The notes below the pieces were generated by a model. It did no database searches. It was not told the origin of the DNA and was given only the letters and a program-made list of their open reading frames with translations. Shown piece after piece: positions 1 to 64,000 of a DNA stretch of 64,000 bases (position 1 is its first letter; each line of letters begins with the position of its first letter). The translations under genes were made by a program, and so were the position numbers. The DNA lies in the NCBI RefSeq assembly GCF_016887565.1, contig NZ_CP069396.1:4677001-4741000 (forward strand). Reading direction: 5' to 3'. Origin of the DNA: Archangium violaceum (GTDB taxonomy: Bacteria > Myxococcota > Myxococcia > Myxococcales > Myxococcaceae).

Positions 1-189
1 GAAGCCCGTGTTGACGCCGTAGATGTAGCGGTCTTCCTGGGCCTTCTTCTGGACGTAGCGGGCCCCCGCGTCGATGCGCTCGACGACTTCTGGGGCCAAT
101 GACAAGTGGGGCGTCTCCTCCACGAGGGCGCGGAGTTCATGGAGCGAATAGAAGGCGAGGGAAAGAGCGTGCGTGCGTTCCGATGACAT
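1..189 (-). CDS. Aromatic amino acid ammonia-lyase/aminomutase family protein, N-terminal fragment (runs off window start)
   Basis: The minus strand from an ATG at 187-189 is open for 63 codons to the window edge. The translation reads MSSERTHAL... and ends in the segment YIYGVNTGF. YGxNTGFG is the N-terminal signature of the HAL/PAL/tyrosine aminomutase family, which carries the MIO prosthetic group; the Tyr of this motif is catalytic. The MIO-forming Ala-Ser-Gly lies beyond the window, so histidine ammonia-lyase, phenylalanine/tyrosine ammonia-lyase and aminomutase cannot be told apart. It is divergent from a PKS gene 166 bp away. In known myxobacterial pathways such enzymes can supply beta-tyrosine or cinnamate-type starters, so a role with the PKS is possible but inferred. 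A plain hutH is the alternative. Confidence 0.75.
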   Translation of the reverse strand, partial: MSSERTHALSLAFYSLHELRALVEETPHLSLAPEVVERIDAGARYVQKKAQEDRYIYGVNTGF

Positions 190-355
190 GGGGCGCGCAA
201 GCTACCCAAGACCGGAAAGCTCATTCAAGCACGCAGATGCGTATGCAACCGACGTTTGCTTGCCTGCCATATGTGCGCCACGCATGGGGCTCGCGGCTCC
301 GGCCCGATGCGTGCGACGTGTCGACGCTATTTGAATACGGCGGCTCCTGTAATAG

Positions 356-3300
356 ATGGCGCGCATGAACGTCCCGCACGAGCCTTCTTCTCCTCCGAGC
401 ACTCACTCCGGTGGTGAGACCGACATCGCCATCATCGCCATGACCGGCCGTTTTCCCGGTGCTCCGAACGTGGAGGCGCTGTGGGAGAATTTGCTCGCCG
501 GCAGAGAATCCATTTCCTTTTTCTCATCGGATGAGTTGGCGGCGGCGGGTGTGGAGGAGTCGCTGCGCAAGAACCCGCGGTATGTCGCGGCGCGCGGCAT
601 CGTGGAGGGCATCGAGGACTTCGATGCTGGCTTCTTCGGCTTCAATCCGCGCGAGGCGGAGATCATGGATCCGCAGCAGCGGCTCTTCCTCGAGTGCGCG
701 TGGGAGGCACTGGAGGCGGCCGGCTATTGCGCGGAGGGCGCGGGGGGGCGGGTGGGTGTCTACGCGAGCGCCTACTTGAGCACCTATCTGCTGCGCAACG
801 TGTACCCCAACCGGGGGGCGCTCCGGGAGCTGGGGCCGGCCCTCGTGCATCAGGGCAACGTGGGAGACCAGCTCGCCACCCGCGTGGCGTACAAGCTGGG
901 CCTCACCGGGCCCGCGCTCACCGTGCAGACGGCGTGCTCCTCCTCGCTGGTGGCCGTGCACCTGGCCTGCCAGGCGCTGCTGGTGGGGGAGTGTGATACG
1001 GCGCTCGCGGGCGGTGTGTCGCTCATGGTGCCGCAGCGCGCGGGCTACCTCCACGAGGTGGGGGGCATCGTGTCGCCGGACGGCCACGTGCGCGCCTTCG
1101 ATGCGCGGGCCCAGGGCACCGTCTTCAGCGATGGCGCCGGCGTGGTCGTCCTCAAGCGCCTGGCGGACGCGATCGCGGACGGTGATGAGATCCTCGCGGT
1201 GATCAAGGGCTCGGCCATCAACAATGATGGTTCGGGCAAGGTGGGCTTCACCGCGCCGAGCGTGGACGGGCAGGCGGAGGTCATCTCCAGCGCCCTGGCG
1301 ATGTCGGGCCTGGAGCCCGCGGACATCGGCTACGTGGAGGCCCACGGGACGGGCACCGAGCTGGGTGACTCCATCGAGGTGCACGCGCTCAACCGCGTCT
1401 TCGGCGGCTCGCGGCGCCCGGGCGGCTGCGTCCTGGGCTCGGTGAAGACGAACCTGGGGCACCTGGACAACGCCGCGGGCGTGGTCGGGTTGATCAAGGC
1501 CGCGCTGGTGGTGGGCCGCGGAAAGCTCCCCGGGACGCTCCACTTCGAGACGCCGAGCCCGAAGCTCGGGCTGGAGCAGGGGCCGTTCCAGGTGTCGGCC
1601 GCGACGCGCGACTGGCCGCGGGACGGGCAGCCGCGCCGCGCGGGCGTGAGCGCGTTCGGAGTGGGCGGGACGAATGCTCACGTGGTGGTGGAGCAGCCCC
1701 CGGCGAGCAAGGCCTCGGCGGCGTCCGCGCGCTCGCACCGGCTCGTGGTGCTCTCGGCGAAGACGGCCTCGGCGCTGGATGCGGCGACCGAGCGCGTGGT
1801 GGAGGTCCTCGCGAAGCGACCCGACGTGTCGCTGGATGACGCGGCGTACACGCTGGCGGTGGGGCGGCGGGCGCTGCCGCACCGGCGGGTGCTGGTGTGC
1901 CGGGACGTGGCGGATGCCGGAGCCGCGCTCCGGGGCGGTCCCTCCGGGCGCCGCGTGGCGAGCGCGCACCACGAGGGCGCCGCGGCCGAGGTGGCCTTCC
2001 TCTTCCCGGGGCAGGGCGCGCAGCATCCCGGCATGGCCCGGGCCCTCTACGAGACCGAGCCTGTCTTCCGCGCGGAGGTGGATCGCTGCGCCGAGCTGCT
2101 GCGGCCCCTGCTCGACGTGGACCTGCGCCAGGTGCTCTACCCCGCGCCGGGCGCCCGCGCCGATGCCATCCACCAGACGGCCTTCACCCAGCCGGCGCTG
2201 TTCGTGACGGAGTACGCGCTGGCCCGGCTGTGGATGCACTGGGGTGTCCAGCCGCGCGCCATGGCCGGGCACAGCCTGGGCGAGTACGTGGCGGCGTGCC
2301 TCTCCGGCGTGCTGACGCTGCCCGCCGCCCTGGCCCTGGTGGCCGCGCGGGGCCGGATGATGCAGGCGCTCCCGCGCGGGGCCATGCTGGTCGTCCCGCT
2401 CGCCGAGGAGGAGCTGCGCCCGCTGCTCGGGCCGTCCCTCTCGCTCGCCGCCGTCAACGCGCCGCAGCTGTGCGTCGCCTCGGGTCCCGAGGAGGACATC
2501 GCCGCGCTCGAGCAGACGCTCACCGGGCGTGGCCTCAAGCCCCGGCGGCTCACCACGTCCCATGCGCAGCACTCGGCCATGGTGGAGCCGCTCCTGCCGG
2601 ACTTCGAGCGCGAGGTGCGCAAGGCGGGCCTGTCCGCGCCGCGCATCCCCTTCGTCTCCAGCCTGACGGGCACGTGGATCACCGCGGAGCAGGCCACGGA
2701 TCCGGCCTACTGGGCGCGTCACCTGCGGCAGCCCGTGCGCTTCTCGGACTGCGTGGAGACGCTCTCGAAGCTGGAGGGCGTGGCGCTGCTGGAGGTGGGG
2801 CCGGGGACGACGCTCACGACGCTCGTGCGGCAGCGGCCGCAGCCGCCGCGGTCGTTCGCCTCCCTGCCGCACCCGCAGGATCCGCAGCCCGAGCATGCGC
2901 AGCTGCTGGAGACGGTGGGGCAGCTGTGGCTGGCCGGGGTGCCCGTGGACTGGAAGGCCTTCCACGACGGCCAGGAGCGCCAGCGCGTGAGCCTGCCGAC
3001 GTACCCGTTCGAGCGGCGCCGCTGCTGGGTGGAGCCGCCCGCGGGTGAGGGCGAGCTGGCGGGTGGCCGCGCGGAGGACGTGGCGGAGTGGTTCCACGTG
3101 CCGTCCTGGCGGCAGGGCGCGCCCCTGGAGGGGTTGGAGAGCGCGCTCCCCGCGTACAAGCGCTTCTGGTTGCTCTTCTCGGATGGAAGCGCCCTCTCGC
3201 GCGAGCTGGTCACCCAGCTCGAGCGCCACGGCCAGGCCGTCACCACCGTCACGCCCGGCGAGAAGTTCCAGCGGCTCGGCCGCGACGCCTTCGTCATCAA

Positions 3301-4921
3301 TCCGGCGAGCCGGGCGGACTACGAGGCGCTCCTCCAGGAGCTGCGCGCCCTGGCCAAGACGCCGAGCATGGTGCTGCACCTGTGGAACATGGGCGCGCCC
3401 GAGGGCGCCGCGCACGTGACGCCGGAGGAGCTGTCCTTCCACGGACTGCTCTTCCTCGGCCAGGCGCTGGCCTCGCATGGCGTGACGCACTCGCTGGAGC
3501 TGACGGTGGTGTCCACCGGCGTGCAGGACGTCACGGGGGAGGAGCGGCTGGTCCCGGAGCGGGCGCTGCTGCTGGGGCCCTGCAAGGTGCTGCCCCAGGA
3601 GCTCGCCAACGTCTCCTGCCGGAGCGTGGACGTGATCGCGCCGCGGGGTGAGGCGGAGGTGGCCGGACTGGCCACCCGCCTGCTCGCCGAGGCGCTCCTG
3701 GGTGGCAAGCAGACGCCCCGCGTGGCCCTGCGCGGCCGGCACCGGTGGCTCGAGGGCTTCGAGCCGCTGCGCCTGGAGCCGGTGGAGGGCGTGCCCCTGC
3801 GGGTGGAGCCGCATGGGACGTACCTCATCACGGGAGGCCTCGGAGGCCTTGGCCTGAGCCTGGCCGAGGTGCTCGCGTCGCGGTGCCCGGTGCGGCTGGC
3901 GCTGGTGGGCCGTGGAGGATTGCCGCCTCGCGAGGAGTGGGCGGCCTGGCTGGCCTCGCACGAGGAGCGGGAGCCGGTGAGCGTGCGCATCCGCCAGGTG
4001 CGGGCGCTGGAGGACCGCGGGGCCGATGTCCTGGTGCTCACGGCGGACGTGACGCGCGAGGAGCAGATGCGCGCCGTGGTGGAGCAGGTGCGCGCCCGTT
4101 TCGGGCGGATCCACGGGGTCATCCACGCGGCGGGCGTCGCGGGCGGCGGGGTGCTCCCCACGCGGAGCCGCGAGGCGGCGGCGGCGGTGCTGGCGCCGAA
4201 GGTGGAGGGCACGCGGGTGCTGGAGCGGGTGCTGGAGGGCGAGCCGCTCGCCTTCTTCGTGCTGTGCTCCTCGACGGCCTCGGTGCTGGGAGGCATCGGC
4301 CAGGTGGACTACGCGGCCGCCAACGCCTACCTGGACGCGTTCGCCCGGAGGAGGAGCGCGGCGGGCGCATGGACGGTGTCGGTGGATTGGGACACCTGGC
4401 GAGAGGTCGGCATGGCGGTGGCCGCGGAGCTGCCGGAGGCGCTCCGGGCGCTGGACGAGGAGCGGCGGCGCGATGGCATCTCCCCGGCCGAGGGCGCCGA
4501 CGCCTTCCTGCGTCTGCTGCGGTGCCCGGCGGCGCAGGTCGTGGTGACTCCGCGGTCGTGGAAGGCCACGCTGGCGCGCTTCTCGGGCGCGGCGCTGCTC
4601 GAGTACGTCAAGCGGCTCCAGGGCCGGCAGCCGGCCCATGACCGGCCGGCGCTCGCCCAGGATTTCGTCCCGCCCACCAGCGACGTGGAGATCCGGGTGG
4701 CGGAGGTCTTCCAGCAGATGCTGGGCGTGGCGCGGGTGGGGGTGAACGACGACTTCTTCGCGCTCGGCGGGCACTCGCTCCTGGCCACCCAGGTGGTATC
4801 GCGGCTGCGTGACATGTTCGACGTGGACCTGCCCGTGCTGGCCCTCTTCGAGGGGCGGACGGTGGGCGAGGTCGCGCTATCGATCGAGGAGCTGGTGCTG
4901 GAGCAGGCCGAGCACTCGTAG
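356..4921 (+). CDS. Single-module type I polyketide synthase, KS-AT-KR-ACP
   Basis: A 1521-aa modular PKS. The KS (about 20-445) has the catalytic triad Cys194 (TACSSS), His330 (EAHGTGT) and His369 (NLGHLDN). The AT (about 540-840) has Ser640 in GHSLGEY and a HAQHS motif near 737, closer to the malonyl-type HAFH than to the methylmalonyl-type YASH. There is no DH or ER. The KR (about 1150-1330) has a Rossmann motif TGGLGGLG and catalytic Ser1306/Tyr1319. The ACP carries its phosphopantetheine serine at 1474 (LGGHSLLA) and resembles NRPS-type carriers. There is no thioesterase, so it hands its product on or acts with other proteins. The start at 356 is the first in-frame ATG; an ATG at 365 is equally possible, and neither has a clear Shine-Dalgarno. 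Divergent from the lyase gene, convergent with the DUF5916 gene. Confidence 0.9.
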   Translation: MARMNVPHEPSSPPSTHSGGETDIAIIAMTGRFPGAPNVEALWENLLAGRESISFFSSDELAAAGVEESLRKNPRYVAARGIVEGIEDFDAGFFGFNPREAEIMDPQQRLFLECAWEALEAAGYCAEGAGGRVGVYASAYLSTYLLRNVYPNRGALRELGPALVHQGNVGDQLATRVAYKLGLTGPALTVQTACSSSLVAVHLACQALLVGECDTALAGGVSLMVPQRAGYLHEVGGIVSPDGHVRAFDARAQGTVFSDGAGVVVLKRLADAIADGDEILAVIKGSAINNDGSGKVGFTAPSVDGQAEVISSALAMSGLEPADIGYVEAHGTGTELGDSIEVHALNRVFGGSRRPGGCVLGSVKTNLGHLDNAAGVVGLIKAALVVGRGKLPGTLHFETPSPKLGLEQGPFQVSAATRDWPRDGQPRRAGVSAFGVGGTNAHVVVEQPPASKASAASARSHRLVVLSAKTASALDAATERVVEVLAKRPDVSLDDAAYTLAVGRRALPHRRVLVCRDVADAGAALRGGPSGRRVASAHHEGAAAEVAFLFPGQGAQHPGMARALYETEPVFRAEVDRCAELLRPLLDVDLRQVLYPAPGARADAIHQTAFTQPALFVTEYALARLWMHWGVQPRAMAGHSLGEYVAACLSGVLTLPAALALVAARGRMMQALPRGAMLVVPLAEEELRPLLGPSLSLAAVNAPQLCVASGPEEDIAALEQTLTGRGLKPRRLTTSHAQHSAMVEPLLPDFEREVRKAGLSAPRIPFVSSLTGTWITAEQATDPAYWARHLRQPVRFSDCVETLSKLEGVALLEVGPGTTLTTLVRQRPQPPRSFASLPHPQDPQPEHAQLLETVGQLWLAGVPVDWKAFHDGQERQRVSLPTYPFERRRCWVEPPAGEGELAGGRAEDVAEWFHVPSWRQGAPLEGLESALPAYKRFWLLFSDGSALSRELVTQLERHGQAVTTVTPGEKFQRLGRDAFVINPASRADYEALLQELRALAKTPSMVLHLWNMGAPEGAAHVTPEELSFHGLLFLGQALASHGVTHSLELTVVSTGVQDVTGEERLVPERALLLGPCKVLPQELANVSCRSVDVIAPRGEAEVAGLATRLLAEALLGGKQTPRVALRGRHRWLEGFEPLRLEPVEGVPLRVEPHGTYLITGGLGGLGLSLAEVLASRCPVRLALVGRGGLPPREEWAAWLASHEEREPVSVRIRQVRALEDRGADVLVLTADVTREEQMRAVVEQVRARFGRIHGVIHAAGVAGGGVLPTRSREAAAAVLAPKVEGTRVLERVLEGEPLAFFVLCSSTASVLGGIGQVDYAAANAYLDAFARRRSAAGAWTVSVDWDTWREVGMAVAAELPEALRALDEERRRDGISPAEGADAFLRLLRCPAAQVVVTPRSWKATLARFSGAALLEYVKRLQGRQPAHDRPALAQDFVPPTSDVEIRVAEVFQQMLGVARVGVNDDFFALGGHSLLATQVVSRLRDMFDVDLPVLALFEGRTVGEVALSIEELVLEQAEHS

Positions 4922-4936
4922 TCCGGGGACGGGCTC

Positions 4937-4966
4937 GGGGGTGCAGTCCCCCGGGCCCGCGGGCCC
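4937..4966. terminator. Candidate bidirectional terminator between convergent genes
   Basis: The 45-bp gap between two convergent stop codons holds two adjacent GC-only hairpins: GGGGG/CCCCC arms (4937-4941 and 4948-4952), and GGGCCC-GC-GGGCCC (4953-4966). No T-tract follows on either strand, so this is a plausible stem-loop stop signal but not a textbook intrinsic terminator. Confidence 0.35.
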
Positions 4967-7540
4967 TCAGAGGCTCCACAGGTAGGACCACTTCATCATG
5001 AGGGCGTCGGTGGAGGCGCCCGTGAGCAGGCCGACCGGCAGCAGCGTGGTGGGCACCGGTGCCTCCAGGGCACGTGGCGATTCCTGCTGGGTCCGGGTGT
5101 AGATGAGGAAGAGGGTGGAGCCGAGCCGGTACTCCCACCGCAACACCAGGTTGAGGTTGAGCGCCGAGCCGTGGAAGCCCTGGGCCAGTCCGGGCTCCGC
5201 GGGGGAGAGCTCCGCGAGCCGGATGCGCGAGCCGTCCACCACGGTGCCCTGGTAGACGCCGGTGTAGTCGCCGAAGCTGCTGAAGAGCTGGGCATAGGCC
5301 TGGAGCATCAGGCGGGGTGTGAGCACCAGTTGCTGCCGGAAGGTGAGCGACAGGACGTGGGAGTGGAGCTCGCCGAAGTAGAAGGGGGCGCCCGGATCCG
5401 TCGCGCCCACCCAGCGGGGACCCTGGGGCGTGCTCTCCGCCGCCACGGTGAGCCGTGACTCCAACCGGTCCTCTGGACGGAACGTGAGGGTGCTGTCGAC
5501 GGACCAGCCGGTTGCGGCGCGGCCCTCGCGCGCGTACGGGCGGTTGAGCAGCTGCACGGTTGCCTTGAGGGACAGGGGCAGGTTCACGTCCGTCTCGCCG
5601 GAGAGGGCCAGGTAGCGCTCGCCGGGACGCTCGAGGGCCACGCCCGAGCCGGTGAGCTCCCGGAGATCATGGTGGGGCAGGTAATAGCCCGCCTCCAGGT
5701 TGAGCGAGTGGAAGCCGGGCAGGAGGGTCAGGAGCTTGAGGGTGGCGCCCTGGAGAAGCGCGAGCTGCCGCGTGTCGGCGCTCCAGCGTCGCTCCAGGAT
5801 GAGGATGGCCATGAAGGAGTGGAGTGGCCCCCAACCGCCCGGGCGGACGTACTGGAGACTGCCGCCGAGGTAGTGGTGGTTCTGCGTCGGGAGGAAGCCC
5901 GCGGCGTTGAGCTCGAGGGTAGGGGAGGCGTAGCGGTAGCGCGCGTCGAAGCGGAAGGGCTCGCCTCCGAGCTTGCCGAGGTTGACGTAGGCCCCCAGGC
6001 CGGTGTCACCGCGGCGCAGGCGCGTGCCGTCCGGGAGGATGCGCTCCGGGGGTCCGCCCACCACCTGCGTGCCGGTGATCTGACCGAGCAGGTGCCACTG
6101 CGCGTCGGACGTCCGGAGGAGCCAGTCGACGGCGGCCGCGTTGCCTCCCAGGGCGACACACGAGGCGGGTTGCCGCTCGAGGGGGAGCGCGGCATCGGCC
6201 TCGGAGCAGGTGCCGGTCAGGGGAGTGGCCGCGGCGAGCTGCGCGCCCACCGTGGAGGTCTCTCCCAGCTTCGCCCGTGTCACCGCGACCAGGTAGTTCT
6301 CGGGGAGGGGACGCGTGCGGGCGAGCTCGTGGTTGAGGCCGAGGTGCAGGGGCTGGGTGGGGTGGAACCGGAAGCGGAGATCCGGGTTCTCCTCGTCCGG
6401 GTCGGGGAGCTGCGCGCCCATCACCACCGCGTCCAGCACGCCCACCTCCACCCCGCGGGCCACGGTGCCGGCCAGTTTGGCCGCGGTCAGGATGGGCGTC
6501 GTCAGACCGATGCGGCGCGAGTAGAAGAGCATCTGGGGTCCCAGTCCGTCCTCGGCACCCACGGGCTGGAAGACCCCCATCCCCTGGGTGAAGAAGGGCC
6601 GCTTCTCCGGGAAGAATTGCTCCTGGTTGGTGAGGTTGAGGATGAGTTGATCCGCCTCCACCTGCCCGAAATCCGGATTGACCGTGGCATTGAGCGTCAG
6701 GTCGCTGCTGAGCGCGGCCTGCATGTCGAGCCCCAGGTCGAGCGAAGGCTCCAGCAGGCGTGGCTGGTAGCGGAGGGGATCGGAGTACCTCGGCCGGAGC
6801 ACGGCGCGCGTGACGGCATAGGGGAGCAACTCCACATGCCGGCTCGTGGGAGGCGCCGTCTGCACGGCGAGGTGGCCGAAGCGTGAGACGCGCCCGGTGC
6901 TGCTGCGGGGGATGTAGACGGAGGAGATCTCCTCGTGCGTCCGGGAGATGCGGCGCAGCACGGAGAAGCCCCAGGTCTGCTCGGGCATCTGGGCGAAGCG
7001 CAGCAGGTGCAGGGGGATGGAGAACTCGGCGGACCATCCATCCGGACGTGGCCGCACCGCCACGTCCCAGAGTGCGTCCCAGGAGGGGCTGGAGTTGTTG
7101 TCGGCGAAGAGCAGGCTGTCGAACTGGACGCCACCCGCGTTCACGCCGAAGGCGTAGGCGGTCTGATGATCATGGGCGGAGTCGATGAAGATCTGGACAT
7201 CATCCGAGGCGGGCGGGCTGTCGCGCCGCCCGAGCTTGCGGACGATGAGGTCCGGTTGCGAGTCGTGGCAGACGATGCCGAAGTAGACGTTGCGCTCGTC
7301 GTGGAGGATGCGCAGCTCGGTGCGCTCCGTGGGAGCTGCTCCCTCGTTGGGGAAGAGCTGGACGAAGGACTCGAAGAGCGGCGCCTGGGACCAGGCCGGC
7401 TCGTCCAGACTTCCGTCGACGCTGATCTCCCTGGAAGAGGTGCGAGCCGCCTCGATCCGTTGGTCGACGCCGGGCCCTTGTGTAGCGGCCTGGACTGGAA
7501 GTGCGAGGAGGGTGGCGAGGGACAGGAGCCAGAAGCGCAT
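4967..7540 (-). CDS. CBM9-like/DUF5916 outer-membrane beta-barrel protein
   Basis: An 857-aa exported protein. Translation most likely starts at the ATG at 7538-7540, because MRFWLLSLATLLALPVQAA is a clean Sec signal peptide. The longer reading (to 7756) would run into tRNA-Leu. After the signal comes a carbohydrate-binding-family-9-like domain (ISVDGSLDEPAW, then DDVQIFIDSAHD near 150-170). A long beta-strand-rich C-terminal part matches the DUF5916 type, ending in an aromatic-rich strand (LMMKWSYLWSL) typical of outer-membrane barrels. Proteins of this family are common in myxobacteria and Bacteroidetes and their substrates are mostly unknown. It is convergent with the PKS and has no obvious functional link to it. 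Confidence 0.8.
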   Translation of the reverse strand: MRFWLLSLATLLALPVQAATQGPGVDQRIEAARTSSREISVDGSLDEPAWSQAPLFESFVQLFPNEGAAPTERTELRILHDERNVYFGIVCHDSQPDLIVRKLGRRDSPPASDDVQIFIDSAHDHQTAYAFGVNAGGVQFDSLLFADNNSSPSWDALWDVAVRPRPDGWSAEFSIPLHLLRFAQMPEQTWGFSVLRRISRTHEEISSVYIPRSSTGRVSRFGHLAVQTAPPTSRHVELLPYAVTRAVLRPRYSDPLRYQPRLLEPSLDLGLDMQAALSSDLTLNATVNPDFGQVEADQLILNLTNQEQFFPEKRPFFTQGMGVFQPVGAEDGLGPQMLFYSRRIGLTTPILTAAKLAGTVARGVEVGVLDAVVMGAQLPDPDEENPDLRFRFHPTQPLHLGLNHELARTRPLPENYLVAVTRAKLGETSTVGAQLAAATPLTGTCSEADAALPLERQPASCVALGGNAAAVDWLLRTSDAQWHLLGQITGTQVVGGPPERILPDGTRLRRGDTGLGAYVNLGKLGGEPFRFDARYRYASPTLELNAAGFLPTQNHHYLGGSLQYVRPGGWGPLHSFMAILILERRWSADTRQLALLQGATLKLLTLLPGFHSLNLEAGYYLPHHDLRELTGSGVALERPGERYLALSGETDVNLPLSLKATVQLLNRPYAREGRAATGWSVDSTLTFRPEDRLESRLTVAAESTPQGPRWVGATDPGAPFYFGELHSHVLSLTFRQQLVLTPRLMLQAYAQLFSSFGDYTGVYQGTVVDGSRIRLAELSPAEPGLAQGFHGSALNLNLVLRWEYRLGSTLFLIYTRTQQESPRALEAPVPTTLLPVGLLTGASTDALMMKWSYLWSL

Positions 7541-7752
7541 AAGAAGCAGGGCGGGCGGGGCGCGGCATGCTGCCCGAAGTACCCCGGGCTTCGCAACGCG
7601 GCCTGGAGCACGAGGTCCGGCTCGCACGAGGTCCGGCTCGTATGATCCTTCACCATTTTCCGGATCACCCGTACTGTGCGACCCCACTGGGTCTGGTACG
7701 TTCAGTCGTCGTTCCAGTGACCTGTCCGGTTGGGCATTCACGACCGGTTCGT

Positions 7753-7838
7753 GCACGAGTGGCGAAACTGGCAGACGCAGCGGACTTAAAATCCGCAGGC
7801 CCGAAGGGGCCGTCCGGGTTCGATCCCCGGCTCGTGCA
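7753..7838 (+). tRNA. tRNA-Leu(UAA)
   Basis: Class II tRNA with a 7-bp acceptor stem GCACGAG/CTCGTGC and discriminator A. The anticodon loop CTTAAAA gives anticodon TAA at 7787-7789. There is a long variable arm (GGCCCGAAGGGGCC-type stem) and a canonical GGTTCGATCCC T-arm. CCA is not encoded. Confidence 0.96.
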
Positions 7839-7935
7839 TCCCGCTCCCCCGGCAGGCGACCAGGTAGGTATCGAACACTGGAAGCCCCTCGTGGGCATGG
7901 GGATGTCCCCAGTCGCTGTTCGATGAAGTGCGTGC

Positions 7936-7964
7936 TTGCGTCGGCGGAGGAAGTCGGTTACTTA
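7936..7964 (+). promoter_or_regulatory. Candidate sigma-70 promoter for tRNA-Arg
   Basis: TTGCGT at 7936-7941 and TACTTA at 7959-7964 are separated by 17 bp. This would place transcription start near 7971, about 16 nt before the mature tRNA-Arg. The region between the two tRNAs (7839-7986) holds no other recognisable element. Confidence 0.45.
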
Positions 7965-7986
7965 CCCACCCGTTGTCGCGGCCTCT

Positions 7987-8121
<135 letters not shown>

Positions 8122-8132
8122 CCGGCCGGGCC

Positions 8133-8190
8133 TTGCAGCAAGGATGCAGCAAGCGGTTCGGAGGCGGGAACTTGCAGCATGGATGCAGCA
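8133..8190. repeat. Two TTGCAGCA-N3-ATGCAGCA elements (candidate integrase arm sites, left end)
   Basis: The element TTGCAGCA-N3-ATGCAGCA occurs at 8133-8151 and again at 8172-8190, i.e. 39 bp apart and in the same orientation. A third copy with identical spacing is at 37411-37429, beside the other attachment repeat. Position next to att and inside the integrase tail fits arm-type recombinase sites; this is inference. Confidence 0.6.
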
Positions 8191-8510
8191 GAAGTCGCCT
8201 CCGTGTCGGCTGCGGCCTGCCCACCTGAATCGTCCTGCCGCTGGGCAGGCCGCAGACCAAAGGAGAGGGTGTCCACTTCCGTTCGGAGGCAGTCCGGGGT
8301 GAGGTGGCCGTAGACCTCCACGGTGATTCGCGGATCCCGGTGCCGGAGGATTTTCTGCACGCTGGCCTCCGCGGCAGTTACTCCGCCTCCTTCAGGCCCA
8401 GTTCCTCCGCTCTTCAGCCCTGTCCAACACCGCCTTCACCGCGTCACCGAGGAGCTGTCAGGCACCCCGGGGCGCAGGCATGTGCCCTGCGCTCCCGGGG
8501 GGCTCCGGAC

Positions 8511-11500
8511 TCAAGGTGATGTGCTGCGTGATCGGCGCCGCGCCCCCAGCGCTACCAGGAGCAGCCACCCCGCCAACAGGGGTCCTCCTCCTCGGGCGGC
8601 ACTGGAGCAACCCCCGCCTTCTCCCTCGAGCAGCTGGACCTTTCCATGCAGCTCGATGGAGAGATCCGTCACCTGCTCGTCCTGCAGGCGCAGCCGGAGC
8701 TCGCCCTTGACCTCTCCGACCTTCCTCGGATGGAACGTCACGAGCAACGTGGTGGTACCCGCTGGGGGGATTTCCGTGACCTGTTCGACTGCTTCCACTG
8801 AGAAGGACTCCGGGTCGGAGACCTCTGGGAGGAGCATTCGCGCCACCACGCTGGACTGGTTGGTGATGGTGAGCACCTTCTGCTCGATCGGTTCCTGCGG
8901 CTCGATGGGCTCGTTCGGTTCGATTGGCCTCCTCAGGGTCACCAGGCCGAAATCCACCTCTGACGACTCGGCGGACAGGATGCTGGGCACCATCTCTCCC
9001 TTGAGGGTGACCCGTGCGGCCGGAACCCGGGTCTCCTCGTTCTCCGTCGACACTTCCAGCACCAGGGCCGCGGACGAGCGGGTCGTCTCCTTCGCGACAT
9101 ACGAGAGCTTCAGATAACAGAGCTCGCCCGTCCTGAGCTCGATTCCCCGTGGTCCTGGCTCCCGGCAGGACAGTGCATCGGGTTCGACGGCGAAGTCGTC
9201 TTTCCGGGCTCCCTCCAGGCCGTAGCTCTTCACGAAGATGGGCCTGTCGATGTCATTCTGGAGGGGGAATCTCACCGGCTCCTTCTTGTCGGACAGACGT
9301 TGCGTGCCGAAGTCCACCTCCCACTTGAAATTCTTGAAGCCCGAGAACGGCCCCGTCGCGACGCCGTCGAGCTCGAGCACGAGAGGCGTGTGCCTGTTCT
9401 TCGTGTAGATTTGGGCCGTGGCCTTGCGCTGACCCGCCGCCCCCTTCCTGGGTTTGAAGCTCAGCTTCAGCTCGGTGCCCCCGGTCACCGGAACCGTGAG
9501 CGGAAGCTTGCTCACGGCACTGAAGTCGAGCCCATCCGGCCCCGTGAGGGCAATCTGTGTGACCGAATCATCCACCTTCGCCGTGTTCCAGAGGTTGATC
9601 CCCTTCTCGACCTTGGTGGTGGGGCTCTCATCCATGGCACAGGTCCCGAAATCCAGGGGGGCGCCCTGGATGGCGACACCATCTTCCCCGACGAGCAAGG
9701 CCACTTCCTTGATGGATGCGTCACCCGCTCCTTCATTGGTCGTGATGGTCAGCGTTCCCATCATCCTCCCGCTCGTGGGCATCACCCTCAGCTCGATGTC
9801 CTGTTGTTGCTGCCAACCGATCGGAGGAAAGGAGCCCGCTTGGGTGCTCTGGACGTAACTCTTCGTGGAAGGAATGACGACACGAAAAGGACGTGTGACG
9901 TTGAGGTTGTTGATGACGAGAGGCGCCTTGCCATCGTTCTGCAGGGTGAGGAGCGCCTTCATCTCCTGGTAGGCCGTGCCCCCATCACCCGGCACCGCCG
10001 CACCGAAGTGGACCGACGACCGCACCGTCAGCTTCGGCCGTGTCCCCGTCCCCTTGAGGGAGACCACCACACCACCGGCGGGCTCGTACGGGTCATTGCT
10101 CGTGAAGGTGAGACTCTCCTCCACCGGCGACCCGGAGTCGGGGATGAAGGCGATCTGGAAGTCGAAGAAATTGGAGACGTTCGTTGCTTGAATAGGAATG
10201 ATCATGGGCCAGCCACCCGGGGGATCCTTGACCAGGAAGTGGGCGCTCGGTGTGGGCTTGTTGACCCGCAGGGGCGACGAGCCCGTGTTCGTGATGCGCA
10301 GGGAGAGAGTCCCGGTCTGCCCGATGGGGACCTCACCAAAACCGAGCGTCCGGGTCTCGAAGATCGCCTTCGCGGCCGCGCCCCACCCGGACAGGAGCAC
10401 CTTGGTCTTTCCCGAGGAATCGACATTGCTGCTCGTCGCGTTCGACGTGATCTCGAGATCCGCGGTGACGGCGGCCAGGCTGTCGGGCGTGAAGGTGATG
10501 GGGAGCTTCTCCTCGCCTCCAGCGGGGATGTACATGGGCCAGCCCGTTCTACCCAGCATGAAGATGGTTCCAGTGGACCCTTTGAGGTTGGTGATGTTGA
10601 TGCTGTTGATCCGGAGTGTGGACTTGCCTTCGTTGGTGAGGGTGAGATCCATTTTGCCTGGCTTGCCCACCTCCACGGCATCGAAGGGCAGATCCGGCGA
10701 GACTTTCAGCAGCGCGGTCGCGCCCAGGCCCTGGAGCGGGATGAGCTTGGTGCGGGCTATCTTGGTCGTGTACCCCTGGTACACGATGACCAGGGAGCCC
10801 GAGTAGTTCCTGTCCACGGTGGTTGGCTTGAACTGGACCTCGACCTCGCGATCATCTCCGGGTGCGACCAGCTGGTTCGCATAGGTGCCGACCAGGGAGA
10901 ACTCGGGCGTCCCGTTCTTGGTGCCAACGCTGACGAGCTGGAGCGTTTCGGAGGCGCCCGTGTCGTTGGTGATGCGGATCTTCATGGAAGCGGTTTCGGC
11001 GATCCGCTGGGCTTTGAAGTCGACCTTGTCGCTCGGGTTGAAGCTGACGGACGAGGTTCCGCTCAGCTTGAGCTGCGGTGAAGTGAGTGGCGTGCTGGAG
11101 TTGCTCGCGTAGAACTGGAGCGTCGCTTCCTTATAGCCTGGACTGCTGGGGTTGAAGGTGACACCGAACTTGATGGAATCCCCCGGGTTCATGGTCCGTG
11201 GCGGGTTCAATCCCTGGACCTTGAAGGGGGCCGAGTCGCTGGCGGGGGCGATCTTCTCCAACGTGAGAGGCGCATCCCCGATGTTCTTCAGGGTCACTTC
11301 CTGGGTGGTCTCGGTACCCGGTTCCTGGATGCCGAAGGACAGGTTCGGGGACGCGGGCTCGGTGATGGACAGCTCTGGAGCGACGGCCGTGCCACTGAGC
11401 GTCACGGCGGTAATCGTCTCGATGGCATTGCTCGTGAGCTGGAGGGTCCTGTTCCACTGCTGCTTGCTGCCCGGGTTGAAGGACACCGTCACGGTCCTGC

Positions 11501-13124
11501 TCTCGTCGGGGGGGATGTCCACCGGGAGGCCCGTGACGGAGTAGGGGACCAGCGAGCTCGCGGCCACTTCGTAGACCTTGACGGGCAGCGCGGTGGGGTT
11601 CGTGAGGACGAGAGTCTTCTCCTGGGGGGTGGTTCCCACCTCCTGCTCGTCGAATGAGATCGAGGTGGCCGATAGAGTGATCCGGGTCCTTACGACCTCT
11701 CCGTGGAGCGGGATGATCCTCGTGGATGCTCCGCTGCTCAGGGTGAGCTGTCCGAGCAACGGACCGGAGGCCGTGCCGCTGGAGGGGCTCGAGGTCAGGA
11801 CCAGCTCCTGGATATCTCCTGGAGACAGGGGGAACGGGCCCGTGGGGGTGACCGTGAAGGCGGAGGGAACCGTGGCGGTGACGCTCAGTGCCTTCGACCC
11901 GGTATTCTTGACGGAGACCTTCTTCGTTTCGACCTGGCCCGGTGCCTGCTTGGGGAAGTCGACCGACAGGGGCTCGACCGTGAGTGGTGAGGTTCGCACG
12001 CCATCACCGGTGAGCACGATGGAGTCGGGCGAGCTCTTGCTATTGCTGACGAGCTGGAGCGTTGCCTGATGAGGGCCCGTCGTCGTGGGAGTGAACCTCA
12101 CCGAGAGGAGCCGCTCCTGTCCCGGTTCCAGGCTGAAACCCCCGCTCGGGCTCACGACGAAAGGTGTCCCGGAGTCCGGAGCCCCCTGGATCGAAAGGGA
12201 ATCGATGGTGAGTGGAGCCCCGCCCTCGTTGGTGAGCTTCACCTGCTGGGGCTCACTGCTGGACCCCACCTCCTGCTCGGCGAAGGCGAGAGCGGTGGAG
12301 CTCGACACGAGCTTGGGAACCGGGGTGCGGAAACCCGAGAGTGGAACCTTGGTGGAGGGTGAGCACGGATCGTCGCTGTCGATGAGCAGGGTGTCCGTGA
12401 AGAAAGGCTCGCTGGAAGAGGAGGGAGGGGCGAAGGTCACCACCAGGTTCGCGGTATCTCCAGGCCCCAGCGCCGTCTTCGAGAGTTCCGCGGAGAACGC
12501 GGAGGTGACGGGGCGCAGGGCGAGGGAGTTCAACGGCTCGTTCCCGTCGTTCTTCAAGCGCACCGTGCGCTGGAATGGGGACTCCAGAGTGCCCGCGTCC
12601 CCGGGAGTGCCCGCGTCGGTCATCTCCCCCGTCAGACTCAAGGTGAGGGCGGGAGGGGACAGTTCGAGACGGGGCCCCGTGCCCTTGCCAGAGAGGGGAA
12701 TCTCGAGGGGACTCGGCGCGTCACTGAAGACCTTGAGGTACCCGGAGTGGTGGGCGGGAGTCCGGGGACTGAATTTCACCAGGAAGTGCACCTTCTCCCC
12801 GGGAGCCAGGAGGAAGGGAGTGAACGACAGGTCCTTCTTCGTGCCGGCTTCGTCCTGGATGGCCGTCAACACGAACGGTTCGGTCGCTTCGGCGAAGCCA
12901 ATCTTCCGGGAGGAGGCATCCTCGTTGTACACCGTGATCTTCTGCTCGGTGCTCGAGCCGCACACCGCCTGATCGGGGAAGAGCGTGTTGTTGCTCGTGA
13001 GCTCGGAGATCCGCAGCGAGACCGCCTCGGGCTTCGCTCCTCCGGTGGTCGAGGGTGGCGGAGACACGTCACAGGCCGCGAGCAGGCAGAAGGCCATCAG
13101 GAGCAGGGGATGGAAACGTTTCAT
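8511..13124 (-). CDS. Very large ASH/choice-of-anchor-D repeat lipoprotein with MYXO-CTERM tail
   Basis: 1537 aa. It begins with a lipoprotein signal (MKRFHPLLLMAFCLLAAC, lipobox LLAAC, lipidated Cys near 19). At least ten Ig-like repeats of about 100-120 aa follow, of the ASPM-SPD2-Hydin/choice-of-anchor D kind (recurring patterns such as FGxQxxGTxxxxxVTLKNxGxxPL and GDSIKFGVTFNPSSPG). The tail GGGCSS-x-hydrophobic segment-RRRSRS is a MYXO-CTERM sorting signal. Lipid anchor and C-terminal anchor in one protein is unusual. Start supported by AGAGG 8 nt upstream of the ATG. It is the last unit of the T6SS island and has its own copy of the island operator at 13241-13279, so it is presumably co-regulated with the T6SS. 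Role unknown; surface scaffold or adhesin is a guess. Confidence 0.85.
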   Translation of the reverse strand: MKRFHPLLLMAFCLLAACDVSPPPSTTGGAKPEAVSLRISELTSNNTLFPDQAVCGSSTEQKITVYNEDASSRKIGFAEATEPFVLTAIQDEAGTKKDLSFTPFLLAPGEKVHFLVKFSPRTPAHHSGYLKVFSDAPSPLEIPLSGKGTGPRLELSPPALTLSLTGEMTDAGTPGDAGTLESPFQRTVRLKNDGNEPLNSLALRPVTSAFSAELSKTALGPGDTANLVVTFAPPSSSSEPFFTDTLLIDSDDPCSPSTKVPLSGFRTPVPKLVSSSTALAFAEQEVGSSSEPQQVKLTNEGGAPLTIDSLSIQGAPDSGTPFVVSPSGGFSLEPGQERLLSVRFTPTTTGPHQATLQLVSNSKSSPDSIVLTGDGVRTSPLTVEPLSVDFPKQAPGQVETKKVSVKNTGSKALSVTATVPSAFTVTPTGPFPLSPGDIQELVLTSSPSSGTASGPLLGQLTLSSGASTRIIPLHGEVVRTRITLSATSISFDEQEVGTTPQEKTLVLTNPTALPVKVYEVAASSLVPYSVTGLPVDIPPDESRTVTVSFNPGSKQQWNRTLQLTSNAIETITAVTLSGTAVAPELSITEPASPNLSFGIQEPGTETTQEVTLKNIGDAPLTLEKIAPASDSAPFKVQGLNPPRTMNPGDSIKFGVTFNPSSPGYKEATLQFYASNSSTPLTSPQLKLSGTSSVSFNPSDKVDFKAQRIAETASMKIRITNDTGASETLQLVSVGTKNGTPEFSLVGTYANQLVAPGDDREVEVQFKPTTVDRNYSGSLVIVYQGYTTKIARTKLIPLQGLGATALLKVSPDLPFDAVEVGKPGKMDLTLTNEGKSTLRINSINITNLKGSTGTIFMLGRTGWPMYIPAGGEEKLPITFTPDSLAAVTADLEITSNATSSNVDSSGKTKVLLSGWGAAAKAIFETRTLGFGEVPIGQTGTLSLRITNTGSSPLRVNKPTPSAHFLVKDPPGGWPMIIPIQATNVSNFFDFQIAFIPDSGSPVEESLTFTSNDPYEPAGGVVVSLKGTGTRPKLTVRSSVHFGAAVPGDGGTAYQEMKALLTLQNDGKAPLVINNLNVTRPFRVVIPSTKSYVQSTQAGSFPPIGWQQQQDIELRVMPTSGRMMGTLTITTNEGAGDASIKEVALLVGEDGVAIQGAPLDFGTCAMDESPTTKVEKGINLWNTAKVDDSVTQIALTGPDGLDFSAVSKLPLTVPVTGGTELKLSFKPRKGAAGQRKATAQIYTKNRHTPLVLELDGVATGPFSGFKNFKWEVDFGTQRLSDKKEPVRFPLQNDIDRPIFVKSYGLEGARKDDFAVEPDALSCREPGPRGIELRTGELCYLKLSYVAKETTRSSAALVLEVSTENEETRVPAARVTLKGEMVPSILSAESSEVDFGLVTLRRPIEPNEPIEPQEPIEQKVLTITNQSSVVARMLLPEVSDPESFSVEAVEQVTEIPPAGTTTLLVTFHPRKVGEVKGELRLRLQDEQVTDLSIELHGKVQLLEGEGGGCSSAARGGGPLLAGWLLLVALGARRRSRSTSP

Positions 13125-13156
13125 CGGTTACCTCTTCTGGGCATGGGAAGGGCGTC

Positions 13157-13186
13157 CGCGTGTCATGGGCATGGGCATGACACGCG
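13157..13186. repeat. Perfect 11-bp inverted repeat in the leader of the ASH lipoprotein gene
   Basis: CGCGTGTCATG (13157-13167) and CATGACACGCG (13176-13186) around an 8-bp loop. It lies 33-62 bp upstream of the ATG, between the operator palindrome and the start codon, so it would form a stable mRNA leader hairpin or bind a dimeric protein. A GGGAGT micro-repeat adjoins it (13187-13207). Confidence 0.6.
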
Positions 13187-13240
13187 TGGGAGTGGGAGTG
13201 GGAGTGGTTGGGAATTGAAGCCTGTCTGGAGTTGCCCCGC

Positions 13241-13279
13241 TGTGACCCGTCTCATGCGGAGGGGGTGAGATGGGTCACG
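13241..13279 (-). promoter_or_regulatory. Island operator palindrome 1 (upstream of ASH lipoprotein gene)
   Basis: Arms TGTGACCCGTCTCA and TGAGATGGGTCACG with an 11-bp spacer; the arms pair at 12 of 14 positions. Located 117 bp upstream of the start at 13124. Same architecture as the copies at 20132, 26900, 29614, 33798 and 36771. Confidence 0.7.
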
Positions 13280-13297
13280 ATCCTCGAGGGGGCGGCG

Positions 13298-13771
13298 TCA
13301 GGATTTGGCCGGCGCGGGGGCGGCGGGTGCTTCCGGTGCCGCCTTGGCCTCTTCCCTGGGAGGTTCCGCGGGGGCCGCCCCCGTCTGGATGCGGCCCTCG
13401 AGCAGCTCGACGTCGAGCGAGGGCGGAAGGGGCGTGTTGAGGAATTCCTGCCACGTGCCGTCGGGAGCGGTGAAGAGGAAGGAGACGGCCAGGGGCGACT
13501 CCGGGGGAACCTTCACCTGGAGCCGCCGCAGCGTGCCCGGATAGATGATCTCCGAGTGGAGCACGTTCGGGTCGGACTGGAAGGCGCGGGCGGAAACCTC
13601 GGCATAGGACTCGACGGCGTACTGCGTGGGGTCCACCTTGCGCACGAGCATGTAGAGGGGGCGGCCCTGGTTGGTGCCAGGGGGCGCCTTGATGCGCAGT
13701 TGGAGCGTGGCCGGCTGGCAGGCGGTGAGCAGCAGCGGCACGACGGAGCAGAACAGGAACTGGCGTTTCAT
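13298..13771 (-). CDS. tssJ: T6SS outer-membrane lipoprotein TssJ-like
   Basis: A 157-aa lipoprotein with signal MKRQFLFCSVVPLLLTAC (lipobox LLTAC). The small beta-rich body contains LRIKAPPGTNQGRPLYMLVRK and FLFTAPDGTWQEF, fitting the transthyretin-like fold of TssJ/SciN, followed by an Ala/Pro/Glu-rich tail. Its ATG overlaps the tssM stop codon by 4 bp (ATGA), indicating translational coupling. TssJ anchors the TssJ-TssL-TssM membrane complex to the outer membrane, and the direct pairing with tssM supports the call. Sequence similarity of TssJ proteins is weak, so context carries much of the weight. Confidence 0.75.
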   Translation of the reverse strand: MKRQFLFCSVVPLLLTACQPATLQLRIKAPPGTNQGRPLYMLVRKVDPTQYAVESYAEVSARAFQSDPNVLHSEIIYPGTLRRLQVKVPPESPLAVSFLFTAPDGTWQEFLNTPLPPSLDVELLEGRIQTGAAPAEPPREEAKAAPEAPAAPAPAKS

Positions 13772-16700
13772 TGCGGCACCTCCCGGAAAGGGGTCCAGGG
13801 CTCGCCCTTGAGACCGAAGCGCAGCTCCAGGGCGTACTGGGTGTTCTCGGCGTCTCGTCCACGCAGGCTCCACAGCCGTTGTTGCTCTTCCGTGGGCAGG
13901 GATTCCTCGAGCAGGCGGAAGCAGCTCCATGCGGAGTGCTTCCTCCCCTCCATCGAGAAGTACTGGACGGACTGCTGCTCGGGCGAGCGCACCTCCAGCA
14001 TGAGCGAGGCGGTCTGTTGGTCCCACCAGTCGAGCGGGAACGCCTGCCAGGTGGGGCTCTGGTTGTAGGCGAAGGCCGTGGTCTTGCCACACTTGAGCGA
14101 GCCCCGCGTGACGTAGCTGCCGGGTAGGGGCTCGGCGGGCAGGGGGAGGGGCATGACCTGGAGCATGAGCGGGCGGGGGCGGCCCTCGGCGTCCCAGAGC
14201 ACCCGTGACAGCCGGGAGAGCCGGCTGAGCGTGGGCAGCAGGTTCTCGGGCACGGTGAGCCGCTCGCGCAGCGCTCCGCGCACCACCCACTCCGTGCCGC
14301 GCTCCTCGCACACGGGAGAGAGCACCCGGTCCACGAAGGCCCAGAACACGCCATCCTGACGGCGCAGGATGTCCAGGTCACCCGGTTCCACCTCCTGGGT
14401 GGCCTGGGGGTTGAACGGGTAGCGGTCCATCAGGGGCCGCAGCATGCGTTCCCAGGTGATGTCCCACTGCTGTTGCAGGGTCCACTCGACCTCCTGTTGT
14501 CCCAGCTCCCGCACCGCCAGGAAGGGCTGGCGGAAGGGCTGGCGCAACTCCCCGATGATGCCCTGCTGGTCCAGCCAGGCATCCACCTTGCGGAGGTACG
14601 AGCCCTCCTCCTCGAGCATCATCGAGAGGGCGATACGCCCCAGGGGGGTGAGCATCTCCGTGAGCTTCGCGGCGCCGCCCCCCTCCTTGCCGGGAGGGGC
14701 CGCCCCGGTGGGAGCCGGCACGGCCCGTGCGCCGCCCCGGGACACGGCATGGAGCTCGTCCGACAGCTGCGCCACCAGGGCCTGGTAGGGATTGAGGAGG
14801 GCATAGTTGCCGCTCTCGTCCGGCTTCATGACCTGCACGATGGGCTTGAAGGGGGCCACGGCGTTGCGCAGGGATTCGTAATGGGGATCCTCGAGCGGCT
14901 CGAGCGTGGCGCCCTTGGCCACGTCGCGCAGCATGTCCACCAGCTCCGAGGAGGGCTGGGTGAGGCGCGACAGCTCCTCGGAGAGCAGGCTGGGGGTGGG
15001 CGCGTCGAAGCGGTAGTTGCGCGCGCGCTGGAAGAGGCGCTGCCGGTACCGGAGCGCGAACTGGTCCACCTTGCGGCGCACGTGCTCCTGCCGCTGCGAG
15101 GCCTCCTCCACGGGCAGATCGGCGTTCTTCAACCGCTGGGTGAACTCTTCCACCAGGGGGCGGATGCGGGTGTCGAACGCCAGCCGCTCCTCGGCCACCC
15201 CGGCGGGGGATGGGCCCGAGGCCTCCTCCCCGTTCCAGGCCGAGCCGAAGGGCAGGCGGCCCGTCCTCCCGTAGTAGCGGAGGATGGCCAGGTGCATCTG
15301 GCGCGAGCTGTCCCGCGGATGGAACTCGAGCGGGCCCTGCGTCACGGTCACCTGGAAGGAGCCCTTGGTGGAGGCGCCCGGCTGCCACACCCCGTCACGC
15401 ACGAGCAGCTCGGCCACGCTCATCTTCTGCGCGGCCTTGAGACCCGCATAGAGCTCCTCCTCCATGCGCAGCACGGCGGTGAGCACCTCGCGGTTCTTGT
15501 TCATCCACTCCACCGCCAGGAGCGTGGAGGACACGCCCCTGAAGCGGCTCGTGTCGACGCGGGCCTCGGAGGCCTTGAGCAGGTCCAACGCGCGCGGCAG
15601 GGAGACGAAGATGGCGCTATCGTCGAGCCAGGCCTGGAGCCGCAGCCGCTCCTCCTGCATCGACTCCAGCTCCGTGTTCAACCAATCCATCGGCCCGGGT
15701 TCCACCGACTGGGCGCGCAGGAACTCGTCCAGGCGCTTGAGGTGGGCCTGCCAGGGCGCGAGCTGGCCCTCGCGCGAGACGGGCTCGGGGAAGGGCCAGC
15801 GGGCCCAGTCGGCCTCCGGCGTGTTGGGTGCCTGCCAGGGCTTGTCGCTGAGGACGACGTAGTCCCCCACCAGGGACTCGACCAGGTTGACGGCGGTGAG
15901 CCATGAGCGCTTGGACTCGAGGCTGGAGGCCTCGGCCGTGGAGGCCCCCTGCTGCTCCTGGCCGCCGAAGCTCGACGTGCGCCGGTTGCGCAGGCTGGAG
16001 AGGACGAACTGGCCGAGTGGCTCCTCGCGCGAGGCGTGGAGGGCGGCCAGTATGAAGACGACCTGCTCGGGACGGCACGTGTCGGGCTGCTGGTGGCAGC
16101 GCTCGAGGGCGGGACGCAGATGGGCTTCCCGGATGCCGCGCGTCAGGCGTCGGCGCAGGTCCTCGCGGGGCTCGGTGAAGCTGTAGGGCAGCAGGGGCCA
16201 GTAGCTCTTTGCCCGCTCCATTCCCTCCATGGCCTGGCCGGCGGCGAGCACCTGATCCTGCACCACGCCGCCGGACACCTCCTGGCCCTGGTCGCGCATG
16301 CGCTGCACGGTGTCCTCGAAGCGCCCCACGCGCTCCCGGGCCTGGGACAGCCGCCAAACGAAGTGGGCATAGGCGGCCAGCATGGGCAGGCTGCACGCCG
16401 CGGCCAGCATCGCGGCGCGCTTGAGGTGCGTCCGCGAATAACGCTGGTGCAGGGCCTGGGCGTCATGCGCCTCGCTGGGCACGGAGAGCACGCCGGCCGC
16501 GCGGGCCGAGGGCGAGGACAGGTACACGCGCGACAGCGTGGGAACGAAGGCGAGCGTTCCTCCCTCGAGCAGCGCGGTGGTGAAGCGGGCGAGGGCCTCG
16601 AAGGGGCCCTGCCCCTGGGAGTAGAAGCGCTCCAGGCGCTCGAAGGCGTCCACCGGCAGCGCGGTCAGTCCCAGGGCGAGGTATTTCTCCTGGGCGTGGA

Positions 16701-17454
16701 GCAGGGAGGCCACCTGGCCCTCCTCACCGCGAGGCGGCAGCGCGAAGGACAGGGGCACGTGGTGGGAGTGGAGCAGCTGGGAGAAGTCCTCGAAGCCCTC
16801 CAGCGAGTCCATGTGCGTCAGGCACAGGCGCGTCTCCACGGGGGCGCGGCGGACCTCGGCGAGCAGGTTGAGCTTGCCGCGCAGCAACTGCGCGGTGCGC
16901 CGCACCTCGTCGGGCGGAGTCTCCGCCAGCCAGCGCACGTCCAGCACGAGGATGACGAGGGCATGCTGTCCCTGGCCGAAGGTGTCCTTCCACAGCCCGC
17001 GCAGCGCCTTGCGGGCCTGGGGCGTGTCGTCCTCGAGCAGGGGGGCCGACACCTCCTGCACCACCGAGTCCGGCCCGAGGTAGAGCTTCAGCAGCGAGTC
17101 ACTCGTGTGGCTGGGGAGGAACTGGCGCGACTGCCGTTGCCAATCCACGTCCAGGGCGACGAGCTTCGACTTGCCACTGCCCGCGGGCCCGAGCACCACC
17201 GCGCACGGCAGGTCCTTCACGGCGGCGCGCTGCAACAGGGGCAGCGCGGCGAGGAACTGCTGGCGAATCCTGCGCAGCCGGTTGCCCGGCATGGGGGGCG
17301 GGGCCCCCTGGGACGTGGCCCCCCGCTGCCGCCGCCGGCGCAGCCACCAGACGAGTCCTGCCCCGGCGGCCAACAGGAGTAGTACGCCGAGTGCGAGCAG
17401 CAACCAGCCCCGGTAGGGGCTCGCGCTGGACCAGATACCGCGAAGCGTTTCCAT
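13768..17454 (-). CDS. tssM: T6SS inner-membrane protein TssM (IcmF/VasK family)
   Basis: 1228 aa, normal length for the family. First membrane span about 16-38. The cytoplasmic domain has the Walker A motif GPAGSGKS at 89-96 followed by the IcmF-type NTPase region. A second hydrophobic span at about 345-366 leads into a long periplasmic part that ends with the beta-rich C-terminal domain known to contact TssJ. A strong Shine-Dalgarno (GGAGG) precedes the ATG at 17452-17454. It is coupled to the 100-aa protein upstream (3-bp gap) and to tssJ downstream (4-bp overlap). It forms the T6SS trans-envelope channel with TssL and TssJ. Confidence 0.95.
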   Translation of the reverse strand: METLRGIWSSASPYRGWLLLALGVLLLLAAGAGLVWWLRRRRQRGATSQGAPPPMPGNRLRRIRQQFLAALPLLQRAAVKDLPCAVVLGPAGSGKSKLVALDVDWQRQSRQFLPSHTSDSLLKLYLGPDSVVQEVSAPLLEDDTPQARKALRGLWKDTFGQGQHALVILVLDVRWLAETPPDEVRRTAQLLRGKLNLLAEVRRAPVETRLCLTHMDSLEGFEDFSQLLHSHHVPLSFALPPRGEEGQVASLLHAQEKYLALGLTALPVDAFERLERFYSQGQGPFEALARFTTALLEGGTLAFVPTLSRVYLSSPSARAAGVLSVPSEAHDAQALHQRYSRTHLKRAAMLAAACSLPMLAAYAHFVWRLSQARERVGRFEDTVQRMRDQGQEVSGGVVQDQVLAAGQAMEGMERAKSYWPLLPYSFTEPREDLRRRLTRGIREAHLRPALERCHQQPDTCRPEQVVFILAALHASREEPLGQFVLSSLRNRRTSSFGGQEQQGASTAEASSLESKRSWLTAVNLVESLVGDYVVLSDKPWQAPNTPEADWARWPFPEPVSREGQLAPWQAHLKRLDEFLRAQSVEPGPMDWLNTELESMQEERLRLQAWLDDSAIFVSLPRALDLLKASEARVDTSRFRGVSSTLLAVEWMNKNREVLTAVLRMEEELYAGLKAAQKMSVAELLVRDGVWQPGASTKGSFQVTVTQGPLEFHPRDSSRQMHLAILRYYGRTGRLPFGSAWNGEEASGPSPAGVAEERLAFDTRIRPLVEEFTQRLKNADLPVEEASQRQEHVRRKVDQFALRYRQRLFQRARNYRFDAPTPSLLSEELSRLTQPSSELVDMLRDVAKGATLEPLEDPHYESLRNAVAPFKPIVQVMKPDESGNYALLNPYQALVAQLSDELHAVSRGGARAVPAPTGAAPPGKEGGGAAKLTEMLTPLGRIALSMMLEEEGSYLRKVDAWLDQQGIIGELRQPFRQPFLAVRELGQQEVEWTLQQQWDITWERMLRPLMDRYPFNPQATQEVEPGDLDILRRQDGVFWAFVDRVLSPVCEERGTEWVVRGALRERLTVPENLLPTLSRLSRLSRVLWDAEGRPRPLMLQVMPLPLPAEPLPGSYVTRGSLKCGKTTAFAYNQSPTWQAFPLDWWDQQTASLMLEVRSPEQQSVQYFSMEGRKHSAWSCFRLLEESLPTEEQQRLWSLRGRDAENTQYALELRFGLKGEPWTPFREVPQ

Positions 17455-17457
17455 GAC

Positions 17458-17760
17458 TCAGTCCTCCCTCCGGCCCATCGCGGGGCCAGGATGGCGCTGG
17501 GCGCGCGCGGCGCGCTGCAACGCCTCCAGAATGTCCTCGAGTGTGTCCAGCACCTGGTCGAGCCGGGTGCGTTGCTCCTGTTGCCGCTGGGGCGAGAGCT
17601 GCTGGCCTCCGGGCCCCGGGTGCAGCGCCGCCAGCCCCTGACGCAGCTCCTCCAGCAGCGGATCCACTCCCGCGCGCAGCGGGCCGAGCTCCGTGTCGAT
17701 GAGCCGCTCCAGGCGCTCCAACAGCGAGGGCGCCGTCTCCACGAGTGCACGTGCGTTCAT
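17458..17760 (-). CDS. Small T6SS-operon protein, coiled-coil, unknown function
   Basis: 100 aa starting MNARALVETAPSLLERLERL. It is almost entirely predicted helix with Leu/Gln/Arg heptads (two blocks around 10-45 and 55-90) and no signal or membrane segment. Lies tightly between tssL (10-bp gap) and tssM (3-bp gap), so it belongs to the same operon and probably to the membrane complex or its assembly. I do not recognise a named family. The longer upstream start (17826) would overlap tssL and is not needed. Confidence 0.65.
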   Translation of the reverse strand: MNARALVETAPSLLERLERLIDTELGPLRAGVDPLLEELRQGLAALHPGPGGQQLSPQRQQEQRTRLDQVLDTLEDILEALQRAARAQRHPGPAMGRRED

Positions 17761-17770
17761 GGCGCGGGCC

Positions 17771-18412
17771 TCAGTTGGAGCACCACCACAGCAGTCCCTG
17801 CAGCCCCAGCACGCAGAGGCAGGCACCGGCGTAGTAGCGGGTGGGAAGCTCGTAGAGCAGGGGCCTCGCGTTCGTGGCCACCGCGGGCGCGGCGGGCAGG
17901 GACTCCGGTATGACGATGCGGGCCGCCAGCCGCTGTTTGTACTCGCGCAGCTTCGCCGTGTTGCCCACGTAGCGGCCGCTGAATCCCGCGGTGAGGCAGA
18001 AGTGCAGCAGCTCGAACAGCAGGGGTGAGGCGCCCGGCTGATTCAGCTTCTGGTCGGCGAGCTCGTAGAACAGATCTCCACCGCCCTCCTCTCCGAAGAG
18101 GTGGCGCTGCAGGAGGGGCCAGTCGTACTGCTCGGCCTCGGCGAGGCGCCGCAGCACCCGTTCATCCAAGAGGTAGGTGAAAGGCCTCAACGCCTCCTCC
18201 ACCTCCTCGGAGCGGTAGTGGCCGCCCAGCCCGGACCGCAGTCCCTCCACCGTTGCCAGCAACTGCTGCTGCAACTGCTCCAACCCCGCGCGCCCCACCT
18301 GCACCTGGGTGCGCTCCTCCGTGTCGGACGACTCGGCCGGCAACCATTGATCCAGCAACGTCCGGGTCCGCCGGTACTCCGTGAAGACAATCTTCCAGTG
18401 CTCGAGATTCAT
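17771..18412 (-). CDS. tssL: T6SS inner-membrane protein TssL (DotU/IcmH family), without peptidoglycan-binding domain
   Basis: 213 aa starting at the ATG in the ATGA overlap with tssF. The helical cytoplasmic domain carries DotU-type motifs (RPFTYLLDERVL near 90-100; LLFELLHFCLTAGFSGRYVG near 140-160). A single C-terminal membrane anchor at about 192-211 (YYAGACLCVLGLQGLLWW) follows, leaving no periplasmic OmpA domain. Cell-wall anchoring must come from a separate protein; the OmpA-domain gene at 35372 in the same regulon is the natural candidate. Works with TssM and TssJ. Confidence 0.93.
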   Translation of the reverse strand: MNLEHWKIVFTEYRRTRTLLDQWLPAESSDTEERTQVQVGRAGLEQLQQQLLATVEGLRSGLGGHYRSEEVEEALRPFTYLLDERVLRRLAEAEQYDWPLLQRHLFGEEGGGDLFYELADQKLNQPGASPLLFELLHFCLTAGFSGRYVGNTAKLREYKQRLAARIVIPESLPAAPAVATNARPLLYELPTRYYAGACLCVLGLQGLLWWCSN

Positions 18413-20055
18413 CGGTTCCCCCAGGGGTTGAAAGGTCCGGCTCCCGCCACCGAGGCCCGCAGCTCCACGGAGGCCTCGCCATTCCACGCATCCAGCAGGG
18501 CCAGCAGCTGCTCGAGGAGGCAGGCCACCAGGGGCTCCTGGCTGGAGTCGAAGGGCGCGAGCTGGGCCTCGTACACGTGCCGCAGCCCCGTGCCCCGCAG
18601 GGCGCCATCCGGCAGCACGGAGGCGCGCAGCGTGCGCAGCAGGGGGATGATGGGGCGGAAGGCGCCCTCCACGGGCGTGCCCAGGTAGGAGAGCAGGGCG
18701 ACCAGCTCGTCGCGCTCCAGGGTGGGGCGGTTCTTCCAGGACAGCAGCTGGACGAGGGCGGACACGTCCTGGCGCACGGGGCTGTCCCGGGGGGGCTGGA
18801 CATCTCCCACCACGCGCCAGCGCAAGCCCTCCACGTGGACGCTGGGGGTGGACACCTCCAGACGGCCCGTGGCCTCCGAGGCGAAGCGGGGCTGGTACCA
18901 GAGGGCGTCCACGTGCAGCTTGCGTGGCTCAAGGAAGGCCTCCGGCATGCGGACCAGCAGCTGATGCAGGGGGCTGCCATCGGCGGCCAGTTGCTCGTCC
19001 AGCTCGTAGGCCGGCCCTGGCCCTGGCACATGGGCGGGGCGCATGGGCTCGCGGCCCCGAGGCCCTTGCAGGTACACCCCCGTCACCGAGTGCAGGCGGA
19101 GCTCGCGGCTATTGCGCAGGCCGAGCAGGGGGTGCTCGGTGCGGGTGCCGTCCAGGGTGATGGGCTGGGCGGGGGCGGCCTTGAGGTTGACGACGGGCGC
19201 GACGAAGGGGTGGAGGAACTCCGGGTGGAGCGAGCGCCCCACGGTCCACTCCTTCTTCAAATCCAGACACAGGCTGAAGCGGCTCCAGGCCTGTCGCGTG
19301 GGCGCCACCCGGACATGCAGGAAGAGGCCCTGCTCCGGGAGCTGGAAGAAGGAGCGCGCGCGGTGCAAGGGATTCTCGTAGACGCTCGCGTCGTCTGGCG
19401 CGAACGGCTCCTGGCCGAAGGAGTGCTCGCACCGCAATCCCGTCGAGCGCTCATCCGCCCTCTCGTCATACACCACGCTCACCCGCTCCAGGTGCTTGCG
19501 CAGCGCGTGGTGCACCGCCAGGGAGCTGCCGTACTCCTCCAGGTGGCGCACGTGGAGGCTGAGCACATCCAGCGGATCCCTCCGGGGGAAGGCCGCGGCG
19601 AAGCGGAGGATGAGGCGGTGGCCGCCGTCCGCCAGGCGCAGCACCTGCGTCTCCTCCAGGAAGATGGGCAGCACCCGCAGGTCTCGCTGAAGGCGGAAGG
19701 AGCCCGCCTCGCTTCCCACCGGCTGCAAGCGCAGCTCGGTGCCGCGGGGCAGCACCACCGCCTCCACCATCTTCTCCGTGGGCACTGCCTGCACCAGGCC
19801 CGCCGCGGGCAGCGGCTCGAGCAGACAATTGAAGAAGCTGGAGAAGAGGCGCAGCCACGTGGAGCGCAGGTTGCGCAGCGTGGCGTGCCGGGTCTGGATG
19901 GAGAAGAAGGCCATGGCCTCCACCAGCCGGCGCACGTCCGGGTCCTCCTGCTCCAGGGGCACCCCGGGGTAGGTGTGGCGGAAGCCCTGGCGGAAGCGTT
20001 CGAGAGCGGCCAGCTCCGCGAGATAGTCCTGATAGAGCTGATTGGTGGCACCCAT
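18409..20055 (-). CDS. tssF: T6SS baseplate protein TssF (ImpG/VasA)
   Basis: 548 aa, slightly short for the family (about 590-620). The N-terminus YQDYLAELAALERFRQGF followed by DPDVRRLVEAMAFFSIQTR is the usual TssF opening that reads (L)..RLLEA.AFL.ARi. The beta-rich middle includes PRGTELRLQP. TssF and TssG make the baseplate wedge with TssE. It is the first gene of a five-gene operon (tssF-tssL-100 aa-tssM-tssJ) and is preceded by island operator 2. No strong Shine-Dalgarno before the ATG. Confidence 0.93.
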   Translation of the reverse strand: MGATNQLYQDYLAELAALERFRQGFRHTYPGVPLEQEDPDVRRLVEAMAFFSIQTRHATLRNLRSTWLRLFSSFFNCLLEPLPAAGLVQAVPTEKMVEAVVLPRGTELRLQPVGSEAGSFRLQRDLRVLPIFLEETQVLRLADGGHRLILRFAAAFPRRDPLDVLSLHVRHLEEYGSSLAVHHALRKHLERVSVVYDERADERSTGLRCEHSFGQEPFAPDDASVYENPLHRARSFFQLPEQGLFLHVRVAPTRQAWSRFSLCLDLKKEWTVGRSLHPEFLHPFVAPVVNLKAAPAQPITLDGTRTEHPLLGLRNSRELRLHSVTGVYLQGPRGREPMRPAHVPGPGPAYELDEQLAADGSPLHQLLVRMPEAFLEPRKLHVDALWYQPRFASEATGRLEVSTPSVHVEGLRWRVVGDVQPPRDSPVRQDVSALVQLLSWKNRPTLERDELVALLSYLGTPVEGAFRPIIPLLRTLRASVLPDGALRGTGLRHVYEAQLAPFDSSQEPLVACLLEQLLALLDAWNGEASVELRASVAGAGPFNPWGNR

Positions 20056-20105
20056 GGCGTGTCGTATCCGTTCACCCAGGGCCGTGTGGCCCCGGGTAGC
20101 GCGTA

Positions 20106-20170
20106 CTCTGAATGTTCTTCAGGGGAGGGGCTGTGACGGGCCCCATGGGAACGGCGTGAACTGCGTCACA
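20106..20170 (-). promoter_or_regulatory. Island operator palindrome 2 and CAGAG box (upstream of tssF operon)
   Basis: Operator 20132-20170: arms TGTGACGGGCCCCA and TGAACTGCGTCACA, spacer 11 bp. Exactly 20 nt toward the gene from the conserved outer CACAG lies CAGAG (20106-20110) followed by TACGC, 50 nt before the tssF ATG. The same 20-nt spacing occurs at operators 3, 5 and 6. Confidence 0.7.
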
Positions 20171-20190
20171 GTGCCGGGGAGGGTGCTTTC

Positions 20191-20790
20191 TCAACCCAGC
20201 TTCACGAGCGAGCCGCTCACGCTGGTCATCGAGCCCTTCAGCTCGGCGACTCCCGAGGACTCGAGGCCGAGCTGGCCCTGGGCGGCCACCTTGATGAGGG
20301 GGGCCCCCAGCTCCGCCTGGGACTTGCCCTTCATCTCCAGCTTCACTCCCTCGAGCTTCAGCGCGCCGCCCGTGGCGGCGACCTGGCCCTCCATTCCCTC
20401 GAGAGCGAGCTTCTGGGTGGCCTTCACCTCGAGGTTGGCACCGGAGGAGAGGACCGCGTCCTTGGTGGACTTCTGGGTCAACTTCGCGCTGGAGGTGAAC
20501 GTCATGTCCTCCGTGCTCTCGAGCTGCAGGGTCTTCTCACTCGTCCACGCCGATTCCTTCTTGGATTGGAGGGTGATGGTGTCGGACTCCACGGTGAAGG
20601 CCTTGCAGGTGATGGTAACGCTGTCCGGCTTCTGGACGATGGTGCTCGTGTCGGAGTCGCTCTTCACCTCCAGGGTGATGGCCTTGCCATCCAGCGTCAC
20701 CGTCTGGGTGAGCTTCCCATCGGGATCCTCGACCGTGACGATCAGGCCCTTCTCCTTGTCCAGATCGATGGTGCAGATGAGCTTCGCCAT
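20191..20790 (-). CDS. Separate VgrG spike extension (triple beta-helix, gp5-C/DUF2345-like)
   Basis: 199 aa made of short repeated beta-strands (VTITCKAFTVESDTITLQSK, then KTLQLESTEDMTFTSSAKL and LEVKATQKLALEGMEGQVAAT). This is the pattern of the trimeric beta-helix at the tip of gp5/VgrG. The C-terminus GSMTSVSGSLVKLG resembles VgrG needle ends. It follows the VgrG-like gene by 12 bp and is the last gene of the tssB operon. Here the spike shaft and tip are two proteins; normally the needle is part of VgrG. Probably seats a PAAR-type tip or effector. Confidence 0.75.
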   Translation of the reverse strand: MAKLICTIDLDKEKGLIVTVEDPDGKLTQTVTLDGKAITLEVKSDSDTSTIVQKPDSVTITCKAFTVESDTITLQSKKESAWTSEKTLQLESTEDMTFTSSAKLTQKSTKDAVLSSGANLEVKATQKLALEGMEGQVAATGGALKLEGVKLEMKGKSQAELGAPLIKVAAQGQLGLESSGVAELKGSMTSVSGSLVKLG

Positions 20791-20802
20791 GACGTTGTGC
20801 TC

Positions 20803-22449
20803 CTAGCTCTTCTCTTCCTTGACCTGGATGCGCAGCGCGCCCTCGCGCAGGCGGATCACCCCGGTGTCCTTCTCGTTCGTGCGTTGCAACAGGAGCACGG
20901 GCTTGTCGTCCTCGTAGGACTGCTGGAGGGTGGCGCCGTTGGTGGGCGTCTTGCCCATCAGCAGCTGTACGCCCTGGCTCTCCTGGGGCAGCCGCGCACC
21001 GGCCCGCCAGTCCAGGAAGCGCTTGACCCAGGCGTTCTGGAAGTCGAGCGCCACCAGCACCCGCTCGTTCTTGTAGGCGGGGAAGTAGAAGTGGCCCGGC
21101 ATCAGGTTGGGATTGAAGGGCGCGTGCACCACCTGGTCGTCCCAGATGGGGAGCTTGACGTGGTAGCACTCCAGGGAGGTCTTCTCCTCGCTGTAGACCT
21201 GCCATGTCTCATGCTTGTCCTCTCCCACCTCGCTCACCAGCACGCCCTCCACATGGCGCGGGTAGCGCGGCGGGGTGTAGGCGGGCAGGTCGATCCAGGC
21301 CTCGTCCTTGCGCTCCAGCCGCGTGCTCATCTGGAAGTGGAAGCCGGCGTACGGCGCCTCGCGCTCTGTGTCGGGGTTGGACTCGATGGCTTGCCCACGG
21401 AGGAGCAGGGTGCGGACACGGAAGGTGTCCTGGGCGGCCACGCTGGCCGGGTTCCAGCCCTTGCCGGGGGGCAGCTTTACCAGGGACCCCGGGGAGAAGG
21501 CCGTGGCCGGCATGCGCCGCCACTCCAACTCCAGCTCCATGCCTCTCGCCTGGAGCCGCGCCTTCTCCAGATCCACCCGCGCCTGCACCACATCCGCCAG
21601 CGGGGTGCACATCAGGACGTCCTGGCGCAGGCCCGCCACCGCCTGATCGTGGGTCAGCTCCTCCTTCTTGGAGCCCTCCGCCACGGCATTGAAGACGGTG
21701 GCTCCATGGCGGAGGACCTCGGGCAGGAGCACCTCCAGCGAGGCCACCTCTCCGGGCTCCAGCTCCAACGGCTCGCCCGCGTCCGCCTTCGCTCCGAGCA
21801 GGGAGTAGCTGCCCTTCTCCGCGTCGTACGCCAGCACGCCCTGGTGGCGGTCCAGGTACCACAGCAACAGGTCATAGAAGCTCGCCCCCGCCTCCCGCTC
21901 CAGCCCGAGGAAGAGCAGCGGGTGGGAGACGCCCAGCACGGCGTCCCAGTCGTAGCTCAGCTGGATTTTCTCCCCCTTGTGCTCCTCGAGGACGTCCTTG
22001 AAGGTCTTCTCCGTGTAGAGCGCGCAGGGGTGGTGCTGGCGCCACAGCAGTCGGGCCGCGTCGACGAAGCGCACGGTGTAGCGACGGTGCAGGAGGGGAG
22101 CCTTCGGGGCCGAAGAGCCCGGCAGCTCCACGAGCGTCTTGGAGGACACCAGTCCCTTGAGCTTCAGGGGCGTGGGCTTCTGCTTGGGTCTGGCGTCCGT
22201 CTGGATGGCGCTCACCTCGAGCGACACCTCACCAAGGTCCGGCTTGAGGAAGTCCGGCAGCAGGGTGTCCTTCTGCTTGCCGCCCAGGTCCTTGTTGTCG
22301 GTGAGGATGAACTCCACCCGCCCTTCCAGGCCCCAGCCGTGCATCTCCAGGGCGAAGGCTTGGATGTTGCCGGGGGGAATGACGTGCTCCTTGCCTCCCG
22401 CGGTGAGGGTCAGCGAGACGGCCAGCCTGTCCTCGAAAGTGCCTTGCAT
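20803..22449 (-). CDS. tssI: T6SS spike protein VgrG/TssI-like, divergent and lacking its own needle
   Basis: 548 aa. The N-terminal two thirds is gp27-like (YTVRFVDAARLLWRQHHPC; DVLMCTPLADVVQARVD). The OB-fold gp5-like part is at about 400-490 (GVLVSEVGEDKHETWQVYSE; HFYFPAYKNERVLVALDF). The protein stops without the beta-helix needle, which is supplied by the next gene. Start ATG 1 bp after the tssE stop. Caps the Hcp tube and punctures target membranes. Divergent from classical VgrG, so the assignment rests on domain pattern and position. Confidence 0.8.
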   Translation of the reverse strand: MQGTFEDRLAVSLTLTAGGKEHVIPPGNIQAFALEMHGWGLEGRVEFILTDNKDLGGKQKDTLLPDFLKPDLGEVSLEVSAIQTDARPKQKPTPLKLKGLVSSKTLVELPGSSAPKAPLLHRRYTVRFVDAARLLWRQHHPCALYTEKTFKDVLEEHKGEKIQLSYDWDAVLGVSHPLLFLGLEREAGASFYDLLLWYLDRHQGVLAYDAEKGSYSLLGAKADAGEPLELEPGEVASLEVLLPEVLRHGATVFNAVAEGSKKEELTHDQAVAGLRQDVLMCTPLADVVQARVDLEKARLQARGMELELEWRRMPATAFSPGSLVKLPPGKGWNPASVAAQDTFRVRTLLLRGQAIESNPDTEREAPYAGFHFQMSTRLERKDEAWIDLPAYTPPRYPRHVEGVLVSEVGEDKHETWQVYSEEKTSLECYHVKLPIWDDQVVHAPFNPNLMPGHFYFPAYKNERVLVALDFQNAWVKRFLDWRAGARLPQESQGVQLLMGKTPTNGATLQQSYEDDKPVLLLQRTNEKDTGVIRLREGALRIQVKEEKS

Positions 22450-22450
22450 G

Positions 22451-22831
22451 TCAGTCCTTCCTTTCGAGCCGCACCCGGCTGCTCACGGTGTCGAAGATGA
22501 GGCGCAGCCGGAGGGCTTCCCCGCCCAGCAGGCCCGTCACATCGAAGTGCAGACACAACGCTCCATCCTGGCCCCTCAGCGTCACCGCCACGTCGCGCAG
22601 CCGCGGCTCGTACTGCGTCACCTGGCGCTGCAACTCCTCCGTGAGGAAAGGGACCAGCTCCTTGCCGCCCCGGTCCCCGGTGTAGTCCCCGAGGCCGAAG
22701 CCCTGCTGGAAGTAGCCGTAGCCCTCTCGGGTGTTGAGCACGGCCTCGAGGTTGCGCACCACGGGGCCCAGGGCATCCCGAGCGGTGGGACCACGGCTGG
22801 AGAACCTGTCGAGAAAGGGGCGGCGCGCCAT
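22451..22831 (-). CDS. tssE: T6SS baseplate protein TssE (gp25-like)
   Basis: 126 aa from the ATG at 22829-22831, which has GGAGG 6-8 nt upstream. MARRPFLDRF opening, then VVRNLEAVLNTREGYGYFQQ and FGLGDYTG; the NLE..LNTR segment and the Y..FGLPD-type motif are diagnostic of gp25/TssE. Sits between tssK (1-bp gap) and the VgrG-like gene (1-bp gap). Connects the sheath to the baseplate. Confidence 0.93.
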   Translation of the reverse strand: MARRPFLDRFSSRGPTARDALGPVVRNLEAVLNTREGYGYFQQGFGLGDYTGDRGGKELVPFLTEELQRQVTQYEPRLRDVAVTLRGQDGALCLHFDVTGLLGGEALRLRLIFDTVSSRVRLERKD

Positions 22832-22832
22832 G

Positions 22833-24089
22833 TCACGTCCTCCGCCAGAAGAGGAAGAGCTGGGCACCCTCCAGCGGCGGGGTGACGGGGAGGGCCACGC
22901 CGTCCTCGCGCAGGGCCGCCTGCCACTCGTCGCCCTCGGTGGTGAGCTGGTACCAGTCGATGTCCGAGTCGAAGGAGTGGGGGAACGAAGGGTAGGGGAC
23001 GTGGCGGAAGGTCAGCCCCTTGAGAGCCATGCGCCGCACCGTCGGCAGGCGCAGCGGGCTGGCGAGCTTCACGCCATCCAGGGAGCGGGGCTTGTCGCGC
23101 TCGTGGCGCCGCACCAGCAGGTAGAAGTCATTGGGCATGGGCTCCTCCTGGGGGAGGGGCGAGAGCACGAAGCGTCCCTCGCGGCACTCGAAGGGCCGGT
23201 ACGAGCGCTTGTTCGCGCTCGTCGGGCGGAGGCCCCGGTCGAGCAGCTCCATCCACCGCCACAGTCCCGGGCCGGGCTGGTCGTGCTCGTAGGCGGGCAG
23301 CTCCTCTTCCGGCTCGCACTCCAGGTAGCAGCACAGCTCGAGGTACAGCCGGCGGAGGACCTCGAAGAGCTGGTACGTGGGTGGGTGCAGGCCATGGCGC
23401 ATGTCCGCGCGCAGGCCCTGGACACGGCGCACCTCGCACAGGGCGCGCCGGGCATTGGAGAGCCGGTCGCCTCGCACGAAGGTGTCGCGGATGGCGGTGC
23501 GCAGCTGCCCGCGTGCCTGATCCAACATTTCATCCAGGCGGGTGAGCAGCCCATCGAGGAACGGATGGGGGCTCGCCCGCAGCAGCGGGGGAAGCTGCTC
23601 CCGCGAGAGCGACCATCTGCCGTGCTCGTCCTTGGTGAGCTCGGCGAGCGCCAGGGTGCTGATCGCCCCATCGAGGGCCTGCTCCATGGAGAGTTGCAGG
23701 ATGTGCAGCGAGCGGTGGAGCGCCGGGGGGTCCTTCTCGTACAGGGGGATGCCCTCGGCGCCGCGCGTCTCGTGCATCAGGTGCAGGTACAGGGTGAGCC
23801 GCGAGCGGCCCGTCTCGTCCAACGAGACGGGCGCCACGGTGGCGTTGCCGGGCACCTGCACCAGGTGGCCGCCCGGCATGATGGCCGTCAACGAGCTGAG
23901 GGCGAAGGTGCCCTCGGCCAGTTGCGCCCGGTTGAGCTCGAGCGCACCAATGCCAGACAAGGGCAGGCCCGTGAGCTCGGCCGTGAGCAGGGTTTCGGCG
24001 AGGAGGACCTCGTCCTGGGCCCGGAAGTGCTCGGGCAGGAGCATCTGCCCCGCCTGCCAGCGGACGCGTGCGATCTTGTGGGGATTCAT
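22833..24089 (-). CDS. tssK: T6SS baseplate protein TssK (ImpJ/VasE)
   Basis: 418 aa with the family opening VRWQAGQMLLPEHFRAQDE (W..G..L.PqHFq). The shell domain contains PGNATVAPVSLDET, a helical middle follows, and the C-terminal neck/head region contains FYLLVR and IDWYQL. TssK trimers tie the baseplate wedges to TssL/TssM. Normal length for the family. Between the Hcp-like gene (45 bp upstream) and tssE in the tssB operon. Confidence 0.95.
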   Translation of the reverse strand: MNPHKIARVRWQAGQMLLPEHFRAQDEVLLAETLLTAELTGLPLSGIGALELNRAQLAEGTFALSSLTAIMPGGHLVQVPGNATVAPVSLDETGRSRLTLYLHLMHETRGAEGIPLYEKDPPALHRSLHILQLSMEQALDGAISTLALAELTKDEHGRWSLSREQLPPLLRASPHPFLDGLLTRLDEMLDQARGQLRTAIRDTFVRGDRLSNARRALCEVRRVQGLRADMRHGLHPPTYQLFEVLRRLYLELCCYLECEPEEELPAYEHDQPGPGLWRWMELLDRGLRPTSANKRSYRPFECREGRFVLSPLPQEEPMPNDFYLLVRRHERDKPRSLDGVKLASPLRLPTVRRMALKGLTFRHVPYPSFPHSFDSDIDWYQLTTEGDEWQAALREDGVALPVTPPLEGAQLFLFWRRT

Positions 24090-24134
24090 GGTGTGCTCGG
24101 ACTCGGAGGGTGGGGGACCAGGTTTCGAGGGGAC

Positions 24135-24701
24135 CTACCCCTTGAAGCCCCACTTCTTCTCGACCTTCATCTGCGGCGCGCTGGCCAGGGTCAGCTGCTG
24201 TTCCTGGGGCTGCGGCTTGATGCCGATCTGGAAGGTGAAGTTCTGCGGCGAGGCCACCTCGTCGTCCGGGTCGTCCGCGACCATCAGCTTCAGTTCGTCC
24301 CCGCTCTTCTCCACCAGGCCCATCAGCGCCTTGCTGGGGAAGTTGGACTTGAAGTACTTCTTCTCCAGCGGGTCGTACTGGTAGATGGTGTAGTTGAACT
24401 CCACCTCGATGCTGGTCATGTCGCTCAGCACCAGCATGGCGAGGAGCTGCCGGTTGGCGGTGGAGATCTGGCCGGAGAAGTACATGGAATCCGTCGCGCC
24501 CGTATCCCACAGGTAGTGATTGAGCACCGCCACGGCCTTGAGATCCTCCGTGGGCTTCTCCGGGTTCTTGATGGTCTCCAGGTCGGCCTTGATCTCCTTG
24601 CCGGCGATCTTCATGGTCAGAATGACGCCGACGTTGCTCTGCTTGTCCTTCTTGAAGTTGAATCCCTGGTACACGTCGAGGCTGCGGCTGAACTTGGGCA
24701 T
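24135..24701 (-). CDS. Hcp-like T6SS tube protein (candidate TssD)
   Basis: 188 aa, all-beta, starting MPKFSRSLDVYQGFNFKKDK with conserved-looking blocks SNVGVILTMKIAGKEIKADL and STANRQLLAMLVLSDMTSIE. Size and position directly after tssC and before tssK are those of hcp in many T6SS loci, and no other Hcp candidate exists in the island. Sequence similarity to classical Hcp is not obvious by eye, so the identification is mostly contextual. If correct it forms the hexameric inner tube that is expelled by the sheath. Confidence 0.55.
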   Translation of the reverse strand: MPKFSRSLDVYQGFNFKKDKQSNVGVILTMKIAGKEIKADLETIKNPEKPTEDLKAVAVLNHYLWDTGATDSMYFSGQISTANRQLLAMLVLSDMTSIEVEFNYTIYQYDPLEKKYFKSNFPSKALMGLVEKSGDELKLMVADDPDDEVASPQNFTFQIGIKPQPQEQQLTLASAPQMKVEKKWGFKG

Positions 24702-24743
24702 GGTGCTTTCTCGCGAGTATGTTGGTGATGGAAGACGGAGGGA

Positions 24744-26237
24744 CTAGCCGAGCCGCGACTCGAGCTGGAGCTCGACGTTGAGGCCCTCGAACTGGATGTG
24801 GGGGAGGACGGAGACCTTGCAGTCGTACCAGCCGATCTCTCCCGAGCGCTTCACCACCTGGACCTGGGCGGCCTTGAAGGGGAAGCGGCGCAGCGTGAGG
24901 TCATCCGGGTTGGTCACTGCGGTGACGTAGTCCATCAGCCAGGTGCTGATCTGCTGGTGGATGTAGACCTCGTCGGCCGAACTGCCGATGTTGTCGCGCA
25001 TGATGCTCTTCACGTAGTGCGCGAGCCGGGTGATGGAGAACGTGTAGGCCAGGTTGGTGACGAGCTGCGCGTTCTCCGAGTCCTTCGGGTCCTTGTAGCG
25101 CTTGGCGCGCTTGATGGAGGGGGTGCTGAAGAACGTCGCCTCCGCCTCGTTCTTCCGGTACACCAGCGGCATGAATCCGTGGCGGACGAACTCGTACTCC
25201 CGGAAGTCCGGGATGCACATCTCCACCGGCATCTGCATTTCCTGCTGACCGCGCAGGGTGAAGGTGTCCACCGGCAGGCCCTGGATGCGCCCGCCGCCCT
25301 TGGGGCCGCGGATGGACTGGCACCAGCCGGACAGCTCGAAGGCGCTCGCCAGGTTGCGTCCGAAGAGGATGGCGGCGTTGCCCCAGAGGTACTTCTTCGA
25401 GTCGCCGTGGGCCTCCTCGGTGAAGTTGAGCACCTCGCACGGGTTGGTGACCGGGTTGTACGGCAGCCGCACCACGTAGCGCGGCAGCGCCAGGCTGACG
25501 TAGGCCCCCGACTCGCTCTCGCGCAGCTCCGCCCACTTGCCGTAGCGCGGGTGGTTGAGCACGCCGTCCAGGCTCTTGAGCGACTCGAGCTGCTCGACGC
25601 TCTCGCAGTCGAAGAACTTGTAGCTGGCCGAGGCCACGAAGGGGCAGTGCGCGGCGTTGGCCACCCAGCTCATGCGCTCCAGCCACAGCAGGTCCGGCCG
25701 CGACGCCGTGAACTCATACAGTCCGAGCATCACGCCGAACGGCCGCCCGCCGTACTGGTCGTACTCGCGGGTGTAGACCTTGTTGAAGAGCGCGCTGGAG
25801 AAGATGCTGCTCGCGTTCTTCTCGAAGTCCTGGGCCAGCTCCTGCTTGGACACGTCCAGCAGGTCGATGGTGATGTTGGCCTGGAAGTTGGTGTGGTTGA
25901 CTAGGTCCTCCACGCCGCGCCACGTGGCCTCCGCCTTCTGGAAGGTCTCGTGGTGGAGGATTTCATTCACCTGGGCCTCGATGATCTCATCCAGGCGGGC
26001 CACGGCGTTCATCACCTGGCCCTTGTCGAAGCGCGGCCGGTTGTCCTCGTCCTTGAGCGGCTTCACGTTGTGGAGCAGCGCCGCCAGCGCGGACAGGAAA
26101 CGGCTGTCGGTGGAGATCTCGCTCTCCTGGAGTGAGGTGGGGATCAGGCCCGAGCCGATCATGGGCTCGGCGGACGCCGGAGGGGCGCCCAGGCCCCGGC
26201 TCTTGAAGATGTCCTGCAGGTAGTTTCTCTCAGCCAT
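24744..26237 (-). CDS. tssC: T6SS sheath protein TssC (VipB)
   Basis: 497 aa. Contains the family blocks ATWRGVEDLVNHTNF (W.GL..L), FEKNASSIFSSALFNKVYTR, EYDQYGGRPFGVMLGLYEF and the C-terminal YTFSITRLAHYVKSIMRDNIG followed by WLMDYV. Forms the contractile sheath with TssB, whose gene is 45 bp upstream. Strong conservation makes this one of the surest calls of the locus. Confidence 0.97.
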   Translation of the reverse strand: MAERNYLQDIFKSRGLGAPPASAEPMIGSGLIPTSLQESEISTDSRFLSALAALLHNVKPLKDEDNRPRFDKGQVMNAVARLDEIIEAQVNEILHHETFQKAEATWRGVEDLVNHTNFQANITIDLLDVSKQELAQDFEKNASSIFSSALFNKVYTREYDQYGGRPFGVMLGLYEFTASRPDLLWLERMSWVANAAHCPFVASASYKFFDCESVEQLESLKSLDGVLNHPRYGKWAELRESESGAYVSLALPRYVVRLPYNPVTNPCEVLNFTEEAHGDSKKYLWGNAAILFGRNLASAFELSGWCQSIRGPKGGGRIQGLPVDTFTLRGQQEMQMPVEMCIPDFREYEFVRHGFMPLVYRKNEAEATFFSTPSIKRAKRYKDPKDSENAQLVTNLAYTFSITRLAHYVKSIMRDNIGSSADEVYIHQQISTWLMDYVTAVTNPDDLTLRRFPFKAAQVQVVKRSGEIGWYDCKVSVLPHIQFEGLNVELQLESRLG

Positions 26238-26282
26238 GGGAGGGTTCCTTGTGGGTAGGGGTGACTGGGGTTGGGGGTGGGA

Positions 26283-26816
26283 TCAGGCGTCCGCCGTGCC
26301 GCCAGCAGGCAGGCGCAGGTTCTCGAAGCCCTTGAGCGAGTCGCTCTCCAGCAGCTTCTCGATGTCCTCGGGGTTGGCGTACAGCTCGGAGAGCGTGCGC
26401 CAGAGGTCCTTGCGGTTGTCGATGTCCGCCTGCATCTCCAGCAGCAGCTTGCGGAGCACGAGCAGGGCCTTGAGCTTGGGCACGTGCTGGACGAACTCGT
26501 CGGGGTGGAAGGACTTCATCTTCTCGAGGGGCAGCGTCACGTTGAGCGAGCCCTGGCCGTCCGCGGCGGTCTTGTCCGGCACCTGGAACTCGATGGACAT
26601 GTTCATGTCCTTCATCAGGTCGTCCAGGCCGCCGGGCTTGACGGAGCGCAGCTTGCGCTCGTCCAGGTCCACCTTCCGGTCCTTCGCCGAGCCAAAGGAG
26701 AGATCGGCGAGGACGAGCATGCGGAAGGGCAGGTCGACCTCCTCCTCCTGCCCATTGATGGTGGTGCGGTAGGTGAGGGTGATGCGCGAGGTGGGAAGTT
26801 TGTCTTGGATGGGCAA
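26283..26816 (-). CDS. tssB: T6SS sheath protein TssB (VipA), TTG start
   Basis: 177 aa. Motifs VDLPFRMLVLADLSFG (typical LPF.l.vlgDfs), KVDLDERKLRSVKPGGLDDL, and ILR-type middle FVQHVPKLKALLVLRKLL. The initiation codon is TTG (26814-26816) with an excellent Shine-Dalgarno AAGGAG 7 nt upstream; no ATG lies in a better position. First gene of the operon tssB-tssC-hcp-like-tssK-tssE-vgrG-spike. Preceded by operator 3. Confidence 0.96.
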   Translation of the reverse strand: MPIQDKLPTSRITLTYRTTINGQEEEVDLPFRMLVLADLSFGSAKDRKVDLDERKLRSVKPGGLDDLMKDMNMSIEFQVPDKTAADGQGSLNVTLPLEKMKSFHPDEFVQHVPKLKALLVLRKLLLEMQADIDNRKDLWRTLSELYANPEDIEKLLESDSLKGFENLRLPAGGTADA

Positions 26817-26873
26817 GGTGCTACTCCTTCTGACTGCGGTGGCCGGGAGCTTGTGGCCCCAGGGTGATGCGTA

Positions 26874-26938
26874 ATCTGGTGGAAACGGTTCGACTGGGCT
26901 GTGACGAGATTCATGGGAGGGAGGTGAAGTCCGTCACA
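26874..26938 (-). promoter_or_regulatory. Island operator palindrome 3 and CAGAT box (upstream of tssB operon)
   Basis: Operator 26900-26938: arms TGTGACGAGATTCA and TGAAGTCCGTCACA, spacer 11 bp. CAGAT at 26874-26878, then TACGC, exactly as far from the operator as at tssF. The following ACCC..GGGCCACA segment is also shared with the tssF leader. Confidence 0.72.
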
Positions 26939-27087
26939 GTGGCTCGAGCTGAATGCTAGGTGATGCGACGGTGTATGAGGCGGAGCATGCCCGCGTGCCG
27001 TGCTCCAAGGATCTCGCGAGGCTTCCCACGTCCAAGGAACAGTCGGCCAGGGGGACTTCGGCTCCTGCTTGTCGAGCGTCTTGCTTC

Positions 27088-29505
27088 TCAAATTCGGTTC
27101 TGGGCGATCTCGAACCTCGACTCCTCCATCTCCTTCATGGCGTCGCCCTTCGCAACCAGGACATAACACACCTTGCCGCCACAACCCGCGTGTTCCGGAT
27201 GGCTTCTCTTCAGCGAATCGTAGATGTTTTGCTCAACGGCCAGTTGCGCTCGGTCGACCTCCTTGGTGAAGGAAAGCGTGACCAGCGCATGCTGGTGCAA
27301 CTCCAACACCACCCGAAGCAACTTCATCATCTTGTCCCAGGAGACGGTGAGTATGGCCAGATCGCGTGCGTACTGGTATGCGTCACCACACGCCAGGACA
27401 TCTGGCCTATTCTTGAGGTTGTACTCGTCGCGAGCGTAGGCGATCTTGAACTCGTCATAGGCCTTCTTGAAGCGCTCGAATTCACTGGTGAAGTCGTCGA
27501 ATACTTTGCCGTTCTTCAGGACAGACCGAAGCGCGTCAATGCGCTTCAGTTGGCCGTCCAGCCCCTCAAACTCATTTGTGTTTTCGATGGGCTCCTCGAG
27601 CCGCTTCGCGTCCCAATATAGATTCAACATCTCGCCGGTGGCTTGGACCCCGGCTTTGAGGATCATGTTGGCCAAGTAGGGAACGTTGACCGCGTCCCCC
27701 GGTTGGGTATCCCAACCCTTCCAGACCTTGATTTCGTATTTGGCCTGCTTGACTGCCGCCCCTAAGGCACCGGTGCCCAATTTCAATGCGAAGGTGGACC
27801 CGAGCACGGACGCGAGCTTCTTGAACTCACCCCGATCGCAATACTTCTGGAGTTCCTTGAGTTCCTGCCAAGCCTTTTCCTTTTCGGCTTTGGTCATCTT
27901 CTTGTCCTGCTCCACCATGACATCCAGTTTCTTGAGAATGCGCTTGAGACCGTTTGGATCGATGGGGGCTGGCTGCGCGGAGGGAGCCAAGGGGTCGGAC
28001 GGCTGAGTATTCCTCAGGGCCGACGGAGCCTTGATGGCGACCATCATGTCATTCAGTGCGCTTGATAGGTCCACCATGAGGAAGAGGCTTTGCAGAGAGA
28101 AGAAGGGCTCGTCGGCCTTCCGAAGCTCGTTTTCCCCGCTCTGCTGCTGCTGCGACTCCTCTAGGAGGGCCCGGAAGGCATCCACGTCCGCTGTATGGTC
28201 ATGATAGATGCGATTCCCGACGGCGACGTTGTAGACGTCGTTGAAGAGGCGGTAGACAGGATCGTGCCTGTGCTTCGGGAACTCGCCTCTCGTCATCCAC
28301 TGCTTGAAGCCGGGCTTCCTGGGAGTGTCCCCCTGCATTTGATAGCAGAGGCCATTGAAGGACGAGCCGCCGCGGCCGAAGAAATGGACGTCGCATTTCT
28401 TCCCATGGGCAGCCCCCCTTACCTGCCTCTGAATGAAGGTGTAAAGTTGATGAACCTTGGCTCTCGTGAGATCCTTCTGCATGGCATCGAGTTGATCGAA
28501 GCACCAGTCGACGAAGAACCCGAACCCCTTGAGCTTCTTCATGAGGTCTTCTTGTTTGGAGGCCCAGACATAGTAGATCGCGACCGCCTTGTCCGCGACC
28601 TCCTCCGCTGCAGCACAGTTGTGGATGGCACGGGCCTGCAGTTCCTTCAGCTTCTGTTTGCAGTTGATGATGTCCGCGAGGGAGTCCGTTATTGAGGTCA
28701 ATTGTAGGCCCTGGATGTACTTCCGGACGGCGGAAAGCTTGTCGCCGACAAAGGTCCCCTGCTGATACTGCTCCATGAACTTGTTGTAAGACTTCTTGTA
28801 GTACCTTGACCGGACCCAATTCAAAATCTCAGAGATGATGGGACCCGCCAGAGCGCCCGCAATGAGGACGGCGGCGCCGCCAAAGGTCACCGCCGCCACG
28901 ATTGCCGATACCGTGAGGCCACCCACGATCGAGATGACGGCGTAGACGACCTTTCTCTTGTTCCTGTTGAGTCGGCGCGCGGGAAGGAAGATGGAAGGTG
29001 CCTTGCTTCCTCCGCCCTTGGATTTGCGCGCGTAGGCGTCCACCATGATGGCTTCCAGGGCCATGTAGCACGAGGTCTCGTGTTCGATCTGCTCCTTCGA
29101 AACGGGCACCTTGTTCGCTCTGCTACCCTTTGAGCCACCGGACTGACGCTGGCCCTTGTCCAAGATCTCTTCCTTCGCTAGTTCCAGGTCGGCACGGGAG
29201 AGCTTCTGGCCCAGATTCGCGGCGCTCTCGAGCAGCACATTGTCGAAGGCCTCGGCGCTCGCTCTTATGTCGGGTTTCTTCTGCTTCGGGGAGGACGGTT
29301 GCGCCACCATCGTCCGCTGCGGAGATGGTTTGAGGTCCTTCTGTGGAAGAATGCTCTCAGACTGTTCCACCGAGTCGTCATTGTCCCCGGGATGCTTGTG
29401 CTGAACTGGAGGCGCGAGATGAAACTTGCGCTGTTTGTATGTGGCGGAAGGCTTCTCCGAATGGGACAAAGAGCCCTTGCTCTGCGTAGTAACCTTGTCG
29501 GACAT
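27088..29505 (-). CDS. Candidate T6SS effector with membrane-inserting hydrophobic hairpin, 805 aa
   Basis: I recognise no named family. A polar, Lys/Ser/Gln-rich N-terminus (1-120) is followed by a long hydrophobic Gly/Ala-rich stretch at about 184-226 (VVYAVISIVGGLTVSAIVAA continuing through GGAAVLIAGALAG) that could form two antiparallel membrane helices, as in colicin-type pore formers. A mainly helical 550-residue C-terminus has scattered Cys. Start chosen at the ATG at 29503-29505, 9 nt after AGGAGG; an ATG 6 nt upstream is closer than usual to it. Its base composition is visibly less GC-rich than the structural genes. Single-gene unit with its own operator 4, between the tssB and tssG operons. 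No obvious immunity gene is adjacent, which argues for caution. Confidence 0.6.
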   Translation of the reverse strand: MSDKVTTQSKGSLSHSEKPSATYKQRKFHLAPPVQHKHPGDNDDSVEQSESILPQKDLKPSPQRTMVAQPSSPKQKKPDIRASAEAFDNVLLESAANLGQKLSRADLELAKEEILDKGQRQSGGSKGSRANKVPVSKEQIEHETSCYMALEAIMVDAYARKSKGGGSKAPSIFLPARRLNRNKRKVVYAVISIVGGLTVSAIVAAVTFGGAAVLIAGALAGPIISEILNWVRSRYYKKSYNKFMEQYQQGTFVGDKLSAVRKYIQGLQLTSITDSLADIINCKQKLKELQARAIHNCAAAEEVADKAVAIYYVWASKQEDLMKKLKGFGFFVDWCFDQLDAMQKDLTRAKVHQLYTFIQRQVRGAAHGKKCDVHFFGRGGSSFNGLCYQMQGDTPRKPGFKQWMTRGEFPKHRHDPVYRLFNDVYNVAVGNRIYHDHTADVDAFRALLEESQQQQSGENELRKADEPFFSLQSLFLMVDLSSALNDMMVAIKAPSALRNTQPSDPLAPSAQPAPIDPNGLKRILKKLDVMVEQDKKMTKAEKEKAWQELKELQKYCDRGEFKKLASVLGSTFALKLGTGALGAAVKQAKYEIKVWKGWDTQPGDAVNVPYLANMILKAGVQATGEMLNLYWDAKRLEEPIENTNEFEGLDGQLKRIDALRSVLKNGKVFDDFTSEFERFKKAYDEFKIAYARDEYNLKNRPDVLACGDAYQYARDLAILTVSWDKMMKLLRVVLELHQHALVTLSFTKEVDRAQLAVEQNIYDSLKRSHPEHAGCGGKVCYVLVAKGDAMKEMEESRFEIAQNRI

Positions 29506-29613
29506 TGCCATGTTCCTCCTGCCGTGAATTACTTGTTCCGTGCTCGTTCGCCAAAGCATCGAAGCCCTACCGCTACGACACACACCAGACTGCCCTCCAA
29601 GCCACATCCGCGC

Positions 29614-29652
29614 TGTGACGCGACTCACCCTCCGGGTGTGAGTCAGGACACG
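29614..29652 (-). promoter_or_regulatory. Island operator palindrome 4 (upstream of 805-aa effector candidate)
   Basis: Arms TGTGACGCGACTCA and TGAGTCAGGACACG, spacer 11 bp. It overlaps the last codons of tssG. CAGTC instead of CAGAG lies at the 20-nt position, so the downstream box is weaker here. Confidence 0.65.
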
Positions 29653-30554
29653 ATGTTTGTGTTGAGCCCGTCACACGTAAGCCCAGCCGGTTCCTGGTGT
29701 GAGGTCTTGCCGCAGAAGAGGATGAACTGTTGAGGGCGGTTCTCCGCATCCACCAACGGTGCATAGCCGAGGTAGCTGTCTTGCTGGAGACGGGCTGGGG
29801 CGCTCTGGTCACGCAGCGCCATCTGGACGGTCAGGGGCAACGAGGTCTGGACCAGGAGGGGCAGCACTCCTTGCGTCAGTCGGCGCGGAGCTTCAATAGC
29901 CCAGGGGATTCCCATTCCGCATTGGCTCTCATTGAAGAAGAGCACCACTTCCAGTCCACCTGTGGGCACGGAAGCAAAGCCACCCAGGGCCGTGGAGTCT
30001 CCCAGCGTTGTGGCACTCAACTGGGAGCCTTGTGTCGCCACCGGTTGCACGTGCACCTTACGCCGCACGGACACTTCTGCCTCGGGATAGGCTTGGATGA
30101 ACAGCCAGTGCAACGTGCTGGGGCTGGTGAGGTTCAGCAGGCTCAACCGGTGCTGGGTGGCGTTCTCCCATCCGGGGAGCAATGCGGAGTTCTGCTCCGG
30201 ATAGAGCCCCGCGAAGCGCGCCCGGAGCAATTCATGATCAAAATAGCCCAGGAACCGCTCCATCCGCTCCGCCTCCAGCGGGTCCGTCTGCTCCATCGTC
30301 TGGAGGAGGAACGCGGGGAGGGGAGATTGCACGCCGAGCAGGCCGAGGTTCACCGTGAGGATGACGCGGCGGTGCGGCACCTGGAGGAATTGGATGTCAT
30401 GCACCAGGTGGCCCTGGTGCACGAGCGTGCGGTGACTGCGGTATTCGATGTCATTCTCGCCGTAGCCTTCCTGGGCAAGCAGGGCCAGCAGGGCGGGCAT
30501 GTCGAAGTGGCGGATGCGCTCGCGGAGGCGTTGCTCGAGCTGGGGACCGCTCAT
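29643..30554 (-). CDS. tssG: T6SS baseplate protein TssG (ImpH/VasB)
   Basis: 303 aa starting MSGPQLEQRLRERIRHFDM with GGAGG 7 nt upstream. Family features: IEYRSHRTLVHQGHLVHDIQ near the N-terminus; the block VNLGLLGVQSPLPAFLLQTM (typical fGL.G..GpLP..l) near 75-95; and ERFLGYFDHELLRARFAGLY after it. Partner of TssF in the baseplate wedge. Last gene of the operon ligase-like/PAAR-like/TssA-like/tssG; its start overlaps the end of the preceding gene by 4 bp. Confidence 0.93.
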   Translation of the reverse strand: MSGPQLEQRLRERIRHFDMPALLALLAQEGYGENDIEYRSHRTLVHQGHLVHDIQFLQVPHRRVILTVNLGLLGVQSPLPAFLLQTMEQTDPLEAERMERFLGYFDHELLRARFAGLYPEQNSALLPGWENATQHRLSLLNLTSPSTLHWLFIQAYPEAEVSVRRKVHVQPVATQGSQLSATTLGDSTALGGFASVPTGGLEVVLFFNESQCGMGIPWAIEAPRRLTQGVLPLLVQTSLPLTVQMALRDQSAPARLQQDSYLGYAPLVDAENRPQQFILFCGKTSHQEPAGLTCDGLNTNIVS

Positions 30555-31696
30555 GACTCGTCCTCCGCTCCGGAAGCGGCGCTCAGGAACGCTTGCAGGT
30601 CCGTCCGGTAGAGCCGCTCGAGGGCACGCTCGCTCAAGGACCTGGAGCCCTGCATCCGGGGCTCGAGCCTTTCCCCATGGGCGCTCAAGCCCGCGAGGAA
30701 GCGGGAGAAGAGCGAGGGCAGATAGACGAGCGGATCGAAGTGGTCGATGACGTGGAGCACGTCCGTGGCGATCATGCTGGCGCGGGAGAAGTCCTGGCGT
30801 TCCACGAGCGTGTCGAAGGCAGCCAGCTTGTGCAGCAGTTGCTCCAGTGCAGGCGAGTGCCCTTGCGCGAGGGGCGGGGGCGAGCGCGTCCGCAGGGCCC
30901 TGGGCGCCTCGAGATGGAACTCCTCCTCGTCTTCTTCCTCCTCCTCCTCGTCTTCCTGCTCCTCGTCCTCCAGTTCCTTGGAAGTGTCCTCGTGGGTCGC
31001 TTCCTCTTCCGGCTCGGCGGGCGGCTCTTCCTTTCTCCTTTCGACCACCGGCGCTTTCTCTTCCTTCACCAGCGCCTTCGCCTGCTCCACGGCTCGCGCC
31101 TGTACAGGGTTGGCATTCGTCTCCGGGAAGAGCTCCCGCTGCTCGGTCAGCCAGCCGGTCACCTGGAGCAACCGGGTGAGGCCACCTCCACCGGGCGTGC
31201 GTTGCTCGAGTACCTCCACCAGCTTGCTGGCGTGCTGGAGCGCCTCCTGGACGTGGGACTGCGAACAGCTCTCGCACCACCTCCGCCATACGTCGTCCTG
31301 GGTCCGCCCATGAAACTCCAGGTGTTTGTGGAGTGTCTTGAACAGCCAGAGCAGGCCACTGTCGGCCAGGGTGGGCTTGTTGTCGTCGGGCCCGAGCTGC
31401 TCCCATCCCCGCGTGTAGACCTGGTGCAGGGCGGAGAAGAGCGCGGGCAGGGACCGCGGGCCCTGTGCCAGGAAGGTTCCAAAGACATACGGGGTCACCA
31501 GTCGCACATCACGGATGCCGTCGCGCAGCAGCGTCTCGGACGCTCGCGCCGCCTCGTCATAGGCGCCCCGCGCCATCTGGGCGATGACCCGATCCACCCG
31601 CGTCTCCACCTGCTCGGGTGTCAGGGTGGACATCGGGCCAGGGGCCGCCTTCAGTGTGCGCTCCAGCGCGGCGAGCGACTCCAGGAGCTCAGCCAT
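30551..31696 (-). CDS. TssA/IglI-like T6SS protein with acidic low-complexity linker
   Basis: 381 aa. The helical N-terminal part (1-190) includes HQVYTRGWEQLGPDD, similar to the ImpA-type opening of TssA proteins. A highly acidic run (EEEQEDEEEEEEDEEEF-like) lies at about 235-262. The C-terminal helical domain FDTLVERQDFSRASMIATDV with HFDPLVYLPSLFSRFL resembles the C-terminal part of TssA/IglI-group proteins, where FDP..YFP is typical. TssA caps and coordinates sheath polymerisation. Which subgroup this is cannot be settled by eye; IglI family is my best guess. Overlaps tssG and the PAAR-like gene by 4 and 8 bp. Confidence 0.65.
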   Translation of the reverse strand: MAELLESLAALERTLKAAPGPMSTLTPEQVETRVDRVIAQMARGAYDEAARASETLLRDGIRDVRLVTPYVFGTFLAQGPRSLPALFSALHQVYTRGWEQLGPDDNKPTLADSGLLWLFKTLHKHLEFHGRTQDDVWRRWCESCSQSHVQEALQHASKLVEVLEQRTPGGGGLTRLLQVTGWLTEQRELFPETNANPVQARAVEQAKALVKEEKAPVVERRKEEPPAEPEEEATHEDTSKELEDEEQEDEEEEEEDEEEFHLEAPRALRTRSPPPLAQGHSPALEQLLHKLAAFDTLVERQDFSRASMIATDVLHVIDHFDPLVYLPSLFSRFLAGLSAHGERLEPRMQGSRSLSERALERLYRTDLQAFLSAASGAEDES

Positions 31697-32075
31697 CTTG
31701 CACCGCCGTCTGTCCGGGGTTGACGACCTGGATGACGCCGCCCCAGTTGCACATGCATTTGGAATTGCTGTCGAGGGCCGGCATGTTGCCGATGAGCACC
31801 TTGGGGCAGCCCGGGGCCCACGGGGCCGCGGTCACTGGGATGCACGGCATGGGGGTGAGCACACCCATCGCCGCCGCCGTGGCCGAGGCCACCATCGGAT
31901 TGGCCATGGACTGGCACATCCCAAACGGCGGGATGTTCACCATCGGCTTGTTGTCCAGGATGTTGGCGGCGGGCGTGCTCGCGAGCACCTTGTTCGCCGG
32001 TGGCACCACCAGGGTCGATGGCGCCACGCCGAAGCTGCACTGGAGCGTGGCTCCCGTGACGACTTGGATGGCCAT
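31689..32075 (-). CDS. PAAR-like tip protein (DUF4280)
   Basis: 128 aa from the ATG at 32073-32075 (GAGG 8 nt upstream; the earlier in-frame ATG at 32081 is too close to it). DUF4280/PAAR-like pattern: VTGATLQCSFGVAPSTL at the start, PPFGMCQSMANP and MGVLTPMPCIPVTAAPW in the middle, CMCNWGGVIQVVNPGQT at the end. Such proteins sharpen the VgrG spike or carry effectors. Located immediately after the ligase-like gene (stop/start overlap) and before the TssA-like gene. Confidence 0.88.
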   Translation of the reverse strand: MAIQVVTGATLQCSFGVAPSTLVVPPANKVLASTPAANILDNKPMVNIPPFGMCQSMANPMVASATAAAMGVLTPMPCIPVTAAPWAPGCPKVLIGNMPALDSNSKCMCNWGGVIQVVNPGQTAVQDG

Positions 32076-32077
32076 GG

Positions 32078-33763
32078 TCATTTCCTCGTGTTCGGGGGGG
32101 ACGCGGCTTGCCGCACCTGGGCTCGCAACGCGGTGAGTGTCTGGAACAGGGGCTCCGAGGCCTTGTGGTAGAGCGAGCCCGTCAGGTATTGCGCGTGGCA
32201 CCACGCGTCGCTCACCCGGCCCTCCTTGAGCCTCGGGTAGAGCGGGAAGACCTCGAACCGGTCGGGGATGTGCTCGGGGCCGAGCTGCAACTCGATGCGC
32301 CGGCGCATGTCCGCCAGGAACAGCGCCGGATCTCGTGGGGGATGGCCGGTGAAGACGAGCAACACGGTGCGCAGCTCGCCCGACACACCTCCCGTGGGCA
32401 CGGTGAGCAGGGAGGTCGCGCAGGGCGGGTCCATTCCCTCCAGCGCCTCCGTCACCTCGGCGGCGGGAACGACCCGTCCCTCGTGCCGCGGCTCCCGCGT
32501 GCCCGCGTAATGGTACCGCTGGCGGATGCAGGAGAGGACGACATGGCCGGGCGGCCTGCCCTCCGCGGGCAGCAGGGTGAAGAGGCCCGAGTCCCCCGCG
32601 GCGCGTTGACCGCTCCGGTTGAGATCCTTCAGGGCCCAGCGCCGGCCCGGCGCGGGCGCGGCCTCGGTGTGCACATCCCCCACGCGCCGGAGCGAGCAGA
32701 GCACCGCGCCTCCCGCCGTCGCATCCACGAGGACGTTGGCGCAGGGCACCGACGTCAGCCCGCACTGCTTCACCCAGGCGCGCCACGCCTCCCAGTCGAG
32801 GGGGGCCTCGGGGTTGCGGAACCAGCCGCCCACCTTCTCGAGCCGGGTCCGGGTGCGCAGCAGCAGGTCCCTCAGCGCCGGGGTGACGCCGAGCGCGCGC
32901 ACCGGGTATTCGGTCAGCAGGGTGGGGCGCTCCTCCAGGTCCGAGGGCTCGAGGTGGAGGAAGGTGGCGCCCCGCAGTAGCGTGGCGAAGAGGAGGGCGG
33001 GCAGGTGCTGGAGCAGGTGGAAGCCGGGGGCGGCCAGGTGGTCTCCCGGGGCCAGCGCGAAGGTGAGCGCTCCATCCACCAGCGCGCCGAGCCAGGCGTC
33101 CCCGGCCTTGAGGGGAACCGGGGTGGAGGGGGAGTCCACCAGGGGAGAGAAGAGCAGGCCCACCGGCTCGTCCGGTTTGTAGGAGTAGGAGGCGAGCGCG
33201 GGCGTGGCGGGGCCGGTGGTGGGCAGCAGGCACTTCGCATAGGGCCCCAGGAAGGGCGCCTGGTGGGGCTCGGCCGCCACGTGCTGGGGCGCGAGCGCGG
33301 CCAGGCGGCGCGAGACGAAGCTCCGGCCCACGGGCGGCAGCAGGCTGATGCAGGCCCCCAACCCCAGCGCCGCGGCGAGGCCCACCCACAGCTCGGGGCC
33401 GGGGTGGAACAGCAGGCACACCCGGGCTCCCGGCTTGACGCCCCGCTGCTCCCACGCCGTGGCCAGCCGTGCCGCCTGGTCGTGCAGCTGGCGGTAGCTG
33501 AGGGTCCGCCAGCCCCGGGTCCGGTCATACGTGCGCAGCGCGATGCGATCCGAGGCGGCGTGGCGGACGATGAGGTCATGGAAGAAGTCGTGGTGCTGGC
33601 CCGTGCGGCTCTTGAAGGGTGCACCGCGGCCCGCGTGGGCCGGAGACAGGGCCGCGGCGAAGCCCTCCGGGTCGGTCCAGCTCCGGCGGAGCCAGTCGGG
33701 GAGGCCCGGGGCGGGGGCGGCCTCCTCGACCTGTTGGAGAATGGTGCGGAAGTCGAAGGACAT
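32078..33763 (-). CDS. Degenerate AMP-ligase-like (ANL superfamily) protein at the head of a T6SS operon
   Basis: 561 aa. The N-terminal layout is that of an acyl-AMP ligase (FHDLIVRHAASDRIALRTYD, WRTLSYRQLHDQAARLATAW, GVKPGARVCLLFHPGPELWV). However, the ATP-binding P-loop (S/TSGSTGxPKG) is missing: the equivalent stretch reads GLLFSPLVDSPSTPVPLKAG. No YGPTE-like motif is seen. A C-terminal Lys is present in YPRLKEGRVSDAWCHA, near where A10 would be. It is therefore probably a pseudoenzyme or binds something else. Start chosen as MSFDFRTIL. The promoter box ends only about 9 nt before this ATG and there is no Shine-Dalgarno, so the mRNA may be leaderless. A truncated copy of its 5' end lies at 35244-35363. 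Confidence 0.75.
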   Translation of the reverse strand: MSFDFRTILQQVEEAAPAPGLPDWLRRSWTDPEGFAAALSPAHAGRGAPFKSRTGQHHDFFHDLIVRHAASDRIALRTYDRTRGWRTLSYRQLHDQAARLATAWEQRGVKPGARVCLLFHPGPELWVGLAAALGLGACISLLPPVGRSFVSRRLAALAPQHVAAEPHQAPFLGPYAKCLLPTTGPATPALASYSYKPDEPVGLLFSPLVDSPSTPVPLKAGDAWLGALVDGALTFALAPGDHLAAPGFHLLQHLPALLFATLLRGATFLHLEPSDLEERPTLLTEYPVRALGVTPALRDLLLRTRTRLEKVGGWFRNPEAPLDWEAWRAWVKQCGLTSVPCANVLVDATAGGAVLCSLRRVGDVHTEAAPAPGRRWALKDLNRSGQRAAGDSGLFTLLPAEGRPPGHVVLSCIRQRYHYAGTREPRHEGRVVPAAEVTEALEGMDPPCATSLLTVPTGGVSGELRTVLLVFTGHPPRDPALFLADMRRRIELQLGPEHIPDRFEVFPLYPRLKEGRVSDAWCHAQYLTGSLYHKASEPLFQTLTALRAQVRQAASPPNTRK

Positions 33764-33837
33764 GCGGAGCACTCTGCCGGTGCTTCGCCGCACGGGCTGT
33801 GACGGTGTTCAACCGGAGCTTGTGAGAGGAATCACAG
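33761..33837 (-). promoter_or_regulatory. Island operator palindrome 5 and CAGAG box (upstream of ligase-like/PAAR/tssA-like/tssG operon)
   Basis: Operator 33798-33836: arms TGTGACGGTGTTCA and TGAGAGGAATCACA, spacer 11 bp. CAGAG at 33772-33776, 20 nt from the outer CACAG. The whole segment 33761-33837 is duplicated, with a few mismatches, at 36734-36810. The 230 bp beyond it (33840-34072) show nothing else. Confidence 0.72.
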
Positions 33838-34072
33838 CGCTGAGTGGCTCCAGGGGCGCGCGGCTACCGCGTGCTTGCCCAAGGTGCGTGCACCGGGCCA
33901 GGTCGAGCACCGATTCCGGGGCCAGGTGGGTTCATTGGTGGGGCCGAAGGAGCGGGAGGGGAGGGAAGTTGCGGCCAGCGGTGCTCGACCCCGCTGGAAC
34001 GAGTGCTCGAGTTGGCCGGAATACGCAATCCGGGGGCACAGGTCGTGCGGGCGTAACCCCCCTCACACCCGT

Positions 34073-34561
34073 TCAACGGAGTCCTTTGTCACCTTCCCCG
34101 GGCGAGGCGAGGCACGCCTCCTCATACCCCCACCGCTCCTGAGCCTCTCCTTCATCCAGCATCGCTCTCAGCTCAGCCAGGGATACGGAGGGGGGAACAT
34201 CCACGGAAATCAGGCCTGGGATGTGACTGCCCTCGCTCGTGCATCCTCGTTCCTCGAGGAGCTTACGGACAATGGGCACCTCGTTCTTGTCGTAGATGAT
34301 GAGCCTCAGCGTGCTGTGTCCAGAGGGACGTACGACCTTCTGGAAACGGAGCTCGCCTCCAGCTGAGATGGCCGAGACGACATCTCCGAGGGCAATTCCC
34401 GTGACGAAGAAGGGGATGTTGTCGATCTGGAACAGCCCTTCTCCAACGGGGAAGGCCCAGACGCTCTCGTAGTTCGCGGGAGGGTAGTCGTCCTCGTCCT
34501 TCTCCAGCTTGAAGACAACCTTCACCATGTCATCCGTGTTCATCGGGCCCATGATGCTCAT
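34073..34561 (-). CDS. DUF4265 protein, probable immunity protein for the HNH toxin
   Basis: 162 aa counted from the ATG (34559-34561) that overlaps the HNH stop codon as ATGA; internal ATGs at 34552 and 34543 are alternatives. Contains YESVWAFPVGEGLFQIDNIP and FFVTGIALGDVVSA, the core of DUF4265, then a second alpha-beta half (LRLIIYDKNEVPIVRKLLEE). DUF4265 proteins are frequently coded next to toxins. Translational coupling to a small nuclease toxin points to immunity. AT-richer than the structural T6SS genes. Confidence 0.7.
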   Translation of the reverse strand: MSIMGPMNTDDMVKVVFKLEKDEDDYPPANYESVWAFPVGEGLFQIDNIPFFVTGIALGDVVSAISAGGELRFQKVVRPSGHSTLRLIIYDKNEVPIVRKLLEERGCTSEGSHIPGLISVDVPPSVSLAELRAMLDEGEAQERWGYEEACLASPGEGDKGLR

Positions 34562-34986
34562 TTCCCTGGTGGGACCTTGTCGCCCTTCTTGAGATTGCAA
34601 TCCCGACAGAGTACCTGGCCGTTGTCGACCTCGCTGGGACCCCCTTTCGCACTGGGGATTCTGTGGTCCACATGGGTCTCGTTCAGTGGAGGAGTGACAT
34701 CCTTCTCATGCTTCTTGGCAGGTACGGTTTCGACACGGCATTGCTCACAATGATTCTTGCCCTCGTTCGCCTGGGCGTTCTCCTGCTTGATCTGGCTTTT
34801 TTGCTTTCTTGTGAACCGTTTGCTTCCCCCGGAGAGCACAGTGGGCTCGTTCGAGGGTTGGGGCTCGACGACGAAGCGGGTCACGTCCGGGCTTGCAGAA
34901 AGGGAGTCTGTTTCGGGGCTGAGGGCCCCACCTGACGCCGTGGTCGCCAGCACCATCAGGAGGGTGCAAAGAATGTGTCTGAACAT
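34558..34986 (-). CDS. Small HNH nuclease toxin with N-terminal export signal
   Basis: 142 aa. Residues 1-21 (MFRHILCTLLMVLATTASGG) look like a Sec signal peptide. A disordered linker follows to about 75. The treble-clef HNH nuclease has a zinc Cys pair C80/C83 (HCEQC), catalytic D107-H108 (THVDHRIPSAKGG), N122 and a second Cys pair C127/C130 (LCRDCN). Good Shine-Dalgarno AGGAG 9 nt before the ATG. Coupled to the DUF4265 gene. A T6SS cargo nuclease would normally not carry a Sec signal, so it may be delivered from the periplasm/outer surface, or be a truncated relic of a larger effector. Confidence 0.8.
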   Translation of the reverse strand: MFRHILCTLLMVLATTASGGALSPETDSLSASPDVTRFVVEPQPSNEPTVLSGGSKRFTRKQKSQIKQENAQANEGKNHCEQCRVETVPAKKHEKDVTPPLNETHVDHRIPSAKGGPSEVDNGQVLCRDCNLKKGDKVPPGK

Positions 34987-35243
34987 GAGCGTGTGCTCCT
35001 CGAAGCCGTATGACCACTTCGCCGTACATTTCCCACCGTACTACTGGTGGGGTGGGCGCGGGGGACGGCGCTCTTCTGCTTCAGCCGAAGGGGCACTGGA
35101 GGGGAGGCCGGAGCGCGTGAATCGCTGCGCGAGGTCCCCCGCGCTCCCGCTGCCCGCCGCGCAGCCGCAACCGGTCTCCTCGTCCTTGACGGAATCGTCC
35201 GGGTCGCACGCCGCGCCGGCCCCACCCTTGTCGGCATCGTGGA
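34987..35243. other. Unassigned 257-bp stretch with a possible MYXO-CTERM-like fragment
   Basis: No complete gene. On the minus strand one frame reads DDSVKDEETGCGCAAGSGSA, which resembles the Cys-containing start of a myxobacterial sorting tail but is not followed by a hydrophobic helix. It may be a decayed gene end brought in with the duplication at 35244-35363. Confidence 0.25.
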
Positions 35244-35363
35244 CGGTAGCTGGGGGTCCGCCAGCCCCGGGTCCGGTCATACGTGCGCAGCGCGATGCGG
35301 TCCGTGGCGGCGTGGCGGACGATGAGGTCATGGAAGAAGAATGGTGCGGAAGTCGAAGGACAT
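35244..35363 (-). pseudogene. Truncated duplicate of the 5' end of the ligase-like gene
   Basis: 35340-35363 equals 33740-33763 (start codon and first codons, MSFDFRTI) and 35244-35339 equals 33492-33587 with only a few substitutions. The intervening 152 bp of the original are deleted at a short GAAGA junction, shifting frame after about 11 codons. It lies 8 bp downstream of the OmpA-domain gene. Confidence 0.85.
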
Positions 35364-35371
35364 GGCGGCTT

Positions 35372-36736
35372 TTAGGGGACTTCCCTGGTGATGGGCGCCG
35401 GCACGGTCGAGACGAACACCTCCACTCGCGGGGTGCGCACCTGTCCCTCGGACCTCCGCACCCGCAGGTTCGCCGGGGGCACCCCTTGCCCGGCCAGGTA
35501 GTTCCGGACGGCCTGCGCGCGCTTGAGCGGCAGCAGGCGATCCGCTGTCTCGCTCCCCTCCTGGCCCGCGTGTCCCTCGAGGACGACGACGGACTCCCCG
35601 GGACGGGAGCGCAGGAGCATGAGCACCGCCTGCAACAGGCTCAGGTCTCCGGGCAGCTCCGCGCGCCCCGGCTCGAAGAGCACCGAGCCCTGGAGGAGGG
35701 GAGTGGTGTTCGCGGCAGGAGCCTCGGCGGGGAGCAACTCCCGGGTGGGTACGGGCATCACCCTCTGGCGGGGCGCTTCCTCCCGGGAAGCGAGGAGCTC
35801 CGGCTCCAGGCGGAACCGGGGAATGGTCTCCGTGAGCCGCTCCAGGCCGGGAGGAGGCTCCGTGTGGAACCCCAGGCCCAGGAGCACCCGCGCGGTGGGT
35901 GTACCGGGCGCCGTGCCCAGGCCGGGTCCTCCCAGGGCGAACAGCTCCAGCCCATGGGGCAGCGGCATCCGCACGCCTCCCAGCACCTCGATGGAGGGGG
36001 ACCGCGTGTCCATGGAGAAGGCGCTCCGGATGGCGAGCTCGCCTCGGAGCCCCTTGTGCGTCACGGCCACTCCGGCGCCCAGGCGCAGCTCGGGAATGAG
36101 GTTCGTGGAGGCCGTGCCGGACAGGGGGTTGGAAGGCCGCAGCAGCACGCCCGCGTCGAGTGCGGGCTCGAGCCATCCCCACCGTCTACCCACGGTGACC
36201 CGGGCGCGGAAGCGCATTCCCGGGTCACGCGCCAGGGCGGACGGGCTCCCCACGGGCAGTCCGGCGCCCAGGTCCACCGAGAGATCCACGGGCTGCTCCT
36301 GGCGCAGCGACAGCAATCCCAGCCGGGCCTGGAGCACCGGTGTACCGAGCCCGTGCGCGGTCAGGGGCGGCAGTCCCATGTGGCTGGAATCTCCGCCCTG
36401 CTGCCAGAGCACCACGGGGAGCTGTGCTCCCACTTCGAGCCAGGGCAGCACGCCATAGCTGCCCGCCAGCACGGTCGAGGCCCGGTGGCGGACCCGAGCC
36501 ATGCGTTCCCCCCCGTTCCGCAGCACGAGCGGCAGGTGCTGGTAGTGTCCGACCAGCCCCGCGCTCACGCCACCGGGGACCAGCAGCTCGCCATTGCCAG
36601 CCAGCAGGGAGCCCCGTCCCGTATTGAGCTCCAGGCGCTCCAGCTCGAAACCGGACGCCGCGGTCTGGGCCGGGGCCGTCGAGCAACTCAGGAGGGCCGC
36701 CACGGCAGCGCCTCGCATCAACGCGGGGATGTGCAT
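35372..36736 (-). CDS. OmpA-family cell-wall-binding outer-membrane protein
   Basis: 454 aa starting MHIPALMRGAAVAALLSC with a signal peptide (cleavage near AQTAA). Residues 30-300 are beta-strand-rich (porin-like barrel). The C-terminal OmpA domain at about 340-440 contains GSVLFEPGRAELPGD, VVVLEGHAGQEGSETADRLL and LKRAQAVRNYLAGQGVPPAN; D and R of the canonical TD...LSxxRA peptidoglycan-binding pattern are partly retained (TADRLLPLKRAQAV). Since TssL here lacks a peptidoglycan-binding domain, this protein may supply the anchor for the T6SS membrane complex. Its promoter (operator 6) is a duplicate of that of the ligase-like operon. The ATG lies about 9 nt from the CAGAG box, suggesting a leaderless mRNA. 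Confidence 0.8.
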   Translation of the reverse strand: MHIPALMRGAAVAALLSCSTAPAQTAASGFELERLELNTGRGSLLAGNGELLVPGGVSAGLVGHYQHLPLVLRNGGERMARVRHRASTVLAGSYGVLPWLEVGAQLPVVLWQQGGDSSHMGLPPLTAHGLGTPVLQARLGLLSLRQEQPVDLSVDLGAGLPVGSPSALARDPGMRFRARVTVGRRWGWLEPALDAGVLLRPSNPLSGTASTNLIPELRLGAGVAVTHKGLRGELAIRSAFSMDTRSPSIEVLGGVRMPLPHGLELFALGGPGLGTAPGTPTARVLLGLGFHTEPPPGLERLTETIPRFRLEPELLASREEAPRQRVMPVPTRELLPAEAPAANTTPLLQGSVLFEPGRAELPGDLSLLQAVLMLLRSRPGESVVVLEGHAGQEGSETADRLLPLKRAQAVRNYLAGQGVPPANLRVRRSEGQVRTPRVEVFVSTVPAPITREVP

Positions 36737-36810
36737 GCGGAGCACTCTGCCGGTGCTTCGCCGCACGGACTGTGACGGGATTCAATCGGAGCCTGTGAGA
36801 GCAATCACAG
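36734..36810 (-). promoter_or_regulatory. Island operator palindrome 6 and CAGAG box (upstream of OmpA-family gene), duplicate of operator 5
   Basis: Operator 36771-36809: arms TGTGACGGGATTCA and TGAGAGCAATCACA, spacer 11 bp. CAGAG at 36745-36749, again 20 nt from CACAG. The 77-bp segment matches 33761-33837 with about six substitutions. Confidence 0.72.
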
Positions 36811-37288
36811 CGCTTTCGATGCCAGGCGCCGGGCCCTCTTTCCTCCTGCCGGTGCGCGCATCCACTGTGCTTGGAACCCACTTCTCCAGCGGCGATGAGG
36901 GACGCGACACTGGTGCGTACCAGCGGGCTGCACGCCGTCACCGAATCGCTAGTGGTCGCAGGCGTCTTCGGCATCGCTCGCTGGTGCCTGTACGAGGTGG
37001 GGCACCTGCTGCTCAAGCTGGTGGCGCTCGCACCGAGGCCGGTGCGCTTGGTGCTCGATGACCCCCTGTGCGCTCGTGCGCGTGCCGTGCGCGAGCTGGC
37101 CAGCTCAACGGCTGCCCGAAGGGCAGCGCCCCTGGCGGCGCGTCAGCGGCCTTGAACCAGGTGGCCCCGCCTGGCCGCGCTTGTGTCTCGCGTCGTCGTA
37201 AGGGTGCAAGGGGGCCTCACCTGGGCCCCCTGAGCCACGGTGTAGCGGGAAGTCCCACCTACGCTGGACAGGGCTGCTCGCAGGGCCT

Positions 37289-37387
37289 TCAGCTGTTCTC
37301 GGAACTCGCTCCTCCAGCGGAGATGAACGCCTCCACGCTGGCCGGATCAATCCGGAGGGCCCCCGATACCCGAACGTGCCGGAGCTG
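37289..37387 (-). pseudogene. Excisionase-like (MerR-type HTH) C-terminal remnant
   Basis: Minus-strand frame reads QLRHVRVSGALRIDPASVEA followed by FI and a stop. This is the end of the winged-helix excisionase/helix-turn-helix_17 pattern (LP.vRv.galRi.p..lea.l). The recognition helix and N-terminus are missing. Position just inside the right attachment repeat supports an integration-module origin. Confidence 0.45.
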
Positions 37388-37410
37388 CGTCCCAGAGGCC
37401 GGGCCGCACC

Positions 37411-37429
37411 TTGCAGCAAATATGCAGCA
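37411..37429. repeat. TTGCAGCA-N3-ATGCAGCA element, right end
   Basis: Third copy of the element found twice near the left att repeat (8133 and 8172), same orientation and spacing. Located 113 bp from the right repeat. Confidence 0.6.
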
Positions 37430-37541
37430 AAAGGCTTGGTAGACCCTGCGACCGGATGGGACGGTTGGAACCGTCCTGCCTCGGAATCTCCAGGAGTTAC
37501 GAGCGCTTGCGAAGGGCTGATAACGCCTGGAGGAATCCCCG

Positions 37542-37651
37542 GTTGGCCTCCGGAGCCAAAGGCCGCAGGTTCGAATCCTGCATCGCGCGCAAGTTGAAGG
37601 GCCTGGAATCCTCGGGGACATCCCCCGATGGTTCCAGGCCCTTCGCTTTTC
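37542..37651. repeat. Right attachment repeat (truncated tRNA-Arg 3' part plus terminator)
   Basis: Direct repeat of 8013-8121. It lacks the acceptor 5' strand and D-arm, so it is not a functional tRNA. The hairpin arms GGGCCTGGAA (37599-37608) and TTCCAGGCCC (37632-37641) are kept and may now terminate the P450 transcript, which ends at 37677 on the minus strand. Confidence 0.8.
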
Positions 37652-37676
37652 TCGGCGCCCCCTGGCGCCACCCGCC

Positions 37677-39065
37677 TCAGCCGACGCTCTGCCGCGCCGT
37701 GCTCTCCCTCGCCGGGAGCGACTCGAGCCGCACCTGGATGCCGTGACGGGCACGCAGCGTCAGGCCGGCCTTGAGGACCAGCGCCGACTTGTCCCGCACC
37801 TCCATCCGGAAGCGCCGCAGCCCCATGGCCAGCACCACCGTGGCCTGCATCTGCGCCAGGTGGTTGCCAATGCACAGTCGCTGGCCCGCGCCAAACGGCA
37901 TGTAGGCCTGCCGGTGCCGCTTCGCCACGCGCTCCGGATCGAAGCGCTCCGGGTCGAACGTCTCCACGTCCTCCCAGAAGTCCGGGTGCCGGTGCAGCAG
38001 GTACGTGCAGATTCCCACCATGGTCCCCGGTGGAATGTCCCAGCCGCCAATGCGGTCCGCCCCCATCGCCACCCGTCCCACCAGCCACGCGGGCGGCAAC
38101 AGGCGCATCGACTCCTGAAACACCTGCGTGGTGTAGCGCAGGTTGGGCAGATCCTGCGCACCGGGCTCGCGCTCGCCCAGCACCTCGGCGATCTCCTGGC
38201 GCATCCGCTGCTCCACCTGGGGATGGCGGTGGATCTGGTACCACGTCCACGCCAGTGCGGTCGCCGTGGACTCGTGCCCTCCCACGAAGAGGTTCATCAC
38301 CTCGTCGCGGAGCAGCTCGTCGCTCATGCCCTCGCCCGTCTCCACGTCCCGGGCCGCCATGAGCAGCGAGAGCATGTCGTCCCACTCGCCCGGCGACTGG
38401 CGCCTCCTGGCGATCTGCTCGTAGATCATCTCGTCCAACGCGGCGAGCGCGTTGGTGTAGCGCCGCCAGCTCGGACGGGGGATGCGGATCAGATCCCACA
38501 GCGAACGGTCCCGGTTGTCATGGGTCATGATGAACCGGATGCTGTCGCGCACGCGGGGCCGTGTCTCGTTCATGTCCTCGGTGAGCACCGCCCGGCCCAT
38601 CTGCGAGAGGGTGATGCGCGACATCTCCCTCAACAGCTCGAGGGGCTCGCCGCCGCGGGCATGCTCCTCCCAGCGCGCCAGCATCGACCGGGTACTGTCC
38701 ACCAGCGTGTCCACGAGCCCCGCCAGCCGCTCGCGCGAGAAGGCCGGCTGCGCCATGCGCCGCTGCCTCCGCCAGTGCTCACCGTCCGCGGGAAAGAGGC
38801 CCCGGCCGAAGCGGCGGTTGCGCCTGGCCTCCGGTGACTTCGCGTAATTGGCCGCGTTGTCCACCAGGACGTGCCTGGCATGGTCCGGGTGGCTCAGCAG
38901 CACCATCGGGTGTTTCCCCATGGTGAAGGTCACCACGTCCCCGTACCGCTCCCGCTCCCGCACGAAGAAGCTGAGCGGATCCTTCATGTGCTGGTACACG
39001 TGGTCCAGCACCCAGCGGGACTTCGGGCCGGGAGGCAGCGAGGGAGACGGCGTGGAGGGCGGCAT
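37677..39065 (-). CDS. Cytochrome P450 of the NRPS cluster
   Basis: 462 aa from MPPSTPSPSLPPGPK (ATG 39063-39065, GAGAG 5 nt upstream). I-helix oxygen-binding motif GGHESTAT near 260; K-helix ExxR in ESMRLLPP; heme-binding loop FGAGQRLCIG with ligand Cys398. A proline-rich start and no ferredoxin/reductase fusion indicate a free P450 needing external electron donors. Only 11 bp separate it from the hydroxylase gene upstream, so the two form an operon divergent from the NRPS genes. Likely oxidises an amino acid side chain of the lipopeptide or its fatty acid; which is unknown. Confidence 0.92.
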   Translation of the reverse strand: MPPSTPSPSLPPGPKSRWVLDHVYQHMKDPLSFFVRERERYGDVVTFTMGKHPMVLLSHPDHARHVLVDNAANYAKSPEARRNRRFGRGLFPADGEHWRRQRRMAQPAFSRERLAGLVDTLVDSTRSMLARWEEHARGGEPLELLREMSRITLSQMGRAVLTEDMNETRPRVRDSIRFIMTHDNRDRSLWDLIRIPRPSWRRYTNALAALDEMIYEQIARRRQSPGEWDDMLSLLMAARDVETGEGMSDELLRDEVMNLFVGGHESTATALAWTWYQIHRHPQVEQRMRQEIAEVLGEREPGAQDLPNLRYTTQVFQESMRLLPPAWLVGRVAMGADRIGGWDIPPGTMVGICTYLLHRHPDFWEDVETFDPERFDPERVAKRHRQAYMPFGAGQRLCIGNHLAQMQATVVLAMGLRRFRMEVRDKSALVLKAGLTLRARHGIQVRLESLPARESTARQSVG

Positions 39066-39076
39066 GGCGGCTCTCT

Positions 39077-40669
39077 TCACGGCAGGAGGATCTCGGACTG
39101 GACGTACGGCAGATCCGCGGTGACGCCCTTGCCCCGGCAGTAGTCCAGCAGCTTGCGCGACTCCACCAGTTGCGGCGAGTTCTCGTGGTAGCCCATCACC
39201 ATCACGTGACCCATCCACGGCTCGCGGCCCATGGCGTAGATGTAGACCTGCTTCGGGTTGAGCCGCCGGACGATCTCGATGGCGCGCTCGGCGTTGGAGC
39301 CATTGAGCCGCCGCGACTGATCCATCTTGCGCGGCAGCGGCGTGGTGAGCAGCGGGCCGTACATCCAGCTCAGCGGCCCTCCCTCCGACTCCATTCCCAG
39401 GAACATCACGTCGATGTCGCCCACCAGCGCGTGGACATGATCGTACAGGCGCGGCTCCAGTGCGTTCGAGTCCGCCGCCATCAGCAGCGACTTGCCCTCC
39501 AACTGCACCAGGTGCGCCATCTTCGCCTGGATGTTCAGGTCCCCGTGCTCGCCGATGAAGGGCAGGCCCGTGATGGAGCCTCCCGGCACCTCGAGGGACT
39601 CCATCTCACTGAGGGCCACCACGCGGCGGAAGCCCGTGTGCTGGAGCATCAGCTTGAGCGAGGGATCCGCCAGGCCTCCTCCGCTGCTCGCGGGCACCAC
39701 GAGCGTGCCGATGCGCGAGCGCAACTGCAGCAGCGGCTCGAACATCAGGTGGTCGGCGTGACCGTGGGTGATGAGCGCGTAGTCGATGTGCTCGGGCAGG
39801 TCCGCGTAGGTGTAGCGCGGCAGCTCCGTGGGGAAGTCGTAGCTGATGACCGGATCCGTCAGGATGCTCACCTCGCGCGTCTCGATGAGCACGCACGCGT
39901 GGCCGAAGTAGCGGATGCGCACGCCCGGGCCGTCGTACCTGGGCGCCGGACGCGGCGCCTCCTCCGTGAAGAACGTGGAGAAGAGCTCGGCGTCCTTGCC
40001 CTGGATGCCGAGCGCCTCGCGCACCGGCTCCACCTCGCCCGGCGTGCGCCGCATGGCGAAGAGCCGATCAATCGCCTCGTGGCGGTAGGGCACGTTCACG
40101 TGGATGCTTCCATCCTCCGTGTCCAGACGCGGCGTGCTGAAGACGTACGGCCGCGCGTCCCCGTGGATGAGCCGCATCGCCAGGCTCTGTGACGACTCCT
40201 TGTAGTGCGGACCCCGGTAGAGCAGCGACTCGAAGAAGCGCGGCGAGGCCCGGTTGTTCAGGTCGTACGTCAGCTCCACGTAGCCCTGCAGGATGTCCGG
40301 CACCTTCTTGTACATCTCCTCCAGCGAGAAGCCGTTGGCCGTGAGCAGCAGCTTGTCCAGCTCCGCCACCGCCTGGGCGAACCGCAGCGACGAGGCCTGC
40401 TCCTTGAGCGTGCGCTGCAGCAACTCCTGGATGTCCCTGGCCCGCTCCACGCCGTAGTTGATGTACGGGCCGCCCATCAGTGCCGGGCTCTTCAGCGCCG
40501 CCACGTGGACGGCCGGGTTGGCCACGAACGACTCCATGATCTTCACATGGTGGTTGGCCACGAAGAGCGGCGCGGTCGCGGGCGAGATGAGGAACCACCA
40601 CGCGTACCACTGATTGTAGAGCGGCTCGGCGACGACGTTCTGCTTCAGGTAGCGCGCGGGTTGGGACAT
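39077..40669 (-). CDS. CmlA-type diiron NRPS-tethered amino acid beta-hydroxylase
   Basis: 530 aa, nearly the length of CmlA of chloramphenicol biosynthesis. An N-terminal helical domain of about 240 residues precedes a metallo-beta-lactamase-fold domain with the metal motif HTHGHADHL at about 300-308, and further candidate ligands (ILTDPVIS, MAADSNAL and a late His). CmlA enzymes hold a non-heme diiron centre and hydroxylate the beta-carbon of an amino acid bound to a carrier protein; the long N-terminal domain distinguishes them from ordinary MBL hydrolases. Start set at MSQPARYL, which has GGAG 5 nt upstream. Divergent from NRPS1, whose carriers are the likely partners. First gene of the hydroxylase-P450 operon. 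Confidence 0.8.
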   Translation of the reverse strand: MSQPARYLKQNVVAEPLYNQWYAWWFLISPATAPLFVANHHVKIMESFVANPAVHVAALKSPALMGGPYINYGVERARDIQELLQRTLKEQASSLRFAQAVAELDKLLLTANGFSLEEMYKKVPDILQGYVELTYDLNNRASPRFFESLLYRGPHYKESSQSLAMRLIHGDARPYVFSTPRLDTEDGSIHVNVPYRHEAIDRLFAMRRTPGEVEPVREALGIQGKDAELFSTFFTEEAPRPAPRYDGPGVRIRYFGHACVLIETREVSILTDPVISYDFPTELPRYTYADLPEHIDYALITHGHADHLMFEPLLQLRSRIGTLVVPASSGGGLADPSLKLMLQHTGFRRVVALSEMESLEVPGGSITGLPFIGEHGDLNIQAKMAHLVQLEGKSLLMAADSNALEPRLYDHVHALVGDIDVMFLGMESEGGPLSWMYGPLLTTPLPRKMDQSRRLNGSNAERAIEIVRRLNPKQVYIYAMGREPWMGHVMVMGYHENSPQLVESRKLLDYCRGKGVTADLPYVQSEILLP

Positions 40670-40766
40670 CTCGGCTCCTCGCATCTTCCAGGGGTGGGGG
40701 GCGGCGCGGGACCTGCTCGCTGGATGCGCTCGTGTGACTTTCTCGTGACGCGAGCACTCTTGCCGC

Positions 40767-40825
40767 TTGTTGGCCCAAAATGGATAAATACAGGCTTATT
40801 TCAGATTCGGGCGGAAGTGTATAGT
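40767..40825. promoter_or_regulatory. AT-rich divergent promoter region between hydroxylase and NRPS1
   Basis: The 257-bp gap 40670-40926 contains the only AT-rich patch nearby, including AAATA (40786-40790) and TATTT (40797-40801) as a short inverted repeat and a TATAGT (40820-40825) that could be a -10 element for NRPS1. No convincing -35 at the right distance was found. Confidence 0.3.
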
Positions 40826-40926
40826 CCCACGCCTTTCCACGAATCCAGATTTGACTTCTCCGCCCATTCGGTGGGGGCGGGAAGCGCTGGATGCGCCGCG
40901 CCGAATTCGACTCCTCGAGGCCCCTG

Positions 40927-43900
40927 ATGTCCGCATCGTTCCGTCGTATTTCCACGCACCACACGCTCGTCGAACTGCTGGAGGCCAGGGCTTCCGAACG
41001 TCCTGGGGAGAGGCTCTACACGTTCGTGGAGGAGGATGGCGGGGAGCCGACGCTGACGTACGGCGAGCTGGAGCTGAAGGCCCGGCGCATCGCCGCCGCG
41101 CTCCAGGCGAGGGCGCGCGCGGGAGATCGCGTGATGCTGCTCTACCCGCCGGGCCTGGAGTACGTGGCGGGCTTCTTCGGGTGCCTCTACGCGGGGATGG
41201 TGGCCGTGCCGGCGTACCCGCCGGATCCGGTGCGTCTGGAGCGCACGCTGCCGCGGCTGCGCGCCATCATCCAGGACGCCCAGGCCACGGTGGTGCTCAG
41301 CACCTCCTTCGTGGTGTCCATGGGCGAGTTCCTCTTCGAGCAGTCGCCCGACCTGGCCGAGCTGCAGTGGGTGGCCACGGACGAGCTGCCCGCCGGGCTC
41401 GAGTCCTCCTGGCGGCGGCCGGAGACGGGGCCGGACTCGCTCACCTTCCTCCAGTACACCTCCGGCTCCACGGGCACGCCCAAGGGGGTGATGCTCAGCC
41501 ACCGCAACCTGCTGCACAACCTCGGGCTGATCGCCGGGGCCTTCGGCGCCCACCCGGGCAGCGTGGGCGTCATCTGGCTGCCGCCCTACCACGACATGGG
41601 TCTCATCGGCGGCATCCTCGAGCCGCTGTACATGGGGTTCCCCGTCACCCTCCTGTCACCGCTGGACTTCCTCAAGCGCCCCTCGCGCTGGCTGGAGGCC
41701 ATCTCTCGCCACCGGGCGACCATCAGCGGTGGCCCCAACTTCGCCTTCGACCTGTGCGTGCGGAAGATGACCCCGGAGCAGCGGCGGGGGTTGGATCTGA
41801 GCTCCTGGCAAGTGGCGTTCAGCGGCGCCGAGCCCATCCGCCCGGAGACGCTGGCGCGCTTCACCGAGGCCTTCGGGCCATGTGGTTTCCGGCGCGAGGC
41901 CTTCTACCCCTGTTATGGCCTGGCCGAGGGCTCGCTCATCGTCTCGGGTGGAGCGATGGAGGCCGCGCCGGTGCTGCGCGCGCTGGACACGGCGGCCCTC
42001 GAGAAGGGACGGGCCGAGGCTCCTCGCGACGGTGGCCAGCGCACGCTCGTGGGGTGCGGCCGCACGCTGGAGGAGCAGCGTCTGCTCGTGGTGGATCCGG
42101 AGTCGCGCGTGGCGTGCCCGCCGGGGCGGGTAGGGGAGATCTGGGTGTCGGGCTCCTCCGTGGCCCAGGGGTACTGGCGCAAGCCCGAGGCCACCGAGGA
42201 GGTCTTCCTCGCTCGCACGGCGGAGGGTGACGGTCCCTTCCTTCGCACCGGCGACCTGGGCTTCCTCCAGGAGGACGGGGAGCTCTTCGTCACCGGACGG
42301 CGCAAGGACCTCATCATCCTGCGCGGGCGCAACCACTACCCGCAGGACCTCGAGCTGACGGTGGAGCAGGCCCACCCGGCGCTGCGGCAGGGGTGCGGCG
42401 CCGCCTTCTCCGTCGACGTGGAGGGGCAGGAGCGGCTCGTCGTCGTCCAGGAGATCGACCTGCGCGGACAGGGCGATCTGCGGCGGCAACTCCTGGCGGC
42501 CGAGGAGGCCGCGGGCATCATCCGTCAGCGGCTGGCCGAGGGCCACGAGGTGCAGCTCCACGCCCTGGCGCTCATCGAGCCGGGCAGTCTGCCCAAGACG
42601 TCCAGTGGCAAGGTGCAGCGCCATGCCACCCGCGCGGCCTTCCTCGCGGACGAGCTGCGCTCGGTGCTGTCGTGGCGCGAGGAGGAGGAGCGCCGCGAGG
42701 CGCCCGTCCCGGAGCAGCCCCGGCAAGAGCCACCGGCCGCCACGGCGTCACGGGACGTGCCCACCACGCAGCAGGCGCTGGAGTCCTGGCTGGTGTCGCG
42801 TCTCGCCGCGCGGCTCCGGGTGCGCCCGGAGTCGGTTCGCACGGACGAGCCCGTCACCCGCTACGGTCTGGATTCGCTGGCGGCGGTGGAGCTGACGAAC
42901 GAGATCGAGACGGGCCTGGGCGTGGTGCTTCCCATGGAGGTCCTGTTGCAGGGCCCGACGATCGCCGGGCTCGCGCGGCGCCTGGCGGGCGGTCAGGGCT
43001 CCGAGGTTCGTGCTCCGCTCTCGCGCCGTCCTCGCGAGGGCGGTCTGCCCCTGTCCTTCTCCCAGCAGCGGTTGTGGTTCTTCCACCAGCTCGAGCCCTC
43101 CAGCCCGCTCCACAACATCCCCACGGCGGTGCGGCTCTCGGGGGCGCTCGACCTGTCCGCGCTGGAGCGGAGCTTCGCCGAGCTGGTGCGGCGTCACGAG
43201 ACGTTGCGGACCACCCTCGCCGACGAGGGTGGGGTGCCGGTGCAGCTCATCTCCCCGGCGGTCGGCGTGAGGCTGCCCGTGGTGGACCTGAGCACGCTGC
43301 CCGAAGCGGCGCGCGAGGCCGAGGCGCGACGGCTCGCGGATGAGGAGGCTCGCGAGCCCTTCGATCTGGCGCGCGGCCCGCTGCTGCGCACCACCCTGCT
43401 CCGGATGGGTGAGCGGGAGCATGTGCTGCTGCTGACGGTGCACCACATCGTCTCGGACGGCTGGTCCATGGGCGTGCTCGTCCGCGAGGTGGCCGCGCTC
43501 TACGAGGCCTGTTCGTCCGGCCGGGCTCCCGCGCTGGCGGAGCTGCCCGTGCAGTACGTGGACTTCGCCGCCTGGCAGCGCGAGTGGCTGTGCGGCCGCG
43601 TGCTGGAGTCGCAGCTCTCGTACTGGCGCAAGCAGTTGGAGGGCGTTTCCCACGCGTTGGAGCTCCCCACGGATCGTCCCCGCCCCTCAGCGCAGAGCTT
43701 CCGGGGAGCGAGCCTCCCCGTGCGGCTTCCCGCGGAGCTGTCCTCCGCCGTGCGCGAGCTGAGCCGGCGCGAGGGCGTCACGCCCTTCATGGTGCTGCTG
43801 GCCGCCTTCGAGGCGGTGCTCCACCGCTACTCGGGACAGGAGGACTTCTGCGTCGGCTCGGCCATCGTGGGCCGCTCCCGGCGCGAGCTGGAGGGGCTCA

Positions 43901-46900
43901 TCGGCTTCTTCGCCAACACCCTGGTGCTCCGCGCCCGGGTGGCCGGAGGGCTGTCCTTCCGCGAGCTGCTCGGGAGGACTCGCGACACGACGCTGGGCGC
44001 CTACGCCCACCAGGACATGCCCTTCGACAAGCTGGTGGAGGCTCTCCAGCCCGAGCGCGAGCCCGGCCGCTCCCCGCTCTTCCAGGTCATGTTCGTCCTC
44101 CAGCAGGACGTGCAGCCGCACCTGTCCATGCCTGGGCTGTCGTTGCGCAGGCTCGACGTGGACACCCGGACGGCGCAGTTCGATCTGGCCCTGTCCCTCA
44201 CCGACTCGGCCGAGGGCTTCTCGGGCTTCCTCGAGTACAGCACCGACCTGTTCGACGCCGGCACCATGGAGCGGCTGGCCGTGCACCTGTGCACCCTCTT
44301 GGAGGGCGCCGTCTCGCGTCCGGAGCTGTCCGTCTCCGCGCTGCCCCTGCTGCCCCCGGAGGAGCGTCACCGGCTGCTGGTGGAGTGGAGTGGCCTCGCC
44401 GGGCCCGCCCCTGATTCCCGTCTCGTGCTCGAGCTGTTCGCGGAGCAGGTGGCCGCGCGCCCGGACGCGGACGCCCTGGACTTCGAGGGCCAGCGGCTGA
44501 CGTACCGGGAGCTGGATGTGAGGGCCAATCAGCTCGCGCACCATTTGAGGTCGTGGAGCGTGGGGCCCGATGTGCGCGTGGGCCTGTGCGTGGAGCGCTC
44601 GCTGGAGCTGGTGGTGGGGATGCTGGGCATCCTCAAGGCCGGTGGTGCCTTCGTGCCGTTGGATCCGGTGTACCCCGCCGAGCGTCTGGCCTTCATGCTC
44701 CAGGACTCGGTGGTACCGGTGCTGCTCACGCAGCGGACGGTCCTCGACCAGCTCCCGAGGGAGCACGGCGCTCGCGTGCTGTGCCTGGATTCGGAATGGG
44801 CCCGGGTGGAGTCATTGCCTCGCGAGGCGCCCGTCTCCCCGTTGGATGCGGACAACCTGGCGTACGTCATCTACACGTCGGGCAGCACGGGCCGGCCCAA
44901 GGGCGTGCTGGTGGTGCACCGGAGCCTGGGCAACGAGTCCCTGGAGTCCGCGAGGCTCCATGGCTGCGGGCCGGGGAGCCGGATGCTCCAGTTCTCGAGC
45001 CTGAGCTTCGACATCTCGGTGTGGGAGGTGTTCGGCGCGCTGGTCGCGGGTGCGTGCGTGGTGCTGGCGCCCAGGGAGCGGCTGCTGCCGGGCTCGGCGC
45101 TGGGGACCTTGCTGAAGGAGCAGCGCATCACGGCGGCGACCCTGACGCCCATGGTGCTGGCACAGCAGGAAGAGACCGGGCTGGAGGCGCTGAGCACCCT
45201 CATCTCCGGCGGTGACGTGTGCACTCCCGAGGTCATCCGCCGGTGGAAGCCAGGCCGGCGTTTCCTCAACGCCTATGGCCCGACGGAGATCACCATCTGC
45301 GCCACCATCGACACCGACGTGGATGCGCAGCGGCCGTCGATCGGCCGCCCCCTGCGCGGCATGCGCGTGTACGTGTTGGATCCGGCCCTGCGGCCCGCTC
45401 CCTCGGGCGTGCCGGGTGAGCTCTACGTGGGCGGCGTGGGTGTGGCCCGCGGCTACCTGGGACGGCCGGAGCTGACGGCCGAGCGCTTCGTGCCGGATCC
45501 GTTCAGCGCGGACGCGGGAGCCCGGATGTACCGCACCGGTGACCGCGTGCGCTTCCTGGCGGACGGCCGCATCGAGTACCTGGGCCGGTTGGACGGCCAG
45601 GTGAAGGTGCGCGGCATCCGCATCGAGCCGGGCGAGGTGGAGGCGGTCCTCAAGGACCACCCGGCCGTGCGCGAGGTCGCCGTGGTGCCCCGCGAGGACG
45701 TGCCCGGCGACAGACGGCTGGTCGCCTACGTGGTGCCTCGGCCCGGTCAGGACTCGGAACTTCGTGCCCTGCGCTCCTGGCTCAAGGGCAAGCTTCCCGA
45801 GGCCCTGGTGCCCTCGGCCTTCGTCCCCCTGGAGGCGCTGCCCCTCAACCCCAACGGCAAGCTGGATCGCAAGGCCCTGCCCGCGCCGGACCGGCTCGGC
45901 CAGGACGCGCACTTCGTCGCTCCGCGCACCCCCGTGGAGGAGATGCTCGCGGGACAGTGGACACAGCTGCTCGGCGTGACGCGGGTGAGCAGCGACGACG
46001 ACTTCTTCGCACTGGGTGGGCACTCGCTGCTCGCCACGCAGGCCCTCTCCCGTCTGCGTGCCGCCTTCGGCGTGGAGGTCTCCCTGCGCGAGCTCTTCGC
46101 CACCCCCACCGTGGCCGGGCTGGCGGAGCGCATCGAGGCACTGCTGCGCGCACGCCAGAGCTCGCGCGTGCCGCCGCTGAGGGCCGCGCCGCGCCAGGAG
46201 GCGATGCCGCTGTCCTTCGCCCAGCAGCGGCTGTGGTTCCTCCAGCAGCTCGAACCCGATGGGGCTTCGTACAACATGCCCGCGGCCGTCCGCATGCGGG
46301 GGACGCTCGACGTGGCCGCCCTGGAGCGCTCTCTCGGCGAGCTGCTCCGGCGCCATGAGGTGCTGCGGACCACGTTCCGCCTCGAGGCGGGGCAGCCCGT
46401 CCAGAGCGTCTCCTCCGTGCCGGTACGGCTCCTGGCGCGAGTGGATCTGGGCTCGCTGCCCGAGTCCTCTCGCGAGGACGAGGTGCGGCGGCTCTCGCAC
46501 GAGGAGGCTCGGCGGCCGTTCGATCTCACGCGCGGCCCGCTACTGCGTGCCACCCTGCTGCGGCTGGACGAGCAGGAGCACGTGCTGCTGGTGACGTTGC
46601 ACCACATCGTCTCCGATGGCTGGTCCACCGCGGTGCTCGTCCGCGAGGTGGCCGCCCTCTATGAGGCCTTCCTGTCGGGCCGACCGTCGCCGCTGCCCGA
46701 GCTGCCCGTGCAATACGCGGACTACGCGGTGTGGCAGCGCTCCTGGCTCCAGGGCGAGGTGCTGGAGTCGCAGCTCGCGTTCTGGCGCCAGCAGCTCGAA
46801 GGCGCGCCTCCGGTGCTGGAACTGCCCACGGATCGGCCTCGCTCGAGCTCGAATCACCGGAGCGGTGCGTCCCTCCCCGTGATGCTGCCCTCCACCCTGG

Positions 46901-49900
46901 CCAGCGCGCTGCGGTCCTTCAGCCAGCGCGAGGGCTCCACGGTGTTCATGACGCTGCTCGCCGGCTTCCAGGTGCTGCTGTCCCGCTACAGCGGGCAGAA
47001 GGACATCGTCGTGGGCACCGACGTGGCCAACCGCCATCACGCGGAGACGGAGGGCCTCATCGGATTCTTCGTCAACCAGCTCGTCATGCGCACGCGTCTG
47101 GAGGGCAATCCCTCCTTCCGCGAGGTGCTGGCGCAGGTGCGGGAGTCGGCCCTGGGCGCCTACGCGCATCAGGATCTGCCCTTCGAGGAACTGGTGCGCG
47201 CGCTCAATCCGGAGCGCAGCCTGGCGCATGCGCCCCTCTTCCAGGTGAAGCTCGTCCTCCAGAACGTGCCGGACGGCCAGCTCGAGCTGCCCGGGCTGTC
47301 GCTGGACCTCGAGGTGCTCGACTCCGGGGCGGCGAAGCTGGACATGGTGCTGCTGCTCTCGGAGACGGAGCGGGGCCTCGAGGGCACGTTGGACTACGAC
47401 GCCAGCCTGTTCGAGCCGGCGTCGATGGAGCGTCTGGTTGGCCACCTGCGCACGCTGCTGGAGGCCGCGGTTGCCAATCCGGGCCAGCGTGTGTCCGCGC
47501 TCCCGCTCCTCACCGAGGAGGAGCAGAGGAGGGTGTTGGAGGAGTGGAACGCCACGGAGGTGGAGTGGCCTCGGGAGAAGTGCATCCACGAGCTGGTGAC
47601 GGAGCAGGCCAGGGCGAGGCCCGAAGCGGTGGCGGTGTCCTGTGAAGGCCAGAAGCTCACGTACCGGGAGCTGGAGGAGAGGGCGAACAAGCTGGGCAAC
47701 CACCTGAGGGGGCTGGGAGTAGGGCCCGAGGTGAGGGTGGCGCTGAGCGTGGAGCGCTCGCTGGAGCTGGTGGTGGGGATGCTGGGCATCCTGAAGGCGG
47801 GAGGGGTGTACGTGCCGCTGGAGCCGAGCTACCCGGCGGAGCGGCTGGCGTACATGATGAGGGACGCCGGAGTGTCGGTGGTGCTCACGCAGGAGCACAT
47901 CGCGGACGAGCTGCCGGCGCAGGGAGAGCTGCTGCTGTGCCTGGACACGGAGTGGGCGCAGGTGGAGGCACAGCCGGCGCAGGCACCCGAGTCAGGGGTG
48001 AGAGCGGAGAACCTGGCGTACATCATCTACACGTCGGGGAGCACGGGACGGCCCAAGGGAGTGATGTTGGGACACCGGGGCCTGTGCAACACGGCGAGGG
48101 AAGCGGGCAAGGCGCACGGGTACGGGCCGGAGAGCAGGGTGCTGCAGTACGCGAGCATGAGCTTCGACGCGTCGGTGTGCGAGGTGTTCGGAGCGCTGGT
48201 GGCCGGAGCGAGCCTGGTGCTGGCGCCCAAGGAGAAGCTGCTGCCGGGTGAAGCGCTGGGAGGGTTGCTGAGGCAGGAGGGAATCACGGCGGTGACGCTG
48301 ACGCCCTCGGTGCTGGCGCAGCAGGAGGAGGAGGGGCTGGAGGGGCTGGGGACAATCATCTCGGCGGGAGAGGCGTGCACGCCGGAGCTGGTGAGGAGGT
48401 GGGGCAAGGGAAGGAAGCTGCTGAACGCGTACGGACCGACGGAGGTGACGGTGTGCGCGACCATCACGTCGGGGAGCGTGGAGGAGAGGGTGACGGTGGG
48501 AAGGGCGTGGGGGAACGTGAGGGTGTACGTGCTGGACGAGGCGCAGAGGCCGGTGCCGGTGGGAGTGGCGGGAGAGCTGTACGTGGGAGGAGAGGGACTG
48601 GCGCGGGGCTACGTGGGGAGGGCGGAGCTGACGGCGGAGCGGTTCGTGCCGGACGGGGTGAGTGGAAGGGCGGGAGAGCGGCTGTACCGGACGGGCGACA
48701 AGGTGAGGTGGGCGGAGAAGGGGGAGTTGGAGTACCTGGGACGGTTGGACGAGCAGGTGAAGGTGCGCGGAATGCGCGTGGAGTTGGGGGAGGTGGAGGC
48801 GGTGCTGATGGGGCACCCGGCGGTGAGGGAAGCCGCCGTGGCGCAGAAGGAGGACGCGGCGGGAAACAAGAGGCTGGTGGGGTACGTGGTGCCCAGGCCC
48901 GGCCAACAGGTGGAAGTGGGGCTGCTGCGCGCGTGGTTGGGAGAGAGGTTGCCGGAGCACCAGGTGCCTTCGGCGTGGGTGGTGCTGGAGACGCTGCCGC
49001 TGAGCACCTCGGGCAAGGTGGACAAGAAGGCCCTGCCCGCTCCCGATGGCTCGCGTCCCGAGCAGGAGCGGCCCTACGTGGCCCCTCGCACCAGCACCGA
49101 GCGCCAACTCGCTGAAGTCTGGGCGCCACTGCTCGGCCTGGATCGCGTGGGCGTCGATGACGACTTCTTCGAGCTGGGCGGCCACTCGCTGCTCGCCACG
49201 CAGGCGATCTCCCGCATCTCCGCACTCTTCGGCGTGGAGCTCCCCCTGCGCGAGCTCTTCGAGGCCCCCACCGTCGCCAGGCTGGCGGTGAGGCTCGAGG
49301 CGGAGCTCCAGGCCGGACGGGCCCTGCGCGCACCGGCCCTGCTTCGCGTGGAGCGCACTGGCTCGCTCCCCCTGTCCTTCGCGCAGCAGCGGCTGTGGTT
49401 CCTGGACCGCATGGAGCCCGGCAGCCCGCTGTACAACAACCCGGCCGCGGTGCGACTGGATGGCCCTCTCGACGTGGCCGCGCTGGATCGTGCCTTCCAG
49501 GAGATCGTACGCCGGCATGAGGCCTTGCGGACCCTGTTCCAGGACGTGGAGGGACAGCCGGCGCAGGTCATCGTGCCCTCGGTGCAACTGCCCTTGCCCG
49601 TGGTGGATCTCCGCGAGCTGCCCGAGCCCTCGCGTGAAGAGGAGGCGCGGCGCATCTCGGTCGAGGAGGCGCGGCAGCCGTTCGACCTCACTCGCGGCCC
49701 GCTGCTGCGCGCCCTGCTGCTGGCGCTTGGCGAGCACTCGCACGTGCTGCTGCTGACGATGCACCACATCGTCTCCGACGGCTGGTCCACCGCCGTGCTC
49801 ATCCGCGAGGTGGCCGCGCTCTACGAGGCCTTCCACTCCGGTCGGCCCTCGCCCCTGCCCGAGTTGCCCGTGCAGTACGCGGACTACTCGGCCTGGCAGC

Positions 49901-52900
49901 GCTCCTGGCTCCAGGGCGATGCGCTGGAGGCGCAGCTCGCGTACTGGCGCCAGCAGCTCGCCGGAGCACCCTCGGTGCTCGAGCTGCCCACGGATCGGCC
50001 TCGCCCCGCGGTGCAGTCCTTCCGTGGCACGAGCCTCCCCGTCCGCCTCCCCCGCGAGCTCTCCGCCGCGGTGCGCGAGCTCAGCCGGCGCGAGGGCGTC
50101 ACCTCCTTCATGACGCTGCTCGCGGCCTTCCAGACGGTGCTGTCCCGGTACTCGGGACAGGACGACGTATGCGTGGGCTCGCCCATCGCGGGCCGCACCC
50201 GCTCCGAGCTCGAGGGCCTCATCGGCCTCTTCATCAATACCCTGGTGCTGCGCACGAAGCTGTCGTCACAGCTCACGTTCCGCGAGCTGCTGGCTCGGGT
50301 GCGCACGACGACGCTGGACGCCTATGCGCACCAGGATGTGCCCTTCGAGAAGCTGGTGGAGGAGCTGAAGCCGGTTCGCAGCCTGAGCCACTCGCCGCTC
50401 TTCCAGGTGCTGTTCATCCTGCAGCAGGACCTCCAGCAGGAGCTGAAGCTGCCTGGGCTGTCGCTGCATCCGCTCGCATCGGAGAGCGGCACCGCGAGGT
50501 TCGATCTCACGCTGAACCTCATGGACCTGGAGGACGGCTTCGCCGGGACGATCGACTACAGCACGGACCTGTACGACGCGGAGACGATGGAGAGGCTGTT
50601 CGGACACGTGAGGACACTGCTGGAAGCAGCGGTGGCCGAGCCGGACAGGAAGGTGGGGGAGCTGCCGCTGCTGACGGCGCAGGAGCGCGAGCGGGTGCTG
50701 GAGGAGTGGAACCAGACAGGAGCGGAGTACCCGAGGGAGAGGAGCATCGGGGAGGAGTTCGAGGAGAGGGTGAAGGAGAGGGCGGGAGCGGTGGCGTTGG
50801 AGTGCGGGGAAGAGAAGAGGACGTACGGAGAGCTGGAGGAGAGAGCCAACCAGATAGCGCACTACCTGAGAGGGCTGGGGGTAGGTGCGGACGAGCGTGT
50901 AGGGCTGTGCGTGGAGCGCTCGGCGGAGCTGGTGGAGTGGGTGCTGGGGATAGTGAAGGCGGGAGGGGCGTACGTGCCGTTGGACCCGGCGTACCCGAGG
51001 GAGAGGCTGGCGGGGATGCTGGAGGACGCCAGGCCGAGGGTGGTGGTGACGGAGAGGGAGCAGGAGGGGCGGCTGCCGCTGGAAGGGCGAGTGGTGGTGG
51101 TGAGGGAAGAGGTGGAGCAGGAGGTGAGGAGGCAGCCGAAGACGGCGCCGAGGAGCGGGGCGGGCCCGAGGACGGTGGCGTACGTGGACTTCACGTCGGG
51201 GAGCACGGGAAGGCCGAAGGGAGTGCTGACGGAGCACCGGGGCGTGCTGAGGACGGTGAAGGGGGCGAAGTACGCGCACCTGGGGCCGGAGGAGACGCTG
51301 CTGCTGATAGCGCCGATTTCATTCGACGCCTCGACGCTGGAGGTGTGGGGAGCGCTGCTCAACGGGGCCAGGCTGGTGGTGTACCCGAGGGGGCCGGTGG
51401 GGGACGTGGAGGAGCTGGAGAGGGTGGTGAAGGGGAAGGGGGTGACGGTGCTGCACCTGACGGCGGGACTGTTCACGCAGGTGGTGGACACGAAGGTGGA
51501 GGGGCTGAGGGGAGTGAGGCAGGTGCTGACGGGAGGAGACGTGGTGTCGGCGCCGCACGTGAGGAGGGTGTTGGAGGAGCTGAAGGTGCCGGTGACGGCG
51601 TGTTACGGGCCGACGGAGAACACGCTCTTCACCAGCTGCCACCGGATGGAGAGGGTGGAGCAGGTGGGGGAGGTGGTGGCCATTGGCCGGCCGATAGGAA
51701 ACACGCGGGTGTACGTGCTGGACGAGGGACTGCAGCCGGTGCCGGTGGGGGTGGTGGGAGAGCTGTACACGGCGGGAGAGGGCTTGGCGCGGGGGTACCT
51801 GGAGGAGGCGGGGCTGACGGCGGAGAAGTTCATGCCGGACCCGTACGGAGGGGAAGGGGAGAGGATGTACCGGACGGGGGACATGGCCAGGTGGAGGAAG
51901 GACGGGGTGCTGGAGTTCGTGGGACGAGGGGACACGCAGGTGAAGGTGCGTGGCTTCCGGGTGGAGCTGGGGGAGGTGGAGGGAGCGCTGAGGGGGATGG
52001 AGGGAGTGAGGGAGGCGGTGGTGGTGGCGAGGAAGGAGGAGGGGGGCCACAAGAGGCTGGTGGCGTACGTGGTGGGGCAGCCGGGGAGGAAGGTGGAGGC
52101 GGGAGAGGTGAGGGCGTACGTGAAGGGGAGGTTGCCGGAGTACATGGTGCCGGCGGCGGTGGTGGTGATGGAGGAGCTGCCGCTGACGCCCAACGGGAAG
52201 GTGGACAGGAAGGCGCTGCCGGAGCCGGAGAGGGTGAGGGGAGAGGCGCGGGAGTACGTGGCTCCGAGGACGCCGGAGGAGGAGAAGCTGGCGGGGATAT
52301 GGGCGGGGGTGCTGGGAGTGGAGAAGGTGGGGGTGCACGACAACTTCTTCGAGTTGGGCGGCGACTCCATCCTCAGCCTGCAGATCATCGCGAAGGCGGG
52401 ACAACAGGGACTGCGCATCACGCCGAAGCAGCTCTTCGCGCGGCAGACGATCGCCGAGCTGGCGGAAGTGGTGTCCGCGAGCAAGGCGCGGGGAGAGCAG
52501 GGCGTGGTGGAAGGCCCGGTGCCGCTGACGCCCGTCCAGAGGGAGTTCTTCGAGAAGGGGCTGAAGAAGCCGGAGCACTTCAACCAGGCGGTGCTGCTGG
52601 AGGTGCGCGAGGCGTTGGACGCGGCGCTGCTGGAGAAGGCGCTGCGGCACGTGGTGGAGCACCACGACGCGCTGCGCATGCGCTTCGAGCGCACCGACTC
52701 GGGCTGGACGCAGCTCAACGCGGGCCTGGACGTACATGTGACGCTGGGCCGGGTGGATCTCTCGGGCACGCCGGATGAAGGACTGAAGGCCGCCATCGAG
52801 TCGGGTGCGGCGCGAGTCCACGCGGGAATGGAACTCTCGCGGGGACCTCTCTTCCAGGCGGTCCTTTTCGAGCTCGGTGCCGCCCGCTCCGCGCGACTGC

Positions 52901-55900
52901 TGCTGGTGGCGCACCACCTGGTGGTGGATGCGGTGTCGTGGCGCGTGCTGCTGGAGGACCTGCAGACGGCCTATCAGCAACTGCGTGCGAACACGGCGGT
53001 GGCACTGCCGGAGAAGACGACGTCATTCAAGCGCTGGGCGGAGCGGCTGGAGACGTACGCGCGCTCGGAAGAGGTGGGTCGCGAGGCGGCGTACTGGCGA
53101 GAGCTGCTGAGCCATGAGGTGCCGGCTCTCCCGGTGGACAGGGCCGGCGGGGCCAACACGGTCGGGTCGGCTCGGGAGGTGAAGGTCTCTCTGGGCGAGG
53201 AGGAGACGCGGGCACTGCTGCAAGAGGTCCCAGGCGCGTGGAGGGCCAGCGTGCAGGAGGTGCTGCTGGCGGGCCTGGCCAGGGGCCTGTCGACGTGGAC
53301 GGGAAAGGCTCGGCTACGAGTGGAGGTGGAGGGGCACGGGCGAGAGGAGCTGTTCGGGGACGAGGTGGACATCACCCGGACGGTGGGGTGGTTCACCGCG
53401 GTGTACCCGGTCGAGCTGGAGGTACCGGTGGGCGGCGGCGCCGGGGACGCGCTGCGGGCGGTGAAGGAGACGCTCCGGCAGGTGCCCGGGAAGGGTGTGG
53501 GGTACGGGCTGGTGCGTTACCTGCGCGAGGGCGGAGGTGCGCCGCGAGGCACGCCGCGCGCGCAGGTGGCGTTCAACTACCTGGGGCAGTTGGACGGAGT
53601 GGCGGCTCAATCGTCCGTGTTCGCGCCGGCCAGGGAGTCGAGCGGGCCGGTGCAGGACTCGGGTGAGGCGCGCGGGCACGTGCTGGAGGTGAACGGGTAC
53701 GTGCTCGGCGGCCGGCTCGAGTTGACCTGGACGTACAGCGAGAATCTCCACGCCCGGAGCACCATCGATGCGCTGGCCGCGAGCTTCCTCGCGGGGCTGC
53801 GGGAGCTCGTCGCGAACCGCCGTTCGCCCGACGCGAAACGGCTCTCTCCGTCCGACTTCCCGCTGGCGAAGCTGAGCCAGGAGGAGTTGGAGAAGGTGCT
53901 GCGGGGACGGGGTGAGGTGGAGGACGTGTACCCGCTGTCTCCGATGCAGCAGGGCATGTTGTTCCACGTGCGGCTGGCACCCGAGACAGGGGTGTACTTC
54001 GAGCAGCTCACCTGGAGCATCCGCTCGGAGCTGGAGAGCGGGGCCCTGCGGCGTGCCTGGGAGAAGGTGGTGAGCCGGCACCCCGCGTTGAGGACGGCGT
54101 TCCTCTGGGAGGGGCTGGCCGAGCCGGTGCAGGTGGTGGAGGCGAAGGTCGAGCTGCCCTGGAGGGAAGAGGACTGGAGGGGCATGCCGGCCGAGCAACA
54201 GCAGCGCGAGCTCGAGGCGCTCCTGGAGAAGGACAAGGCGAAGGGGCTCGAGCTGAGCAAGGCGCCGCTCATGAGGCTCACGCTGGTGCGGCTGGCCGAC
54301 AGGGAGTACCGGCTGGTGTGGAGCCACAGCCACCTCTCATTGGACGGGTGGAGCCTGGGCGTGGTGCTCAAGGATTTGTTCGCGCAGTACGAGGCCTGCC
54401 GCCAGGGTCGTGAGTTGGAGCTGGGCCGTGCGCCGCGGTTCAGTCGGTACGTGGAGTGGCTGGGCAGGCAGAAGGTGGAGGAGGTGGAGGGCTGGTGGAA
54501 GCAGGAGCTGAAGGGCTTCCGGGAGCCGACGCCGCTGCCAGCGGGAAAGGGGAAGGTGGAGAAGGCGGGTGAGGTGGTGGAGGTAGTGGAGGAGAAGGAG
54601 TGGCTGACGAAGGAGGAGACGGAGCGGTTGCAGGGCTTCGCGCGCAAGCACCAGCTGACGCTCAACACGCTGGCGCAGGCGGCGTGGGCGCTGGTGCTGG
54701 GCAAGTACGCGGGACAGAGGGATGTGGTGTTCGGGGCGACGGCGTCGGGAAGGCCGGCGGAGCTGGAGGGGGTAGGGGAGATGGTGGGCCTGTTCATCAA
54801 CTCGCTGCCGGTGAGGGTGAAGCTGGAGGAAAGGCAACCGGTAGTGGAGTGGCTCAGGAAGCTGCAGGAGGGCCAGGCGGAGCTGAGGCAGAGGGAGTTC
54901 AGTCCGCTGGTGCAGGTGCAGAGCTGGAGCGAGGTGCCTCGGGGAGCGGCGCTGTTCGAGAGCCTGCTGGTCTTCGAGAACTACCCGCTGGATGCGGCGG
55001 CGAAGCAGTACGCGCGAGGGCTGGAGGTGGAGGCGGAGGTGGTGGAGCGCACCAACTACCCGCTGACGGTGGCGGTGGTGCCCGGGGAGAGAGTGCTGCT
55101 GAGGGTGTCGTACGAGGCGGCGAGGATGGAGGAAGGCGGCGCCAGGAGGGTGCTGGAGCACTGGAAGGCGGCGCTGGAAGGACTGGTGGAGGGAGCCGAG
55201 GGGCGGCTGGGAGCGGTGTCGCTGCTCAGGGGGGAGGAGAGGAGGAGGGTGCTGGAGGAGTGGAACCAGACGGGAGCGGAGTACCCGAGGGAGAGGAGCA
55301 TCGGGGAGGAGTTCGAGGAGAGGGTGAAGGAGAGGGCGGGAGCGGTGGCGTTGGAGTGCGGGGAAGAGAAGAGGACGTACGGAGAGCTGGAGGAGAGAGC
55401 CAACCAGATAGCGCACTACCTGAGAGGGCTGGGGGTAGGTGCGGACGAGCGTGTAGGGCTGTGCGTGGAGCGCTCGGCGGAGCTGGTGGAGTGGGTGCTG
55501 GGGATAGTGAAGGCGGGAGGGGCGTACGTGCCGTTGGACCCGGCGTACCCGAGGGAGAGGCTGGCGGGGATGCTGGAGGACGCCAGGCCGAGGGTGGTGG
55601 TGACGGAGAGGGAGCAGGAGGGGCGGCTGCCGCTGGAAGGGCGAGTGGTGGTGGTGAGGGAAGAGGTGGAGCAGGAGGTGAGGAGGCAGCCGAAGACGGC
55701 GCCGAGGAGCGGGGCGGGCCCGAGGACGGTGGCGTACGTGGACTTCACGTCGGGGAGCACGGGAAGGCCGAAGGGAGTGCTGACGGAGCACCGGGGCGTG
55801 CTGAGGACGGTGAAGGGGGCGAAGTACGCGCACCTGGGGCCGGAGGAGACGCTGCTGCTGATAGCGCCGATTTCATTCGACGCCTCGACGCTGGAGGTGT

Positions 55901-57177
55901 GGGGAGCGCTGCTCAACGGGGCCAGGCTGGTGGTGTACCCGAGGGGGCCGGTGGGGGACGTGGAGGAGCTGGAGAGGGTGGTGAAGGGGAAGGGGGTGAC
56001 GGTGCTGCACCTGACGGCGGGACTGTTCACGCAGGTGGTGGACACGAAGGTGGAGGGGCTGAGGGGAGTGAGGCAGGTGCTGACGGGAGGAGACGTGGTG
56101 TCGGCGCCGCACGTGAGGAGGGTGTTGGAGGAGCTGAAGGTGCCGGTGACGGCGTGTTACGGGCCGACGGAGAACACGCTCTTCACCAGCTGCCACCGGA
56201 TGGAGAGGGTGGAGCAGGTGGGGGAGGTGGTGGCCATTGGCCGGCCGATAGGAAACACGCGGGTGTACGTGCTGGACGAGGGACTGCAGCCGGTGCCGGT
56301 GGGGGTGGTGGGAGAGCTGTACACGGCGGGAGAGGGCTTGGCGCGGGGGTACCTGGAGGAGGCGGGGCTGACGGCGGAGAAGTTCATGCCGGACCCGTAC
56401 GGAGGGGAAGGGGAGAGGATGTACCGGACGGGGGACATGGCCAGGTGGAGGAAGGACGGGGTGCTGGAGTTCGTGGGACGAGGGGACACGCAGGTGAAGG
56501 TGCGTGGCTTCCGAGTGGAGCTGGGAGAGGTGGAGGGAGTGGTGAGGGGAATGGAGGGGGTAAGGGAGGCGGTGGTGGTGGCGAGGAAGGAGGAGGGGGG
56601 GCTCAAGAGGTTGGTGGCGTACGTGGTGGGGCAGCCTGGGAGGAAGGTGGAGGCGGGGGAGGTGAGGGCGTACGTGAAGGGGAAGCTGCCGGAGTACATG
56701 GTGCCGGCGGCGGTGGTGGTGATGGAGGAGTTGCCACTGACGCCCAACGGGAAGGTAGACAGGAAGGCGTTGCCGGCGCCGGACAGCGCGCGGCCAGAGC
56801 AGGCGCAGCCCTACGTGGCGCCTCGCACCGACATCGAGCAACAGCTCGCGCGGATGTGCGCGGAGCTGCTGGGCGTCGAGAAGGTTGGCCTCAATGACGA
56901 CTTCATCGAGCTGGGCGGGCACTCGCTGCTCGCCACCCGGCTCGTCTCTCGTATCCGCACGACCTTCGGCGTGGATCTCTCCCTGCGGACACTCTTCGAG
57001 TCTCCGACGGTGGCCTCCATCGCCGTCCACATCGTGCACCTGCAGTCCCAACAGATTTCCCCGGACGAGCTCTCCCAGCTGATGGCCGAGCTCGAGCAGA
57101 TGTCCGGTGACCAGGTGGAAGATCTCCTTTCCGGGCCCCACAACCCGACCGACAACAAGAAGGCATCCAATGAGTGA
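40927..57177 (+). CDS. NRPS1: FAAL-ACP loading unit plus four modules (C-A-T, C-A-T, C-A-T-E, C-A-T)
   Basis: About 5416 aa. The ATG at 40927 has GAGG 6 nt upstream; 40891 is an in-frame alternative. Domains by nucleotide: fatty acyl-AMP ligase 40960-42690 (YTSGSTGTPKG, WLPPYHDMGLIGG); ACP with Ser codon 42874 (GLDSL); C1 43036-44350, A1 to 45880, T1 Ser 46024; C2 46200-47510, A2 to 49030, T2 Ser about 49188; C3 49362-50690, A3 to 52220, T3 Ser 52366 in GGDS; E3 52520-53860 (HHLVVDAVSW); C4 53915-55230; A4 to 56780, T4 Ser 56923. C1-C3 have HHIVSDG; C4 has SHLSLDG and follows an E domain, so is D-L type. Pocket residues read by eye: A1 DIWTIGAICK, close to the Phe code of GrsA (DAWTIAAICK); A2 DACTIAAVCK, aromatic-like; A3 and A4 DALHLGCLFK, substrate uncertain. 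No thioesterase. Loads a fatty acid and builds a lipotetrapeptide. Confidence 0.95.
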   Translation: MSASFRRISTHHTLVELLEARASERPGERLYTFVEEDGGEPTLTYGELELKARRIAAALQARARAGDRVMLLYPPGLEYVAGFFGCLYAGMVAVPAYPPDPVRLERTLPRLRAIIQDAQATVVLSTSFVVSMGEFLFEQSPDLAELQWVATDELPAGLESSWRRPETGPDSLTFLQYTSGSTGTPKGVMLSHRNLLHNLGLIAGAFGAHPGSVGVIWLPPYHDMGLIGGILEPLYMGFPVTLLSPLDFLKRPSRWLEAISRHRATISGGPNFAFDLCVRKMTPEQRRGLDLSSWQVAFSGAEPIRPETLARFTEAFGPCGFRREAFYPCYGLAEGSLIVSGGAMEAAPVLRALDTAALEKGRAEAPRDGGQRTLVGCGRTLEEQRLLVVDPESRVACPPGRVGEIWVSGSSVAQGYWRKPEATEEVFLARTAEGDGPFLRTGDLGFLQEDGELFVTGRRKDLIILRGRNHYPQDLELTVEQAHPALRQGCGAAFSVDVEGQERLVVVQEIDLRGQGDLRRQLLAAEEAAGIIRQRLAEGHEVQLHALALIEPGSLPKTSSGKVQRHATRAAFLADELRSVLSWREEEERREAPVPEQPRQEPPAATASRDVPTTQQALESWLVSRLAARLRVRPESVRTDEPVTRYGLDSLAAVELTNEIETGLGVVLPMEVLLQGPTIAGLARRLAGGQGSEVRAPLSRRPREGGLPLSFSQQRLWFFHQLEPSSPLHNIPTAVRLSGALDLSALERSFAELVRRHETLRTTLADEGGVPVQLISPAVGVRLPVVDLSTLPEAAREAEARRLADEEAREPFDLARGPLLRTTLLRMGEREHVLLLTVHHIVSDGWSMGVLVREVAALYEACSSGRAPALAELPVQYVDFAAWQREWLCGRVLESQLSYWRKQLEGVSHALELPTDRPRPSAQSFRGASLPVRLPAELSSAVRELSRREGVTPFMVLLAAFEAVLHRYSGQEDFCVGSAIVGRSRRELEGLIGFFANTLVLRARVAGGLSFRELLGRTRDTTLGAYAHQDMPFDKLVEALQPEREPGRSPLFQVMFVLQQDVQPHLSMPGLSLRRLDVDTRTAQFDLALSLTDSAEGFSGFLEYSTDLFDAGTMERLAVHLCTLLEGAVSRPELSVSALPLLPPEERHRLLVEWSGLAGPAPDSRLVLELFAEQVAARPDADALDFEGQRLTYRELDVRANQLAHHLRSWSVGPDVRVGLCVERSLELVVGMLGILKAGGAFVPLDPVYPAERLAFMLQDSVVPVLLTQRTVLDQLPREHGARVLCLDSEWARVESLPREAPVSPLDADNLAYVIYTSGSTGRPKGVLVVHRSLGNESLESARLHGCGPGSRMLQFSSLSFDISVWEVFGALVAGACVVLAPRERLLPGSALGTLLKEQRITAATLTPMVLAQQEETGLEALSTLISGGDVCTPEVIRRWKPGRRFLNAYGPTEITICATIDTDVDAQRPSIGRPLRGMRVYVLDPALRPAPSGVPGELYVGGVGVARGYLGRPELTAERFVPDPFSADAGARMYRTGDRVRFLADGRIEYLGRLDGQVKVRGIRIEPGEVEAVLKDHPAVREVAVVPREDVPGDRRLVAYVVPRPGQDSELRALRSWLKGKLPEALVPSAFVPLEALPLNPNGKLDRKALPAPDRLGQDAHFVAPRTPVEEMLAGQWTQLLGVTRVSSDDDFFALGGHSLLATQALSRLRAAFGVEVSLRELFATPTVAGLAERIEALLRARQSSRVPPLRAAPRQEAMPLSFAQQRLWFLQQLEPDGASYNMPAAVRMRGTLDVAALERSLGELLRRHEVLRTTFRLEAGQPVQSVSSVPVRLLARVDLGSLPESSREDEVRRLSHEEARRPFDLTRGPLLRATLLRLDEQEHVLLVTLHHIVSDGWSTAVLVREVAALYEAFLSGRPSPLPELPVQYADYAVWQRSWLQGEVLESQLAFWRQQLEGAPPVLELPTDRPRSSSNHRSGASLPVMLPSTLASALRSFSQREGSTVFMTLLAGFQVLLSRYSGQKDIVVGTDVANRHHAETEGLIGFFVNQLVMRTRLEGNPSFREVLAQVRESALGAYAHQDLPFEELVRALNPERSLAHAPLFQVKLVLQNVPDGQLELPGLSLDLEVLDSGAAKLDMVLLLSETERGLEGTLDYDASLFEPASMERLVGHLRTLLEAAVANPGQRVSALPLLTEEEQRRVLEEWNATEVEWPREKCIHELVTEQARARPEAVAVSCEGQKLTYRELEERANKLGNHLRGLGVGPEVRVALSVERSLELVVGMLGILKAGGVYVPLEPSYPAERLAYMMRDAGVSVVLTQEHIADELPAQGELLLCLDTEWAQVEAQPAQAPESGVRAENLAYIIYTSGSTGRPKGVMLGHRGLCNTAREAGKAHGYGPESRVLQYASMSFDASVCEVFGALVAGASLVLAPKEKLLPGEALGGLLRQEGITAVTLTPSVLAQQEEEGLEGLGTIISAGEACTPELVRRWGKGRKLLNAYGPTEVTVCATITSGSVEERVTVGRAWGNVRVYVLDEAQRPVPVGVAGELYVGGEGLARGYVGRAELTAERFVPDGVSGRAGERLYRTGDKVRWAEKGELEYLGRLDEQVKVRGMRVELGEVEAVLMGHPAVREAAVAQKEDAAGNKRLVGYVVPRPGQQVEVGLLRAWLGERLPEHQVPSAWVVLETLPLSTSGKVDKKALPAPDGSRPEQERPYVAPRTSTERQLAEVWAPLLGLDRVGVDDDFFELGGHSLLATQAISRISALFGVELPLRELFEAPTVARLAVRLEAELQAGRALRAPALLRVERTGSLPLSFAQQRLWFLDRMEPGSPLYNNPAAVRLDGPLDVAALDRAFQEIVRRHEALRTLFQDVEGQPAQVIVPSVQLPLPVVDLRELPEPSREEEARRISVEEARQPFDLTRGPLLRALLLALGEHSHVLLLTMHHIVSDGWSTAVLIREVAALYEAFHSGRPSPLPELPVQYADYSAWQRSWLQGDALEAQLAYWRQQLAGAPSVLELPTDRPRPAVQSFRGTSLPVRLPRELSAAVRELSRREGVTSFMTLLAAFQTVLSRYSGQDDVCVGSPIAGRTRSELEGLIGLFINTLVLRTKLSSQLTFRELLARVRTTTLDAYAHQDVPFEKLVEELKPVRSLSHSPLFQVLFILQQDLQQELKLPGLSLHPLASESGTARFDLTLNLMDLEDGFAGTIDYSTDLYDAETMERLFGHVRTLLEAAVAEPDRKVGELPLLTAQERERVLEEWNQTGAEYPRERSIGEEFEERVKERAGAVALECGEEKRTYGELEERANQIAHYLRGLGVGADERVGLCVERSAELVEWVLGIVKAGGAYVPLDPAYPRERLAGMLEDARPRVVVTEREQEGRLPLEGRVVVVREEVEQEVRRQPKTAPRSGAGPRTVAYVDFTSGSTGRPKGVLTEHRGVLRTVKGAKYAHLGPEETLLLIAPISFDASTLEVWGALLNGARLVVYPRGPVGDVEELERVVKGKGVTVLHLTAGLFTQVVDTKVEGLRGVRQVLTGGDVVSAPHVRRVLEELKVPVTACYGPTENTLFTSCHRMERVEQVGEVVAIGRPIGNTRVYVLDEGLQPVPVGVVGELYTAGEGLARGYLEEAGLTAEKFMPDPYGGEGERMYRTGDMARWRKDGVLEFVGRGDTQVKVRGFRVELGEVEGALRGMEGVREAVVVARKEEGGHKRLVAYVVGQPGRKVEAGEVRAYVKGRLPEYMVPAAVVVMEELPLTPNGKVDRKALPEPERVRGEAREYVAPRTPEEEKLAGIWAGVLGVEKVGVHDNFFELGGDSILSLQIIAKAGQQGLRITPKQLFARQTIAELAEVVSASKARGEQGVVEGPVPLTPVQREFFEKGLKKPEHFNQAVLLEVREALDAALLEKALRHVVEHHDALRMRFERTDSGWTQLNAGLDVHVTLGRVDLSGTPDEGLKAAIESGAARVHAGMELSRGPLFQAVLFELGAARSARLLLVAHHLVVDAVSWRVLLEDLQTAYQQLRANTAVALPEKTTSFKRWAERLETYARSEEVGREAAYWRELLSHEVPALPVDRAGGANTVGSAREVKVSLGEEETRALLQEVPGAWRASVQEVLLAGLARGLSTWTGKARLRVEVEGHGREELFGDEVDITRTVGWFTAVYPVELEVPVGGGAGDALRAVKETLRQVPGKGVGYGLVRYLREGGGAPRGTPRAQVAFNYLGQLDGVAAQSSVFAPARESSGPVQDSGEARGHVLEVNGYVLGGRLELTWTYSENLHARSTIDALAASFLAGLRELVANRRSPDAKRLSPSDFPLAKLSQEELEKVLRGRGEVEDVYPLSPMQQGMLFHVRLAPETGVYFEQLTWSIRSELESGALRRAWEKVVSRHPALRTAFLWEGLAEPVQVVEAKVELPWREEDWRGMPAEQQQRELEALLEKDKAKGLELSKAPLMRLTLVRLADREYRLVWSHSHLSLDGWSLGVVLKDLFAQYEACRQGRELELGRAPRFSRYVEWLGRQKVEEVEGWWKQELKGFREPTPLPAGKGKVEKAGEVVEVVEEKEWLTKEETERLQGFARKHQLTLNTLAQAAWALVLGKYAGQRDVVFGATASGRPAELEGVGEMVGLFINSLPVRVKLEERQPVVEWLRKLQEGQAELRQREFSPLVQVQSWSEVPRGAALFESLLVFENYPLDAAAKQYARGLEVEAEVVERTNYPLTVAVVPGERVLLRVSYEAARMEEGGARRVLEHWKAALEGLVEGAEGRLGAVSLLRGEERRRVLEEWNQTGAEYPRERSIGEEFEERVKERAGAVALECGEEKRTYGELEERANQIAHYLRGLGVGADERVGLCVERSAELVEWVLGIVKAGGAYVPLDPAYPRERLAGMLEDARPRVVVTEREQEGRLPLEGRVVVVREEVEQEVRRQPKTAPRSGAGPRTVAYVDFTSGSTGRPKGVLTEHRGVLRTVKGAKYAHLGPEETLLLIAPISFDASTLEVWGALLNGARLVVYPRGPVGDVEELERVVKGKGVTVLHLTAGLFTQVVDTKVEGLRGVRQVLTGGDVVSAPHVRRVLEELKVPVTACYGPTENTLFTSCHRMERVEQVGEVVAIGRPIGNTRVYVLDEGLQPVPVGVVGELYTAGEGLARGYLEEAGLTAEKFMPDPYGGEGERMYRTGDMARWRKDGVLEFVGRGDTQVKVRGFRVELGEVEGVVRGMEGVREAVVVARKEEGGLKRLVAYVVGQPGRKVEAGEVRAYVKGKLPEYMVPAAVVVMEELPLTPNGKVDRKALPAPDSARPEQAQPYVAPRTDIEQQLARMCAELLGVEKVGLNDDFIELGGHSLLATRLVSRIRTTFGVDLSLRTLFESPTVASIAVHIVHLQSQQISPDELSQLMAELEQMSGDQVEDLLSGPHNPTDNKKASNE
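47580..48345 (+). repeat. A2 segment nearly identical to A6 (63235-64000)
   Basis: The 5' half of the A2 coding region matches the A6 start at a constant offset of 15,655 bp to the window end with very few substitutions, including third positions. It indicates recent duplication or gene conversion between module 2 of NRPS1 and module 6 in NRPS2. Confidence 0.85.
50563..52385 (+). repeat. A3-T3 segment, nearly identical to A5-T5 (58493-60315) and, for 1.25 kb, to A4 (55255-56515)
   Basis: Offsets of 4,554 bp (A3 to A4) and 7,936 bp (A3 to A5) hold over the whole stretch, with isolated single-base changes. A3/A5 identity extends through the GGDS carrier and ends just before the E domains. A4 diverges after about 56515. 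The three A domains therefore should activate the same amino acid. Confidence 0.88.
54430..55170 (+). repeat. C4 second half nearly identical to C6 (62368-63108)
   Basis: The C-terminal halves of the two condensation domains that follow E domains match almost base for base at an offset of about 7,938 bp, while their N-terminal halves are clearly different. The break lies inside the C domain. Confidence 0.82.
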
Positions 57178-60100
57178 CGCATTGCAGCGCATCGCGGCCC
57201 TTTCCCCTGAGAAGCGTGAGCTGCTCCTGAGACAGCTCCGTCAGCGCGGAGTGCGTCCCGGGCAACAGCCCATCCCTCCGCGGCCGAACAGCGGGCAGCC
57301 TCCGGCGCTGTCCTTCGCGCAGCAGCGGCTGTGGTTCATGGACCGCATGGAGCCTGGCAGCCCGCTGTACAACCTCCCCCTGGCGCTCCGATTGGAGGGC
57401 GTCCTGGACGTGGCCGCGCTGGAGCGAGCCTTCCAGGAAGTGGTGCGCCGCCACGAGGCGCTGAGGACTTCGTTCCAGGAGGTCGGGAGCGAGGCCGTGC
57501 AGATCATCGCGCCCTCGATGCATGTTCCTCTCCGGGTGGAGGACCTGTCCGCGTTGTCCCCGGCTGAACGGGAGCAGGCCGCGCGGCGCCGGGTGGCGCA
57601 AGAGGGCAATGTGCCCTTCGACCTCACCCGCGGCCCCCTGCTGCGCACCCTGCTGCTGCGCCTGGGTGAGCGCGAGCACGTGTTGCTGCTGACGCTGCAC
57701 CACATCGTCTCGGACGGCTGGTCCATGGGGGTCCTCGTTCACGAAGTGGCCGCCCTCTATGACGCCTTTTCATCTGGAAGGCCGTCGCCGCTGCCGGAGC
57801 TGTCCGTGCAATACGCGGACTTCGCGGTGTGGCAGCGCGGGTGGTTGCAGGGCGACGCCCTGGAGGCGCAGGTCTCGTACTGGCGCCAGCAACTCGCCGG
57901 AGCACCCGCGGTGCTGGAGCTGCCCACGGATCGGCCTCGCCCCGCGGTGCAGTCCTTCCGCGGCGCCACGCTCTCGAGGGTGATGCCCCGCGCGTTGTGG
58001 GAGGGCATCAAGGCCTTGAGCCAGCGCGAGGGCGTCACCCCCTTCATGACGCTGCTCGCGGCCCTCCAGACGGTGCTGTCCCGGTACTCGGGGCAGGAGG
58101 ACGTGTGCGTGGGCTCGCCCATCGCCGGCCGCACCCGCTCCGAGCTGGAAGGGCTCATCGGCGTGTTCATCAACACCGTGGTGCTGCGCACGAAGCTGTC
58201 GTCACAGCTCACGTTCCGCGAGCTGCTGGCTCGGGTGCGCGCGACGACGGTGGACGCCTACGCGCACCAGGATGTGCCCTTCGAGAAGCTGGTGGAGGAG
58301 CTGAAGCCGGTCCGCAGCCTGAGCCACTCGCCGCTCTTCCAGGTGCTGTTCGCCTTCCAGAACGCGCCCGAGGCGAAGGCCGACCTTCCGAGCCTCTCCC
58401 TGCGTCCCTTCGAGGCGGAGACCCATTCGGCGAAGTTCGACCTGGGCATCACCTTCGCGGAGACCCCCGAGGGTCTCGCGGGCACGCTGGATTACAGCAC
58501 GGACCTGTACGACGCGGAGACGATGGAGAGGCTGTTCGGGCACGTGAGGACACTGCTGGAGGCAGCGGTGGCCGAGCCGGACAGGAAGGTGGGGGAGCTG
58601 CCGCTGCTGACGGCGCAGGAGCGCGAGCGAGTGCTGGTGGAGTGGAACCAGACAGGAGCGGAGTACCCGAGGGAGAGGAGCATCGGGGAGGAGTTCGAGG
58701 AGAGGGTGAGGGAGAGGGCGGGAGCGGTGGCGTTGGAGTGCGGGGAAGAGAAGAGGACGTACGGGGAGCTGGAGGAGAGAGCCAACCAGATAGCGCACTA
58801 CCTGAGAGGGCTGGGGGTAGGTGCGGACGAGCGTGTAGGGCTGTGCGTGGAGCGCTCGGCGGAGCTGGTGGAGTGGGTGCTGGGGATAGTGAAGGCGGGA
58901 GGGGCGTACGTGCCGTTGGACCCGGCGTACCCGAGGGAGAGGCTGGCGGGGATGCTGGAGGACGCCAGGCCGAGGGTGGTGGTGACGGAGAGGGAGCAGG
59001 AGGGGCGGCTGCCGCTGGAAGGGCGAGTGGTGGTGGTGAGGGAAGAGGTGGAGCAGGAGGTGAGGAGGCAGCCGAAGACGGCGCCGAGGAGCGGGGCGGG
59101 CCCGAGGACGGTGGCGTACGTGGACTTCACGTCGGGGAGCACGGGAAGGCCGAAGGGAGTGCTGACGGAGCACCGGGGCGTGCTGAGGACGGTGAAGGGG
59201 GCGAAGTACGCGCACCTGGGGCCGGAGGAGACGCTGCTGCTGATAGCGCCGATTTCATTCGACGCCTCGACGCTGGAGGTGTGGGGAGCGCTGCTCAACG
59301 GGGCCAGGCTGGTGGTGTACCCGAGGGGGCCGGTGGGGGACGTGGAGGAGCTGGAGAGGGTGGTGAAGGGGAAGGGGGTGACGGTGCTGCACCTGACGGC
59401 GGGACTGTTCACGCAGGTGGTGGACACGAAGGTGGAGGGGCTGAGGGGAGTGAGGCAGGTGCTGACGGGAGGAGACGTGGTGTCGGCGCCGCACGTGAGG
59501 AGGGTGTTGGAGGAGCTGAAGGTGCCGGTGACGGCGTGTTACGGGCCGACGGAGAACACGCTCTTCACCAGCTGCCACCGGATGGAGAGGGTGGAGCAGG
59601 TGGGGGAGGTGGTGGCCATTGGCCGGCCGATAGGAAACACGCGGGTGTACGTGCTGGACGAGGGACTGCAGCCGGTGCCGGTGGGGGTGGTGGGAGAGCT
59701 GTACACGGCGGGAGAGGGCTTGGCGCGGGGGTACCTGGAGGAGGCGGGGCTGACGGCGGAGAAGTTCATGCCGGACCCGTACGGAGGGGAAGGGGAGAGG
59801 ATGTACCGGACGGGGGACATGGCCAGGTGGAGGAAGGACGGGGTGCTGGAGTTCGTGGGACGAGGGGACACGCAGGTGAAGGTGCGTGGCTTCCGGGTGG
59901 AGCTGGGGGAGGTGGAGGGAGCGCTGAGGGGGATGGAGGGAGTGAGGGAGGCGGTGGTGGTGGCGAGGAAGGAGGAGGGGGGCCACAAGAGGCTGGTGGC
60001 GTACGTGGTGGGGCAGCCGGGGAGGAAGGTGGAGGCGGGAGAGGTGAGGGCGTACGTGAAGGGGAGGTTGCCGGAGTACATGGTGCCGGCGGCGGTGGTG

Positions 60101-63100
60101 GTGATGGAGGAGCTGCCGCTGACGCCCAACGGGAAGGTGGACAGGAAGGCGCTGCCGGAGCCGGAGAGGGTGAGGGGAGAGGCGCGGGAGTACGTGGCTC
60201 CGAGGACGCCGGAGGAGGAGAAGCTGGCGGGGATATGGGGGACGGTGTTGGGAGTGGAGAAGGTGGGGGTGCACGACAACTTCTTCGAGTTGGGCGGCGA
60301 CTCCATTCTCAGCCTGCAGGTGGTGGCTCGCGCGACGCAGGCGGGTCTGAAGCTGTCGCCCAAGCTGCTCTTCCAACATCAGACGGTCGCGGAGCTGGCG
60401 CGGGTTGCCGTGGTGTCGAAGGGAGCGCGGGGAGAGCAGGGCGTGGTGGAGGGCCCGGTGCCGCTGACGCCCATCCAGCGTGAGTTCTTCGAGAAGGGGC
60501 TGAAGAAGCCGGAGCACTTCAACCAGGCGGTGCTGCTGGAGGTGCGTGAGGCACTGGACGTGGCGCTGCTGGAGAAGGCGCTGCAACACGTAGTGGAGCA
60601 CCACGACGCGCTGCGCATGCGCTTCGAGCGGACCGACTCGGGCTGGAAGCAGCTCAACACCGGCAGGGTGGACGCCGTGAGGGTGCGGCGGGTGGATCTG
60701 TCCTCGGTGCCCGAGCTGGAGCAGGCCGCCGCACTGGAGACCGCGGTGGCGGAGGTGCAGCGGAGCCTGAACCTGTCCGAGGGGCTGCTGCTGCGCGTGG
60801 CGCTCCTCGAGCTGGGTCAGGACAAGCCGGGTCGCCTGCTGCTGGTGGGGCACCACCTGGTGGTGGATACGGTGTCGTGGCGCGTGCTGCTGGAGGATCT
60901 GCAGACGGCCTATCAGCAGTTGAAGAGCGGCGCGCCGGTGGCGTTGCCGGAGAAGACGACGTCATTCAAGCGCTGGGCGGAGCGGCTGGAGGCGTACGCG
61001 CGCTCGGAGGAGCTGGACCGGGAGCGGGCGTACTGGGAGGGCGCGCTGTCGAGAGAGGTGCGGGCGCTGCCGGTGGACAAGGCCGGTGGGGCCAACACGG
61101 TGGAGTCGGCTCGGGAGGTGAAGGTCTCGCTGGGCGAGGAGGAGACGCGGGCGCTGCTGCAGGAGGTGCCAGGCGCGTGGAGGGCCAACGTACAGGAGGT
61201 GCTGCTGGCGGGGCTGGTGAAGGGCCTGGGGGAGTGGACGGGACAGGGGCGCGTGCGGGTGGAGGTGGAGGGGCACGGGCGGGAAGAGCTGTTCGGAGAC
61301 GAGGTGGACATCACCCGGACGGTGGGTTGGTTCACCGCGGTGTACCCGGTGGAGGTGGAGACGCCGGTGGGGGCAGGCGCGGGAGACGCGCTGCGAGCGG
61401 TGAAGGAGACGCTCCGGCGGGTGCCGGGCAAGGGCCTGGGATACGGCCTGTTGCGCCACCTCCGTGAGGACGGCGGAGGGCTGGGACGCGGGCACCACGC
61501 GGAGGTGGTGTTCAACTACCTGGGGCAGTTGGACGGGGCGGCGGCGCAGTCGACGGTGCTCGTGCCCGCGCGAGAGTCGAGCGGGCCGATGCAGGACGGG
61601 GCGGAGGAGCGCGGGCACGTGCTGGAGGTGAACGGGTACGTGCTCGGCGGTCGGCTCGAGGTGAGCTTCGGCTACAGCGCCAACCTGTACGACAGGGCCC
61701 GCATCGAGAGCCTGGCGGGGAAATACGTGGAGGCGCTGCGCGCGCTGGTGGAGGGCAGGAAGACGGAAGAGGCGCGTCGGCCGACGCCCGTTGACTTCCC
61801 GTTGGTGAAGTTGGGGCGGGAGGAGTTGGCGAGGGTGCTGGCGGGGCGGGGTGAGGTGGAGGACGTGTACCCGCTGACGCCCATGCAGCAAGGCATGCTG
61901 TTCCACATGCGGCTGGCTCCGGAGAAGGGGGTGTACCTCGAACAGCTGACGTGGAACATCCGAGCGCAACTGGAGAGCGGGGCGCTGAGGCGTGCCTGGC
62001 AGACGGTGGTGAGCAGGCACGCGGCACTGAGGACGGCGTTCCTCTGGGAGGGGCTGTCGGAGCCGGTGCAGGTGGTGCAGGCGAAGGTGGAGCTGCCCTG
62101 GCGGGAGGAGGATTGGCGGGGCATGGAGGAGGGCGAGCAGCAGCGCCGGCTGGATGCGTTGCAGCGGGAGTACAAGGAAAAGAGGTTGGAGCTGACCCGG
62201 GCGCCGCTCATGAGGCTCACGCTGGTGCGGCTGGCCGAGAGTGAGTACCGGCTGGTGTGGAGCCACAGCCACGTGGTGCTGGATGGGTGGAGCCTGGGCG
62301 TGGTGCTCAAGGATCTGTTCGAGCAGTACGAGGGCTACCGGCGTGGGCTGGAGGTGGAGACAGGCCGTGCGCCGCAGTTCAGTCGGTACGTGGAGTGGCT
62401 GGGCAGGCAGAAGGTGGAGGAGGTGGAGGGCTGGTGGAAGCAGGAGCTGAAGGGCTTCCGGGAGCCGACGCCGCTGCCAGCGGGAAGGGGGAAGGTGGAG
62501 AAGGCGGGTGAGGTGGTGGAGGTAGTGGAGGAGAAGGAGTGGCTGACGAAGGAGGAGACGGAGCGGCTGCAGGGCTTCGTGCGCAAGCACCAGCTGACGC
62601 TCAACACGCTGGCGCAGGCAGCGTGGGCGCTGGTGCTGGGCAAGTACGCGGGACAGAGGGATGTGGTGTTCGGGGCGACGGCGTCTGGAAGGCCGGCGGA
62701 GCTGGAAGGGGTAGGGGAGATGGTGGGCCTGTTCATCAACTCGCTGCCGGTGAGGGTGAAGCTGGAGGAAAGGCAACCGGTAGTGGAGTGGCTCAGGAAG
62801 CTGCAGGAGGGCCAGGCGGAGCTGAGGCAGAGGGAGTTCAGTCCGCTGGTGCAGGTGCAGAGCTGGAGCGAGGTGCCTCGGGGAGCGGCGCTGTTCGAGA
62901 GCCTGCTGGTCTTCGAGAACTACCCGCTGGATGCGGCGGCGAAGCAGTACGCGCGAGGGCTGGAGGTGGAGGCGGAGGTGGTGGAGCGCACCAACTACCC
63001 GCTGACGGTGGCGGTGGTGCCCGGGGAGAGAGTGCTGCTGAGGGTGTCGTACGAGGCGGCGAGGATGGAGGAAGGCGGCGCCAGGAGGGTGCTGGAGCAC

Positions 63101-64000
63101 TGGAAGGCGGCGCTGGAAGGACTGGTGGATGGGGCGGAGGGAACGCTGGGCGCGGTGTCGCTGCTCAAGGGTGAAGAGAAGAGGAAGGTGTTGGAGGAGT
63201 GGAACGCCACGGCTGTGGAGTGGCCTCGGGAGAAGTGCATCCACGAGCTGGTGACGGAGCAGGCCAGGGCGCGACCGGAAGCGGTGGCGGTGTCCTATGA
63301 GGGCCAGAAGCTCACGTACCGGGAGCTGGAGGAGAGGGCGAACAAGCTGGGCAACCACCTGAGGGGGCTGGGAGTAGGGCCCGAGGTGAGGGTGGCGCTG
63401 AGCGTGGAGCGCTCGCTGGAGCTGGTGGTGGGGATGCTGGGCATCCTGAAGGCGGGAGGGGTGTACGTGCCGCTGGAGCCGAGCTACCCGGCGGAGCGGC
63501 TGGCGTACATGATGAGGGACGCCGGAGTGTCGGTGGTGCTCACGCAGGAGCACATCGCGGACGAGCTGCCGGCGCAGGGAGAGCTGCTGCTGTGCCTGGA
63601 CACGGAGTGGGCGCAGGTGGAGGCACAGCCGGCGCAGGCACCCGAGTCAGGGGTGAGAGCGGAGAACCTGGCGTACATCATCTACACGTCGGGGAGCACG
63701 GGACGGCCCAAGGGAGTGATGTTGGGACACCGGGGCCTGTGCAACACGGCGAGGGAAGCGGGCAAGGCGCACGGGTACGGGCCGGAGAGCAGGGTGCTGC
63801 AGTACGCGAGCATGAGCTTCGACGCGTCGGTGTGCGAGGTGTTCGGAGCGCTGGTGGCCGGAGCGAGCCTGGTGCTGGCGCCCAAGGAGAAGCTGCTGCC
63901 GGGTGAAGCGCTGGGAGGGTTGCTGAGGCAGGAGGGAATCACGGCGGTGACGCTGACGCCCTCGGTGCTGGCGCAGCAGGAGGAGGAGGGGCTGGAGGGG
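57170..64000 (+). CDS. NRPS2: C-A-T-E, C-A... (continues past window end)
   Basis: Starts MSDALQRIAALSPEKRELLL at the ATG 57170-57172, overlapping the NRPS1 stop by 8 bp with AAGAAGG 6 nt upstream, so it is co-translated. Open for 2277 codons to the window edge. C5 57297-58630 (HHIVSDG); A5 58690-60160 with pocket residues like A3/A4; T5 Ser codon 60302 (GGDS); E5 60465-61790 (HHLVVDTVSW, EVVFNYLGQLD); C6 61845-63170 of D-L type with SHVVLDG; A6 from 63230, cut after about 770 bp and like A2. The N-terminal helical start resembles a docking region for the NRPS1 C-terminus. Adds a D-residue of the same type as modules 3/4, then a residue of the module-2 type. Release domain must lie beyond the window. 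Confidence 0.93.
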   Translation, partial: MSDALQRIAALSPEKRELLLRQLRQRGVRPGQQPIPPRPNSGQPPALSFAQQRLWFMDRMEPGSPLYNLPLALRLEGVLDVAALERAFQEVVRRHEALRTSFQEVGSEAVQIIAPSMHVPLRVEDLSALSPAEREQAARRRVAQEGNVPFDLTRGPLLRTLLLRLGEREHVLLLTLHHIVSDGWSMGVLVHEVAALYDAFSSGRPSPLPELSVQYADFAVWQRGWLQGDALEAQVSYWRQQLAGAPAVLELPTDRPRPAVQSFRGATLSRVMPRALWEGIKALSQREGVTPFMTLLAALQTVLSRYSGQEDVCVGSPIAGRTRSELEGLIGVFINTVVLRTKLSSQLTFRELLARVRATTVDAYAHQDVPFEKLVEELKPVRSLSHSPLFQVLFAFQNAPEAKADLPSLSLRPFEAETHSAKFDLGITFAETPEGLAGTLDYSTDLYDAETMERLFGHVRTLLEAAVAEPDRKVGELPLLTAQERERVLVEWNQTGAEYPRERSIGEEFEERVRERAGAVALECGEEKRTYGELEERANQIAHYLRGLGVGADERVGLCVERSAELVEWVLGIVKAGGAYVPLDPAYPRERLAGMLEDARPRVVVTEREQEGRLPLEGRVVVVREEVEQEVRRQPKTAPRSGAGPRTVAYVDFTSGSTGRPKGVLTEHRGVLRTVKGAKYAHLGPEETLLLIAPISFDASTLEVWGALLNGARLVVYPRGPVGDVEELERVVKGKGVTVLHLTAGLFTQVVDTKVEGLRGVRQVLTGGDVVSAPHVRRVLEELKVPVTACYGPTENTLFTSCHRMERVEQVGEVVAIGRPIGNTRVYVLDEGLQPVPVGVVGELYTAGEGLARGYLEEAGLTAEKFMPDPYGGEGERMYRTGDMARWRKDGVLEFVGRGDTQVKVRGFRVELGEVEGALRGMEGVREAVVVARKEEGGHKRLVAYVVGQPGRKVEAGEVRAYVKGRLPEYMVPAAVVVMEELPLTPNGKVDRKALPEPERVRGEAREYVAPRTPEEEKLAGIWGTVLGVEKVGVHDNFFELGGDSILSLQVVARATQAGLKLSPKLLFQHQTVAELARVAVVSKGARGEQGVVEGPVPLTPIQREFFEKGLKKPEHFNQAVLLEVREALDVALLEKALQHVVEHHDALRMRFERTDSGWKQLNTGRVDAVRVRRVDLSSVPELEQAAALETAVAEVQRSLNLSEGLLLRVALLELGQDKPGRLLLVGHHLVVDTVSWRVLLEDLQTAYQQLKSGAPVALPEKTTSFKRWAERLEAYARSEELDRERAYWEGALSREVRALPVDKAGGANTVESAREVKVSLGEEETRALLQEVPGAWRANVQEVLLAGLVKGLGEWTGQGRVRVEVEGHGREELFGDEVDITRTVGWFTAVYPVEVETPVGAGAGDALRAVKETLRRVPGKGLGYGLLRHLREDGGGLGRGHHAEVVFNYLGQLDGAAAQSTVLVPARESSGPMQDGAEERGHVLEVNGYVLGGRLEVSFGYSANLYDRARIESLAGKYVEALRALVEGRKTEEARRPTPVDFPLVKLGREELARVLAGRGEVEDVYPLTPMQQGMLFHMRLAPEKGVYLEQLTWNIRAQLESGALRRAWQTVVSRHAALRTAFLWEGLSEPVQVVQAKVELPWREEDWRGMEEGEQQRRLDALQREYKEKRLELTRAPLMRLTLVRLAESEYRLVWSHSHVVLDGWSLGVVLKDLFEQYEGYRRGLEVETGRAPQFSRYVEWLGRQKVEEVEGWWKQELKGFREPTPLPAGRGKVEKAGEVVEVVEEKEWLTKEETERLQGFVRKHQLTLNTLAQAAWALVLGKYAGQRDVVFGATASGRPAELEGVGEMVGLFINSLPVRVKLEERQPVVEWLRKLQEGQAELRQREFSPLVQVQSWSEVPRGAALFESLLVFENYPLDAAAKQYARGLEVEAEVVERTNYPLTVAVVPGERVLLRVSYEAARMEEGGARRVLEHWKAALEGLVDGAEGTLGAVSLLKGEEKRKVLEEWNATAVEWPREKCIHELVTEQARARPEAVAVSYEGQKLTYRELEERANKLGNHLRGLGVGPEVRVALSVERSLELVVGMLGILKAGGVYVPLEPSYPAERLAYMMRDAGVSVVLTQEHIADELPAQGELLLCLDTEWAQVEAQPAQAPESGVRAENLAYIIYTSGSTGRPKGVMLGHRGLCNTAREAGKAHGYGPESRVLQYASMSFDASVCEVFGALVAGASLVLAPKEKLLPGEALGGLLRQEGITAVTLTPSVLAQQEEEGLEG

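What the first reader, a model, noticed from the sequence alone, without database searches (positions are those of the whole stretch)
32078..33763. A degenerate acyl-AMP ligase opens a T6SS structural operon
The protein has an ANL-enzyme layout but lacks the ATP-binding P-loop, and its gene overlaps a PAAR-like gene followed by the TssA-like gene and tssG. An adenylation-like pseudoenzyme in a T6SS core operon is not part of any standard component list; it could bind a lipid or nucleotide, or chaperone the tip protein.
Basis: partly seen in the sequence, partly recalled or inferred. Interest (0 to 1): 0.75.

Follow-up and report, generated by a model that had tools for sequence, protein, structure and literature searches.

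The report
Dead metabolic enzyme in secretion machine
In soil bacteria related to Archangium, a protein with the shape of a fatty-acid-activating enzyme, but without any of the parts needed for that chemistry, is a fixed gene of one kind of toxin-injecting type VI secretion machine; it probably helps dock and start the machine rather than catalysing a reaction, and it sits where a poorly understood assembly protein sits in Francisella.

Summary
Window 32078-33763(-) encodes a 561-aa full-length ANL-fold protein (AF2 pLDDT 90; Foldseek top hits acetyl-CoA synthetases, E 5e-27) that lacks the P-loop. The A5 Thr-Glu and the A10 lysine are lost too, in all 55 homologues aligned. The gene overlaps a DUF4280 (PAAR-like) gene in a type VI secretion operon. 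The 'TssA-like' neighbour is an IglI-family protein.

The gene is a conserved core gene of this T6SS type. In 96 Myxococcaceae genomes it occurs in 51 of 52 with IglI; the exception is a truncated contig. It is in none of 44 without IglI, including 13 that have other T6SSs. Equally degenerate homologues occur in another Myxococcota family and in Planctomycetota, next to TssM-IglE-IglI. That is the slot of Francisella iglF.

It co-inherits with TssL, TssM, TssK and a small gene next to TssM (r 0.88-0.92). It does not follow its neighbour DUF4280 (r 0.46). A docking or initiation adaptor at the membrane complex therefore fits better than a chaperone only for the tip protein. Function was not tested. 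Direct comparison with Francisella IglF was referred. I found no published description.

The parts
32078..33763 (-). ANL-fold pseudoenzyme, 561 aa, the finding
33110..33151 (-). Site of the missing A3/P-loop (residues 205-218): FSPLVDSPSTPVPL in place of YTSGSTGxPKGV; FSP invariant in 55/55
32216..32218 (-). Codon at the position of the A10 catalytic lysine (residue 516, Arg here; R/Q/A/P/V/E listed across homologues, never Lys in the listed counts)
32162..32203 (-). Family-specific C-terminal motif W521-C522..Q525...G529.L531..K534, (nearly) invariant in 55 homologues from two phyla
31689..32075 (-). DUF4280 PAAR-like tip protein, 128 aa (a start at 32081 would overlap the ANL stop, ATGA)
30551..31696 (-).
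   Evidence: NF041244 E 2e-76
29643..30554 (-). TssG
26283..26816 (-). TssB (VipA)
24744..26237 (-). TssC (VipB)
24135..24701 (-). Hcp/tube protein by position only (no Pfam or NCBIfam hit)
22833..24089 (-). TssK; its distances follow those of the ANL gene (r 0.88)
22451..22867 (-). TssE (gp25)
20803..22449 (-). 548-aa VgrG/hub-like protein by position (no family hit)
20191..20790 (-). Short spike protein, matches Francisella-type VgrG model NF041249 (E 2.5e-5, below cut-off) and DUF2345 weakly
18409..20055 (-). TssF
17771..18487 (-). TssL/DotU; distances follow the ANL gene (r 0.92)
17458..17826 (-). Small gene without a family between TssL and TssM; distances follow the ANL gene (r 0.90)
13768..17454 (-). 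TssM/IcmF; distances follow the ANL gene (r 0.89)
35372..36766 (-). OmpA-domain protein, immediately upstream of the ANL gene in relatives
35244..35364 (-). Truncated duplicate of the 5' end of the ANL gene (96 nt 97% + 27 nt 100%)

Best explanation
The gene encodes a catalytically dead member of the acyl-CoA synthetase (ANL) fold that has become an obligate structural subunit of a Francisella-like, IglI-type T6SS. SHOWN computationally: the ANL fold over the whole length; loss of the P-loop, the A5 Thr-Glu and the A10 lysine in every homologue aligned; near one-to-one occurrence with IglI-type T6SS in two phyla; purifying selection; co-inheritance with the membrane complex (TssL, TssM, small gene 17458) and TssK rather than with the tail or tip. 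INFERRED: it works without catalysis as a cytoplasmic docking or initiation adaptor on the TssK-TssL-TssM platform, where it receives or holds the tip (DUF4280/VgrG) and the IglI protein so that sheath assembly can start. By position it is the counterpart of Francisella IglF, which binds the DUF4280 protein IglG and is needed for efficient assembly.
For: Fold. Catalytic motifs gone and replaced by other invariant residues. Co-occurrence: ANL in 51 of 52 IglI-positive Myxococcaceae genomes and 0 of 44 IglI-negative ones, 13 of which have TssB; in 3 of 3 IglI-positive Planctomycetota genomes (one copy a fragment at a contig end) and none of the other genomes of that class sampled; in the one IglI-positive genome found elsewhere in Myxococcota. 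Constraint: dN/dS 0.13-0.24, similar to TssC, TssG and VgrG. Co-inheritance: r with TssL .92, gene 17458 .90, TssM .89, TssK .88, against DUF4280 .46, VgrG .59, TssC .62, Hcp .18; bootstrap interval of r(membrane)-r(tail) 0.15 to 0.46 over all loci; trees place window and hybrid loci together for ANL, TssK, TssM, TssL, while TssC and TssF reject that grouping. Gene order TssM-IglE-ANL-(DUF4280)-IglI-TssG in L086 and L097, the IglE assignment by PF22361 E 7.5e-24 and 9.7e-26. Precedent: deletion of iglF leaves about 1 sheath assembly per 400 cells (PMC5481754); IglF binds IglG (PMC5014421); IglF is 67.9 kDa (PMC5924787).
Against: No binding partner, localisation or mutant phenotype is known for this protein. 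The co-inheritance signal leans on one module exchange: in type-A loci alone, membrane and tail genes correlate with ANL equally (0.94 and 0.93). The ANL gene lies at the edge of the exchanged block, so simple linkage could explain part of it. IglI also correlates with ANL within type A. In Francisella, IglF touches the tip protein and is secreted, which would suit a tip-bound factor as well. That ANL and IglF are homologous was not tested.
Confidence: 0.5

Rival explanations
1. It is a chaperone or adaptor dedicated to the DUF4280 tip protein, as DUF2169/Tvp proteins are for DUF4150 tips: it shields the hydrophobic tip and loads it on VgrG.
For: It directly precedes DUF4280, often overlapping or within a few hundred bases, in nearly all Myxococcota loci examined. 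In the distant L086 the pair is kept while ANL falls to 29-31% and DUF4280 stays at 70%. IglF-IglG interaction (PMC5014421). Enzyme-like (thiolase-like) proteins are known next to DUF2169/DUF4150 (PMC11883445), and class II Tvp systems have an extra predicted PAAR chaperone (PMC13373197).
Against: Lowest co-inheritance of any gene but Hcp (r .46; partial r -0.09 to -0.31 after removing the tail mean). ANL persists without a detectable DUF4280 nearby in G015 and G080 hybrid loci and in the Planctomycetota loci.
Confidence: 0.25
2. It is a secreted effector or cargo carried by the tip.
For: IglF was proposed as an effector and is secreted in a T6SS-dependent way (PMC5014421; PMC5924787). The gene sits next to a tip gene.
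Against: Present with nearly every IglI locus in two phyla at one copy per system, with slow evolution and a conserved position; effectors vary between strains, as does the 27088-29628 gene here. All enzymatic residues examined are absent.
Confidence: 0.1
3. It still binds a nucleotide, acyl-adenylate, CoA or lipid in a remodelled pocket and acts as a metabolic sensor that gates firing.
For: The whole two-domain ANL fold is kept, and Asp347 and Gly351-Gly352 near the old A5 site are (nearly) invariant.
Against: P-loop, A5 Thr-Glu and A10 lysine are lost in all 55 sequences.
Confidence: 0.12
4. It is an ordinary or decaying metabolic gene that lies there by chance.
For: The genome holds over a hundred ANL domains and a large NRPS gene lies next door.
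Against: Co-occurrence, synteny across two phyla, purifying selection and family-specific invariant residues.
Confidence: 0.02

Closest known systems
ANL superfamily (acyl-CoA synthetases, EntE/DhbE, NRPS adenylation domains)
   Same: Same fold over the full length, N- and C-terminal domains in order
   Different: P-loop, A5 and A10 catalytic residues absent in all homologues; other residues invariant; always in a T6SS locus where the locus could be read
Francisella IglF (T6SSii)
   Same: Directly upstream of the DUF4280 protein (IglG in Francisella); flanked by IglE-, DUF4280- and IglI-family genes in relatives; similar size (67.9 kDa versus 561-602 aa); IglF is needed for efficient assembly (PMC5481754, PMC5014421, PMC5924787)
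   Different: No fold was reported for IglF in the papers read; sequences not compared here (referred); no T6SS family model hits the ANL gene; Francisella has vgrG between iglE and iglF
DUF2169 / Tvp proteins and the thiolase-like protein of P. aeruginosa and Proteus clusters
   Same: Accessory genes next to a PAAR-like tip gene, one of them with an enzyme-like fold (PMC11883445, PMC13373197)
   Different: Different folds and a different tip family (DUF4150); tied to particular VgrG-effector islands, not to the core operon of one T6SS type
Canonical T6SS core (TssA-M, ClpV, Hcp, VgrG, PAAR)
   Same: The operon has clear TssB, C, E, F, G, K, L, M
   Different: Extra ANL-fold gene, IglI-family gene and DUF4280 tip

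Membership tests
ANL superfamily (fold) | Two-domain ANL fold over the whole chain | tested here: met
   AF2 pTM 0.89; Foldseek E 5e-27; profile-profile E 2e-19
ANL superfamily (active enzyme) | A3 P-loop [ST]SG[ST][ST]GxPKG | tested here: not met
   absent in 55/55 sequences
ANL superfamily (active enzyme) | A5 Tyr-Gly-x-Thr-Glu | tested here: not met
   replaced by L-V-D-A-[AST]-x-G-G
ANL superfamily (active enzyme) | A10 catalytic lysine | tested here: not met
   residue 516 is R/Q/A/P/V/E in the listed counts
ANL superfamily (active enzyme) | Forms acyl- or aminoacyl-adenylate | not testable with these tools
   needs biochemistry
IglI-type (Francisella-like) T6SS | IglI-family protein | tested here: met
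   NF041244 E 2e-76, over cut-off
IglI-type (Francisella-like) T6SS | DUF4280 tip protein | tested here: met
   PF14107 E 2.6e-37
IglI-type (Francisella-like) T6SS | IglE-type lipoprotein | tested here: inconclusive
   found in relatives L086 and L097; not sought in the window itself
IglI-type (Francisella-like) T6SS | Short Francisella-type VgrG | tested here: inconclusive
   20191-20790 matches NF041249 over nearly its full length at E 2.5e-5, below cut-off
IglF family | Gene position next to the IglG-type DUF4280 gene and between IglE and IglI | tested here: met
   L086; in L097 without DUF4280
IglF family | Sequence or structural homology to IglF | not tested
   referred: listed germ, putative injected protein; family libraries show no T6SS-family hit
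T6SS PAAR chaperones (DUF2169/Tvp, DUF4123, DUF1795) | Domain match | tested here: not met
   only AMP-binding is found; no chaperone DUF at E up to 0.1 on the window protein or at E up to 10 on distant homologues

The most novel reading that the evidence does not exclude
An ANL-fold pseudoenzyme is an unrecognised, ancient core subunit of contractile secretion machines of the IglI type, working at the membrane-complex/TssK platform, and the Francisella assembly protein IglF is its homologue.
Probability: 0.45. Interest if true: 0.85.

Novelty: new variant of a known kind. Interest (0 to 1): 0.66.

Why it matters
T6SS core subunits are generally traced to phage tails or membrane proteins; a repurposed acyl-CoA synthetase as a fixed subunit would be a new kind of part. 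It makes specific contacts testable (TssK, TssL, TssM, IglI, DUF4280) in harmless soil bacteria. It also offers a fold hypothesis for IglF, a Francisella protein that is required for assembly and whose role has stayed open. It warns annotators that genes named AMP-binding or acyl-CoA ligase in such operons are not metabolic.

Tried and rejected
(1) First structure prediction with 15 close homologues failed (pLDDT 52); 55 sequences from two phyla solved it. (2) In some searches I used a wrong reading frame for the DUF4280 gene; those DUF4280 rows are replaced, and the failed DUF4280 family hits have the same cause (right frame). (3) Chance location: rejected. (4) Searches for the profile in 247 Acidobacteriota and 241 Verrucomicrobiota genomes and for IglI in 398 genomes of the phylum of Hydrogenophaga found nothing at strict thresholds; as the tool warns, such emptiness is weak evidence. 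(5) Retained A7 aspartate (D391): conserved in 51/55, but the alignment to A7 is not certain, so not used. (6) No IglF or other T6SS family model hits the C-terminal two thirds. (7) Literature searches for an AMP-binding, acyl-CoA synthetase or adenylate-forming T6SS subunit found none.

Full report
What is there. The genome is 13.2 Mb in one contig; the window lies at G000:C1:4677001-4741000. Kinship to G001, whose contig length equals that of Archangium lansinium NZ_JAPNKA010000001.1, puts it in the same genus, Archangium. ORF 32078-33763(-) encodes 561 aa. It is the first gene of a minus-strand run: ANL, DUF4280, IglI, TssG, an 810-846-aa gene without a family, TssB, TssC, a tube protein by position, TssK, TssE, a VgrG/hub-like gene by position, a short spike protein, TssF, TssL, a small gene, TssM.

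Fold and chemistry. Pfam sees only an N-terminal AMP-binding piece. A profile of 15 homologues hits PDB ANL enzymes in the N-terminal part, and some of them in the C-terminal part. A profile of 55 homologues aligns with 12 P-loop-bearing ANL proteins of the same genome over 484 columns at E 2e-19. AF2 with that alignment gives pLDDT 89.7 and pTM 0.89; all 50 PDB matches listed are ANL enzymes, the top ones acetyl-CoA synthetases at E 5e-27 and TM about 0.7. At A3 the sequence is FSPL with FSP invariant; at A5 the Thr-Glu is gone; at A10 the lysine column holds Arg, Gln, Ala, Pro, Val or Glu. In their place D347 (54/55), G351, G352, W521, C522, Q525 (54/55), G529, L531 and K534 (54/55) are conserved. 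The loss is shared by the Planctomycetota and distant Myxococcota members, so the dead state is old in this family.

Conservation. Orthologues at 54-84% identity open or lie in the T6SS locus in Archangium, Pyxidicoccus, Corallococcus, Citreicoccus, Hyalangium and Myxococcus species. Of 96 family genomes, 52 have IglI over cut-off and 51 have the ANL gene. The single mismatch, G008, has its IglI at the very end of a contig. Of the 44 genomes without IglI none has the gene, though 13 of them have a TssB, that is, another T6SS. A second full copy of the system, with its own ANL gene, exists elsewhere in the same genome. Outside the family, one Myxococcota genome (L086) has TssM, an IglE-type lipoprotein, ANL (29-31%), DUF4280 (70%), IglI, TssG, TssB, TssC in order. 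Three Planctomycetota genomes with IglI all have it: L097 has a Clp-type ATPase, TssM, IglE-type lipoprotein, ANL, IglI, TssG; L101/L099 has ANL beside TssG; L098 is a fragment with the C-terminal end of ANL before IglI. dN/dS is 0.13-0.24.

Which part of the machine. Some Myxococcaceae carry hybrid loci in which TssB, C, E, F, G, VgrG and IglI are very divergent (16-54% to the window for tail genes), while OmpA, ANL, TssK, TssL, the small gene and TssM are window-like. Across 21 loci the ANL identities correlate with TssL .92, small gene .90, TssM .89 and TssK .88, but with VgrG .59, TssC .62, DUF4280 .46 and Hcp .18. The bootstrap interval for the difference between membrane and tail correlations is 0.15 to 0.46. 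Within type-A loci alone the difference vanishes (0.94 against 0.93), though after removing the tail mean IglI (.71), TssL (.64), the small gene (.61) and TssM (.52) remain and DUF4280 does not (-0.09). Trees agree: window plus hybrids form a supported clade for ANL, TssK, TssM and TssL, and this grouping is rejected for TssC (p 0.007) and TssF (p 0.03). Caveat: the ANL gene lies at the edge of the exchanged block, so position alone could have spared it. TssK and the short spike gene lay inside the block, so the exchange was not one simple contiguous cut.

Mechanism. The likeliest reading is a non-catalytic docking or initiation adaptor at the TssK-TssL-TssM platform. The comparison with Francisella supports it by analogy. 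There pdpB(TssM)-iglE-vgrG-iglF-iglG(DUF4280) and iglI are close together; IglF binds IglG (PMC5014421), has 67.9 kDa (PMC5924787), and its deletion leaves about one assembly per 400 cells (PMC5481754). The Francisella gene order beyond what those papers state is from my own knowledge. ANL being the homologue of IglF is a hypothesis.

Novelty. No paper found describes an ANL-fold T6SS subunit; subscription papers and preprints are not in that library. Enzyme-like accessory proteins near PAAR-like tips have precedent (thiolase-like), so this is filed as a new variant of a known kind, a T6SS with an undescribed core subunit.

Noticed in passing
window 33738-36814: Duplicated pieces: 5' end of the ANL gene (35244-35364) and its upstream 81 nt (36734-36814, 93%). 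An HNH-nuclease gene (34558-34986) and a DUF4265 gene (34073-34600) sit between OmpA and ANL, which are adjacent in relatives; looks like a cassette insertion that gave ANL a copy of the OmpA promoter.
   Followed up: partly
L039/L151, L093/L153, L088/L155, L087/L157, L160/L159: Mosaic T6SS loci: divergent sheath, wedge and hub genes combined with window-like membrane complex, TssK and ANL.
   Followed up: partly
window 20191-20790; L086:12677-13114; L097:7183-7638: Francisella-type markers outside Francisella: short VgrG model NF041249 and IglE models; a possible intermediate between ordinary and Francisella T6SSs.
   Followed up: partly
window 27088-29628: 846-aa ORF without any family, between TssG and TssB, not found in the other loci; possible strain-specific cargo.
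   Followed up: no
window 8511-13124: 1537-aa protein of repeated HYDIN/choice-of-anchor-D Ig-like domains; relatives lie directly upstream of ANL in several T6SS loci.
   Followed up: no
L053:14030-15681: The ANL gene of G002 is split by a frame change near residue 420; sequencing error or a real break.
   Followed up: no
L093:4707-6512: Lipase-like ORF with a GHSLG motif follows ANL where DUF4280 is missing; motif seen by eye only.
   Followed up: no
L150:2332-3918: The IglI model weakly matches TssA-like proteins of ordinary T6SSs (G025, G027), suggesting IglI is a distant TssA relative.
   Followed up: partly
window 40891-57177: A 5428-aa ORF with AMP-binding domains, probably an NRPS gene, lies next to the T6SS locus.
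   Followed up: no
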